From Quercus robur (Eukaryota; Streptophyta; Magnoliopsida; Fagales; Fagaceae), in contig NC_065539.1 of the NCBI RefSeq assembly GCF_932294415.1, positions 47,530,501 through 47,594,500 on the forward strand: a stretch of DNA of 64,000 nt, written 5' to 3'. Of the stretch, positions 1 to 64,000 are shown piece by piece. A program made the translations under genes and the position numbers. Every line of letters begins with the position of its first letter. The stretch's first letter is position 1. The notes beneath the pieces are model-generated. The model was not told the DNA's origin. It saw only the letters and a list, made by a program, of their open reading frames with translations, and did not search any database.

Positions 1-277
1 ATGTTGTTTGCAGGTTTGTTTAGTTCAAAGATGATGTTTTTCTATAAATTTTGGTGTTTTGAATGCTTCCGTGTATCCTAAATCTCTCTCCTTTTTTATT
101 TTCCCCTTATATTCATCCTTGCGTTTGCAACACTACTGTTCTTTTGAAGGACTACTGCAACAAAAAAAAAAAAAAAATATCATCCATTTTGTGTAGATTT
201 GATTTCAATATAATTTAATTATCTTATCCAGAAGCATGAGTATGGTCTCTCGAATTTTAATGTTTTTGTACATGCAG

Positions 278-374
278 GGAGCTTGGCATTGGAATAGTTC
301 CATACAGTCCTCTTGTTCGTGGTTTTTTAGCTGGCAAAGGAGCCGTGGAAAATTTGGCTGCAAATAGCGTATTG
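278..374 (+). pseudogene. orphan exon of an aldo-keto reductase
   Basis: A 97-base stretch between a TGCAG acceptor and a GTACAT donor translates to [16 protein letters not shown] followed by [16 protein letters not shown]. This is the internal exon of plant NADPH-dependent aldo-keto reductases of the auxin-induced PCNT115/perakine reductase type, where the usual text is [17 protein letters not shown]. One phase-1 base precedes 32 open codons, as expected for a spliced exon. No other exon of the family is visible in the 277 bases before it or in the kilobases after it, where a LINE begins. It is either the edge of a gene lying mostly left of the window and cut by the LINE, or a captured fragment. 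The identity is fairly sure; function is doubtful. Confidence 0.72.
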
Positions 375-471
375 GTACATATTTCACCAGTATTTTGTGT
401 TATTCATTTGTATATTAGCAAAGATTTTTCAGGAAACAATGATATTTTTCTTTGAGCAACGATTCATCAAG

Positions 472-1300
472 TTTTTTTTTTTTTTTTTTTTGAGAAAGAA
501 GCTGACTTATTTTATTAACTTGAAACAATTACATCCAAATCTAAAATCGAAACAATATGCGATGGGACATCTTCTATCCATACTTGAAAATCTGATATGC
601 GTAATGCATTTTTCGGCAGACTATGAGCAACCCTATTGTCGTTTCTCTTAACATGAGAATACAACAATCGTTCAAAACTATTAGCAACCCTTTTCACATC
701 ATCTACCAGTAGACCTATTGGAGATAGGCTACACTCTGTTGACTTCAAACCTTTAATCTGACCGAGAGAATCTCCTTCGAGAGTAGCTCTTTGAAAACCC
801 AACTCACGCGCAAATGTCACTGCCTTCAGAGCAGCCAGCGCCTCAACCTCATCAGGCTTGTAAGCTTGATGAATTTTTTCTGAACAAGAAGCCATCACAA
901 CTCCATTATTATCCCGAATTACCACTATTGCCGCCACTTGAAATTGATTTCCCTTGGAATATTTTTTCAAGGCATTAATTGGATTAACTCCAATTGTACA
1001 TGCTAGCTGGCTGGTAGACTCCAAATTGGGTGTAACAATTCTTGCCAATAATAACTCTTCATTATTATTTATATTTGCCAAAAACGTATCCTCCTGTAAT
1101 ACCTCCACCGAAATAGAAGGTGTATTAATTGAGTTGGACTTATTGCTAATTGGCGTGGACTTTGGCAGCACTAAATCCTCAATAATTGCAGACACTGAAG
1201 CCCAATCCAGCTGCGTGGCTGAGGGCAGCATTAATGAGGGCGTTACTCCAGGAGTTGTAACTGAAGTAACGTTCCTCCAACTTCATCTATAACATTTGAA
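472..1300 (-). mobile_element. 5'-truncated LINE (non-LTR retrotransposon) 3' end
   Basis: A run of 20 T at 472-491 marks the poly(A) tail of a minus-strand insertion. Directly behind it lies an ORF ending in an RNase H type-1 domain, the usual C-terminus of plant LINE ORF2. No reverse transcriptase is left, so only about the last 0.8 kb is present. The right limit is approximate because I found no clear target-site duplication. Confidence 0.6.
515..1231 (-). CDS. RNase H type-1 domain ORF of the LINE remnant
   Basis: This open frame of 238 residues has an RNase H-like fold in its second half. Visible pieces are AAIVVIRDNNGVVMASCSEK (first strand pair), an EVEALAALKAV helix carrying the catalytic Glu, LEGDSLGQI with the catalytic Asp, and the terminal RNDNRVAHSLPK motif that in intact proteins reads like REANRVAH-LAK. 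The first 90 or so residues have no recognisable domain and would be the linker after the reverse transcriptase in a full ORF2. The frame runs nearly to the poly(A) tail, as in LINEs. It is unlikely to be a host gene, although free-standing RNase H-like proteins of this sort are often annotated in plants. Confidence 0.6.
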   Translation of the reverse strand: MLPSATQLDWASVSAIIEDLVLPKSTPISNKSNSINTPSISVEVLQEDTFLANINNNEELLLARIVTPNLESTSQLACTIGVNPINALKKYSKGNQFQVAAIVVIRDNNGVVMASCSEKIHQAYKPDEVEALAALKAVTFARELGFQRATLEGDSLGQIKGLKSTECSLSPIGLLVDDVKRVANSFERLLYSHVKRNDNRVAHSLPKNALRISDFQVWIEDVPSHIVSILDLDVIVSS

Positions 1301-1830
1301 AAATTGCTACCAAGTGAAATTTTGAAAATTTAGCTTTCAAGCTTTTCAAGTTGCCACATTATATTGATTGACACAATTGATGGATTAACTTCTCACTTAT
1401 TTTATAAACATCTAAATTTGCAAACATCTATAATAATGACTACAAATTATTGCACATGGTGTTATTGTATTAAAGTGTTACAATATATACAAAACATACA
1501 ACAATGTCATCTGAAAAGAACAAAATCCTATAGCAATAACAATGTTGACCCCCCTAAAATAAAATCCAAGAGTCGCCATGCAAAAAAGGCCAAAATCCAA
1601 ACAAAACCGTAGAAAAAAATACAGCATCACTTTCATTTTAAAATACATATGAAAGTTCATCATAGTAATTAAAAATTTCCCAAGAGTGAAACTCTAAACA
1701 TCACAAAAGTACCCAATCAATAAACTTGCAAACTGGGATGAACAAAATAGGGATGAATAGTAAAGTTGCAAAGTAAACACACTCTAAACATCACATAATA
1801 TTATCATCACTTTGCATCCACCCTAACCAC
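1301..1830. other. AT-rich spacer and 3' flank of the B3 gene
   Basis: I see no coding signal here. The right part is probably the 3' UTR of the minus-strand B3 gene that ends at 1831. Confidence 0.4.
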
Positions 1831-3685
1831 TTAGTCTTGGCACTTGAAAATGTGGACGTTTAACACAACACCGTCCCTCATAATCAGCTCAAATACGCAA
1901 ACATCTCCTACTTGCAAACTATTTTCCCTCACAAACGCAGACCAACCAGCTGATACGACACATGATGAACCCCCACTTCGTTCATAAATGTATAGCTTCA
2001 CAGGCCATAATCGGTCCACAATCTGGAGCTTGACAGGGAGTATACTTGCTTTGGTGTAGTCCTTGGTAAACCCGTCTCTTGGTAAGTAGTTGATAATGTG
2101 TTGGGGTAAACTCTGTACAAGGAACAATAATAGATATTTAACAAATATATTCCAGCAACAAGTATCTAATTGATCTACATCTTTTCACCTAAAAACACAA
2201 ATAAGAACAAATCATTACCAACAAAATGTCCAGCCACAAGTATCTAGTGTGACAATCTTTCTAATTGATCTATGAAAAATGACAGTTAATGGGAGTTGCA
2301 TTTCTAAATTACAAAAATATTCCATTTTACTGAAGCTAAAAGCTTACCGCACGATCCTTGCCATTAATGTAGGATGGACGCATGGTAACAGTGAAAAGGG
2401 GATTTTCTGATTTAAAAGCATTGGCTATAACAAGATTTTTAGCTACACCACCGTCTTTCTTAGGATGGGCTGATCCTGAAAGAAGTTGAAAATACGAAGT
2501 CATGCACATAAAATTAATAGAGCAGAAGCTAAACAAATCAAGCAGTTGCTTACAAAAGTGTAACATTCAAACCTGAACCCTCTCCCCTATAAAAGTGTTT
2601 GATGATTTCAACAGAGCTGTCATCACTCTCATCATCTTCGATCCTATGATGTACATGTTGTTCGTCGTCTAAAGTATAGTCTATTTCTGTTGCAGTGGCA
2701 TCAAATATGAGTACATGAAACTGTGAATTTCCTTCATATTTGAAAACCAGCAAGTGCCCCACGGCTACACCATGAGAGCTTGCAAATTCGGACCAACCAT
2801 TTTGAAACCAAACCCCCCCAGCATGTTGTGCCAACTTGACTTTCCATTTTCTACCATTTGGAATAGTGAGAAAGGCCATATCTGACAGGTCCACTCCAAA
2901 TTTCTGCACGCACTTATCTGGAATCCGCTGTAAAAAGAATCTCCATAACATAAATGCAGGCTAGGGAAATAAACACATGCAATCAATCCTTATACACAAT
3001 GCTAGAAAATAAAAGTTTGAATGACCCTCTTATACTTCTTAGTTACAGCCCCCCACCCCCACACAAAAAAGAAAAGAAAATCAAACAAAATAAAATGTAA
3101 TCCTGCAACATTGACGTTATATTTAATAGCTATAACAGTAACAACTCTTATGAATTTTGAAACCAATTTATACAACCTAATCTTATAACCAAAATAACCA
3201 TCAACCTCTACACTTTTACATTTCTCTGTTGTTGTTGAAATGTAAAAAATTTTGGGGAAATGTTGTACATTTGACAGGTCCACTGCAAAAGAATATATAT
3301 TAAACTGTGAATTTCCTTCATATTTTTCCTCAATCTCTACCATGCGCTTATATCCCTGTTCCATTTTTTGTTCATATCTACTTGTACGATGCAAAAGTAC
3401 TCTGTTATGTGACTGTGTTCTTCTTAAAGTGTAACCTACGTATTGCAAAATGAAAGTTTTTCTGACTACATGTAACAAATGTACATATTTCAACAATCAC
3501 AAATAAAGAAGATGAAGTGTTCGAAGTGTATTAGCATATGATTTTCAGACAATGATAGAATTTATAAATTTGAGCATACTTACAAGCTTTCCTTCCTGAA
3601 CAGCATTCTGCAGAATAATCTTGAAAAAGTGTGGGGACCGATCAGCAGGACCATCGTCGTTGTCTCTCCGCCATTGAGAAGCCAT
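1831..3685 (-). CDS. two-B3-domain (REM/VRN1-like) DNA-binding protein
   Basis: Four exons join in frame on the minus strand: 3685-3584, 2927-2573, 2475-2348 and 2112-1831, 867 bases, 288 residues. All junctions are GT/AG and the phases match (0, 1, 0). The start MASQWRRDND precedes the canonical first-B3 opening SPHFFKIILQNA. The first B3 domain (about residues 18-112) contains IPNGRKWKVKL, VWFQNGWSEFA and FKYEGNSQFHVLIF, matching the VRN1/REM group. An acidic linker (DDESDDSS) follows. The second B3 domain (about 170-286) contains FTVTMRPSY, LPVKLQI, GWSAFVREN and LQVGDVCVFEL. Such proteins bind DNA in the nucleus, often without strong sequence preference, and act in vernalisation or reproductive development; the exact role here is unknown. 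The palindrome array of the neighbouring MULE starts about 90 bases upstream of the ATG, so the promoter may be transposon-derived. No inactivating change was seen. Confidence 0.85.
3272..3335. repeat. permuted duplicate of B3 exon 2 pieces inside intron 1
   Basis: TGACAGGTCCACTGCAAA (about 3275) and CTGTGAATTTCCTTCATATT (about 3304) repeat two stretches of exon 2 (near 2884 and 2727), but in the opposite relative order. It looks like a decayed, rearranged copy of the first B3 exon, inside the 656-base intron. Confidence 0.6.
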
Positions 3686-3775
3686 TGTTCTGGTTCTCCA
3701 AACTTTCGCTGAGAAGAAGTTGAACAGTTGCTGCTTCGTACGTTTGAGCACTAAATAGTGGGTTGGTCATACACA

Positions 3776-4790
3776 TAACCCGACTATTCAGAAATCGAGT
3801 TATGTGTACTGGGACTAAAAGGAGTCCATGCTGTGCGCAGTGTATCTCAGAGGAATCCATGTTGTGTGTGGTGGTTTGGAAGTCCATTTGAAGTAACTCG
3901 ATATCCTGAACATCAGGTTAAAGTAGAATTACTCGATATCCAAGAAATCGAGTTATATGGGACTAACTCGCTTATAAAGAAATCGAGTTAAGTTACATGG
4001 GAAATTGGGAATAACTCGGCAACAATTGTAGACAACGGTCTTCAACGTATCTCGATTCTAAATATATCGAGTTCCTCTCAACAGAACTCGGTAACCACTA
4101 AATCGAGTTACGTTGACTGGGCTTCCTGAGCCAGCCCAGATAGTTGGACTGGTCCAGAGGCAGTCCAAGAGGAATCTAAGTGGAGACAACGGCCTTCAAC
4201 GTATCTCGATGCTATATAGATCGAGTTACTCTCAACATAACTCGGTTACGACGAAATCGAGTTAAGTTGACTGGGCTTCCTGAGCCAGCCCAGATAGTTG
4301 GACTGGTCCAGAGGCAGTCCAAGAGGAATCTAAGTGGAGACAACGGTCTTCAACGTATCTCGATTCTATATATATCGAGTTACTCTCGACATAACTCGGT
4401 AAGGATGAAATCGAGTTAAGTTCACTGGGCTTCCAGCCCAGATATTTGGACTGGTGCCAGAGGCAGTCCAAGAGGAATCTAAGTGGAGACAACGGTCTTC
4501 AACGTATCTCGATTCTATATATATCGAGTTACTCTCAACATAACTCGGTAAGGATGAAATCGAGTTAAGTTGACTGGGCTTCCTACACCAGCCCAGATAT
4601 TTGGACTGGTCCAGATACAGTCCAAGAGGAATCTCCAACGTAACTCGGTACCCTATAAATCGAGGTATGTTGAAGGTAACTCGGATATCTAGAAATCGAG
4701 TAACTCAGATACTTGACAATTGAGAGTGGATACAGTCGTAGGGGGTTGAAAATGGACTGCAACGTAACTCGTTATCTAGAAAATCGAGTT
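3776..4790. repeat. left cluster of about 14 AACTCGAT/ATCGAGTT palindromes
   Basis: Near-perfect inverted repeats of about 26 bases, with arms like ACTCGAT and ATCGAGT around an 8-9 base spacer, recur at roughly 3780, 3930, 3963, 4049, 4084, 4203, 4239, 4354, 4391, 4504, 4540, 4640, 4677 and 4763. Variants read ACTCGGT on the left arm. The same motif recurs in the two other clusters of the element. Subterminal repeats of this kind are candidate transposase-binding sites; that role is inference. Confidence 0.85.
4031..4635. repeat. tandem array, four units of about 150 bases
   Basis: Units begin with GACAACGGTCTTCAACGTAT at 4031, with near-identical starts at 4185, 4339 and 4488 (periods 154, 154 and 149). 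Each unit contains two of the palindromes plus a GGCAGTCCAAGAGGAATC stretch. Copies are highly similar, so the array expanded recently. Confidence 0.9.
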
Positions 4791-5540
4791 TCATTTAGTA
4801 TAACCTTTCTACTTGTAGTTTTGCTTGCTACTTGCACTGTTCACACGCATTCAGTAACGTGCTTATTCATGGTTAAAGTGGACCTGCTGACAACCATGCT
4901 GTGAACAACAAGTCATCCATACAAATCATAACCAACCACATCCATCAGTAACATTCCCCCATTTGCATTACGCGAATGAAAAAATCATCCATATATACAA
5001 GCTTATTTGTAAGTAAAGAGCCTCTAAAGCTTTAATCAGTTGATGTACAAAAATAAAAAGTTCCATTTCTGCATTTTAAACAGTCATAGCAATTGTAAGT
5101 TGAAACTTGGACAGCATCCGCCAACAATGGTTTTAGGCAAACATGGAGTCATAGCATTTGAGTGACACCTTCTTTTTGTTCTTTTCAGAAGTTGCCTCCT
5201 TTCTGAGGAGTAGCCAACACAGAAATTAGTATACAACCCATGGTAATCAATAAATTGAATTGACAAATATAGAAGAGCATTCAAGCTTGCCTGCTTAAAT
5301 GAGGAGCATCTACAGTTACACCTTGCGGATTGAATACAAATCTGCAGCAAAACATATACAGTTAGGGAAATAGAGACCTCATGAATACTAGAATATGTAC
5401 ACCACAAACAATAAGATTGAAAGAATACTACAAATTACTGCCCACATCTTAATTATAACTCATATAATGTAATATCTAAACATGTAAAGAAGAATAACTT
5501 ATGATACCCCCTTGTTACTAAGATTTGTAATTCTTACCTG
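4791..5540 (-). other. 3' flank of the transposase gene with a probable UTR intron
   Basis: No ORF of note. Immediately after the transposase stop codon the minus strand reads CAG|GTAAGA, a good donor, and near 5345 it reads TTTTGCTGCAG, a good acceptor. A spliced 3' UTR is therefore plausible. Confidence 0.4.
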
Positions 5541-8165
5541 CTACATAGCACCATGGCTTGTTGAAGCCACATTTCGAGTTGGACATGTACGACGGTTATG
5601 ACCCTCTTGGCGACACAACCCACACTTCAACTTTGGTCCATTCTCAATCCACAATGAGGTTGGCAACTCCCTATCCTCGTCATCCATCTCATTGCGGATT
5701 CTCGTGGACTTGGGCCGACCTTTTTCACGGATCAACCGCTGGTTTGGCATTACGGTTCTCCTTTCTGCTGGCTCCGGCCATTCTAACCTATCTTTTAGTG
5801 GTTGGAATATAGGCTCATAGCTGTGATAGCGTTCTTCAAGGCGGTAGAAATGATCCATATACTCAGTGGCATCATGGTTGTGTTTGGCACAAACTGCTAT
5901 CAAGTGGGAACAAGGGATCTTGTTTGCTTCCCATTTGCCGCACGTGCATGTCATGTCTATGAGGGAAACCCTATGGGTGTGATCTCCCCCGCCAGTGTTC
6001 AACAGTGAAGACTGTGTCTCCACTGTATATAACCGTTGTTGCGCACTCATCCTTCTAACAATATGGAGCTTCGCCTTCTCTTGATTTTCCTCGAACTTGT
6101 CATAGGCATATTTGCACCACACTTGCCCCTCTTCCAACTTCTCTAGGGTTTTGTTTCGACGTTCGTCAAAGTATGAGTTCACCTTGTAAAATGTAAACTT
6201 CACCATTGCAGTTATGGGCAAGCTACGTGCGCCCTTAAGTACCCCATTGAAGCACTCTGACAGGTTGGTTGTCATTGCCCCATATCGGTGCCCATGGTCG
6301 TGTACAAGTGTCCACTTTTCTTGATTTACCTCCTTAAGATAGTCGTACGCAGCCGGGTTGACATTCTTGATGCAATCCATGGTGTTCTCAAACTTCCTAA
6401 CTTGATTCGCAGTTGCTGCGTTCCATACCAAGTTCTTCAAGGCCACACTATTGAAGTTAGTGTTAACATTGCTTACTAAATGGCGGAGGCAATACCGGTG
6501 ATGGGTTAAGGGCGGTTGCAAGTAGCCCCTAGTGGTGTCATCGAAGCATGATTGTATCCCACGATGCCTGTCGGATATTATACACAAATTGGTGCGGTCT
6601 GTAACATAGGTCAACAGGCATGCCAAGAACCATCCCCATGTCTCCGTGCTCTCGCTTTCGACAACGGCAAATGCGAGTGGATAAACCTCGTTGTTACCAT
6701 CTGTTGCCATTGCTATCAACAGCTTTCCTTTGTACTTGCCATAAAGGTGCGTTGCATCTATGCTTATCACCGGCCTGCAATGCCTAAACCCTCTAATACA
6801 CGGACCGAAAGCCCAAAACGCGGAGTTGAATATACAAGTCCCCGGGACATTGGGGTCACACTTTAGTGTGGTCACAGTATCCGGATCTGCATCAGACAAT
6901 GCAGCTAGAAATCGTGGCAATTCTGTGTACGACTCGTCAAAATCCCCGTAAATACGTGCAACTGCCTTCTGTTTGGCTTCCCAAACCTTGTACATAGTTA
7001 CATCATGCCCATGCCTTGCATGCAACATACTACGCAAGTCCCTTACCTTTCGGGTTAGGTCTTCCCGTACATACTTCTCAAGTGCAATGGAGATGAACTT
7101 TGAATCCATCATCCGCCCATCAGTTGGTAGCTGGAGGGATGAGCAACTATGGGGACCCTTACATGTACTGATAACCCACATCCCGTGCTTCTTGCTGCAA
7201 TTGGCCCGAATTGACCACAGACATGCCTCATTCTTACACCGCACTACCAGCCTATTGGTGTCAGACTTGATGAACTTGTATTGCTTGTTATGCTCCACAG
7301 AGTAGAGGGTCAACACATATTGAACAGAGGCTTTATTCTTGAATAGCATCCCCCTTGCTGGGTGGTCATCTTTATGCCAACTTGTAAGATGTCCTGTACC
7401 CAATGCAGGTGAAAGGTCATTAATATTGTCCCATGTGTTTGATGTGAACCATTCTGGGATAGGAACTGTTGTAAGGCAATCTTCCTCGTTATTTTCAATC
7501 AGTGGTACATCTAAGACCTCCGCGTCGTCCACTGGTCCATCTGTATCAATGAACTCTTCATACACATCTCGGCTGGCATCAATATCAATTCCCCCGTCCA
7601 TATCAGCTTGGACATGCTCATATGTGTGAGTAGACCCTCCCACATCATGTGTATTGGTGGCGCCCACCACTTCGGTGTTGTCCAAATGATCTATTGCACA
7701 TGGTTGATTATTGTAGGGGAAAGGCGTGGCATAGGCAAAGGGAGGATGCACGTCAACCGACAATGAGTGTGGCTCTTCCACCCCACTGGCATGCTGTGAA
7801 CTTGCACTACCATGGAACCCAACAGCCTCAACAGTTACATACAAGTCAGACGCTATGAACTGGGGGGTCCGCTTAATCACTGCCCACATCATGTCCACGT
7901 CAGCATCGCAACCCAACGGATTTGAGTTGTAGACAACCTGAGTACTCACAAGTATCTGGGGGGCACGGTACACAATGGATATCTTATGTGACTCCTTGTC
8001 CAACCGTAGAGCTTCCATTATCTTCCGGTGCATTTTTCTCAAGTGTGTTCCCCATTTCAACTCAATGAACTTCTGCTTCACTGACTCGCCTTTATAGGAC
8101 AGCCCATGCAAGTCATGGAAATACTGTTCCCCATCATAGTAAACGTAGAAGCAGTGACGACCCAT
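5541..8165 (-). CDS. MuDR-type (MULE) transposase
   Basis: An uninterrupted frame of 874 residues from the ATG at 8165 (881 from an upstream in-frame ATG at 8186; an acceptor-like TTATCCAG just before 8165 favours the later start). Numbering below is from 8186. Domains in order are: an N-terminal 120-residue region typical of plant MuDR transposases; an acidic spacer; the MuDR DNA-binding domain (about 278-350) with a WRKY-GCM1-type zinc finger (C317, C322, H346, C348); the MULE catalytic domain with SIDATHL (D477), IISDRHRG (D539) and NLSECFNGVL (E644), giving a DDE triad; a SWIM zinc finger (C747, C749, C759, H761); and a C-terminal zinc knuckle CX2CX4HX4C (C855-C868). The enzyme cuts and moves elements with matching ends in the nucleus. 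All key residues are present, so it may be active. It diverges from the HBD ORF across a 1.5 kb spacer. Confidence 0.93.
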   Translation of the reverse strand: MGRHCFYVYYDGEQYFHDLHGLSYKGESVKQKFIELKWGTHLRKMHRKIMEALRLDKESHKISIVYRAPQILVSTQVVYNSNPLGCDADVDMMWAVIKRTPQFIASDLYVTVEAVGFHGSASSQHASGVEEPHSLSVDVHPPFAYATPFPYNNQPCAIDHLDNTEVVGATNTHDVGGSTHTYEHVQADMDGGIDIDASRDVYEEFIDTDGPVDDAEVLDVPLIENNEEDCLTTVPIPEWFTSNTWDNINDLSPALGTGHLTSWHKDDHPARGMLFKNKASVQYVLTLYSVEHNKQYKFIKSDTNRLVVRCKNEACLWSIRANCSKKHGMWVISTCKGPHSCSSLQLPTDGRMMDSKFISIALEKYVREDLTRKVRDLRSMLHARHGHDVTMYKVWEAKQKAVARIYGDFDESYTELPRFLAALSDADPDTVTTLKCDPNVPGTCIFNSAFWAFGPCIRGFRHCRPVISIDATHLYGKYKGKLLIAMATDGNNEVYPLAFAVVESESTETWGWFLACLLTYVTDRTNLCIISDRHRGIQSCFDDTTRGYLQPPLTHHRYCLRHLVSNVNTNFNSVALKNLVWNAATANQVRKFENTMDCIKNVNPAAYDYLKEVNQEKWTLVHDHGHRYGAMTTNLSECFNGVLKGARSLPITAMVKFTFYKVNSYFDERRNKTLEKLEEGQVWCKYAYDKFEENQEKAKLHIVRRMSAQQRLYTVETQSSLLNTGGGDHTHRVSLIDMTCTCGKWEANKIPCSHLIAVCAKHNHDATEYMDHFYRLEERYHSYEPIFQPLKDRLEWPEPAERRTVMPNQRLIREKGRPKSTRIRNEMDDEDRELPTSLWIENGPKLKCGLCRQEGHNRRTCPTRNVASTSHGAM

Positions 8166-8309
8166 GGCAGACCTGGATAAGGACAATTAATTGTGGTTAT
8201 CATGCAGAAGATAGGGGGTTATGTTAATGCAACAGTAATTACTCTTTTACAGATGCACTATGATGCTATCCTAATTATAGGTGTACACACTTGATTCGTT
8301 TGAACACAA

Positions 8310-8490
8310 ACATTGGCCTTTTAGGGGAGACGTGCCACAACAAAGAATTAGGGTGTTTGTAAACTCGCTTGGTAAGGATGCAATATGGAGTAGGAAAATG
8401 CAAACATGGTCAGCAAAACTTGTTCACCTCGCAGGCTTTCTTTTTCAGAACCCACACAGCAAAGACTTTCAGAACTGAAAGAGCCATACA
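8310..8490. repeat. direct repeat, copy 1
   Basis: About 180 bases that recur in diverged form at 9265-9445. Shared landmarks are GACGTGCCACAACAAAG versus GATGTGCCAGAACAAAG, GGTAAGGATGCAATA versus GGTGAGGATGCAATA, and AGGCTTTCTTTTTCAGA in both. No protein function recognised. Confidence 0.8.
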
Positions 8491-8884
8491 ATTTAAACCT
8501 CAGTATACATTACACATCATTAGTGTGTAGTTACGAATGAATGCATATGTCATCATATGAATTCACCGTACAATGTTTGTTTATATATATGTTTATTTAG
8601 AATGATTATATACATATTTCCCAAAAGAGTTCTCAAAAAAAAGTATTATATACATTACTATATAAAACTCGACATATTTAGGAACAATATGTATACAATG
8701 TCACTATCACACACACATACACACATATAAGATTAATCTCACATAAGTCATAAGAGCACACAATAATTAATCGTTTCTTGGACAATTTTTTGCAGGATTT
8801 TCAATGCACTAACAGTTTTTGCAATTCCTAACAAAAATGTTTCAAAAAATTGGTGCCCTAAGCACATACATTATATGTAAACAT

Positions 8885-8893
8885 ACCTATACA

Positions 8894-8927
<34 letters not shown>

Positions 8928-9175
8928 CATGTGATCATATATGGGTAGGTAGCTTTGTTTATATTTACATATATTTGCATATACATACATACATACATGT
9001 ATATATATATATATTTCCCCTTATATGTGTGTGTGTGTGTATGTGTGTGTATATATATATACATATATTTGGGAATGCCACATATACATCTTATTATATG
9101 GGTAAGTACGTTTGTCTATATATACATATATCTATACAATGTTTTCTTTATGTATATATATACACACACATAATG
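8885..9175. repeat. TG/TA microsatellite tract
   Basis: Alternating runs of (TG)n, (TA)n and CATA repeats. ORFs over this tract are pure low-complexity translations and are not genes. It separates the two divergent MULE ORFs. Confidence 0.9.
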
Positions 9176-9264
9176 TCAGAATAAGACAGTTGTAGAAAGC
9201 AATCCAAACCCTTAAGTAGTTATGTAAGTCAATCCATTTATAAGTAGTTATGTAAGTGAATATA

Positions 9265-9445
9265 TACCTGTCAGGGAAGATGTGCCAGAACAAAGAAGAA
9301 GGGGACCACAGCAACAGCACGCCTGGTGAGGATGCAATAATGACAAGGAAAATGGCAGAAGAGTTAGCAAACTTTGTTCACCTCATAGGCTTTCTTTTTC
9401 AGAGACCAGACAGTGAAGGTTTTCAACACAGATAGAGCCAGACAC
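9265..9445. repeat. direct repeat, copy 2
   Basis: The second, diverged copy of the 8310-8490 repeat. It lies just left of the central palindrome cluster. Confidence 0.8.
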
Positions 9446-9481
9446 GTGCATGGATTCTGAAATGTGGGGAGGGGGACAACA

Positions 9482-9650
9482 TGACTCGATATTAAGTACA
9501 TCGATTTTATATAAAACTCGATACCACATAAATCGAGTTACTGTTGACAAGACGTATTGAAATGACGGCATTTCAGAAACTCGGTTAATGAGAAGTCGAG
9601 TTACATGTAACTCCGCATGCTATAACTCGATTTCTATGGAATCGAGTTGT
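9482..9650. repeat. central cluster of four AACTCGAT/ATCGAGTT palindromes
   Basis: Copies at about 9482, 9515, 9579 and 9624, for example TAACTCGATTTCTATGGAAT followed by CGAGTTG. The cluster lies about 100 bases before the start of the HBD ORF and 1.3 kb from the divergent transposase start. It could be a shared control region or an internal former element end. Confidence 0.8.
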
Positions 9651-9750
9651 GGCCCCATTTCCACTACAAAAGCTCACTTCACACGTTAGAAGGTGCAGCC
9701 ATGTTATTCTAGTGCAAAGAGTTCCCACCATTGCGTTTTTGTAGAGCAGG

Positions 9751-10188
9751 ATGGGACGAACCTATGTTGTGTTTAACGGTCGTGTTCCAGGCATATACGA
9801 CAGTTGGCTAGATGCGAGTAGACAAGTTCATAAATTCCCAAACGCCAATCACAAATCATATAAAGATCGAAGGGAAGCCGAAGCTGCATACATGGAGTAT
9901 TTGCATGGTAATGGTATGGGCGTGCATGGTGGTGTGTCTACGTCGTGGGAAACTCCAAACATATCAACCTCAACTCCACCTAGCACTTCTCAAAGCGAAG
10001 GAACCAACTATGGCAGTGGAGACATTAGGCACACTTTGTTAAGGTATCAGTTGGAAGTTGCCATTGAGGAGCGTGACCACGCAAGGAGGATCGCAACGTT
10101 GAGTGCAAACATGTTGAATGAAGTGGTGGCTCACGTTGTGGGGGATGATGAAGTTGATGCACCCACGAGACAACGTACGGATGCATGA
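9751..10188 (+). CDS. HBD/viroplasmin-domain protein of the MULE
   Basis: Single-exon ORF of 145 residues. Residues 4-47 (YVVFNGRVPGIYDSW, then ASRQVHKF, HKSYKDRREAEAAY) match the RNase H1 N-terminal hybrid-binding domain, also known as the caulimovirus viroplasmin domain. The diagnostic GR-PGIY-SW, a Val-x-x-Phe and the Lys/Ala-rich end are all visible. This fold binds RNA/DNA hybrids or dsRNA. No RNase H catalytic domain follows. Instead there is a Ser/Thr-rich linker (about 60-85) and a helical, charged tail (DIRHTLLRYQLEVAIEERD), possibly a coiled coil. It is transcribed away from the transposase. A role as an accessory protein of the element, like the second gene of MuDR, is speculation. 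It could instead be a captured host fragment. Confidence 0.75.
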   Translation: MGRTYVVFNGRVPGIYDSWLDASRQVHKFPNANHKSYKDRREAEAAYMEYLHGNGMGVHGGVSTSWETPNISTSTPPSTSQSEGTNYGSGDIRHTLLRYQLEVAIEERDHARRIATLSANMLNEVVAHVVGDDEVDAPTRQRTDA

Positions 10189-10329
10189 ATGCAAAAGTAC
10201 GACTTCTTGTTGTGGTATTTAGTAAGATATGTATACTTCCAAGTACCATCTGTTGTCATGTGTGCTTTAAGTAGAAGTGTCATCGTTTTCCAATTGTTTC
10301 ACTGGCAGATATGTATATATGGAAAAATA

Positions 10330-10500
10330 ACCTTATTATTTTTGTTTTTGGACTACTTTGGTCTTATTCGGTCCATTATATCTACTTTGGTCTTATTCGG
10401 TCCACTGTGGTTTCTAGGAAAATCGGTGTACTACATTCTATTTACTCTATTTGATCCTATTCAGTCACCTTTGGTCGTACCCCGTCTATTTGATTCACTG
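10330..10500. repeat. short imperfect tandem repeat
   Basis: CTACTTTGGTCTTATTCGGT occurs twice, about 35 bases apart, followed by weaker copies (GATCCTATTCAGTCACCTTT). No function seen. Confidence 0.7.
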
Positions 10501-11010
10501 CAGTCCATTATTGTGTACTTACAAAATACTACATCAGCCTATACACAATGAGCCACGATTAACGAATGTACATGACGTAAAAAACAACAATGAATTGCAT
10601 AACCTCTACATGAACGATTTGGAAATCCTCCTCGTTGGAGGATTCACTGCAATCCATACCAATCAAAGAAAATTCAAAGTTTAAAAAAGCTAGGATTGGA
10701 ATTATTCATACATGATAAATCGTCCAACATTAGAAAATTATCTAAATTCTTCAAGTCAATTCTGAAAATTTTAATAGCCACAATATAGAAAGTCCAGAAC
10801 AAAATGACCATGAATAAAAATTGACACCAACCAACTAAAAAAACAAATAACACAGCTATATAAAGGTTCTTGAATCCCAAACACAGTAAATAAAACCCTA
10901 AAATTATGATGTACCTTGTAGTATTATTCTGAATTAGAAAAAAAATGAACACTTAAAATTTAAAAGTTACGTAATCTCGTGAACATTACATGGAATACTA
11001 CAGGTTTCAA
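10501..11010. other. non-coding spacer within the MULE
   Basis: AT-rich sequence with no credible gene. The short ORFs here are low-complexity, Phe/Leu-rich shadows. Confidence 0.4.
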
Positions 11011-11019
11011 TAGATACAT

Positions 11020-11182
11020 TACAATGGTCCCTCTAGCTAGCTCCACTGGACAAAACAGGTTCATCTCTATGAGAGTGGTCTTGCCACTGCCAATTCTGCC
11101 AACAATACGTATTTTGTGCCCTTCCTCAAATGTGCAACTGATCCCCCTCAGAACAAGTGCATCAGCCTATATTTGATCTGTT
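11020..11182 (-). pseudogene. captured fragment of an ABCC (MRP-type) transporter, second NBD
   Basis: The minus strand reads [19 protein letters not shown], then [19 protein letters not shown] and a decaying [11 protein letters not shown]. Plant ABCC transporters have [35 protein letters not shown] and VEPAGGKI at the start of nucleotide-binding domain 2, with the Walker A motif GRTGSGKTTL. Upstream, QIKYR in a neighbouring frame matches the conserved IQ-RYRP, so there is at least one frame shift. Only about 160 bases remain and no other ABCC exon is visible. This is a host-gene piece carried by the MULE, on the same strand as the PLAA piece just to its right. Confidence 0.82.
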
Positions 11183-11337
11183 TTATCAATGATATATAAA
11201 GCCATATTATAAAGCCAAGTTTGAAGCAAATAACACAACTCTCAATCATGTGAAGATAAATAGAAAACCAGTCAGATTGGTAATGAATGCCAAAGCATTA
11301 GTCCGCTTAGATAAAGTCCGGAAGAACTTCAAATCAA

Positions 11338-11372
11338 GAATGCTTGCACTTCCGTCAAAAGTGCAAGCATTC
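11338..11372. repeat. perfect 14-base inverted repeat (hairpin)
   Basis: GAATGCTTGCACTT and AAGTGCAAGCATTC flank a 7-base loop. The arms are perfectly complementary in otherwise ordinary sequence. It overlaps a short unidentified minus-strand frame (11475 down to 11329, 48 codons, MGNPHMFSALHGLIAKKF...) that may be another captured coding scrap. Confidence 0.9.
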
Positions 11373-11743
11373 CTTTCCCACTAAATACTCCACAAGAGAC
11401 AAACTCAGTATCATCATGTCTAAATTTTTTAGCAATCAAACCATGTAAAGCACTAAACATATGAGGATTACCCATGTCAACAGTTTGGTCAATTCAATTA
11501 ATGCCAACTTATACATCAGAAGTCTTATTAAATGCTTCTTCCACTTCTAACTTATAGGAAGCTCAAAGAAAATATGTTTGATGATCACCAAACAGACATG
11601 TAAGAAGAAAATTTTACAGCATCGTTAGTTTGCAAAATCTACAATTATTTTCATTCCCACATGATTTCAACACATTGCAGATAAGGATATATATATATAT
11701 ATATATATAAAGCACAATGAAGGCAAATAAATGGAAAAAATAC

Positions 11744-12072
11744 CTGTATGCCCAACAAAAGTATGTGTACATTTGCTTCCTCTCCAAAGTTTTAAAGTTG
11801 TATCACTTGAACCTAAAATCGTGGTAGCATAAAAATGAACCCCATAAGTTCATAGTGAAAGACATTCGTAGTTGATAATGCATTCCAATCTGATGTAACC
11901 AATTCCAACTACCAACAAAATCTAAAACAATATCTAGCAGAACAGTCATCTACTTAATCATATTATACCTGTAACAAGCTCGCCTGAAGGCAGCTTTATG
12001 AGTGCTTGGATTGCTGCCTTATGAGCCTCCCAGGATTCTGAAGGTTGGCCACTTCTCCAACGTCTTAATGTG
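11744..12072 (-). pseudogene. captured two-exon fragment of PLAA/DOA1 (WD40 part)
   Basis: Exon 12072-11969 (104 bases) encodes TLRRWRSGQPSESWEAHKAA and IQALIKLPSGELVT. Exon 11812-11744 (69 bases) encodes GSSDTTLKLWRG and SKCTHTFVGHT. Together they are consecutive WD40 blades of phospholipase A2-activating protein (PLAA; yeast Doa1/Ufd3), a Cdc48 cofactor that binds ubiquitin. Splice sites are intact: acceptor CACCACAG, donor ACAG|GTATAA, acceptor ATTTTAG, donor ACAG|GTATTT. The split codons (TG|C before, G|GT between) are as in a genuine gene. The 156-base intron was carried along, so capture was from DNA rather than mRNA. Neighbouring WD40 blades are absent. Both frames are still open, which suggests recent capture or weak decay. 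Confidence 0.88.
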
Positions 12073-12084
12073 CTGTGGTGAAGG

Positions 12085-13190
12085 AGACATTAGATACTAA
12101 CCGAAAATTATTGAGAAAAATGCATATACCTTTGTAAGCATAGATAATAATTCAAACCCAAAAAACGGCAATACACAAACAATAAAAGTAACATTCAAAC
12201 AGTATGCAAATTTTTCATTAATGCCTCCATCATTTCATTAAAGCAAATGATGGACAAGATTTGATTCATTGGCCAATGACACACACAACATATATATATA
12301 TATATACTGAAAATCATAAAATAAGAAGGCTAATTGATGAAAAAATCAATAATCAATTAAATGTTTCTCATTGGGTTCCCAATTTGCTACCAAAATGAAA
12401 AGGTAATATATACAATGATAAATAACAATTACAAACCCCAAGAAGCAAAAGGAACAAAACATGCACACATAACTAAGATTTTTGCCGTTTTCAGCTTTGG
12501 GTAAGTTATATTGTGAGCTGCTCTAGAACAATGCTAGAAAAAAATATAAATTCTATTCTCCAAAGTTCCTACTAACGAACTTGTAATCAAATGTACACAG
12601 ATCTAATCATTCTAGAGAGGAGGGGATTTAAAGGAGATTAAAATTAATAAAATGGGAAGGAGGATGTACCAATCTAGGAATTGTAGGGAAGGCGAATCAG
12701 AAAATTAGGAGAGAGACACATACCTAGCCATGCATTGTAGAGACTCGGATAAATGATTTGCTACAAAGGAGTTGGTTCTGCCATTGATCCGCATAAACTT
12801 CGTCATCAAACTCTTTTACAGAAAGTATCAAATTACTTCTTCTTGCTTATCAACAATACCACACATTTGTTTCTCACAAAACTAACAAAAATAAAAAAAC
12901 AAATTACTCTCTTACAACCCACTTTACTGTAGCTAACAACATACAAAAACACAAGAAAGTTTGGCTTCAAATGAATACCAATCCAGGCATTTGTCAAATT
13001 GCAATCAAAACTCCAAGTGCAGAAAAACTTCCTAATACATCAATAAATACAATACGCCTTATGGGTTTTCTCCAAAATATCAATTTCTTGACAACAAACA
13101 CATTGACAGCCAGTATTCTCCCCAAGCAATGATCCAGAAATAGATGCACAGCCACCAAGATTCTCCCCAATTAGTAGAACATTTTGCATG
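12085..13190. other. spacer within the MULE with one possible coding scrap
   Basis: Mostly AT-rich. At about 12825-12727 (minus) a frame VKEFDDEVYADQWQNQLL... ends at a donor-like TAG|GTATGT, which might be one more captured exon; I cannot name it. Nothing else is recognisable. Confidence 0.3.
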
Positions 13191-13197
13191 CTTATTC

Positions 13198-13415
13198 CAG
13201 TCACCTATACACATGAAGAATAAGCACACAAGGACAATCCAGCTCAATGGCCTTTTCGTGTCCACCATTGCAGTTAGGTCTAAAAAAAAAAATACGACTT
13301 TAGAAGAAAAGTGAAACGTAACTATGCAGTCACCTATAGGCAGGAAGTATAAGCATACACTAAGGCATTTAATGATCTTTTCGTTTCCGCCCATATGCCC
13401 TGACAGGTCTAATCT
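13198..13415 (-). repeat. two diverged tandem modules downstream of the last PMD exon
   Basis: Stretches at about 13198-13290 and 13330-13420 share the order CACCTATA..., GAAG-ATAAGCA, a GGCCTTTTCGTGTCC or GATCTTTTCGTTTCC block, and AGGTCTAA. They could be duplicated last exons or 3' UTR exons of the PMD gene. Confidence 0.5.
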
Positions 13416-13462
13416 TACCTGTTTCATCAGACACAACAGCATAATTAAATTAACATAATCAA

Positions 13463-16400
13463 TCAAATGCACAGTACAAGTAGCTCAAGAAGATGGGAAG
13501 TGTAGACGAAGTACATACCATCACCGGTCCCGCAATCGGGAGCATGCGCACGCAGGCGTCGCGATCTCCGCAAAGCCTCCACCGGCTCAATGTCCTCAGC
13601 CGGTATCTGCTCAATCTGTACAGCCTCTCCGTGGGCGGTTTGAGATGGAGCTGACATGGTGGGGTCCACTTGCACTAGAGGTGGGGTGGGCATGCCTGGT
13701 GTGGGGACAAATATGCATCCACCATCATGGGCAGATCCACTGAAAACTGGGGGCGACATACGAGGAGGGCCCTCAAAGTCCGTGCTAGCACCATGGGATG
13801 TAGTGTGGGCTGGAACAGTGCCCTGATGATCGACGCTATGGGATGGCCCAGCACCATCGCCAGGCGTGCATCGCGGTGTCCTGCCGTCGTCATCAGACAG
13901 TACCCAATCAGTGCCAAGCCATGCCTCTTCTACACCCTCCTCATTCCCTTCCTCGTAGATGGGAGCCGACTCGGTCGTACGGCTGCGACCAGCTTGACCA
14001 CCTCCACGATGTCCACCCCCACGAGACCCACCACGTTGCCCGCCACGAACTGGGGCCTGTCTATCAATGTCAACTGCTTCTGCAAGCGCATTCGCCAATT
14101 TAAGTCGGCCTAGCTCCTCCACAAGCTCTAGTGTAAATGTAAGGTCAGTGTGCATGTCAGAACCTTCATCGCACCTCGGTATAGACCTAATCATCGTCCG
14201 AACCTACAAAACAAGGGCGTCATAAAAGCAAGAACGCAAGTATGATGCAAAACTTGGATAAATCTGTTCCAAAATCAAAAGAAAAAGTAGCAAACATAGC
14301 TAATGAAATCCTTATATTACTTATAATTATGAAGCATCTTTAAAAAGACAGTGTATAAAAATAGGGGTTGGCCCCCCCTGTGCAAGAATTTATAGTTCCA
14401 ACCCAACACTCAAGAGGTTGTATGTTTCCTGTTATGTTTATCGCTACGCAATCTAAACATTGAGATAATACTTCTAAAAAACACGTATAGTTGGTTGTAC
14501 ATAAGTTCAATCTTAGCATAAGTGAAAATATCAGAATTTCACTTCTGTATCTAGGCTTCACGAGATTTACAACTCCATTAATATCACATTGCAATCAGGA
14601 CACATATTTTGAAGTTATTATTTCCTAACGTACACGCCCAAATCAAATGAATTGAAAATATCAAACGCAAGCTTCAAGTTTCAATTAAGGGAAGTACCAA
14701 AAACTTAGAACATATATCATACTTGAATCTAGTATAAATGCACATCTCCTTGCTGCATACTTGCAAGATTTTAAATGACCTTTAAGCTGTTGGGAATTGC
14801 ATTCTACCAACAGTTTAGTAAGGGACTTCCCAATCCTAGAGGTAATATCTATCAAGGAATATGTAATACATTAATCAGTCCTGGAGGAAAGGCTATCTAA
14901 ACTATCATGAAATGCGAATTTATCACTACTACACAGAGTTGCACCGTCCATTTTAAAGTACAAGCCAACCAAAAACAAAAAAAAAATTAAAAAAAATTAA
15001 AATAAAATACAATAAAACCCAACCCAACCTACCCTTTTTAAAAGTTGAATGTAATTATATGAACAAAGGTGTGGTCATCATTAGTCATTGCCCATTAACC
15101 ATTCCTCATGCAAACAAATTGGATCAAGACAAATTCAGTTTGTTATGAACAACTTAAATCATGCAGTATTTTGACTTTAAAACATAATGACATGTCATGC
15201 AGTATTTTTTCACTTTAAAACAACATGACAGAGAAACTTATAGAGATGTAACAACAATAACTATTGTGGACTTCAAAATATGCATGATAAATCTACTGAG
15301 GATATTTAATCCAACAATGGTTTCATCCATAAAATAGGAATTGTTGCCTCACCATGAGTTCCCAATACGCAGACTCTGGTGTTATGTACCGCCTTGTGTG
15401 GCGATTGTACCACATCATGTACTCAACGAGATACGTATCATCATCGTCTAGGAGATCGGACCCGCGAACTACATTCACTCGGTTGGCCCATTGCCGAATA
15501 AAGGGATCATGTTCTACCTCCCAGTTCTTCTCCCATTTACCCTGAAGGGATATCTTGTGAAGGGTAGTCGACGTATCCACGACACTTGGAACTGGTTGCT
15601 TCATCCCAAACTGACGGAGGACTCGCTCAGGATGATGCCACTCCACTATCCAAAAGAATATCAACGGCACCTCGGCCCTCCAAATATGCTGCCCAGCAGT
15701 GCAATACGCAGGTAGGGAGCCTAGCGTATGCGTGTACGGCTCCCATACAATCTGCATAAGTAGATTATGTTTGTGATAGTGAGACATCATACTAATTTAA
15801 CATTATGTAGGTGATATGTAATATGCAAAGCATGGAATTTCTAGCTTCTAGTCGTACACAAAATCTTCAGGGATTATTGGGCAGAAACTAAAAGAACAAC
15901 AAAATTGACCTGCAAAAAATATTAAAAGATCTAGGTTGTTCATGTCCACCATTTTCAGCCCCATGTTCATATGCTGGACAGGGTTCAAAGCTAACTGACA
16001 CCATCAAATACTAGGGTTTTCAATCTGAACCAAACTTAGAGGAGGGTACTACAGCATCCTTATGGCTGTAAGATGAATCCAAGTTGATGATTTCGCAAAA
16101 TCTTTTTATCGTAATAGAAATATTGTGCTACATTAATTGCATTAGTCATTAACAATGTTTCAATGAATGAGAACAAAATGACTATTATAAGGTCTACTGA
16201 AGACATTGCATTTCAAGTACCACTTTATATTGCAAGAAATGGAAGCTATGTAAATTATTACATGGTATAATCCTCATCAAATACTGTTATTATATTTCTA
16301 TGTAAATATATATTTCTTATAAATTTTAGTGTTGGAAATTACGTAAGCCTTTTAGTTATCTCAAACTAATCATGTCAATGTCTAAAATTACATTCCTCTT

Positions 16401-19400
16401 GAAGAATATGGTGATCAGCATATTTTGCACGCTTCTAAAATTATATGAATAAAGTACTCGTTAATAATCCATAGCTTTTAATAATTTTAGGACTATTAAG
16501 GCAGCTAAAGTGGGGACAACTTAAGGAGTTGCATGCTGCAATTAAATTGTGCTCTCCAACTTTGGTGCAAGGAGCACGAACTAACTTTTCATTTAGGTCA
16601 ACAACAAGAGGTAATGTGTCAAGCGTCTTTATGTTTTCTCATATATCACTGATTAACAATTATTTGTTTCTTTAAACTTAGGCCATTGTTTTCCAAGAAG
16701 ACAATCGAGGCTGTGCATATTCAAAATATACCACTTGAATACGTAAATCGAAGTCAAACAGTATTCTACTAGACTGTAAAAATATAACCTTCAATTCAGC
16801 AAAGGTAATTTATAACGTACAATGTAACAATGTTTTTTGCATCACAATAACAATTTTTGTAATCCTGGATACCCCTATGTTAGAAGAAGAAATACTAAAT
16901 TGTCTACTTATTAGGCAGAGCAATAACTATGGTTTTAAGCTCATAACATTTTATTAATTAATTACAAGTGATTTCACAAGCTTAATTACAAACCGTACAA
17001 GCTTAAATTACAAACCACCTGCAGCACCAGTGGCACCAATGAATTGTAAAGAGCTTAGATTCACATTGACTACCTATGAAAACACCATCAACTAGAACAT
17101 CCCAAACAGATGTTTAGATAACATAAAAGTTTATATTAACCTTAGATGGTCACTTAATACTAAATATTGCTATGTTCTGTCACAGGGGTAGTGAAATGCA
17201 TAAACTCCAAACATTAGTAAGTTTTTGAAGGCAAAGCAACAATTGAGACTATCTTCGGTGCTCACTCTGGCATCCTAAACAACCCCAAATCTCACAAAGG
17301 GTTTAACCTATACCCTGGACTCTCGAGTTCCTACTGGGAGGGCACTAATGGCTTTGTATTTTGGAAATTTCACAGTGTGGACCCAAGCAATGACAACCAT
17401 CCAGCATTGGACAAGGACAAGCTATGGCAATGGCTTAGCCTATGGTCACTCTATGACATTCAAGTCAGAGTAACTCCATCCTTTAGTTTGCTTAATTTCA
17501 AATTTCAATGAAAGCCAGAGAAGTGATCATGTGTTTTACGGGCCAATGATCAATAATGTCATCATTCCCTCTGTTTCTGTACTTAGGCCAAAAATGCAAA
17601 CTTGGGTTATATTTTTGCTCTCATGTCATGATTACACAATAATTAGATAAAATTTTCGTAGTTTAACATTTGCAGCTTTCCCAACGTTCTAAATTTAAAG
17701 AATTTTATCATTTTATGAGATTTAACAGCCAACTATATTACAACAGTGAAGAGCAGCTCTAACTCAGCAAATTTAATTCAACGAAAATCTGGAATATAAT
17801 TGTGGTAATATCTAAGTCAACCACCAAAACTATAGCGAATCCAGAAGGTGTGAAATATTAATAAGCTTCAACAGTTCTAAAAAAAATTTCTATTTTAAAG
17901 CTTTAATATTGAAGTATAACAACTATCAAAGATTCAAACTCTCTCTAAAAGAATTATGAGCACAAGTCTGGGCTAACCTGTTGAGCAAGACTCCAAAACG
18001 CATGTAAAGAAGCAGAAAGTGCAAAAACAACGAAGAAGACAGTGAAGCAGAATTCACACAAGGATTAGGGAAAGAAAAAAATTTGGACCATTTCTCGATT
18101 TATGCGTGTCATCCTTGCGCAGGGGCCATGCGTTTTGAAAATATCATTTGTATTCTAATATGCCTTGATTCCCTTGTTCTGAAAAGACCCATATTTGTCA
18201 AGTTTATAGTTAGAAATTTGTTGTTTAGAATTTAATTGACCATGCTGGTTCTGCGTTTACAATCATTCGCCTTATATAAAGTCTTAAGAAATATTGTTTT
18301 GAAATTTTTTAGTTCATTTTCATAGCAGGCTAAAAGTTCTATTTTCTCATGTTAAGTAGGTTGAAACGGTGTATAATAACATAATCAGAAAATGAACACA
18401 AACTTTTGATTCAGTTAGTAGCTGGAAAGAATTTAAAGATGTCATCGTCAGTTTCGAAGATGCATCATTAAAATCAAATGAATTACTTGAGCACACAAAT
18501 ACAACCAAAGACAAATCTGATCATCTTTGGTATACTATTAGGTAAATTCATTTCTCATTGAATTATAACCAATTACATAATCCAATATGTGCGTCTTCTC
18601 TTCATTGCATCAGCTTAATGACATTTGTAACAATTGGTGGAGTTTTTGTTTTTTGGTTGCAACACAAGTTTGAACTCACTGCCTTGCACTAAACGAAGAC
18701 TTCATGCTCAATGTTTTGCGCATGTTGCACATGCTTCATACATCTTGGAAAAGGGACAATTTATTCTGTGTTTTTTTTTTTTTTTTTCCGTGTAAATCAC
18801 AAACGTTTCCGTACATAATGAAGAATATAGCCAAATTCTACTTTATATATATATGACTAAATTTATATATAACCCATTGATTTAACCCAACTTAACCTGA
18901 GTCATGTTAGTTGGGTTGCATTGGAAAAAACCCTTCAATCCAACCCAATTTGGAAAAAACCCTTTGATTTAACATTCAAGAATTTTTTACTTTTGTTTTA
19001 CTTTATGTAAGGACGAGCAAGTATTCATGCAGGTGCTACAAATGGAAGTTCTAATGTGAAGTACTTCACGATGGACATTCCAATTGAGTTAAATGATGGG
19101 ATGGAAATCCAAGTACCAAACAAAATGATTGGATGGTATTATGAAATCAACTCATTCCTACAACAATCCAAGAATTCAAAATAATATAAAATTGAGGGAA
19201 ACGAAAATAAAAGCATGTGCGGTGCATTTGAGGAAAACGTGCTCGGCCCGTAGTTATAAGAATTGAGGGAAACGTGGTCATAAGAATTCAAACTAAATTA
19301 ACCGAATACCTGCTCGGCCCGTACTGTAGCCAGTGACGCCCGGTACGCAGCAAGGACGTGTGTGGCATGCTCTGCGGTGCATTTTGGCCCGCTCCACCTA

Positions 19401-20524
19401 CCAAACATGAGATGTCGACAAATGCTCATTACTGAACCTTACATTTAACAAACTTTGCTTTTATATTTCACATCCATATACTAAGCATTGATAAGTTTCT
19501 TTCGTTTGTTAGTTTGGCATACTTTTAATTATATGAAAGAGACAAATAACGAGAACTCAATGAACGTACCTAATGGCAAGGGGCCCTGAGTGCACTGGCG
19601 GTAGAGGCGGCCTCACAACAGGGCATAATTGTGGGAACCTTGAATAGGCCCATAGCTGCACCAACAAGAGTGCTCCTCCAATCTGCATCGCATCCTTCTT
19701 CGATGCACCACAAAGTTGCCTATACAGCCAGGCCAATGCTGCACTACCCCAGCTATACCGTCTCGCATTGCTGACTGGGTTGAGCAACTGCAGAGGCAGC
19801 AGTGAGACCCGGTCCGCAGACCTGTCCATGAACAAGAGGGCCCCCATCCGTACAAGTAGGTGGTAGCGGGCATATTGCTGCACGACTTCGTCAGCAGCGT
19901 CCACAACTAAGGGAGCGGCAAACTGTGCATCAAGCCAGGTGTATCTTATCCTCGCCCCAGCAAGGGTAGACTTGTTTGAGTTTGGTATCGGGGGTGGAGG
20001 TTTATGGCCCAACAACTGTTCGCACAGCTCACTCCATTTGTAGTCTGTCTTCCCAGTGACAGGCAACCCATCCACCGGAAGCCCCAGCATCACCTCCATA
20101 TCTTGCAAGGTGATACCCATTTCTCCATGGGGTAAGTGGAACGTGTGCGTCTCCGGACGCCACCGCTCAACCAACGCCGTGATCAAGGCGTGGTCGACCT
20201 CCATATCAGGAACCTTGAATAAACCAGTCAACCCTGCTGCATCTATGTGTTGCATGATACGTGGATCTAACCCACCCTGTGGCAATACACATTTACGGCG
20301 TCGAACCTTTATCATGCCAGGCGCCTCCTGCACACGGACGAGTATTCTGTTAGGAGATTAAACACGAGGTAATTATAAAACAAACATGTATTAATAATAC
20401 TACTACATACCTCGTCAGCGGCGCACCTCCAAAGTGGACTTGACCGATGATTCGGCTGCTGGGCCAACTGGGTATCCACATCGGGTCCAGGCCGCACTCT
20501 ATCTAGTGCCTGCATATCTGACAT
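13463..20524 (-). CDS. plant mobile domain (PMD, MAIN-like) protein of the MULE
   Basis: Five exons join in frame: 20524-20411, 20327-19570, 19397-19310, 15751-15353 and 14203-13463, giving 2100 bases and 699 residues. All introns are GT/AG. The core reads [65 protein letters not shown], then [19 protein letters not shown] and [18 protein letters not shown]. This is the PMD shared by MAIN/MAIL proteins and the long-form PP7-phosphatase homologues. Exon 4 adds [20 protein letters not shown] and [18 protein letters not shown]. The last exon is a Gly/Arg-rich (RGG-like), acidic, Pro-rich tail. An alternative end uses the donor GATG|GTATGT at 13519 with a further exon, perhaps within 13.2-13.4 kb. 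PMD genes are known both as host genes for genome stability and as passengers of MULEs and gypsy elements. The start lies about 880 bases from the right end of the element, as for an end-driven gene. No break was seen. Confidence 0.82.
14204..15352 (-). other. intron 4 of the PMD gene
   Basis: AT-rich intron of about 1.15 kb with no recognisable insert. Confidence 0.6.
17222..17513 (+). other. unidentified open frame without ATG
   Basis: A frame of about 96 codons reads [58 protein letters not shown] and [11 protein letters not shown] before a stop. Its composition is protein-like (Trp, Gly, Asp rich) and its GC is above that of the neighbourhood. It lies between BGAL blocks but does not match that family in my reading. 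It may be an exon of another captured gene. Confidence 0.35.
17560..18400. other. intronic AT-rich sequence
   Basis: Between BGAL blocks, inside the PMD intron. Nothing recognised. Confidence 0.4.
19225..19325. repeat. short local duplication at the PMD exon 3 donor
   Basis: GCTCGGCCCGTA occurs at about 19241 and 19312, and GAATTGAGGGAAACG at about 19190 and 19259. The end of exon 3 has thus been partly copied into the intron. Confidence 0.6.
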
Positions 20525-21170
20525 GGCAGCAAATACATTGTTAGCAATTTTCTAACAAGTAAACCACATTTAATATAAAATAAAAGCATAGATTCAGTAA
20601 GACATTATATTTTGAGCACAAGATTTTCAACATCACTTCTTAAATAAATAAGAACTTGCCATAAAAAAAATTATTTCAGAACTATTTAAATCACTTCTTA
20701 AAGCTTCGGATAATTATTAATTAACTATTTCTGAAAATATAAGTTATAACACCACTCGATTTGCCAAAACCCCTCATCAAAACCCCAAGCACATTTAAAC
20801 TCATTAATGAGAAAATCATCATTGCAGCATATAAAAGACAACAAAATTCTCATCTTCATTAGTAAATTTACTACTTCCTTAAGTTTCAACAAAATAATCA
20901 AAATCCCACACAAAACGCAACCTAACATTAACCAACGTCAGAAAATATTTCAGAGGGAGAGGACCGTACCTGTAATCAGCGGCGGCGGGAACCAACGACG
21001 ACTGATGGAGACTCGAGGAAGAGTGGGGAAGCCTGATCGCAGAGCGAGAGAGACAGAGTGTGGAGAGAGAGTGATGGCAGAGAGCGAGGGAAAGAGAGTG
21101 TACAGAGAGAGTGAGTGACTGAATAGCGTTGTGAGACGTTAGGGTCCTATTGATTCAAACCGCTGAACAT

Positions 21171-21310
21171 AACTCGATTTCCAGTTTCCCGAGTTATGGC
21201 CGTCTACACAAACATTTTTTTATTCGGGAAAATTCGAAAGGTCAGACTAACTCGACTATAATAATATCGAGTTATTCATTAAAACTCGATTTCTATATTG
21301 TCGAGTTACA
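21171..21310. repeat. right cluster of AACTCGAT/ATCGAGTT palindromes
   Basis: Three copies at about 21171, 21249 and 21283, such as AACTCGATTTCTATATTGTC followed by GAGTTAC. They lie 90-230 bases inside the right end of the element and upstream of the PMD start. Confidence 0.85.
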
Positions 21311-21401
21311 AAAGAGGGGCAATTCCCTATTTAGTTTCAGAAAGAGGGCAAACGAATGTTTAATTTCGAGAAAAAGGGTATTTGCCCATTTTCTCCCAAA
21401 A
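21311..21401. other. probable right terminus of the MULE
   Basis: This 90-base stretch carries GGGGCAATTCCCTATTTAG, AGAGGGCAAACGAATG and GGGTATTTGCCCATTTTCTC. It ends where homology to the 48.54 kb paralogue begins. It resembles a MULE end but no second copy is in the window. Confidence 0.5.
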
Positions 21402-21445
21402 AATTACACATTTTAATATACAAAATTATGGATGTAAAAACAAAC

Positions 21446-21715
21446 TTTTTTTTTTTATTAAGAACTGAAAATGTTACTCAACAGAAAGCAAATTACAAGG
21501 AAACAAAAAAGACAACCTCCCTATAGCTAATTTATGAGCAGCCATATTTGCCTCATCATAAACCCAACTAAAAGAAACTGAAACTAGCAAGGAACATACC
21601 ACGTAGATAGCCTCTACAAAATGATATAGTCCCCAAGGATTACTGTCCTTAGTAGATGAGAGGGAATCTATACATGTCTTAGAATCACTTTCTATAATCA
21701 CTCTTTTATTTCATC
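21446..21715 (-). mobile_element. LINE 3' scrap (RNase H end)
   Basis: A T run at 21446-21457 followed by a minus-strand frame with ESDSKTCIDSL and VSFSWVYDEANMAAHKLA, the C-terminal RNase H motifs of LINE ORF2. The same scrap is at 48580-48890, so it predates the duplication. Confidence 0.65.
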
Positions 21716-21796
21716 AGCAAACATACACTCTCATTAGCAATTTTATATATGGGCACTCAGTCTTGTAGCTTATTATGATGCTTCACATCAGCAAAC

Positions 21797-23161
21797 CTAT
21801 ACTCTTTTAACAGCGACTTTAACTTCACCAATCTCATCCACAAAAGCTTTGAGATTGTTATAGGAAGAACCAACTTCTTTGGCAGCCTCTATAGCCAACT
21901 CCTTCCATTTCTTGGCATTCCTTCTAATTGCTTCCCTTCTTTCTCCATCTCCCACAGCCAATTCCAAGCATCTCTTAATCTCATCACCTTCAACAATCCC
22001 ATCCTTATTCACTGTCACCCTCACTCCTGTCTTCCACACATCTTCAATTAGCTTCGCATTCGTCCCTTGATCAGACCACTGTGGAAATGCTACCATTGGC
22101 ACCCCTAAAACCAAACTCTCCAAAGTTGAATTCCAACCACAATGTGTCACAAAGCATCCTAGTGAAGGATGTGACAAAACCTCCACTTGGGAACACCATG
22201 GCACTATCATTCCCATTTGTTCCAATTCCTCTCTACAACTCAACTCCTCTTCTTCCCCACTTTCCTTAGCTCTTATGACCCACAAGAAAGGCCTCCCACA
22301 ATCCAACAATCCGCGTGCAATTTCCTCCATTTGTTGCTTTTTTAACACCAATAAGCTTCCAAATGAAACGTAAATGACTGATGATTCGGATTTCGAGTTG
22401 AGCCATTTGATGTAATTTTTGGAGCCATTAGACGGATCTCTTCCATCCAAAATAGAATATGGAACTAGCGGTCCAATTGAAACCAAGTTAAGTTTTTCGA
22501 GCGCTTTTAAAGCCTCAGGCTCTAGTGCATCAAAGGTATTCATTAGAACTCTAGGATTGCTCTCCTTTACAAGAGCTTCAAGTTGGGCTTGGAATTGAGG
22601 GAGTACAAGAGCATATGGGTTTGAAGCAAGCAAGAAGGAGGGAAGGTCACGAGTAGCAAGCAGTGGCAAACCTGGTAACTGTATCGAACAGGAGGGCCGG
22701 TCATCGCTGTCGTTCCCAATAACATCAGTAAAACCATTGTAATAGTAGTAGTATATGTCGAAAACCATTGCAGGCTGAATCCAAAGAAGGGCAGAAGGAA
22801 GATGAAGCTCTCGAGCCACATCAGCAACCCAAGGCAGAAGCATTGTGTAGACTATGCACTGTTTATTGGCGGTGGAGACAATGAGGTCAGTGAGAGCTTT
22901 GGAGCCATTGCACTTGAGCTGATCCCATTGTTTTTTGGCATCGTCCATAGGTACAACTCCATCATCATAGCCGTCAGAGAAGGTGGTGAACGACAAGCCG
23001 TCAGTAGGAGGGCTTTTGATCATGCCTCGACGGTGGGCGCCAATGGTGGTGAAGAATGTGACATGAACTCCCAAGCGAATGAGGTGTTCTGCGAATTGGA
23101 AGGCGGGGTTTATATGGCCTTGCGCAGGAAATGTGACTATGACAAATTGTTGCTTCAACAT
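21797..23161 (-). CDS. UDP-glycosyltransferase, UGT75-like (intact copy)
   Basis: Single-exon frame of 454 residues. The ATG at 23161 is chosen because MLKQQFVIVTFPAQGHINPA is the normal family start; the frame runs 34 codons further upstream without homology. H16 in GHINP is the catalytic base of family GT1. The PSPG box that binds the sugar nucleotide spans W322 to Q365, 44 residues, with [15 protein letters not shown] and a final Gln as usual for UDP-glucose. YTMLLPWVADVARELHLPSA and LLWIQPA are UGT75-style; the Asp of other UGTs is replaced by Thr at about 106, which I believe is common in this clade. Relatives glucosylate crocetin, abscisic acid, auxin or phenolic acids in the cytosol; the substrate here is unknown. 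It is the only uninterrupted copy in the window. The MULE end lies about 400 bases past its stop. Confidence 0.92.
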   Translation of the reverse strand: MLKQQFVIVTFPAQGHINPAFQFAEHLIRLGVHVTFFTTIGAHRRGMIKSPPTDGLSFTTFSDGYDDGVVPMDDAKKQWDQLKCNGSKALTDLIVSTANKQCIVYTMLLPWVADVARELHLPSALLWIQPAMVFDIYYYYYNGFTDVIGNDSDDRPSCSIQLPGLPLLATRDLPSFLLASNPYALVLPQFQAQLEALVKESNPRVLMNTFDALEPEALKALEKLNLVSIGPLVPYSILDGRDPSNGSKNYIKWLNSKSESSVIYVSFGSLLVLKKQQMEEIARGLLDCGRPFLWVIRAKESGEEEELSCREELEQMGMIVPWCSQVEVLSHPSLGCFVTHCGWNSTLESLVLGVPMVAFPQWSDQGTNAKLIEDVWKTGVRVTVNKDGIVEGDEIKRCLELAVGDGERREAIRRNAKKWKELAIEAAKEVGSSYNNLKAFVDEIGEVKVAVKRV

Positions 23162-23263
23162 GATTATTTGATATTTGATATGGGTTGTAAATAGTCTAAA
23201 CAAAAACAGAATAGTTGTTTTGTACTTTAGATCTGTGAGATTTATATAGAAGGACCAATGCAT

Positions 23264-24136
23264 GTGAGGATGGACAACGCTTAAAAATGGAGCAGAATTT
23301 TTTAGCTTTTAAGTCACAACTTTCATCAGAATCGTACACATTATAAACTATAAGTAATGGAGAAAAAGTAATTACTGAATTAATAAAAAAAGGATAGGTA
23401 ATCAGTGATAATGTAAAATAATTATAGCAAAAATTGTGAAATTTTTTATAGTATTAAAAAATACGCACTAAAGTGGACTGGGAAAGAGTATTAACAACGT
23501 TTGCGGTGATGATTTGGAGAATTAGGTGGGGCTTGGTTATTTAATTTATTCTTCTTGATGTTTTCATTATAAACGACAAGGACTAGTCGGTCGATGCAAA
23601 TTTTAATAAGAATACGTGATCCATCCAACTCGTATCTCCTGGATGCATGCGCGCATCTAAAGCTCTAGTTTCTGCGTGGGCCCCAACATCTAAAGCACTA
23701 GTTTTCTTCACCCGATGGGCGATGGCATCGTGTATGACGTGGCATTGTATTGGGCAAGAGTTAGAGCCTACTTTGAGGCCGAATGGAAGCGGTGAAAGGC
23801 TTTAAAAATATTTTTCAAACCCATGATTTGAGCATTAGCATCCGGTATTTAGAATCTCTCTTATTTTATCGTTTTAAAAACTATTTTATTTATTATACTA
23901 TATTATTTAACAATATATTTAATATCTCAACTTTTATTTTACCATACAACACATTAAAATATATAATATTAACATTATACCCATGCGATGCCTAGGTTAA
24001 TCAAAATTTATATGTAAATAATTTTTTTAATTTACTTAAAATAAATAATAAAAACAAAAGAATATTTTACTTTTAAGTTACATAGTGAATGCATATTGTG
24101 TGAGACTAAGGTATCATAAAATATATATATATATAT
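23264..24136. other. upstream region of UGT copy A
   Basis: Non-coding. It is repeated at 60540-61390 and, in part, at 37105-37635 plus 43745-43860. The UGT promoter should lie here; a TTTATATAGAAGGACCAATG stretch near 23239 could hold the TATA box. Confidence 0.6.
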
Positions 24137-24393
24137 TGTGGGGAAGGATTTTGTTCCACGCCCCGCAAGCTTATTGTCCTCTTTGGGGAGCCAAGCCCGC
24201 AAGGTTTTGTTTCTTGGCCCCGAGTATGAAAGTCCAGGATTTTCACCTCAGGCCAAGGGCTTTACCTTGTAGCCATTTTGGCTTGACACATTTGTCCCAC
24301 ATCGATAGGAGATGCGCCCCACTCATAACTTAGAAGCCCTTGGAGCAACCATGAGTGTACCACTACCACACATGCGTAGTAGTGGTACGCTCA
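24137..24393. mobile_element. 257-base insertion of unknown class, copy A only
   Basis: Absent at the matching place in copy C (about 61385). It starts TGTGGGGAAGG, contains TTTGTCCCACATCGATAGG, and ends ...GTACGCTCA after a hairpin (GTACCACTAC / GTAGTAGTGGTAC). TG...CA ends suggest a tiny LTR of the TRIM type, but the flanking bases (TATAT, TAATA) are no clean duplication. Confidence 0.5.
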
Positions 24394-24699
24394 TAATATA
24401 TATATAATGATTTTCAATAATATATTGAACTTTAAGGCTCAATTAATCACATATATATTTAAATGGAAAACTCTTGAATTTAATAGTTAAAAACTATCCA
24501 AAACAATAATTGAAATCATGCTTAAGTGAAACCTTAATTCAATAATTAAGAACAATCTAAATTATTAAATATTTAAAAATTTGAAGTACAGAGAGACTCA
24601 CATGAGAACTTAATTTTCGTCCTTGAAAGCATGGAAGAAGGCACTGAAACTTGAGTGAGTTTCACCCTACCAAGTTTAAGTTTAAACAAGTTTAAGTCT

Positions 24700-25040
24700 T
24701 GCGCATTGCACACTACATGTGTGTATATGTGCATGAAAAATTATATAAATTTAACATTTATTGTAGAAAAGAGGTGGTGTAGTTTTACGCCTGTCTAGCT
24801 AATTCTTGTTATAATCCCTCTGTGTAGTGTGTGTATATGCATGAAAAATGATCTGAATTTAACATTTATTGTAGAAAAGAGGTGGTTTAGTCTTACTCAT
24901 GTCTAGCTAATTCTTGTCCTAATCCCTCCGTGTAGCGTATATGCATAAAAAATTATCTAAATTTAACATTTATTGTAGAATAGAGGTAGTGTAGTGTTAC
25001 CCCTGTCTAGCTAATTTTTGTTACAATCCCTTTATTTTGC
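24700..25040. repeat. tandem repeat, about three units of 120 bases
   Basis: Each unit contains GCATGAAAAATTAT, AACATTTATTGTAGAA-AGAGG and GTCTAGCTAATTCTTGTTAT. The array is shared with copy C (61740-62320). Confidence 0.85.
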
Positions 25041-25980
25041 AGGGAGAGAGAGAACCCTTCTTTTGAAAGAAAAAAAAAAAGTCAACGTATAATAAATAAT
25101 AGCTAAGATATTAATCTTTGAAAGTGGTATCTCATACAGATCAGTATTTCTATTGTGGGTTTTGGTATTTAGAAATTAGCACATAGTAGTTAATAATTAG
25201 AAAATTATTTGAAATTTTTTTAAACCAATCCCTTAAAAAAGTTTTAGTGGAGTTTAAATCATGTTAATAAATTATCTTTATATTCAATTTTTTTTTTAAA
25301 TCATGTTAATAAAAAGTTACTGATAAAACTATTATTAGTAAACATTTCTTAGGCTTATCTATTTAGTTTTGTTGCCAAATTTATATAAACTCTTTTTATT
25401 TCTTTTTTTCCAAAGAATATAGCACAACCAAAAACCTATATACAACAATTTACATTCAATATAAAGAATATAATCAAACTTATTCATAATTTTAAATTAA
25501 GAAATTAACACAAATTATAAATTAAGATATAAATTTAGAAAAAGAACAAAAAACAAACCTATTTATTTTCTTTATCACTTTGAGATATGAAAGTGTGAGT
25601 ATGTAACTAAAACTTGAACCAATTATTGTAGAAGAGAATAAATGAGTACAAGAGTTTAATATTATGAATTGGGTTAAAACATATGTGAGAAGTTTTTATT
25701 AATTTTTTTGAAGTTAAAGAAAAATAACTTAAACAAAATGAAAAAATAATAATGAAGAAAGAATGCACACCTGTCATGGGATTTAGGCATTCACATATTG
25801 GGATAAACTTCACTTCAAAAAGAATATATATATATATATATATATTAATATATAGGTGGAGTTTCATTTGATATAGAATTTAAATCCTATTGGAATTAAG
25901 ATTTCTAATCAATTTGTTTGTTGCTATCTCATAAATCCCATAAAAGGTGGATTAAAAAAAAAAGTCATATGAATAGAAAG
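25041..25980. other. AT-rich intergenic sequence
   Basis: No gene. The sequence is shared with copy C (about 62310-63440) and ends at the solo-LTR target site. Confidence 0.6.
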
Positions 25981-26994
25981 TGATAGGCCAAGAATGTATT
26001 GACCACTTGTGATGAATTAATTGATTAATTGGCCAAGTTTATTAATTAATCAAATTAACATGCAAGATGCGTGGTAGCACAAACAAATCACCAATTAAAC
26101 TAAGTATGCAGCGGAAAATAAATTGACACAATGATTTGTTTATGAATGGGGAAAACCTACACGACAAAAACCCCACCGAGTGATTTTAAGGTCACCACTC
26201 CCAAGAATCCACTATTATCAAAACAAACGATTACAAGTAAAGGAATCCCAGTACCTTATACTAACCTATAGTTGAACCCTTACCCCAATACCCAATTGTA
26301 CTTGTTCTGTAGTGACAATCTCTCCTTTCAATGCACAACTCCTAGTACGTGACTAACCAATAGATGCGTAGATCCCAATATGTGACTTAATCACCAACTT
26401 GAGAAGAATGTTGGTTGCAAAGTTTTTCAGTTCATCACACTGCAAAGTTTTTTAGTTCATCACACGATGAAGATCAAGAAGCTCCTTGGTTACAAAACCC
26501 TACGGTATACAAACACAGCAACTTCTTCAAGAAAAAGATTAACTAGGACAAACTAGATTTCCAGTCACAATTTTCTTCACACTTGTGGAATTGTACTCTA
26601 GTGCAACTTGTGTAACTTTTTACGGCCCTCAAAATAATCCTTATTTATATTTAGGGTTGTGAGAAAAGAAAGCCCAAACATATACCCACAAATTTGATGA
26701 AAAACTAAGTTTACCTCAATAGATAACCATCTATTGAACTAGTTGTCAAGCCATGGGTTTCAGCAGCTTTTAAACCTCAATAGATGATAACTATCGAGCT
26801 TTAAAATCCAACACTTCATTACTTAATTCTTGGACAGACTTGCATGTCTTTAAAACTTGAACTTGAAACCTTGTTTCTTGAAGTATTAAATACATCTTAG
26901 ATCTACCCAATTACAAGTAAAGTGCGTTTTGTCAAAGGATTAGCCAATTACATAAAATGTTGACATATATTCCTAACATTCATATGTCTTAACA
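25981..26994. mobile_element. solo LTR, 1014 bases
   Basis: It begins TGATAGGCCAAG and ends ...ATGTCTTAACA, flanked by the 5-base duplication GAAAG (25976-25980, 26995-26999). The empty site with a single GAAAG is in copy C at 63439-63443. Read on the minus strand the 3' part (GACAAAACGC-CTTTACTTGTAA) is typical of a plant copia-type LTR. A sister copy is at 35355. Confidence 0.88.
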
Positions 26995-26999
26995 GAAAG

Positions 27000-28656
27000 A
27001 AAAAAGAAAATATTTTTTTTATGGAAAAATGAAACTTTTCTTTTATAACCAAAAAAAAAAAAAAAAAACAAACAAACAAACAAACATTTTTTTAGAAGAA
27101 CAAACGTTTATTATATATAGATACTTTTTTTTTTTGGAAAAGAAAGAGGAGGTGTTTACTTTAAACTCAAATACTTATTTACAATTTTTTTTTTTAATTT
27201 ATGCAAAAACATTTTTGGTAAATCGGTATGAACAATAATTATCTAAAAAAAGAAGCCACATATGAAGAGGAAGATTTTGTGATTGAATATGTTGCTTTTT
27301 TTTTTTTTTTTTTTTTTACGAGTATTATGTTGTTTTGTCATTTTACACGAAGTAATATAATTTAAATTTTAAAGAAAAAGGAATAGATGGAGATTGTTGC
27401 TGGTTTTTGTTTTTTACGTGTACTATGTTGTTGTTTTTTTTACACGTAGTAATATAATTTAAATAAAAAAAGGATTAGATGAATAGTTTGAATTGTAATC
27501 AAATTAAAATTTTTTATCAACTTATAAATTATAATAATAAAAAGATTAGATGAAGAGTTTGGATTGTAATCAATTAAGATTTTTATCAATTTAGAAATTA
27601 TAGGAGAAAAAGATTAGTACAAAAAAATTATATTCATTTATCTAAATAAAACTCAAAACCCAATAAAACATTATTTTTTTTAAAATACCATTGTGCTACA
27701 GTACCATCTTATTTATAAGATGTACTATAGCACAATTGTATTTTTTTTTTTCCAATTAGAGTTCCTAATAATGCACACTTTTAAGGTTTCGATGCTATAA
27801 ATTTACAATTTGAGGGGGTTTACAATCCCCAATGTCAATTATTGCTCTAAGAAACTTAAATTATTCAAAATCTGATAAAGAGATAATTTCATGTATTGAC
27901 AAAAAAAAAAAAAAAAAAAAAACATGTAAATACATAAAGTCTTACAATTTCATTTTACGAGTTTTCTTATTTTAAAATTATTGCATGAAAATCTCAATAT
28001 TAATAATAGAATTTATATCTCTTTCAAAATTTTAATTAGATAAAAATTTTCTTGGTATTTATTTTTTTCTTTTTTTTTGGGTAAGGGTCTAATATATTAA
28101 TAAGGGGACCAAAGTTTAAGAACGAAATTTGGCTACAAATTTAGTTATAACCTAAGACTATAATTCTCACAAAACAAATTAACATGACTACACATTTTAA
28201 AAACCTAACCGTTGAATTGATTATTCTTAATGTTCTTAAAACACATATCAAATTTCATGTGAACCGAATATTATTTACTATTTGATTCATAAACTTATTT
28301 TTTATGTATAATTTTATACTATGAAAACTTGAAATTTAAACATTTAATTGATGATATAGCTATTGACCATTGATTTTCTAGAAATTTTGGAAACATAGAG
28401 GATATAAGAAAAAAAAAATCTAATGGTGGATTTGTTAAAATTCACATCCAATAAAAAAAAAAAAAAATAAGTGGAGTTTTAGCCTTATTTTATAATCAAG
28501 TTTGTTGCTAAACTTTAATTATATTAAGCCTAAAAAAATTTAGGGTGGTCACAAACTTGGCTTCAATATGGAGTAGCCCTGAATGGAAGCACCAAGTGTA
28601 CAATAAGGTTATAAGTAGTGAATTATTAGTTATTACATACACTTGGTTATGAGTAG
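27000..28656. other. AT-rich intergenic sequence
   Basis: Homopolymer-rich. Its first 560 bases are paralogous to 63444-64000. I see no gene. Confidence 0.6.
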
Positions 28657-31600
28657 TGTTAGAAATACTGAAAAAGTGCATTGTATTTCTCAAATGAAAG
28701 AATATACATGAGTGTCTTTATATAGGAGGCATATGAGTGCAATACAAGTAAGAGTGTAGTACAAGAATGTGTGCTATACAAGTAATCTAGTTGGGCCTAA
28801 AGCCCACAACACTATACACGTTAACAGCCCCCCTCAAACTCAAGGTGGATGTGAGACAAACTTGAGGTTGTCAACCAAAGTATGAAGGCGTCCTTTAGGA
28901 TGTGACTTGGTAAAGATATCTGCAAGTTGATCTTTAGAGGAGACTGAGATCAGCTTGAAAGCACCATAGACAAGATGATGACAGATAAACTGACAATCGA
29001 TCTCGATGTATTTAGTTCGTTCATGAAAGACATCATTGTGAGCAATATGAATGGCACTCTAGTTGTCACAATAAAGAGAAGTAGCAGAGAATGTAGATAC
29101 ATCTAAGTCTTTGAGAAGCCATCGTAGCCAAAGGAGCTCAGATGTGGTATCAGCAAGGGCACGATATTCTGCTTCAGTACTAGAGCGGGCCATATGAATT
29201 TGTTTCTTACTTCGCCAAAAAATCAAAGAAGAACCAAGAAGAAAGCAATAACCAGTGGTGGACCTGTAATCAGTGGGATCTCCTGCTCAATCAACATCAA
29301 AAAATGCATGGAGAATAAGAGGAGACTGAGTAGAGTAGAAAAGACCATGGAAGAGAGTGCCCTTTAGGTATTGAAGAGTGCGCAGAATAGCAGCATAGTA
29401 AGTCGATCGTGGAGCAGATAGATACTGGCTCACCTAGTGAATAACATAGGAAATGTTTGGATGAGTGATAGTGAGATAAACTAGGTTGCCAACCAAGCGT
29501 CTGTAAAGAGAGGGATTAGACAATGGTTTCCCCCCTGAGGGAGTCAGATGCGCATTAAGCTCAACTGGAGTGTCAACAGTCTTACTATCAGTGAGTCCAG
29601 CTCGAAACAAGAGTTCAGAGGCATACTTGGCTTAAGTAATATAAAGTCCATCTGTAGAATAAGTGATTTCAAGACCCAAGAAGTAGCTAAGATGTCCAGG
29701 ATCTTTCATCTCAAACTACTAACTAAGAAAATCCTTGAGTTCTTGAATGCCACTAAGGTCATCACCAATTATGATCATATCATCCATATACAGGAGAAGT
29801 AAAATAGTGCCTTTGTCAGTACGACGAAGAAATAAGGCAGAATCATAATGACTAGCCATATAACCCAAGCGAGAGATGGTAGAGCTGAATTTGGCAAACC
29901 AAGCTTGTAGAGCTTGTTTAAGGCCATAAAGTGCACTTCGAAGGTGACAAACCTTGTTGGAGTCAACAGAGAGACCATGAGGAGGTTGCATATAAACTTC
30001 TTCGCTTAAATCCCTATTAAAGAATGCATTTTTGACATCCATCTGAAAAAGGTCCCATTTACTGGCAGCAACTGGAGCAAAGGTCTCTTCATAATCAATC
30101 TCATACTCCTGTGTAAAACCTTTTGCAACGAGACGAGCTTTGTAGCGCTCAATGGACCCATCAGAGCGAGTCTTAATCTTGTAGATCCACTTACAACCAA
30201 CCACAGATTTCCCAGGGGGGAGTGTCACCAAATCCTAAGTATGGTTTTTAGATAATACATCAAGTTCCTCTTTCATTGCAATTTGCCATAAAAGGTCAGT
30301 GGAAGCCTCACGATAGGTGTGAGGCTCGTGTAGTGTAGCAAGGGTAGTGTAACAATAATAGTTAAGTAAATGTGCAGGAATGGATCTTACTCAAGTTGAG
30401 TGACGAGGTGGAATGTCTTGTGCAAGATCTTCAGGCGGAGCAGGAGCAAGGGACCTAAGCTCAAGGTTGGGGTTAGGTAGCTCGTCTTTGACCTGTTCAT
30501 CTTCCACCTGTTCATTAAAAGGTGAACTAGGAAAGGGATCAACGATATCTGGTAGTTGGACAGAGAAGTCTACAGGAGAATCAGGAGTAACTACAGGTGG
30601 ATCATGTGCCTCATCTGGAAAAAGATCTAAGACAAAGGAGGAAGATAGGGAGGCACAGAAGTGAGAGAGCTCGACAAAGAGGCGATGTTCCCAAAAGACA
30701 ACATTGCAGGAGATACGAAGATGATGAGAAACAGGATCATAATACCGATACCCCTTTTGAGTTTCGCCATAGCTAAGAAAACAACAAAACCTTGACCGAG
30801 GCTCAAGTTTGTTATGCTCATGTGACTGAAGAAGAGCGAAACAAGTAGAACTGAAGGAGTGAAGGTGGTGATAGTTTGGAGGTGACCCAAAAAGGCAATC
30901 ATATGGAGTTTGATTTTGGATAACAGGACTTGAAATGCGATTAATAGTATGAACAGCATGAAGAGCAGCTTCGCCCAAAAAAAGAGCAGGAACTTTAGCA
31001 GAGAGAAGGAGAGCACGAACAGTGTCAAGAATATGATGAAATTTTCATTCAGCTCTACCATTTTGCTGAGAGGTACCTGGACAAGTTAGTTGAACAGTGC
31101 CATAGGAATGCAAAACAGCTTGGAAGGCATATTGAGTGTATTCAAGAACATTATCAGATCGAAAAATTTTGATGCGTTTGGAAAACTGAGTTTCAACCAT
31201 TTTTGCAAAATTAGAATATACTTGCAACAATTCAGAACGATGTTTCATATTAAAAATCCAACTATAGCGAGAGTAATCATCAACAAAGACAACAAAATAT
31301 CGAGACCCACCAATACTAGAGACAGAGGAAGGCCCCCAAACATCAGAATGAATAAGGTTAAAGATATCAATGGATATTGATTCACTAGTATTGAAAGGCA
31401 AAGCTGATTATTTTCCTAACTGACATAAAATACAATCAAAAAATTTTATAGACACTGAACCTAACAAACCTCTAGAAGCCAATTGTTGTACCCGAAAGGA
31501 AGATGCATGACCAAGTCGAGCATGCCAAAGTGCAAGGGAAGGAATTGAAGAAACTGTAGTAGCTGCAGCAACAAAAACAGGAGCAACAAGTGGAAGACAA

Positions 31601-33224
31601 AGGTTGTCCACGAGAAACATACGCCCAACTCTAGGACCGGTCCCAAGCTCTTATCCTGTCCTCAGATCCTGCACAATACACCCAGGATAATCAAATATAA
31701 TGCGATAACCCAACTTAGTTAATTGTCCCACAGAAAATAAATTGTAAGAAAGGTCAGGAACATTAAAGACCCTAGGAACTGAGAGGTTGGAGGTCAAAAC
31801 AGAACCTGTATTATGACCAAACATTGTGGAACCATTTGCTGTGCGAATATTAAGAAGGTGTGGTGCAGGTTTAAGTTCAGAAAATAAGGATGAGTGATGT
31901 GTCATGTGATTGCAACAAGCGGAATCCATAAGCCAAGAGGAAGGAGACATACCAGATAAAGCTGAAAGAGAAGAGGAATAAGATGCATTACCAACCATAC
32001 AAATGACATTGGCGACGATATTTTTAAGGTCATCTGTGGACATGGTGAAAGTGCGTCCTGAAGACTTAGACTGTGCAGAGATAGGAACCATTGGTAGGAC
32101 ATTCTTAGTATTAGCAACAGTAGCAGTAGAAATTGAAACAGCTGATTTGTTGCGATGATAGCAAGTCTCAATATTGTGGCTAAAACGTTTGCAAAAATTG
32201 CAAAAACGTTTGCTGGATTGTCGACAACGATTATTGCAACAAGAAGAAGACCTATCCTTATTCTTCATTTAGAAGCAAAATATGCAAAAATGGACTACAA
32301 AAATGAAATCTACACAAAAAACTGGGTAAAGAGCACCTGGACTGCTAAAAGTCAACTCTGGCCAAAAGTCAAAAGTCAACAGTCAAACCTAGTCAAAGTC
32401 AATCGTCAAAAGAGAGAGGTCAACGGATGACATTAGCAAGCTGACTGGAGATGACGTCAGTAGATGATCTGGTGCTGACGTAAGCAGGTGACGTCAACTA
32501 AGGCTGACGTGGTAGTGATGACGTTAGCAGGTAACCTAGCGACGCATGGGGTGCGTGGATCAACTTCGCCGAAGCTTAGGGCAGCGTGTGAGGGTGCGTG
32601 GACTATCCGATGAAGCCGATTATTTTCCGATGATGCAGATTGGAGAAAGATGATTCTGATGGCATTGGCAGCAACAAGATCAGAGCTACCCTGGTGGCGC
32701 GTGAAGCGCGTGGAATTATTTGTTGAAACGTTGATCGACACGTGGCGACGCGTGGATGGTTAGATGTGGATGTTTGTGGCAGCGATGTGTAGAGCGATTG
32801 AAAATCTACACAGTGATATGTCTTATGTCCTAATCGGAGGTCAAAGGTGACAGATCCAATGATGGCATTGGTTTTGGCGGCAGAGGAGGAGCTTCTAGCG
32901 GTAGAGATTCAACCCTGAGGACCTCTAACGGCGGCGGAGCAATCTGGAGAGAGCACTGAAAGGGTTTACTGACCACAAAAGTTGAGGCAACGGAAAATAC
33001 CGACTAAACAAGACTGCAAGACACAAGAAAATTAGGGCAGTAGCTCTGATACCATGTTAGAAATACTGAATAAGTATATTATATTTCTCAAATGAAAGAA
33101 TATACATAAGTGCCTTTATATAGGAGGCATATGAGTGCAATACAAGTAAGAGTATAATACAAGAATGTGTGCTATACAAGTAATCTAGTTGGGCCTAAAG
33201 CCCACAACACTATACACGTTAACA
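28657..33224 (-). mobile_element. Ty1/copia element with 170-base LTRs (broken)
   Basis: Two near-identical 170-base LTRs, 28657-28826 and 33055-33224, start TGTTAGAAATACTGA and end ...CACGTTAACA, with the 5-base duplication AGTAG on both sides. The primer site (TGGTATCAGAGC, initiator Met tRNA) borders the right LTR and a purine tract (GAGTTTGAGGGGGG) borders the left, so the element reads leftward. Parts in copia order are gag zinc knuckle near 32.2 kb, protease near 31.9, integrase 31.6-31.0, reverse transcriptase 30.2-29.7 and RNase H 29.7-28.9. Size and short LTRs suggest the Ale/Retrofit group (inference). The coding part is broken, with about five or more breaks. The LTRs differ at only a few bases, so insertion was fairly recent. 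Confidence 0.93.
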
Positions 33225-34500
33225 AGTAGTTCACATCAATTACTTTTACATGTGGTGTGTAAATGTGTGTAATAGCTTTTATCCTTAGGTCATATAGATA
33301 TATAAAAATTTTTCATTCTCATACATCTACTTTTTTTCACTTTTATAGGTTAAAATGTGAACTTTTTTAAAAATTTAAACATTTCTACATTATCAATTGT
33401 AGAAATATATGTGAAATAGTAGATGAGAACTAGTACAAAAAAATATGTTTCCTAGATATATAATATGTTGTGAGAAAGAGAAGCATAGATACTTTTCGCT
33501 TCCCATGAGTGTCTAACTCTAGCTGGTTGGGTCAAGGCATCTTACTATGGCTGATCATCGATTAGTTGATATGGATTGTATGCCCTATGATTATGAAAAA
33601 GGCACTTCTAATTTTTCATAATTTTTTTGTTGAAATATTCTATTGATTCATGAAGTTTATCTACTAAATTTTTTTTTTTTAATCTTTGAAGTTTAATAAT
33701 TAAGCATTTTAATTTTGTCATTTTGATTTCTAAAGTTTCACCTGAGCATTATTAATTTCCAAACTAATAAAAATGAATGCTATTAGTCTCTTGTCAATTT
33801 CAGTTGTATATGGAATTCTCAGCAGCAACTGCATAACTTAGCAACGTATCAATTAGGCTAGTTAGAGGCCATGTGAAGGCAGCAATTTCATGCTTCACAA
33901 TCTAAATGTGGAAGTCCCATCCTTGATATTACCTCTACAAAGAAGACTTTAATCCTGCTTGTACTAGTAGTCTAGGGTTTAGTATGTCTAATATATATCT
34001 CTAACAAACCAAAGTGTGATAATTTATTCCTATTTAGACGTGACCAAGCATGATTAAATTAACTGTAACTGAATGCTAAACTGAACTAACTTGAACAAAA
34101 AGTAACAATACATAAAACTAAATTGAACAAGGAATTAAAGCAATTAATAGAATTAAAATTACTGGCATTAAAGGGAGACTACAAAGGATAAACAAGCAAA
34201 GTTTTGGCATGAAGTTGAATTGTCTTCCCTCTGCTCAAATGCAATCTCTGTTTATAAGATTTTCTAGTGTTTTGGTTGATTAACAAATAGTAAATATTAC
34301 AAGTCTTTTTGTGCATATAAAAATCTCAACTAACATACATTATCAGCCAAATAGAAACAACCACCATGGAAGAAAACACAGTGAAACTACCAAGGTTTTG
34401 TTGCAGCAAATCCAATTGTCCTTGTATGGTCTTCAATACAACAATTGTATCTTTGTACCGCTTCTGTAGATTATTGTGCTTGAGTATATCACTACGTTAA
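33225..34500. other. intergenic sequence
   Basis: No gene recognised. About 33505-33590 resembles 43880-43965 (CCATGAGT-TCTAACTCTA..., ATCGATTAGTTG), which suggests shared ancestry with the flank of the third UGT remnant. Confidence 0.45.
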
Positions 34501-34734
34501 GGGTCTGTTTGAATACCGTTTATTACTAAAAATTGAAAACTGAAAATACTGTAGCAAAATAATTTTTAAATGTGTGAATAGTGCCGTAAGATCCAGTTTT
34601 AAAGTTGTTTTTACTGAAAAAAGTACTTGCGGATCCTGTGAACAGTGCATGAGACTCATTAAAAAAATACACCAGCTGGGACAAAACGCAAACGCAGATG
34701 TTTACGCAGACGTGGACACAATCCAAACACTCAC
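34501..34734. mobile_element. Tourist-like (PIF/Harbinger) MITE
   Basis: Ends GGGTCTGTTTGAATAC and, inverted, GTGAGTGTTTGGATTG, with TAA on both sides as a 3-base target duplication. Inside are ACTGTAGCAAAATAATTTTT and AACGCAAACGCAGATG, stretches I know from many dicot MITEs of this type. 234 bases, no ORF. Confidence 0.75.
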
Positions 34735-35354
34735 TAACATTAATTAGTTTGATGGTAGAATTCGCTCTTTTCAATGTTAAAAACTAATTGATTAAATTAT
34801 AAATTGACAATATATAGAACTATTACTCTAGGTATATAAGGGGTTTCGGGATTTTATTTTATTACTCTAGTCCATTTTCTACAACATCAACCCACCCACT
34901 ATCTTGGCTGATTGGTCTTAATAAACTTGATCTTACATCAAACTCCCACCACTAATCTTGGGTTTACTAACTTTGCCTTAAATCTCATTTATTAGCTTTT
35001 CTAGATATATCTTTCGATTCTTGTGATATTTGAAAAACTAGTCGTTAATTCATGTGATGCACCAAAAAGCTATTGTGTAAGAAGATTTAAACAATTCTTT
35101 GGTTTTTACTCTTTGATTGTACATTAGGATTGACTCTGTTTCAAAATTTGCAACTCTTGTTCCCTTTTTTTTACCTCGATAAGTGCATCTCTTGATCTAA
35201 CTTCAAAAAAAAAATATGTTTACATTAATCTCTATCACTCCCAAACCCTTTCATAATTGTTTTCTTTTAAAGGGATAGATAATAGGTCATACATAATGGA
35301 ACCTTAGCTTTGAGAATTAGTGGTGATATTAAGTTCCTTTTCTAGATTAGAAGG
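34735..35354. other. intergenic sequence
   Basis: Nothing recognised. Confidence 0.5.
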
Positions 35355-36378
35355 TGATAGGCCAAGAATGTATTGACCCCTTGTGATGAATTAATTGATT
35401 AATTAGCCAAGTTTATTAATTAATCAAATTAACATGCAAGATGCGTGGTAGCACAAACAAATCACCAATTAAACTAAGTATGTAGCGGAAAATAAATTGA
35501 TACAGTGATTTGTTTATGAATGGGGAAAACCATCAAGGCAAAACCCCACCAAGTGAATTTAAGGCCACCACTTCCGAGAATCCACTATTATCAAAAGAAG
35601 CGGTTACAAGTAAAAGAATCCTAGTACCTTATACCAACCTACAGTTGAACCCTTACCCCAATACCCAATTGGACTTGTAATGTAGCGGCAATCTCTCCTT
35701 TCAATGCACGGCTCCCAATACGTGACTAACCAATGATGCACAGATCCCAGTACATGACTAACTCCATAGCAACCCTTTGATTGTTGTAATTGATTTGCAG
35801 TAGCTTCACATAGAAACACCAATAAGATCTTCAATATTGGTGCAATAGACTTTGCTTGGTTACAAAATCCAAAGGTGTACAAGAAACGCAATAAGAACTC
35901 TTTCTTCTGTAGGAGGAGGTTAGGGTTTCAAAAAGAAAACCTTATGAAGCTCTCTAGTGTTAGGTTTTTCTTTTTCCACCTCCTTTAAATAGGAGCTTAA
36001 TGAACTCTCCTATTCCAAATAGGTTTATACAAATCTTGGGCTTTCCTAGTCCAATAAGGATTATACAAACCCACAAACAAATAGCCTTTTAGAATAAAAA
36101 CTTTGCTGGCTATAGTCTGAATCCCGTAAGTTCGATAGATCGAGACATGTGTCGAGCTTTAATGAATCTCGACGGATCGAGCTTCTATCGAAGAGGTATC
36201 AAGACCTATAGATTGGACTTTTCTTGAGCAGTTTTTGAGTAATCTTCATGTCTTCAATTTAACCATTTGTAATAATCATCTTGAACCTACCTAGATCTAC
36301 CAATTACAAGTAAATTGTGTTTTTTCAAAGGATTAGCCAATTACATAAATATATATATATATATATATGTCCTTAACA
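35355..36378. mobile_element. solo LTR, 1024 bases, same family as 25981
   Basis: TGATAGGCCAAG...GTCCTTAACA, flanked by the 5-base duplication GAAGG (35350-35354, 36379-36383). Clearly homologous to the 25981-26994 LTR over its whole length. Confidence 0.88.
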
Positions 36379-36451
36379 GAAGGCCTTTTAAATTGCAGAT
36401 TACTAATGAGCAAATGGAATATTGTTGCAACCTAACCACAAGAAATACTTT

Positions 36452-37075
36452 TGTTAGAGTCATATTTTCTATGTATTGGCTTATTTTTTGACAAAACGCA
36501 TTTTACTTGTAATTGGGTAGATCTAAGTTGGGTTTAATGTATGAAGAAGTATGTGAAGTCTACATTCTAAGTGGTATCATTAAAGATATGAAGATTGATC
36601 CAAAAACAAGTGAAGAAAAGTAGTTTCAGTAAGTCTCGACACTAGTAACTATCGAGGTTTAATGAAGAGAAGCTAGACACAAGCTCAATCTATTGAGATC
36701 TACGATTTCAGAATTCGCAGATCTGAAATTTGGCCCAGGATGACTTGGATTGCTAGGGTTTCTCTCTCTACAATCCTAGACCATATAAAAGGCTCATTTT
36801 AAATTCATCAAAGACACAAAAACTCAATTAGAGAACTCATACACTTTGTGAGAAGCTACTGCGTATTGTGTGCCTTAGGGTTTTATAACCAAGTGCTTCC
36901 AAATCTTCAACGAGCTTTGAAGTGAAGAACTTTGCAACCAACAACAATTTTTAAATTGCTTGGAATTAGTCATGTACTAGGATCTGTGCATGCGAAGAAG
37001 TATTCTATAAGAACAAGTCTAATTGGGGATTGGTGGAAAGGTTCAACTGTAGGTTGGTATTTTGGGATAGTAACT
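36452..37075. mobile_element. partial LTR of a related family, inverted
   Basis: It starts TGTTAGAGTCATATTTTC and continues GACAAAACGCATTTTACTTG, the reverse of the two solo LTRs. It stops short of the other end, abutting the UGT remnant at about 37085. A truncated fossil. Confidence 0.65.
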
Positions 37076-37084
37076 CTTTGATCA

Positions 37085-37635
37085 TGCTTGTGGCAAAGTG
37101 GCTTTGTTGCTGCTTTGCCATATTATTTGATACTTTAATATGGGTTGTGAATATTCCAAAGTAAAAACAGAATAGATGTTTTGCACTGGGATCAATGAGA
37201 TATATATAGAAGGACTAGTGCATGTGAGGATGGGCAAGGCTTAAAAAATGGAGCAAAAAATATTAGGAGCACAACTTAAATCAGAACTTTGGCCACAATT
37301 GTCTACATGGCAAATTGTGAGTAGTAGATTTATTTGAAAGTAATAGATAGTCAATCGCAATTTTCTATATAAGATAATTATAACAAAATTTGTGACATTT
37401 TGTATAATACTAGAATTACTCAAAATAGAAGGGATTGCATAAGAGTATTAATGACATTTGCAGTGACGATTTGGAGAAGGTGTCACTTTGTGATTTGTAA
37501 TTTGTTCTTCTTGTTGTTTTCATTGAATTAAGTCTAGAGAGGACAAGGACTATTGGCTTAAGGGCCTAGGTTGGTCTGACCAAAACAATCCAATTCTTCA
37601 TGCATTTAATATGAATAAATGATCTATCCAACTTG
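37085..37635 (-). pseudogene. third UGT75 copy: first codons and upstream region only
   Basis: The stretch aligns with 23150-23640 (copy A) and 60455-60910 (copy C): the start-codon region (TTATTTGAT-TTTAATATGGGTTG), AGAAGGACTAGTGCATGTGA, GGATGGGCAAGGCTTAAAAA, then ACGATTTGGAGAAGG. Nothing of the coding region beyond about the first dozen codons is left. The upstream part resumes at 43745 (GGATGCATCTAAAGCACTAG, TTTCTGCGTGGCCCCAATAT) to about 43860, after the hAT/LTR insertions. This is a dead remnant, but it shows there were at least three UGT75 copies. Confidence 0.82.
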
Positions 37636-38186
37636 GCACATGTAACGTTGGGGGCATGGCGGCCCCAAAACTTTGAAATCCCTTTATAATAATATATTAA
37701 AATAGGTTAGGGTTTTAAAATTGTAATGATTGGCCCCCACAAAAATTTCATAGATCCCAGTATAAGTGAGTTTGCCTATTCTTTCTTTTAAAATCAAATG
37801 ATGACTCATTTAATTAGTTTTCCTTACTGTTAGTTTATCAAGTAGACCCCACCCAATTAAAGTATAAACTTTTATCAAAGCCTAACAAATGCGTAGACGC
37901 CATGTGTCCTTTCTTTTTTATAAGCTTACAAAAGTGTAGTGCATTGTGTTCCTTACATCCAATAGTACACTGTATTGTTACCCAAAAAAAAAAAAGTACA
38001 CTGTTTCCTTTGTATATTTTGTGCATTGGCAACACAAACTTATGAGTTTTTTTCTTCACAAATTTGATCTTTTTGTCATCATCTCATATTTTATCTAGCT
38101 AATTTTATATTTTAATTTTAGTTTTAGATGCATTTGAGTTTAGAAATAATATTATTATAATTTAAATTTGATCATTTTGTATACCA

Positions 38187-41100
38187 TGAATGTTTTAAAC
38201 CTCTTAAAACACAACAAGATTAACCTAGGTAATTAGCCAAGTGATTACTTAGTCAAATTATCAAGTCTAGGTCAACACACATATATCATATTATTACAAA
38301 GTGCGGAAAATAAAGAACACAACAATATGATGACCTAGGAAAACCAAACCTATAAAAAACCTGGAGAGGATTTAATCTAACTATCCTCAAGGTAAAAAGC
38401 AAATCCACTATGAAAGAATTGAAGTTTGTACAATAGAACTTAGACCACTAACATTCTATTGCTACCTCATATAGAAAACTTACTACCACGACCATGTGAC
38501 AGCTCCGAGACCACAGACTCCTTCTTTCTTGGGCCTTTGCAAAACACAAACACCCACGTTTGTGACTTTGAGATCCCACTCAAAGGTTTAGCAACACAAA
38601 CTCTTCTGTTTGTGACTCTAAGACTACCCTTGAAGGTTTAGATCATCAGCACCTTTGATGACTAGAGAAGGCAGCAACTTCTACAACACCGGATCTTGAG
38701 ATTCTTCAAGTAATAACACCGGTAGAAAATATGAGAGAGCTTTTTAGGAACAAAACCCTAAATACAAAAGAGGCACACTCTCCTCTCTCTAAAAATCCTT
38801 ATAAAAAACGTGCTTAGGGTTTCCTTTATATACTGGGAGAAGTAGATCTGAAACCCTAATCCTTTATGAAATCTTCTTCCTGCAGCTTGTATATTCTTGA
38901 ATCTTGACTTGAATCACCTTGAGCATTGTCTAATAATACCTATAGACTCTAAGATCTATATCTAGACAAGTTTGTGTTCACGATTTGCCAATTGTTCTAA
39001 ACATTTAGAACCTAACAATCTCCACCTTTGGCAATTCGTGACAAAACTTACATACAATATGAAATACTCAAATACAAGAACAACCCAATACAATAAAATG
39101 CCCAATTACATCACAAATCCCAATCTAAGACTCCTAACCTAGAAGTTGCAAGAAGAGGTAGAAGGTCTTGAACAGAATGTACCTGTCTTTCCTAAAACAC
39201 TCAACAAACACATCACCGCATGTGTGGAAAGAAACACATATAAATAATAATATGAAACAGAATATAAAAAACAAAAGTAAATTCTAACTCTCCCCCTAAG
39301 TTAGATACATCAAAAAGTTTTTATATTGTCCTCCTTTGAAAAACAATTTTATCTCCCCCTAAACAAAACAAACAGGATTCCCACATATTCCCAACATTTC
39401 ATCTAAATCTCCCCCTTTTTGTCACATATTGACAAAGACAACTCATACAAAGAGTAAACAGACAACATACGCAACAAAAGTCAAGAGAAAATAGAGAATT
39501 AAGGGAACACAAAACAATTCAACTCTATAGAAAATAGAGACAACTCCTCCTATAAAAACAGGAAAAACACAAGAAGTTTTGGGAAAAATAGTTTTGGGAA
39601 AAAAATTTAAGAGGTGGGAAAAATAAAAACACACAAACCAAACTTAAAAACTAAGTTGAGGATACACATGAAAAAAAATATTCTCTCTTTCAATAAATGC
39701 AAACTTGACACTATGTGACCCATAAACAGTTGCATGAGTAGAAAAAATATTTGCACATTGATTATCCATCATATCTCTTAAGAAAAATATTTTTTGCAGT
39801 GCACACATAAAAAATAGCATATACTAAAATGTACAAAGGGCTCAAAAATTAATCAATCAATTTTTAAATCAAGTTGAGTACCCAATTTAGCAAAGTGTAT
39901 GCATGTTATGTGTGAAAACAATGAGAGATATGACTGCAAAACTGCAAGATGGATACAAAAAATCAATGCAATGCATGTGAATCCTAAACATAAATGATGC
40001 ATAAAAAAATTTTTGGTCAAAAACTTAGAAACTGAAATTTTTTCAATTTCGATCGATTGAGCATCGATCGAATACCAATCGAGCCAAGCAGATTCTAACC
40101 AAAAATTGTTATCACAATTTCGATCGGTCGAGAGACAGATTCGATCAATTGAAAATCTGGAAAAATCAAATTTTTGAAAAACAGAACAATTTAATGCAGA
40201 AACTCCTCAAAGCATAGTGTTTCATGAATGAAATGCATGAGTATGAGATTAAAAGTTTTTCAAAAACACTAAAATTCAACCCAGATCTTCCAAAAACAAA
40301 TTTTTTTTTCAATCAAAATGTCCTCAAGAACACAAACATTAAACACATTTTGTGTTAAAATCAAGGTACATGTAATCTTGGATGGCCAAAACAAATTCAC
40401 ACATATATCATGTACTAAGTTTAGCAAAGAATAACTTGTGTAATGTGTGCAACTAGCAAAAGCTTGAGATACATGTGAGGTGATATGTAAATAAAAATCA
40501 AGCACAATGTCTACAAATTTCATCACATAGAATTTGAAAGAAACTATCACCTAAAGAGTTACATCATATAACTCCCACATCTCCTAGAATAAAAGCTTGC
40601 AATCATGTAAGTTTCTTGATTTGCCTCAAAATATACACACCAATTTTATTTGATTAGAAACTTATTAAAATAGTCAGGATAATGTACACACCAATTTTAT
40701 TTGATTGATTAAACTTTAAGTCCAATAATGTACACACCAATTTTAAGCAATTTAACCAAGACTACACCTTATTTTCTTTTTTTGCATGTGCTACACTTTT
40801 TCGAGCACAAAATCTTACGATATGCTCTAAGGTGTTCATGATTGGCTAGTGAACAGTGGTGAGATGGTTAGTTATGCCTTTCTCAAAAAGTTCAAGTCCG
40901 ACAATCAAAGGCATGTGACTTCAAGATCAAGATCAAGTGATAAAAAATTATAAACATCTCCCACACAATATGCACTACAAAGCTCAAACTAGTAAAGTGC
41001 AATAACTAAGTTCATCCAAGCTAAACAAGGTACATAAACATGTTATGTAAAGATAATATGGTCAATCCTTGATTATAAATCCAAGATGTGAAATACAAAA

Positions 41101-43639
41101 CCAAAAATCTTTTTGGTTTTAAAAAATTTTATGACCAAAAACAAAAAACACACATTGTGCTAGATGATTAAAAATGCAATGCATGACAATACTTAACTAA
41201 GCTATAAAGGGTACACAAACAAGAAATATCAATTTTTTAATTAACCCTTAAGTACATGTACAAACTAGTACATACTCATATAAAATCAGAAATAGCTTAG
41301 GACATATATAACACATACTAATCAAGTTTCTCCACAATGTCAAGCATGTTCTAGATCAAGAGAGAGATATTATAACTTATGTAATCCTCAAAACAAATAA
41401 AACAAGACACAAAATAAAATATTTTTGTCTTTTTGAAAATTTTCAATGTTTTTGAAATTTTTTTTTAATAAAAAACAACAAAAACAAAAACAAAACATGT
41501 CCACAAACAGTTGAAAGAATTAAATCAGGGACAAGTAAATAATACTCACCTTAGAGAATCTTTTCTCACCCATATAGCACGAGTCTTTGGCTTTGTAGGT
41601 GAAAATCCATGAGAGACAGAGTGTATTTGAGGGATTACACCAATCTTCTGAGAGAGACTGAAATCCTGCAAATTCCTTACACAAGCCAACAAGCTCAAAT
41701 TTTTCAAAAGAATATGAAACAATTTGTATGCACATACAGCAAGAGAAATATCATCACATATCCTAGACTGAAACACAAAATGCTTAAATTTCAATTTACA
41801 ACAATTAGGACGAATGTGACCAGAGACACCACAAAAGTGACAAACAGGAACACATTTAGGAACATCAGTATTCCTAACAGCAAATCTAGTCTCAGATTTT
41901 GGTTTTTGCCTCAACAAAGAACAATTTAGTCTAATATGACCAATGGCACCACAAATGTGACAAGTAGGCACAAAAATAGATTTATTATGCTCTCTAACAG
42001 TAGGTTTAGACATAGGTTTAGAAACATCAGCGTCTACATCAGAACTTTTACCTTTGTTTAACCTAGCAAAATAAGCATTTTCTTTATTATTCCTCTTGAA
42101 AGGAGGGATATAAACTTTCTCAGTTTTAAGCTTAAAAGAAACAGAAACACTTCTGTTATCAACAGCAGGCTTGGTATTAGTCAAATTTTCAATTTTAGCT
42201 TTAGATTCAACTAACTCTTGTTTCAAGCTTTTCATCTTCTCATCTTGAGAGGAAATTTGATTTCTCAAAAATTCATTCTTTTTATTATATTCATCTAATC
42301 TAACAACCAAATCCTTTTTTCAAGATTAGCCAATTTTAACACTTCCTTGAATTTCTTAGCAATTTTCATAGATTTCAATAATTCCTTACGCAGAGTTTCA
42401 CAGGTATCAATAAGATCAATAGAAACATGAGCAGAAACATAATCAAAAAGACACTTTAAATTATCCATGACAACAGGGGTCAAGGATCAGCTCTTAGATC
42501 AAAAGATCTAAAACAAAAGAGCTACCCGCTCTGATACCACTTGTACGTTTTTAGATCCCTTAAAACACAACTAGATTAACCTAGGTAATTAGCTAAGTGA
42601 TTACTTAGTCAAATTATCAAGTCTAGGTTAACACACATATATCATATTATTGCAAAATGCGGAAAATAAAGAACACAACAATATGATAACCCAAGAAAAC
42701 CAAACCGGTAAAAAACCTGGAGAGGATTTAACCTAACTATCCTCAAGGTAAAAAGTAAATCCACTATGAAAGAATTGAAGTTTATACAATAGAACTTAGA
42801 CCACTAACATTCTATTGTTACCTCATGTAGAAAACTTACTACCACGACCACATGACAACTCCGAGACCACGAACTCCTTCTTTCTTGGGCCTTTGCAAAA
42901 CACAAACACCCACATTTGTGACTTTAAGATCCCACTCAAAGGTTTAGCAGAACAAAATCTCCTATTTGTGACTCTAAGACCACCCTTGAATGTTTAGATC
43001 ATCAGCATCTTTGATGACTAGAGAAGGCAACAATTTCTACAACACCGGATCTTGAGATTCTTTAAGTAATAACACTGGTAGAAGATATGAGAGAGCTTTT
43101 TAGGAACAAAACCCTAAATACAAAAGAGGCATACTCTTCTCTCTCTAAAAAGCCTTATAAAAAAGTGATTAGGGTTTCCTTTATATACTGGGAGAAGTAG
43201 ATCTGAAACCCTAATCCTTAATGGGCTTGAATTGCTATTTGGACTTAATTAAAATTCTGCAGATACGACTTTTGATCAGTCGAGCCTCAAGCGATTGAAA
43301 GAGGAAAGACCGATTGATAGAGGTTGGACGAATGATCGTCTTACCAGATGAGCTGCTTTGCTAGACTTGTCTAAAGTGGATTCACTCCCTAGCCTAAAAA
43401 GAGAGCCCTTTTTCGATAGTGATTTCAGGTATAGTATAAATAGAGTACAAGATTTGAGGTCTTTCGATCGATCGAACCAGGTAGATTATGAAATCTTTTT
43501 CCTGCAGCTTGTATATTCTTGAATCTTGACTTGAATCAACTTGAACATTGTCTAATAATACCTATAGACTCTAAAATCTATATCTAGACAAGTTTGTGTT
43601 CACGATTTGCCAATTGTTCTAAACATTTAGAACCTAACA
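38187..43639 (-). mobile_element. gag-only LTR retroelement (non-autonomous, broken)
   Basis: LTRs at 38187-39017 and 42542-43639 (unequal length), with the 5-base duplication TACCA at 38182-38186 and 43640-43644. On the minus strand the LTR starts TGTTAGGTTCTAAATG. The primer site TGGTATCAGAGC (initiator Met tRNA) borders the right LTR, and a purine tract AAAGGTGGAGAT precedes the left one. The internal 3.5 kb holds a gag-like stretch (about 41546-42483) with a coiled-coil region and two zinc knuckles (CHICGAIGHIRLNC, CHFCGVSGHIRPNC), with about one break. I see no protease, integrase or reverse transcriptase, so it would depend on another element. Confidence 0.85.
39018..41545. other. non-coding internal part of the gag-only element
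   Basis: About 2.5 kb between the gag remnant and the 3' LTR is AT-rich, with short local repeats (ACACACCAATTTTATTTGAT about 40627-40740) and several near-copies of a TTCGATCGATTGAGC motif near 40.05-40.15 kb. No pol domain seen. Confidence 0.6.
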
Positions 43640-44028
43640 TACCATATTTTTATAAATTTAACAGGCCCATATATTTATAAATTTAACATAGGAATATATA
43701 ATTCGCCCCCAAGCAAAATATCCTAGCTACGCCCTGCCAACTTGTTTCTTGTGGATGCATCTAAAGCACTAGTTTCTGCGTGGCCCCAATATCAAAACAA
43801 AATGGGTTTCTTCACCTGTCATGTTTTACTTGGCATTGTGAATAAGATAACTTAAATCTGTTCGTGTAGCAAATAAATCTTTCCATGAGTCTTTGACTCT
43901 AACTCTAAGTTTGTGGTGTCAAGGCATTCCATTATGTATGGTCATTGATTAGTTGCTATTAATTATTTTTTCTACAATTATTGTTCGATGCATAAAGCAC
44001 ATGGTCCAGCCCAAAAAGCAAAGAGAAA

Positions 44029-44176
44029 ATTATTAGGTACTCTTGAAATATCATAAATGCGTACTCTCCCCTCTCACATAAATGATGGGTTCTACCATGA
44101 ATTTAATTAGTGTGACCCACCATTCGTTTGAGATGAGGGAGTACACATTTGTGGTACTTCGGGAATATACAATAAT
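44029..44176. mobile_element. 148-base MITE with about 38-base imperfect TIRs
   Basis: ATTATTAGGTACTCTTGAAA at the left and, inverted, ATTATTGTATATTCCCGAAG at the right. Both run on to AAATG-GTACTC. There is no ORF. The target duplication is ambiguous because of AT-rich flanks. Confidence 0.65.
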
Positions 44177-44636
44177 TTCCCAAAAGCAAAAGCCCACATA
44201 TGAGCTTGTAGTATTATTCTGTGGCTAGCTAGTATTCCTAGTTCAAGTGGATTTAGTATTTGTGTGCTACTAGGATGGGGTTGCAGCTGCGATTACTTAA
44301 ATAAGGTTTATATGTGGCTTTGAAGGTGCCACATAAGAAAAAGAAAGAGATTGCCGCATATTGAAGAATAGAGAAAAAGGATTGCCACCATTGAGAAAGA
44401 TAATTTGTGTGTGAGAGAGCAAAGAAAAATAAGAGAGATTTTTTTCTTTAGCCGTAAGGCATACACAAGAATTATTGTAATTGATTTGACAATAGTGAAA
44501 TTATTCGGAGTTTGTCCCGTGATTTTTTCCTTCAAAGAGAAAGGGTTTTCAACGTAAATATTTGTGTTCTTGTGTGTGATTGCTATTTTGGATTGCTAAT
44601 ATTTGCGATAATATTATTTGGGACCCAACAATTATC
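44177..44636. mobile_element. LTR fragment, copia-like
   Basis: AAGGGTTTTCAACGTAAATA, then TTTGTGTTCTTGTGTGTGAT, and the end GGGACCCAACA resemble the 3' half of a copia LTR. The start is not clear and I found no matching duplication, so the limits are approximate. Confidence 0.4.
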
Positions 44637-45146
44637 ACTATGACTCGAAATTTTTTATAGTTTTTTATATAATTATTGAGATAATATGAGGTCATTGGTA
44701 CTTAATAAGAGTTGTGAGCAGGGATTTATTATTCATCAATCACAATTTTTTTTTTTTTTTGCTGGATTCAAATACAACTAATTAATTTGTCAATTGTGAA
44801 ACAAAAAACTATAGCATTACTAAATGTGACATCTATTTCACAACAAAACATTTGACAAATGAGCTATTAATGCCTCCATGCTCAGCAAAAAGGGAAGAAA
44901 AGGCTAAATTATGAGATGCCCATGGATTTTTGTTTTTGGCATTTTTTGTGACTGGCATTATTTATCCACAAAGGATAATATTCTTGGTGAGTTCTATACT
45001 AAAGAAAATAGTGGAACTTAGCAAGCTTAAATTTATCTAGTGCGATATGTCTTGAATTTCTGATGGTCTGTGGTTGTTTTTGTTAAAATGGAGTTTTATC
45101 GTTATTATTTTTTTCTGAATTTGTAAAAATGAAGTTGATTAACAAT
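44637..45146. other. intergenic sequence
   Basis: AT-rich, no gene seen. Confidence 0.5.
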
Positions 45147-47603
45147 TGTTGATGCCCAATTTTGCAAATCCATATCCAAAAGCCATAAGAAAGAAAGCCC
45201 AATGAAAAGCAAGGCCCAAAGACCCACCAGGAAGACCGAAGAGCAAGAAAGGTCCAAAGAAATAAGTGCAAGTGAAAGCAATCTACAACAAAACACAAAT
45301 CTGCCGCAGAATACAGATCTGCCGCATAATACAATTCCCTCGCAGAATGGCTTCGGTAGACAAAGACAAATTAGGCCCAAGACCCTTTTGATCCAATCAA
45401 CATTATTTGGCCTACAAAGGCCCAAATTCTTTTGTATAAAAGGATAGGCGTGAAAGCTAATATAAAGAAGCACGGTGAAAAGAAACAAGGAGCAGCAGGA
45501 AGTGTCAGCAGTAGGAATCACGTGAAGGAAAGAAAAGCCAAACCAAAGGAAAATGACAAACATAGCAGGAAACGCGTGAAGAAATAAGACAAAACACGCA
45601 GCAGACCAAAACAAAACTAATCTGCTACGGCAGAAACAGCGTGGGAGACAAACACAGAAGACAGTGGAGCAAGCACAGAAGGGCCGGGGCACCACCAACC
45701 TGTACCCAGACAATACAAGGGAGGTGGGCCCACGGTCAAGGGGATTCAGAGGGCGTGGTTTGGTGGTGGAGGGAAAAGGGGGTCTATATTTGGTTTCCTG
45801 CCGTGACTTCTTTTGGGGAATATATCTTGCTAGGATGGTATCTTACCCAAAAGAAGTAATAAATGGTTGGGACCATCTGATGCATGCCATAGAGCTAGGT
45901 AATGAGGTAGAGGTATACAGCAGGAACAAACAAAAGGGAATTTTGTCGTGAAATGGGTAGTGGTGCAGCAAACATGAACTGAACAATGGCAGTGGTCTAG
46001 GCAACCAATGGGTGAGTGGGTAATCTTGAAAGGATGCCTACAACAAACCAAAAATAGTTGGTGAAGCCCTACGGGTAAAAGGGAGAAATCTCATTGAATC
46101 AGTTGGCTATAAAAGGAAGGTAACCAGGCAGAAAAAAGAGGTCGAATGGAAGAGAAAAAAACAAGGGAAGAGAGAAAAACACTAAAAGAGGGAGACCCAA
46201 TGGAGGGAAGCACTTAAGGGGGGGAAAACCCATGATAAGAGAGTAATAAGCACCCAGAGAGAGGTACCCAAGAAAAGGAAAGACCAAAAAGGGGGAACAA
46301 TCCACGACAGGAGAGTAATAAGAAACTAAGAGTAAAGAAAGAACGAGGAGAAAGAAAGAAAGTGGTAAAATAAAGAGAGAAAATACGGCAGGAATAGGGG
46401 CATGCATCAATAGACCATATTTTCCCTCCCTCTTAGCAAACCCACTCTTTGATGTCCCCAAAAGTAATAACTAGTAGCCATTTAGGCCTATTCTCCAAAA
46501 TGCACAACTTTGATGGCAAAAGTCTATGACAAGGTTGTTCAAGTTAGGGTTTGGGTTCTTTCCTGGTTTACTTATCCTATGAGAAGATTCAATACTTGAT
46601 TTTGATTGCAAATATATTTGATTTCTCTCATTCTAAATTATATCTGCTGTATTTAGTCATCCTGCCGTAGCACGTTTTTATCACGTCTGCTGCATCAGTT
46701 GCCTTGCTGTGGTATCTTTACTTTTTGTACTAGTTATTCTGCTGTAGCACATTTTCATTATATGTACCGTGTTAGCTATTATACTAACTAAACCTTTTCT
46801 GCGGAAGCTTTCTTCTTTATTTGTTATTGCGTGTTTCACTGTTGACACAAACTAATCATTATCCTGCCATAAGTATATATATATACATATATCTTGTTTC
46901 TCATGTTCTGCAAAATATATTTTATATATGTATATGTGAATACATATTAGTATATATACTCATATATGTATGTATATATTTGAGAATATGCTAACCCATT
47001 TAAACTAACATTTGTTTTATGGGTATTTTCTTTGGGTTTTAGATTTGTTTATGTGCAGGAAGTAGAAAAGTATTTCTGCAGTAAAAACGAAGAGTAGTCA
47101 TACACATTGCAAAAGGTTTTACTGCACGGCAGAAGGCTTTAAAGCACAACAGACAGCTTTAAAGCACAGCAGACAGCTTTATTGCATAGCAGAAGGCTTT
47201 ATGACAGAAAGCTTTAATGCACAGCAGAAAGCTTTACTGCACAGCAAGAAGCTTTATTGCATAGCAGGAAGCTTAATCGCACAGCAGAAAGTTTTGCTAT
47301 ATAGCAAAAAAAGTCAGTCCTGCGGTAGAAACTGGAGAAAAGTTCCTTTTGCGGCAGAAACTGGAAAAAAGTTCCTTTTGCGGCAGAAACTGGGGAAAAG
47401 TTACTTCTGCGGTAGAAACAGAGGATAAGCACCACGTTTTGCCCGCCGTAAGCGTGCTCCTGGCAGGCGAGACATAGTTTGCGCACAAGCCGGACCAAAC
47501 TGAGTTGCAGTTAGACCGGTCTCAACTCCCTTACTCAGAATACTCGGGCCCAATACCGCAGGAGGTAGTCCAGCCCACTTTAACCACAAAAAGGCCCACT
47601 ACA
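45147..47603. mobile_element. probable solo LTR, 2.46 kb
   Basis: It starts TGTTGATGCCCAATTTTGC and ends GGCCCACTACA, with ACAAT on both sides (45142-45146, 47604-47608). Two TATA-like signals (GTATAAAAGGATAG near 45435, GGCTATAAAAGGAAG near 46108) and repeated GCC/GGCCCA-rich stretches fit an LTR. It includes minisatellites and no credible ORF; the 202-residue frame on the minus strand is Phe/Leu/Cys-rich noise. Confidence 0.5.
47095..47425. repeat. minisatellites within the probable LTR
   Basis: An array of about ten variants of GCACAGCAGAAAGCTTTA (18-20 bases) is followed by three copies of a 33-base unit containing TTTGCGGCAGAAACTGG. Confidence 0.85.
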
Positions 47604-47724
47604 ACAATAAAAGGAAAAAAAAAATCAAGAGAAAGAGAGGAAGTTTCACACACATAAACTCTTCATAGTTCATACTTCGAAAATCTAGAGAGAAAGAGAC
47701 AGAGGAAAAAAACCAGTAATAAAA

Positions 47725-47885
47725 TTATGCAAGTAATTATCTTCCTCTTTCTTATGCTATACAAATATGAACAGAGGACCTTTGTGCATACAACATATAA
47801 AACAATAATATGCAAGTAATTATCTTCTCTTTCTTTTTCCATACAAATGTGAATGAATGACCTTTGTGCATACAACATATGAAAC
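47725..47885. repeat. tandem duplication of about 84 bases
   Basis: ATGCAAGTAATTATCTTC occurs at about 47728 and 47812, each followed by CCTTTGTGCATACAACATAT. Confidence 0.85.
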
Positions 47886-48538
47886 ACGCTTGGGTGTGTT
47901 ACTAGCTTCAGTTGTTTATTTGCATTAGCACTTTTTTTTTTTTTTTTTTTTTTAAAAATATATATATATATATATATATATTTTTATAGAGTTTCAACTA
48001 TCCACTTTTGATAATTACTTTATTTATTATAAGACCAAGGCATTAATTGGTTTTTGGTATATGCGAAAATTAAATTTCAGATCTTTTATTCAACCATTAG
48101 AAATTTTCTTATGTATTAGCATGTTCAAACTTAGAAGTGACATTTTCCATTAATAAAAAAATCACCAGTAGGATTTGATTAATCTTTTATTATTATAATT
48201 TTTTAATTTTTGGGATAGAAACAGGTTTGCTTAATTTTAGATAGTGAAGTACAAGAAATTTCATTAAGATGTAATTTGCTAGTTGCTATCGACCAATTTT
48301 ATATTATAGAATGTGATCCACAAATGTTTAGAAGAGGTAATAAGCAAATAGCAACTGGACAAACCAAACCATAATTATATACTTTCCAAACTACTTAGCT
48401 GATTTGCCAACCTAGCAACAATAAAAAAAGACAAGATAAGACAAAGGCAAAAAAACATAAATAAACCGTGCATACAAAATATCTTGTTAAACTTGTTTAT
48501 CTCTCCTATTTTACATTAATACCCACAATTAATGCAAA
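47886..48538. other. intergenic sequence left of duplication copy C
   Basis: Poly-T and TA tracts, no gene. Its last bases (ACCCACAATTAATGCAAAAA) are the paralogous, MULE-free flank of the 21.4 kb junction. Confidence 0.5.
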
Positions 48539-48579
48539 AATTACACGTTTTAATATACAAAAGTATGGATGTAAAAACA

Positions 48580-48890
48580 AAAACTTTTTTTTTTTTGAAA
48601 AATTAAAAATGTTATTCAATAGAAAGAAAATTACAAGGAAACAAAAAAAAAAAAAAAAAAAAAAAAGACAACCTCTCTATAGCTAATTTATGAGCAGCCA
48701 TATTTGCCTCACAATAAATTTTCAACCAAAAGAAATTGAAACTAGCGAGGAACATGCCACATAGATGGCCTCTACAAAATGATTTAGTCCCCGAGGGAAT
48801 ACTATCCTTAGTAGATGAGAGGGAATCTATACATGTGTTAGAATCACTTTCAATAATAACTCTTTTATTTCATCAGCAAACATACAATCT
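48580..48890 (-). mobile_element. LINE 3' scrap, paralogue of 21446-21715
   Basis: Same RNase H-end scrap with poly-T head, here with an extra A run. The coding frame is lost. Confidence 0.65.
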
Positions 48891-50082
48891 CATTGGCAAT
48901 GTTATGGGCACTTAGTCTTGTAGCTTATTATGATGCTTCACATAAGCAAACCTACACTCTTTTAACAACAACATTAACTTCATCAATCTCATCCACAAAA
49001 GCTTTGAGATTGTTATAGGAAGAAGAACCAACTTCGTTGGCAGCCTTCATAGCCAACTCCTTCCATTTCTTGGCATTACTTTTAATTACTTCCCTTCTTT
49101 CTCCATCTCCCACAACCAATTCCAAGCATCTCTTAATCTCATCACCTTCAACAATCCCATCCTTATTCACTGTCACCCTCACTCCTATCTTCCACACATC
49201 TTCAATTAGCTTCGCATTTGTCCCTTGATCAGACCACTATGGAAATGCTACCATTGGCACCCCTAAAACCAAACTCTCCAAAGTTGAATTCCACCCACAA
49301 TGTGTCACAAAGCATCCTAGTGAAGGATGTGACAAAACCTCCACTTGGGAACACCATGGCACTATCATTCCCATTTGTTCCAATTCCTCTCTACAACTCA
49401 ACTTCTCTTCTTCCCCACTTTCCTTAGCTCTTATGACCCACAAGAAAGGCCTCCCAAAATCCAACAATCCGCGTGCAATTTCCTCCATTTGTTGCTTTTT
49501 TAACACCAATAAGCTTCCAAATGAAACATAAATGACCGATGATTTGTGATGGGATTGACGAGAACATGTAATGATGACGAGGTAGCGTTATGACGAGGAT
49601 ATCCCATGACGACCAACAAACCAACAACGACGAGGAAAGGAAGGTCATTCAATGGTGCCAGCAAGTAACCTGGGCAGTTACGAAACCAGCAAAGCAGACC
49701 GTTGGAAGCTAATAAAAGCCCCATAATTGGGCTTGAGGCATTATGAAAGAATAACATTTACACTCCAACGGCTAGCAGGCAAGCTCACAGGTATAAAGTT
49801 CCAACATTTGCAGCATAAGGTACACAATTAAGATTCTGAAGATACACTTCTTGTTTTTTAGTTCTGCAAACAGCTTGATTGTTCTAACTTTGGCATCGGA
49901 GCCGTTGTGGCAGGCACCACACCGGTGACCACCTTTCATAAGAGGACCAGGCATCGACGAGGAGTTCCATCTGCCTACTGAGACTGACGAAGTTGCGCCT
50001 CATCAGTTTGGCGCCGTCTGTGGGGACGATATTTTCAGATTCATATCTGAGAACGTAGCTCCCATCAACCCTCTACATTCAG

Positions 50083-53000
50083 ATGGAATCCAACCCAGAC
50101 TCAGCAGCTTTGGCCCAGCAAGTCCAGGCCCTTGCAGCTACCATTGAAGAACTCACCAAACAGAACCAGGAAATGAAGCTACGGCTCCAGCAGGTTCAAC
50201 AAGCTCAACAGGAAGAAAACCGGTCCAAAGATAACTTGGAGGAAGAAGGGGATAGCCAACGGAGAGGAACCCCCCGAAGACCAGCTACTCCGGACGAACA
50301 AAACTCAAATCTTCTTCGAGAAATGAGGAAAGAGATGGACGAACTAAGGAGCGCTATCAAGGAGAAGACGGACCGAAGCGTAGATAAAATGATAAGGGCT
50401 ACGGATTCGCCATTCACTGCTGCGGTACTCGAATGCCCTGTGCCGTCAAAGTTTTGCTTGCCTCAATTGGAGCCATTCGACGGACTCAAGGACCCCCAGG
50501 ATCATCTTAATACCTTTAAGACGACTCTGGGTCTCTAGCAACCACCTAACGAGATATTGTGTCGTTCCTTCCCAACAACCCTCAAAGGAGGTGCAAGAGA
50601 ATGGTTTACTAAGTTGCCAAACTCGTCCATAGACAATTTCGATCAGCTGAGTAGTGCCTTCTTGCGCCACTTCATAGGGGGACAGCGCCCAAGGAGGCCA
50701 GTAGATTACTTGCTCACCATAAGATAGGGAGAGAAGGAGACTCTGAGGTCGTATGTCAAGCGATTCACCCGGGAAACTCTGGAAGTAGACGAAACTGACG
50801 ACAAGGTACAGCTGACGACCTTCAAGCCAGGGTTGAGATCCAGAGACCTCGTGGCCTCTCTTGCAAAGAACCCCCCAAAGACGATGGCGGAGATGCTCCT
50901 GAAGGCACAAAAGTACATGAACGCGGAGGATGCCCTAGCTGCCATAAAAGATAACGAGAGGCCAGGAGACAAGGCCAAGAGGGAAGACGACTGTAGGGGG
51001 CAAAAGCGAGACAGACCAGACCGTCGGAACAATGACGGGAATAGGAGGAAGGACGATAAAAATCCTCGGACGGTAAAATTTACTCCCTTGGTTATGCCTG
51101 TTGACAAGATTTTCACGCAGATCAAGGACGAGCACTATCTCAAATGGCCCAGGCCATTGCACTCATCCCCCAATGCACGTGATAAGAGCAAGTATTGCCG
51201 ATTCCATAGAGACCTCGGCCATAACACAGAAGATTGCAGAGACCTGAAGGAGCAAATAGAGGAGTTAATACGGAAAAGGAAGTTGCAGAAGTATGTAAAG
51301 AAAGGAGAATATAGCAAGTTCAGAGACGACACCAGGACCCAGTGTGAATCCTTCACTCGCGATGACGACCATCCGTCCCAACCTCCACGCAAGGTGATTA
51401 GGGAGATAAACACAATCACAGGAGGACCATTCTCAGGAGGATCATTTAAATCACTCAAAAAAGCATACCATAGACAAGTGAACAGCGTCCACACCATGCC
51501 TCCATCCAAACACCGACGAACAAGCCAAGACATGTCCTTCAGTGAAGGAGACGCCAGGGGAGTAAAGCAGCCCCACAACGATCCCCTGGTCATAGTACTG
51601 AACATAGAAGGGTTCAATACCAAAAGGATCCTTGTTGACAACGGGAGCTCAGCGAACATTATCTACTTCCCAGCCTTCCAGCAGCTGAGATTAGATCCAA
51701 AAAGGTTTCGCCCATTTGATTTTCCACTCGTCAGCTTCAGTGGAGACAGAGTCTACCCCAGGGGTATAGTGACGCTAACGGTAACAACTGGGACCTACCC
51801 ATTGCAGTTGACCAAACAAGTAGACTTCCTGGTGGTAGATTGCCCGTCATCCTACAATGTCATCATTGGGAGGCCCACCCTCAACAAGTGGAAGGCAACA
51901 ACGTCAACCTACTGTTTGAAGGTGAAATTCCCAACAGACAACGGCGTGGGTGAAGTGAAAGGTGATCAAGTCCTGGCAAGGGAATGCTATCAGGCAGTGC
52001 TGGCAGGAAAGGAGAACCACACGTGGACGATTGAAAAAGAAGAAATAGACGGGATTGAGACCTTGGAAACAGTGGAATTGGTAGAAGGGAAGGCAGACAA
52101 GACGACCAAGATAGGGACGACGCTAAGCCCCGAGATGAGAACAAGGCTCATAAAATTCCTTAAAGGGAATCTAGATGTCTTTGCATGGAGTCACGGGGAC
52201 ATGCCAGGCATATCTCCAGAAGTCATCCAGCATAGGCTGAATGTGGACCCCAGCAGGAAGCCCGTTCAGCAACGACGAAGAACTTTCGCCCCAGAGCGAG
52301 ATCAGGCAGTGGCAGAGGAAGTAACCAAACTCCTGACAGCTGGATTCATCCGGGAGGTATATTATCCAAAATGGCTCGCCAACGTCGTCCTGGTAAAGAA
52401 GGCAAACGGAAAATGGAGAATGTGTGTAGACTTCACCGACCTGAACAAAGCATGCCCAAAGGACAGCTTTCCTCTACCAAGGATAGACCAGCTCGTGGAC
52501 TCCACCGCCGGACACAAGTTACTGACGTTCATGGACGCCTTCTCAGGGTACAACCAGATAAAGATGGCTGAAGAAGACCAGGAGAAGACAACCTTCATCA
52601 CAAGCCAAGGACTCTACTGTTACAAGGTGATGCCTTTTGGGCTGAAAAATGCTGGAGCTACATATCAGAGAATGGTAAACAGGATGTTCAGCCAACAGAT
52701 TGGCAGGAACATAGAGGTGTACGTGGACGATATGCTCGTCAAGAGCAAGGAAGAGCTCACACACCTGGACGACTTGGAGGAAACTTTTGCAACCCTCAAA
52801 AAATACCAGATGAAGCTGAATCCAAGCAAGTGTGTTTTTGGGTTAGCCTCGGGGAAGTTCTTGGGATTCATGGTGTCCCAAAGAGGAATAGAAGCAAATC
52901 CAGAGAAAGTGCGAGCTATTATTAACATGGCCTTACCCAAAACCGTCAAGGATGTTCAAAAACTCACAGGAAGAATAGCAGCTTTAAATAGGTTCGTCTC

Positions 53001-55257
53001 TAGGGCTACAGACAAATGTCTGCCTTTCTTTAAGACGTTGAAGCAAGCTTTTGCTTGGACCGACGAGTGCGAAGCTGCGTTCCAAGAGCTGAAGCAATAC
53101 CTGAGCAGTCCACCTCTCCTAAGCCCGTCCAAAGAAGGAGAAAACCTATACCTGTACCTAGCGGTGTCAGCCTCGGCAGTAAGTGCAGCCTTGATTAGAG
53201 AAGAAGGCAAAAAGCAACTCCCGGTTTATTACGTCAGCCAAGCTTTCCAAGGGGCTGAGTCCAGATACCCAAGGATAGAAAAGATCGCGTTTGCACTTAT
53301 AATGGCCTCGCGCAAGCTCAGGCAATATTTCCAATCAAATCCTATTCTAGTAATTACGGATCAACCAATCAAGAAGTCAATGAGCAAGCCGGAAGCAGCA
53401 GGGAGAATGGTCCAGTGGGCAATTGAGCTTAGCCAGTTTGACATTGAGTACCATCCAAGAACAGCTATCAAGGCACAAGCTCTGGCAGACTTCATCGCAG
53501 AATTCACGATCCCTGACGAAGACAGGGTTACCGACGAAGCAGACAAACTAATAATACAGACTGATGGTTCGTCAGCTCAAAAGAAGGGGGGAGTAGGGGT
53601 CATCATAACCACCCCTAACGGAGAGGTGCTGAAGTATGGGGTCCAGCAAAAGTTCCCAGCCACCAACAACGAAGCTGAATACGAAGGAATACTGACGGGA
53701 CTGAGACTTGGGAAGGCTCTTGGAACCAAAAATTTGTTGATCCAAAGTGATTCGAAGCTAGTGATTGGACAGATCAAGGGAGAATACGAGGCAAAAGAAG
53801 AAAGGATGCAGAAGTACCTCAAGTTGGCAAGACAGCTAGCCCAGGAATTCGATACAGTGGAGTTCATACAAATCCCAAAAAGCCAGAATATGGGAGCTGA
53901 CGAAGTGTCAAAACTAGCGTCGTCAAAAGAAAAAGGGACTTGCACGGACCTGGCGATGGAAGTCCAAAAACACCCTAGTATCGAGGAAGTTGCAACCTTC
54001 ACCATCCAGAGCACCGACACCTGGATGACGCCCATAATATCCTTCCTCCAGGACGGGCACCTACCTCAAAACACTGAAGAAGCCAAAAAGATCAAGAAGA
54101 GGGCAGCCAGATTCACGATCCTGAATGACGTCTTGTACAAGAGAGGCTTCTCAATGCCCTACTTGAAGTGCGTCGACGAGGAAGAGGCCAAATACATCTT
54201 AGAGGAGGTACATGGAGGAATTTGTGGCGACCATGCTGGCTCCAAATCCCTAGCAAACAAAGTGGTAAGGGCAGGATATTTTTGGCCAACCATGCAGGCG
54301 GATGCAGCTGAGATCGTCAGGAGGTGCGACAAATGCCAACGATACGGAAATGTGCAACGGCTTCCAGAAGAGAAAATGACGACCATAACTTCCCCATGGC
54401 CATTTGCACAATGGGGAATCGATATCGTCGGTCCTCTGCCCCAAGGTAAAGGTCAGGTAAAATTCCTTCTTGTTGCTATTGACTATTTTACAAAATGGGT
54501 TGAAGCAGAGGCCCTAGCAACGATCACTGAGGCTCGGATCCAGAACTTTGTGTGGAAGAACATAATCTGCAGGTTCAGGATTCCCTCGACGATCATATCA
54601 GACAATGGGAGGCAGTTCGACAGTCAAGGCTTCAGGGAATTCTGCTCAAGCCTTGGGATCAAGAATCAATTCTCATCCCCAAGGCATCCTCAGGCAAACG
54701 GGCAGATGGAAGTGACGAACCGGACACTGCTCAAGATTATCAAGACCAGACTGAACGATGCAAAAGGTGCCTGGCCAGAAGAGCTACCAAATGTCCTGTG
54801 GGCCTACAGAACCACCGCCAGAACCCCAACGGGAGAAACCCCCTTCAGGCTTACCTATGGTACAGAAGCAGTAATCCCAGTCGAAGTAGGGGTCACAAGT
54901 ATCAGGCGTGGAACCTTCAACAAAGAAATCAATGATGACGAACTACGATTGAACCTAGATTGTCTGGACGAAGTAAGAGTCAACGCTTCCAGCAAGATGA
55001 CGAAGTACCAAAGAAAGATGGCCGAATACTATGACAAGCGGGTCAAACTGAGATGCCTGGACATAGGTGACCTCGTCCTATGCAGGACCACCATTGCAAC
55101 TAAAGACCCTACCCAGGGAAAGCTGGGTCCTACGTGGGAAGGTCCCTACCGAGTTGTTCACTACTCAAGACAAGGAAGTTATCACCTGGAAACCATGGAC
55201 GGACAAAGACTCCCTCGACCATGGAATATTGAGCATTTAAAAAAGTACCACCAGTAA
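50083..55257 (+). CDS. gag-pol region of the Tat element
   Basis: Gag begins at about 50083 (a Gln-rich coiled coil) and is followed by a zinc knuckle near 51.2 kb. The 1474-residue open pol frame (50833-55257) carries, in order, an aspartic protease with [10 protein letters not shown]; reverse transcriptase with the catalytic YVDDMLV; a first, Ty3-type RNase H; a second RNase H with [15 protein letters not shown] and [10 protein letters not shown]; and integrase with a zinc-finger, the core ([18 protein letters not shown]) and a C-terminal module ending near GPYRVVHY. The dual RNase H is the hallmark of the Tat lineage. This is a fossil-type annotation: pol looks whole, gag broken. Confidence 0.93.
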
Positions 55258-55429
55258 ATGTAATAGACAAAGGCAATTGCTCCTGAATTCAATAAAAATT
55301 TCTTATCTTTTGATGTCTTTGTGCAGACAGGTCCAGTCAATCGTAAGTCAAATTAACAGGAGTCCACTTTGACGAGCATATGTCATTGACGACAACTTTG
55401 ACGAGTATATGTCATTGACGACAAAGTCA

Positions 55430-55800
55430 GCGAATATGAGAAAGGGGCTAAGTGATAAGATTCCGCCAAGACGGATGTAAACCACTGACGAAGCCCTAAG
55501 TGACAAGATTCCTTAATGGGATGTAAGTCACCCTAAAAAAAAAAAGGCTAAGTGATAAGATTCCGCCAAGACGGATGTAAATCACTGACGAAGCCCTAAG
55601 TGACAAGATTCCTTAATGGGATGTAAGTCACCCTAAAAAAGGAAAAAAGGCTAAGTGATAAGATTCCGCCAAGACGGATGTAAATCATTGACGAAGCCAT
55701 AAAAGACGAGATTCCTTAATGGGATATAAGTCACCCTAACAAAGGAAAACAAGAGCCAAGTGATAAGATTCCGCCAAGACGGATGTAAATCACTGACGAG
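55430..55800. repeat. tandem repeat downstream of pol
   Basis: Four units of about 100 bases with GCTAAGTGATAAGATTCCGC, CAAGACGGATGTAA and CTTAATGGGATGTAAGTCAC. Tandem arrays after pol are common in Tat elements. Confidence 0.88.
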
Positions 55801-56098
55801 GGGTACGCAAATGGCAAAGTCCCACCGAACGAACCAAGGACTTGGACAAGGGAAAGAACAAGAAAAAAGACAAATATCCACAACAAACGAGCAAATCACA
55901 AGGAATTTGCACTAAGTACCAGCCAAATACAAGGTACGCCAAAAAAATTTATACTAAAGTCACGCACATGGGCACAAACACAGACAGTAGTAGATAAACG
56001 TTAAATTATAGAAAAGCCCAAAAACATAGGGCAATTATCCTTGTTTCTCTTAACAAGGCCAAAAGATATTGTTCTAAAAATAAAAACAAAATATATAC

Positions 56099-56106
56099 GT
56101 ACATCT

Positions 56107-56140
<34 letters not shown>

Positions 56141-56424
56141 GCCTAAAACTTAATGGGCAAATATGAGAGATAATTTTTCCAAGGATCAAGCTCGGGCTTC
56201 CGGAGCGTCAGTAACTGGGCCATCAGCAGTAGAAGCGTCTTCAGCACTAGGGGCGTCGCCACCAGGAGCATCACCTTCAGGCAGAGAGGATTGGGTGGCC
56301 TCGTCAGCAGCCATCTCTTGATCCACCACTTCCAAATCCAGAGACGGTAGATCAACTCCAGCAGGGTGCTTGACGAGGTATCTGCGGAGGAGCTCGAAGC
56401 CCTTGAAGTACCAACGTACATCTC

Positions 56425-56456
<32 letters not shown>

Positions 56457-56730
56457 GGCCTAAAACTTAATGGGCAAATATGAGAGATAATTTTTCCAAG
56501 GATCAAGCTCGGGCTTCCGGAGCGTCAGTAACTGGGCCATCAGCAGTAGAAGCGTCTTCAGCACTAGGGGCGTCGCCACCAGGAGCATCACCTTCAGGCA
56601 GAGAGGATTGGGTGGCCTCGTCAGCAGCCATCTCTTGATCCACCACTTCCAAATCCAGAGACGGTAGATCAACTCCAGCAGGGTGCTTGACGAGGTATCT
56701 GCGGAGGAGCTCGAAGCCCTTGAAGTACCA
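56099..56730. repeat. direct duplication of about 310 bases in the Tat element
   Basis: GTACATCTC plus a long A run and the following roughly 300 bases occur at 56099 and again at 56409, nearly identical. The duplicated part covers the end of the antisense coding region. Confidence 0.9.
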
Positions 56731-59100
56731 ACTGAAGAGTACTGTGGAATACTCTTCAGTTTGCTGGAAATCCTCGACGGACCTAGCCGAAATCGTCTTC
56801 AGTTTTTCCTTCGCCGCCTGAAGTTGGTCGTCCTTCTCTAAGTTCAGCTGACGTTCAACCCTGAGATCAGAGTTCAAAGCCTTGACTTGCTCCTTCAAGG
56901 TTGTAGCCCCGTCCATGGACTCAATGAGGTCCTTTTTGAGTGCAGAATTCTCCTTTTCCAGAGCCTCCATCCTGGACGTCAAAGAAGCCACCTTGGCCTC
57001 TTGAGTAAGATACTCAGAGGCAAGGTGAAGGCTTTCACCCAACACCTGACGTAGGAAGATAAATGCGTCAGTAAAAAGAAAAGTGAAGATCGATATAAGA
57101 GGGAACCAGGGAAAACATGTGACGACCTTACCTGTACAATTTTGTGGACGTGCTGACCCGCAACCACGTTGACAGGCACTCCAGAAAATACCTTAAGGTC
57201 CTCAGCCCGCACGATGTTATGTGCCCGCTCCACGGCCACTCCCTCGTCGTCAAAGATGGACGAGCCAACCTTTTCCTTCTCTTTGTCCTTGGCAGACAAT
57301 CTCGGCCTCTTGGACGACGGGGTGGGGATTTCCTCAACTGAGGTAGCTGGGGAGGCCACCCTTACGCCTTCAACTGTCGAGACGATTGGAGTGGCATCTG
57401 CAGGGGGGACAACAGATGGTCCCTTCCCCGTAACACGAATGATCTTCTTGCCAATATTGGACAAGGGCTCATCCTTCTTGGCCCTCATCTTGGCGTACAT
57501 GTCATTATTAAACTTGGTCGTCATCTCTAAAAAAAAAAAAAAAAAAAAAAAAATTTAAGAAATCCAAAGTATGCAGGTAAAGGACAGTACCGACGAAGAA
57601 AACACTTACTCTTCTTCTCTTCGATGGTAATACTGCGCAGAACGTACGGAGACGGATCCGGGCCTAAGCAGTAGAAAGAAAGTGTTCGTGGATCAAGAAG
57701 GTCGTCCCAGCTCTCAATTGTCTTCGCGTATTCAATCGCCTTCTGGACACGAACCCGGTATTTGCTCTTCAACTTTGGGTGTTTCTTAACTGCACAAGAA
57801 AATGAGCAAGCAGTTAAAGACGACCAAACATGCAAGGCAAAAATAAACAGACAAGAAGAAACATGGACGCACCTAAGTCTGGGGTTCCCCACTGACGAAG
57901 CAACCTTGGGATATCACCCCAAGCCTCGCTAGAAGGGGTCTCAAAGCCATCCCCGGACACGAAAATGAAACGTGACTTCCAGTACCTGAATGACGAGGCT
58001 AGACCCTTAACGATCCTATCCCTCCTCGTCCAAGGAACTAGTTCATAATATCCATACTCCTTTGATTCCTTCAAATGATAGATATGGACCAGCTCACTCA
58101 CTTTGATCATGTCCTCATTGGCCGCTAGCCATATTTCCATACAATTAATAACTATCCTCCAGGAGTTAGGCATAAGCTGCCCGGGGGCAATGCCAAAGTA
58201 GTCCAGGAGCTCCATCACAAAGGGATGGACGGGTAACCTGAGTCCTGAAGTGAAAGCAGCCTCGTAGAGGCACACTTCCCCAGGAAAGAAATGACAAGCC
58301 CGGTCGTCAGGACCAGGCCGACAAACGTGGACCCACGCAGGAAATTGAAACCTATCTTTAAACCTGGCCACTGTATCAGCGTCCAGCCCACACTCCTCGT
58401 TGAGAGAATAAAAAGCCCTAACCTGACGAGGGGCAGAAACGACTGTATCACCTTCAACTGGGCCGCCGCTAGACGACAACCCAGTATCTAACTCACTAGA
58501 CCTCACCTCAGACATCCTCTTCGTCTCTCTCTCAAACCAAGCCAGTGACCGACCCAAAATCGGAGATAGCTCCCCTAACACCACACTCAAACCACTACCT
58601 TCAAAGAGATAATCCCCAATCAACGGAAAAAAGTCCCCAGAAACACCCAAAGCCGCCCCTAAGCGAGCAAAAAAGAAAGAAACTGAGGGGCAAGCTTCCC
58701 AAACCTCAGAAGAATTAACCATGAAAAGGGGGGTACCCAATCCTAAACGCCCAAACACAAAAAAAAAAAAAAAAAAAAAAACAACAACAACAACAACAAA
58801 AGAAAAAGACAAAGAGAAAATCAGGAATTTGCAAAGAGGTTCATAAAAGAATAATCTGAGAAATCGAAGAAATAACGTACCTTGAAAAGAGGAGCAGTCG
58901 AGGTCGGAGAAATTTGTCGCTGGAGCAAGGTCAAAATCACCGGAATGAGAACGAAATAGTGACAGAAACAAAAGGGGCAAATGCTCGGAGTAGGAAGGGA
59001 AAAACCAGAATGAAGGAAAAGAAAAGTTTTTTAAACTCAAAAACCCAAGGAAACTGAAAAGTAGCGGGAAACCCAAGGGTCGTGCCATTAATACCCTCAA
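56503..59100 (-). CDS. antisense additional ORF region of the Tat element
   Basis: Minus-strand coding blocks between pol and the right LTR. The main one (about 57860-58520, starting MSEVRSSELDTGLSS) has LDADTVARFKDRFQFPAWV, FFPGEVCLYEAAFTSGLRLP and LMPNSWRIVINCMEIWLA, the 'putative gypsy-type transposon' domain often seen in such extra ORFs. Smaller blocks follow at 57.5-57.9 kb and about 57.0-57.5 kb, then a coiled-coil block (ASEYLTQEAKVASLTSRMEA) at 56.5-57.0 kb. The blocks are separated by stretches with splice-like ends (for example a donor near 57850), so an intron-containing antisense gene is likely. Its function is unknown. Similar antisense ORFs are known in Grande/Retand-type elements. 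Confidence 0.7.
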
Positions 59101-60484
59101 TCAGCATATGCCACGTGGCCACGTTCCATACCGCGCCGCCATCCATCATTAAATTCGAAACGAAATCCCAAGCGTCACAAACAACTCAAATGAACGAAAC
59201 TTTTCACCTTCTGTGGCCCTCCTGACACGTCACTGACGACCACAGAACCTGGGGGGCAATTGATGGGATTGACGAGAACATGTAATGATGACGAGGTAGC
59301 GTTATGACGAGGATATCCCATGATGACCAACAAACCAACAACGACGAGGAAAGGAAGGTCATTCAATGGTGCCAGTAAGTAACCTAGGCAGTTACGAAAC
59401 CAGCAAAGCAGACCGTTGGAAGCTAATAAAAGCCCCATAATTGGGCTTGAGGCGTTATGAAAGAAGAACATTTACACTCCAACGGCTAGCAGGCAGGCTC
59501 ACAGGTATAAAGCTCCAACATTTGCAGCATAAGGTACACAATTAAGATTCTGAAGATACACTTCTTGTTTTTTAGTTCTGCAAACAGCTTGATTGTTCTA
59601 ACTTTGGCATCGGAGCCGTTGTGACAGGCACCACACAGGTGACCACCTTTCATAAGAGGACCAGGCATCGACGAGGAGTTCCATCTGCCTACTGAGACTG
59701 ACGAAGTTGCACCTCATCAATTTGGACTTCGAGTTGAGCCATTAGACGGATCTCTTCCATCCAAAATAGCATATGGAACTAGCGGTCCAACTGCAACCAA
59801 ATTAAGTTTTTCAAGTGCTTTTAAAGCCTCGGGCTCTAGTTCATCAAAAGTATTTACAAGAACTCTAGGATTGCTCTCCTTTTCAAGCACTTCAAATTGG
59901 GGTTGAATTGTAGGGAGTGCAAAAGCATAAGGGTTTGAAGCAAGCAAGAAGGAGGGAAGGTCACAAGTAGCGAGTAATGGCAAACCTGGTAACTGTATCG
60001 AACAGGAGGGCCGGTCATCGCTGTCGTTCCCAATAACATCGGCAAAACCATTGTAGTAATAGTAATATATGTCAAAAACCATTGCAGGCTGAATCCAAGG
60101 AAGGGCGGAAGGAAGATGAAGCTCACGAGCCACGTCAGCAACCCAAGGTAGAAACGTTGTGTAGACTATGCACTGTTTATTGGCGTCGGAGACAATGAGG
60201 TCAATGAGAGCTTTGGAGCCATTGCGCTTGAGCTGATCCCCTCGTTTTTGGGCATCTTCCATAGGTACAAGTCCGTCATCATAGCCGTCAGAAAAGGTGG
60301 CGAACGACAAGCCGACAAGAGGAGGGCTTTTGATCATGCCTCGATGGTGGGCGCCAACAGTGGTGAAGAAGGTGACATGCACTCCCAAGCGAATGAGGCG
60401 CTCTGCGAATTGGAAGGCAGGGTTTATATGGCCTTGTGCAGGATATGTGACTATAACAAATTGGCTTTGCTGGTGCTTCAACAT

Positions 60485-61739
60485 GATTATTTGATAATTG
60501 ATATGGGTTTTGAATATTCTAAACAAAAAATAGAATAGTTGTTTTGTACTTGAGATATGTGAGATTTATATAGATGGATCAATGTATAAGAGGATGGGCA
60601 AGGCTTAAAAATGGAGCAAAAACTTTTAGCTTCTAAGTCACAATTTTTATCACAATTGTATACATGATAAATTATAAGTGGTCAAAAAAAAAAGTAATTA
60701 ATAGATTTATGAAAAAATGATATGTACTCAATCAAAATGTAAAATAATTATAGTAAAAATTATAAAATTTGTTGTGTAATTAAAAATTTCATACAAAAGT
60801 GGACTAAGAGTATCAATGACGTTTGCAGTGACGATTTGGAGAAGGTGGGGCTTTGCGATTTAATTTATTCTTCTTGAAGTTGGTCTGACAAAAACAATTC
60901 AATGGATCCATCCAACTTGTGTCTCCTGGATGCATGCATCTACAGCTCTAGTTTCTGCGTGGGCCCCAATATCTAAAGCACTAGTTTTCTTCACCCGATG
61001 GGCGATGGCGTCGTGTTTGACTGACCTGGCATTGTACTGGGCAAGAGTTTGAGCCTAATGGAAGCGGTGAAAGGCTTTAAAAATATTTTTTAAGACGTTG
61101 ATCTGAGCATCTATCTTATTTTACAATTTTGAAAACTATTTTATTTATTATACTATATTATTTAACAATATACTTACATTCTAACTTATATTTTACCATG
61201 TAACACATTAAAATATATAAAACTAGTATTATGTCTGTACGATGCACGGCTTAATAAAAATTTATATGTAAATAATTTTTTTATTAATTTAGTTAAAATA
61301 AATAATAAAAGTAAATGAATATTTTACTTTTAAGTTTTATAATGAATGCATGCTATGTGAGACTAAGGTATCATAAAATGCATATATATATATATATAAT
61401 TGAATGGAAGATGGTAGAAGTACCTAAAATATATACATATATAATTATTTTCAATAATATATTGAACTTTAAGACTTAATTAATCACATATATTTAAACG
61501 GAAAACCCTTGAATTTAATAGTTAAAAACTATCCAAAACAATAATTGAAATCATCTTTAAGTGAACCTCAATTCAATAATTAAGAATAATCTAAATTATT
61601 AAACATTTAAAAATTTGAAGTACAGGGAGACTCACATGAGAATTTAATTTTTGTCCTTAAAGGCATGGAAGAAGGCACTAAAACTTGAGTGAGTTTCACC
61701 CTACCAAATTTAAGTTTAAACTTAAAGTTTAAGTCTTGT
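60485..61739. other. upstream region of the UGT pseudogene
   Basis: Paralogous to 23162-24700. No gene. Confidence 0.7.
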
Positions 61740-62320
61740 ACGTTGCACGCTACATGTGTGTGTATATGCATGAAAAATTATATGAATTTAACATTTATTG
61801 TAGAAGTTTCTCAAAAAAAAAATTATTATTTATTGTAGAAAAGAGGTGGTGTAGTCTTACCCCTATCTAGCTAATTCTTATTATAATCCTTTTGTGTAGC
61901 GTGTATATGCATGAAAAATTATCTAAATTTAACATTTATTGTAACCACCGCACACCATTGATGCAATGGTCACTCCACAAATATATGTGTTTGTGGGGTG
62001 TGGGGGGTAAGGACTGGGGTTTAAGTCTCTATGAAGGAGCTTCACACACATATACACTTAGATTAGGCTAGAGTAAAAATTCTATATTGTATAAAAAATT
62101 TTAAAAAATAATAATAATAAAAAAACATTTATTGTAGAAAAGATGTGGTGTAGTCTTACCCATGTCAAGCTAATTCTTGTTATAATCCCTCCGTGTAACA
62201 TGTGTATGTGCATGAAAAATGATATGAATTTAACATTTATTGTAGAATAGAGGTGGTATAGTCTTACCTATGTCTAGCTAATTCTTGTTATAATCCCTTT
62301 GTTTTGCAGGGAGAGAGAGA
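61740..62320. repeat. 120-base tandem repeat (copy C array), broken by a SINE
   Basis: Same unit as at 24700-25040, with about four units, one of them interrupted by the SINE. Confidence 0.85.
61944..62123 (+). mobile_element. tRNA-type SINE, 180 bases
   Basis: Flanked by a 13-base duplication AACATTTATTGTA (61931-61943, 62124-62136). The 5' part has a box A-like GATGCAATGGTCACTCC and a box B-like GGGTTTAAGTCTC about 65 bases on, as in RNA polymerase III promoters. The 3' part ends in TTGTATAAAAAATTTTAAAA and an A/ATA-rich tail. It is absent from copy A, so it inserted after the duplication. Confidence 0.9.
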
Positions 62321-62952
62321 GAAACCGTTCTTTTGAAAGGAAAAAATAAAAATAAAAAGTCAACATATAATAAATAATAACTAAGATATTAATCTTTGAA
62401 AGAGGTATCTCATACGGATTAGTATTTCAATTGTGGGTTTTGGTGGTTAGAAATTAGCACATAGTAGTTAATAATTAGAAAATTACTTTGAAATTTTTTT
62501 AAACCAATCCCTTAAAAAAGTTTTAGTGGAGTTGAAATCACGTTAATAAATCATCTTTCTATTCTTTTTTTTTTTAAATCATGTTAATAAAAAGTTATTG
62601 ATAAAACTATTATTAGTAAACATTTTTAAGCTAATCTATTTAGTTTTGTTGCCAAATTTATATAAACTCTTTTATTTTATTTTATTTCTTTTTTTTTTCC
62701 GAAGAATATAACACAACCAAAAACCTATGTACAAAATTTACATTCAATATAAAGAATATAATCAAACTTATTCATAATTTAAAATTAAGAAATTAACACA
62801 AATTATAAATTAAGATATAAATTTAGAAAAAGAACTAAGAACAAACCTATTTGTTTTCTTTATCACTTTGAGAGATGAAAGTGTGAGTATGTAACTAAAA
62901 CTTGAACCAATTATTGTAGAAGAGAATAAATGAGTACAAAAGTTTAATATTA

Positions 62953-63278
62953 TGAATTGGGTTAAAACGTATGTGAGAAGTTTTTATTAATTTTTTTAAA
63001 GTTAAAGAAAAATAACTTAAACAAAATGAAAAAATAATAATGAAGAAAGAATACACCTGTCATGGGATTTAGGCATTCACATATTGGAATAAACTTCACT
63101 TCAAATATATATATATATATATATATATGAATTGGGTTAAAACGTATGTGAGAAGTTTTTATTAATTTTTTTAAAGTTAAAGAAAAATAACTTAAACAAA
63201 ATGAAAAAGTAATAATGAAGAAAGAATGCACACCTGTCATGGGATTTAGGCATTCACATATTGGAATAAACTTCACTT

Positions 63279-63305
<27 letters not shown>
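62953..63305. repeat. 176-base tandem duplication, copy C only
   Basis: GAATTGGGTTAAAACGTATG starts at 62953 and 63129. Each copy runs through CACCTGTCATGGGATTTAGG to a (TA)n tract. Copy A has a single unit (about 25664-25845). Confidence 0.9.
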
Positions 63306-63320
<15 letters not shown>

Positions 63321-64000
63321 TAGAGTTTCATTTGATATAGAATTTAAATCCTATTGAAATCAAGATTTCTAATCAATTTGTTTGTTGCTATCTCATAAAT
63401 CCGTTAAAAGGTGGATTAAAAAAAAGGTCATATGAATAGAAAGAAAAAAGAAAACATTTTTTTTTATGGAAAAAAGGAAACTTTTCTTTTATAACCAAAA
63501 AAAAACAAACAAACGTTTCTTATATATAGATACTTTTTTTTTTTTGGAAAAGAAAGAGAAGGTGTTTACTTTAAACTCAAATACTTATTACCTTCTTTTC
63601 AAAAAAAAAAATACTTATTTACATTTTTTTTTTTTACAATATGCAAAAACATTTTTGTTAAATCGGTATGAACAATAATTATCTAAAAATAAAAATAAAA
63701 TAAAAAGTTACGTGTGAAGAAGAAGATTTTGATGTTGGATATGTTGCCTTTTTTTTTTTTACGAGTATTATGTTTCTTTGTCTTTTTACACAAAGTATTA
63801 TAATTTAAATTTTAAAGAAAAATGAATAGATGGAGATTGTTACTGTTTTTTTGTTTTTTACGTGTACTATGTTGTTGTGTTTTTTACATGTAGTAATATA
63901 ATTAAAAAAAAAAAAAAAAAAGGATTAGATGAATAGTTTGAATTGCAATCAAATTAAAATTTTTTATCAAATTATAAATTATAATAATAAAAGGATTAAA
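63306..64000. other. AT-rich intergenic sequence
   Basis: Paralogous to 25846-27560 without the solo LTR. No gene. Confidence 0.7.

Follow-up and report, generated by a model that had tools for sequence, protein, structure and literature searches.

The closest described systems are Mutator-like elements (MULEs) that carry a PMD domain. A table in PMC6446971 lists MULE groups with PMD (MUDR, MUDRAVI2 and MULE-Solanaceae_1), in which the PMD is often antisense, in keeping with the statement of an earlier note on this DNA that PMD domains are known from some MULEs. Like the element analyzed here, these groups have a MULE transposase with SWIM, a 9-bp target site duplication (TSD) and, in several groups, terminal inverted repeats (TIRs). 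MULE-Solanaceae_1, compared by description only, has the entry 'unknown ORF and PMD (antisens)', and such a group could be related to our element; a term search of the main text of PMC6446971 returned no named RNase H or B3 partner. Relative to the PMD-bearing MULEs of that paper, our element differs in its length of ∼32 kb, in its at least four intact genes and in its palindrome arrays. Fusions of PMD-C with MULE transposases occur in Amborella and several grasses, and PMD proteins form a transposon-related silencing family in Arabidopsis, as stated in the parts of PMC5418596 consulted.

VANDAL21/Hiun (VANA, VANB and VANC) is also a multi-gene MULE that encodes an accessory DNA-binding protein and bears tandemly amplified short non-coding motifs. 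VANC21 motif arrays change by tandem repeat formation (PMC5735166), and tandemly varying arrays of a short non-coding motif are shared by our element, with 154-bp units and a length that differs by copy. In contrast, VANC proteins carry DUF1985 and DUF287, compared with B3, PMD and HBD here, and the VANC motif YAGTATTAY is short, forms single-orientation arrays and is nowhere termed palindromic in the main text of PMC5735166. No match to the DUF1985 or DUF287 families was found among the element proteins scanned, which cover the window part and little of the left 10.5 kb. The VANDAL group is reported to have 'PMD and/or DUF in half the members', and VANDALs are non-TIR in the text of PMC6446971, yet its table gives TIRs of 46–174 bp; the lack of TIRs, a loose criterion, is not shared by our element, which has them.

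MuDR (mudrA/mudrB), as presented in the introduction of PMC6446971, likewise joins a transposase and a second gene on an autonomous MULE. Its accessory gene differs from those of our element. MuDR is also far smaller, and we know of no palindrome arrays of this sort in it. Pack-MULEs resemble our element in the gene fragments inside them, but by definition they have no transposase and hold host fragments between TIRs; here fragments are present, the transposase is intact, and the element appears autonomous with conserved accessory genes. Among the open-licence papers searched, PMD in MULEs is known, no MULE with HBD or B3 partners was found, and no description of HBD, B3 or the palindrome arrays as parts of such an element was found. 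As far as that literature extends, no earlier cut-and-paste element would be known to have an RNase H1-type hybrid-binding domain among its conserved accessories.

Extent, ends and target site of the element

We analyzed a 64-kb stretch of Quercus robur DNA (the window) and searched the 786-Mb assembly of 42 contigs in which it lies, a plant assembly as judged from its genes. The best candidates of each search were scored, and copy numbers are therefore lower bounds. The whole element occupies C6:47520012-47551897 (31,886 bp); the window holds its right two thirds up to the right end at 21397 (Table 1), and the left 10.5 kb lie outside. It would be very large against usual MULE sizes. The earlier note had proposed an element of roughly 17.6 kb beginning at 3776, a size that has to be given up, as other copies also contain sequence from window 3650, 1240 and 1. 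Window 3650-3960 was repeated in 37 of 40 places (best 40 of 62 candidates; alignments that reach both query ends or cover no fewer than 309 of 311 bases), window 1240-2240 in other copies (best 40 of 96) and window 1-460 at full length in 28 of 40 places (best 40 of 52). Because these segments recur in other copies, the element runs off the left edge of the window. Two interpretations were rejected: the left palindrome cluster as an element end, since sequence farther left is carried by other copies, and a host origin of window 1-3700, since its B3, reductase-like and RVT_3 sequences are found in other copies.

Right-end alignments stopped at window 21396 or 21397 in 25 of 40 cases (best 40 of 1126 candidates), and the window's own right end is one of the 15 that continue past this point. 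A second fix on the right end is given by the right flank, which there starts to match the tandem UGT paralogue at window 48536. This flank (window 21399-22386) matches 48536-49544 at 92%, and window 47701-48540 is 88% identical to the left flank (C6:47519190-47520007); the paralogue at 48536 is the surviving empty site. The sequence upstream of this empty site led to the left end, where 301 bases were read. It reads AAAAAATTA then GGCCAAAATGGGC, and the right end reads ...TTTTCTCCC then AAAAAATTA. An early reading from the window alone, that the element has no TIRs, was overturned once the left end had been located in this way. The TIRs are 86% identical over 112 bp, falling to 69% over 259 bp, with a local alignment score of 105 against a maximum of 25 among 200 shuffles. 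Left ends of three more copies were predicted by a fixed distance and all three were found within 2 bp; their target duplications are TCAAGGAAT, ATTTTATAG and AAAGCTCTC. The duplication is 9 bp (9–10, depending on how one C is counted) in all four copies examined. Both the TIRs and the 9-base duplications sought on the suggestion of the earlier note were found.

A search with the left end gave 28 of 40 alignments starting within one base of the assigned first base, and 38 of the 40 left ends had a right-end partner of like orientation (best 40 of 1631 candidates in both cases). The end-to-end span was 31.3–33.2 kb in 23 of the 38 pairs, 4.9–28.6 kb in eight that look like internal deletion derivatives, and 34.2–42.8 kb in seven that look like insertion-bearing copies. 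The marks of the Mutator-like superfamily, namely PF10551 with a Mutator DNA-binding domain and SWIM, a 9–10 bp TSD and TIRs, are all present. It is almost certain from these comparisons that the mobile unit is a ∼32-kb Mutator-superfamily element with diverged TIRs, TSDs and four or more intact genes (B3a, transposase, HBD and PMD). Many near-identical copies hold these genes as one unit and therefore point to recent, repeated movement; a filled site next to an empty paralogue also appears to imply that movement was recent.

Tandem UGT paralogues lie at window 21399-24000, 48536-49544 and 59736-61254. The second is interrupted by ∼10 kb containing a 1474-aa gag-pol-like ORF, which we take to be gypsy-type.

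Table 1. Features of the element and of its target site, in window coordinates
Feature	Position	Strand	Match or remark
Element part within the window	1..21397	+	both ends with matching TSD; window 1-460, 1240-2240, 3650-3960 and 21165-21397 repeated elsewhere in the genome
Aldo-keto-reductase-like fragment, 32 codons	279..374	+	perakine reductase chain 3uyi, 1.6e-6; carried by other copies
Nested reverse-transcriptase/RNase H-like (RVT_3) insertion, boundaries approximate	460..1276	-	PF13456, 1.7e-19
B3a gene, 288 aa, two B3 domains; exons 3685-3584, 2927-2573, 2475-2348, 2112-1831	1831..3685	-	PF02362, 4.2e-34 over two stretches
Left internal palindrome array, 154-bp tandem units	3773..4790	.	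length varies by copy
Transposase ORF, 881 aa from TTG (874 from ATG at 8165)	5541..8186	-	MULE (PF10551) 1.6e-19; DBD_Tnp_Mut (PF03108) 1.3e-10; SWIM (PF04434) 1.4e-7
Palindrome cluster directly upstream of the HBD gene	9477..9650	.
HBD gene, 145 aa, RNase H1-type hybrid-binding domain at residues 5-46	9751..10188	+	Cauli_VI / RNase H1 N-terminal domain (PF01693), 2.6e-15
Degenerate host-gene-like fragments	10960..12089	-	ABC-transporter P-loop piece 10960-11166; WD40-like piece within 11667-11849
PMD gene, exons 20524-20411, 20327-19570, 19397-19310, 15751-15353, 14203-13519 (3′ end approximate)	13519..20524	-	PF10536 over 1-347/347, 3.9e-80
Right terminal inverted repeat	21139..21397	-	three palindromes 92, 126 and 204 bp from the end
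Right palindrome cluster, within the TIR	21165..21313	.	∼640 bp upstream of the first PMD exon
9-bp target duplication AAAAAATTA, right copy	21398..21406	.	left copy C6:47520003-47520011
Unfilled target site AAAAATTA, one A fewer, in tandem UGT paralogue	48536..48543	.	both flanks align

Gene content and gene order among copies

Of the MuDR-type transposase described in the earlier note, the uninterrupted ORF and the SWIM domain were recovered, but the zinc knuckle gave only a weak match under its cut-off (zf-CCHC_2, E 0.0052). The transposase has at least 53 genomic matches at 52 or more places (best 52 of 1721 candidates). Its dN/dS was 0.16–0.36 in comparisons with 13 full-length copies of greater divergence (L025-L037), some of which contain stops, and 0.18 with the partial copy L038; comparisons with the youngest copies gave only noise and were unusable. 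The separate HBD ORF that diverges from the transposase is present as claimed, with weak matches to solved RNase H1 chains (1qhk, E 0.012; 3bsu, E 0.016) and 114 genomic matches. When viral contigs were searched for an HBD-like protein, the pattern matched five stretches and none was confirmed. A 178-bp direct repeat (73%; window 8317-8490 and 9267-9444) lies around an AT-rich microsatellite between the transposase and HBD. The in-frame five-exon PMD gene also stands, with GT/AG junctions throughout and 681 codons without a stop; its exon 2 has at least 147 genomic matches (best 147 of 1478 candidates). Within the large PMD intron, window 17250-17470 (+) contains a protein-like stretch that has no Pfam match and is perhaps another captured fragment.

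The trio of transposase, HBD and PMD named in the earlier note was right but incomplete: a B3 gene, the reductase-like fragment and the nested reverse-transcriptase-like insertion also belong to the element. The nearest solved structure to B3a is VRN1 (4i1k, 1.5e-13). On the strand opposite to HBD, B3a was found in 33 of 35 copies with HBD at least 95% identical and in 14 of 18 with HBD 75–94% identical, and among the matches listed it was found in 0 of 27 copies of the 60–74% subfamily (best 150 of 234 B3 candidates throughout). A second, more distant B3 match (B3b), 40–50% identical to B3a over the matched part, occurs in paired copies on the HBD strand towards the left end, mostly 16–19 kb from HBD (range 13–36 kb). 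By falling HBD identity, B3b was present in at least 25 of 35, at least 7 of 18 and at least 10 of 27 copies among the same 150 matches, and those farthest from HBD may be chance. The B3b of the window copy is absent from these 150 matches and was placed from other copies; in the one piece read, an in-frame stop and a shift of frame disrupt the gene. It is possible that B3b was replaced by B3a over time.

Among the smaller pieces, the reductase-like fragment reached only 0.028 with Pfam Aldo_ket_red, under the cut-off. The RVT_3 insertion is missing from more diverged copies: 18 of 40 copies align from window 1240 and the rest from 1276 or later (best 40 of 96 candidates). The ABC-transporter piece is marginally past the cut-off (ABC_tran, 1.8e-5), the WD40-like piece is under it (WD40, 9.4e-4), and a companion piece at 11958-12089 is without a Pfam match.

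At 50 of 52 transposase places (best 52 of 1721 candidates), HBD lay divergent from the transposase at a distance of 0.9–2.1 kb. HBD, the right end, the left array, the B3 region and the reductase-like fragment were all present at 29 of the 34 places with a transposase at least 95% identical. A convergent PMD (best 147 of 1478) was detected within 35 kb in 35 of 35 cases at HBD identities of at least 95%, in 12 of 18 at 75–94%, in 20 of 27 at 60–74% and in 1 of 12 below 60%, compared with a chance expectation of 0.0033 per HBD. The HBD-PMD and HBD-B3 counts used 92 of the 114 HBD matches, 22 short or weak pieces being excluded; the transposase-HBD pairing used 73, with 19 further ones excluded. 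Also excluded from the table of transposase places were two weak secondary left-array pieces, one B3-region piece, six reductase-region pieces and one of 53 transposase rows. These data indicate that HBD and PMD are old partners of this transposase lineage.

In a further HBD lineage below 60% identity (e.g., C5:88394812 and C6:2075914), 11 of 12 matches were without a matched PMD nearby. At C40:40977137-40997194, a 20.1-kb copy with both ends has its PMD and transposase matches within one 842-residue open frame, apparently a PMD-transposase fusion that recalls the PMD-MULE fusions reported in grasses. A 4.9-kb element with both ends at C35:36913108-36917983 has a PMD exon and a B3b match, and among the matches listed neither transposase nor HBD; by its structure we read it as a deletion derivative.

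The earlier note had also named the case that would count against it, a transposase alone between TIRs, with HBD and PMD belonging to other elements. This case did not hold, since the trio occurs together in other copies between the same two ends. It also occurs together in the subfamily with HBD only 60–74% identical (e.g., C6:15642276 and C3:60051381). An accidental adjacency of HBD, PMD and B3 from different or unrelated elements would agree with the retroelement ORFs and gene fragments also contained in the window, and with the 79 of 147 PMD matches (best 147 of 1478) for which none of the 92 HBD matches used is a partner. Tens of copies nevertheless keep the order and orientation of these genes, at similar spacing, between the same ends, with TSDs in each of the four copies read, so that this explanation is refuted for copies near to the window's and its overall probability is negligible.

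The accessory genes might instead be passengers captured in the Pack-MULE style, functionless for the element. Degenerate gene-like fragments (reductase, ABC and WD40) do sit in it, the 60–74% subfamily yielded no B3a among the matches listed, and the B3b piece read from the window copy is broken, all as expected of passengers. We consider this improbable, however, as HBD and PMD are still paired, many without stops, in a subfamily 26–40% apart in HBD protein, HBD is intact in all 30 copies retrieved for it, and PMD retains five correct exons in the window copy. The locus would be a MULE of recent mobility whose transposase is accompanied not by random cargo but by conserved partners, with domains suggestive of chromatin and RNA/DNA hybrids.

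The palindromic motif and its arrays

The palindrome has the consensus TAACTCG-N13-CGAGTTA, with a variable centre. The window contains 14 exact ACTCG...CGAGT pairs, all within the element and all with a spacer of 13 although 5–25 was allowed; the N13 form was obtained in 0 of 50 Markov resamplings of the window. With one mismatch allowed in total, eight more pairs with spacer 13 and eight with other spacers were found inside the element, and four pairs, one of them with spacer 13, were found in the window outside it. The one-mismatch palindrome at 15477, in a PMD exon, looks like chance. The earlier note had clusters of one palindrome bracketing and bisecting the element; the clusters are real and the right one lies in the TIR, but the left one is internal.

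Three palindromes lie 91, 124 and 201 bp from the left end, at positions matching those in the right TIR (Table 1). Between the two TIRs, the palindrome arms agree in 40 of 42 columns, compared with 76 of 149 for the remaining columns past the first 85 bp; as the left TIR was used to locate the arms, they are given there, and agreement in the right TIR is the test. The outer 85 bp, without a palindrome, agree in 77 of 88 columns.

The internal array spanned 1281–2968 bp in 20 copies (the window's own included) with 99–100% identical transposases. In 12 of the 20, a whole number of 154-bp steps (zero included) separated its length from that of the window, and in eight the difference was of another size. 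One further copy, with an array of 5550 bp, was set aside as insertion-bearing.

A candidate regulatory role of the palindromes

We consider, with a probability of about 0.7, that the best overall explanation is an autonomous MULE with palindromes that serve, by analogy with the VANC motifs, as docking sites of a regulator encoded by the element. Since movement of an element by its transposase through its TIRs is established MULE biology, we propose that our element is moved in this way. The transposase would cut and paste it via the TIRs, likeliest through their well conserved outer 85–90 bp. The palindromes, taken by themselves, are probably sites of a protein encoded by the element: two inverted TAACTCG half sites in a fixed 23-bp geometry could dock a dimeric or two-domain DNA-binding protein. 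Docking at the TIRs, ahead of HBD and at the internal array would keep element promoters active and counter silencing, as VANC does through its motif arrays in VANDAL. The positions of the palindromes (ends, upstream of HBD, in the right TIR near PMD and in the array) would make more sense for a regulator than for a site of purely catalytic use, and we put an anti-silencing or regulatory role, as opposed to a catalytic one, at about even odds.

As judged from their domains, the other two proteins may be older helpers. PMD could interfere with a MAIN/MAIL1-type silencing pathway, and similar speculation is found in the parts of PMC5418596 consulted. HBD might bind RNA/DNA hybrids, either at the element (R-loops, silencing transcripts) or at transposition joints.

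Besides the transposase, B3a is the only element protein in view with a recognized sequence-reading DNA-binding domain, and for this reason the VANC-like role is proposed for it. It is the likeliest candidate, but the assignment is tentative and rates below even odds. VRN1-type B3 proteins are loose DNA binders, which counts against B3a as the reader of the palindrome. The eight array lengths off the 154-bp step, and the difference in form between the palindrome and the VANC motif, speak against the VANC-like proposal as well. If the palindrome is present in the 60–74% subfamily, in which B3a was not among the matches listed, B3a would not be needed to read it. A fuller version of this reading is a counter-silencing kit in which a B3 protein reads a self-amplifying palindrome array, PMD disturbs host PMD silencing and HBD acts on R-loops or silencing transcripts, the DNA reader having been replaced over time (B3b, present in the distant subfamily, broken in the window copy; B3a, confined among the matches listed to closer copies, intact); as a whole this is unlikely. 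The element would allow one to test in a natural system whether sequence-specific anti-silencing is encoded by plant DNA transposons other than VANDALs, and it gives PMD proteins a transposon-side counterpart for study.

Alternatively, the palindrome may be the binding site of the transposase itself, or a hairpin, and the accessory proteins would do unrelated things. This is a serious competitor, which we nonetheless hold to be less than evenly probable. A hairpin does not fit well, because the palindrome centre varies freely and therefore no long hairpin is maintained. Transposase binding would account for three palindromes at matching positions in both TIRs, but of the 21 palindromes listed for the window, 18 are found outside the right TIR, in the internal array and ahead of HBD, and the palindrome-free outer part of the TIRs is also well conserved.

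Palindromes elsewhere in the genome bear on the same question. A slightly stricter pattern gave 2277 matches compared with 7 for a reversed control, a site that reads as the pattern on both strands being counted twice. The 100 places listed are all on contig C1; the two known copies there account for 35 of them and 65 fall outside these copies, including 10 inverted pairs 121–487 bp apart that resemble small elements moved in trans. Palindromes beyond the known copies, and the inverted pairs, also fit transposase binding and to that extent weigh against the docking of an element-encoded regulator. The arrangement of these pairs suggests candidate miniature non-autonomous elements moved in trans; examples of short inverted pairs on C1 are 336839-337117, 9929865-9930087 and 13027640-13027917.
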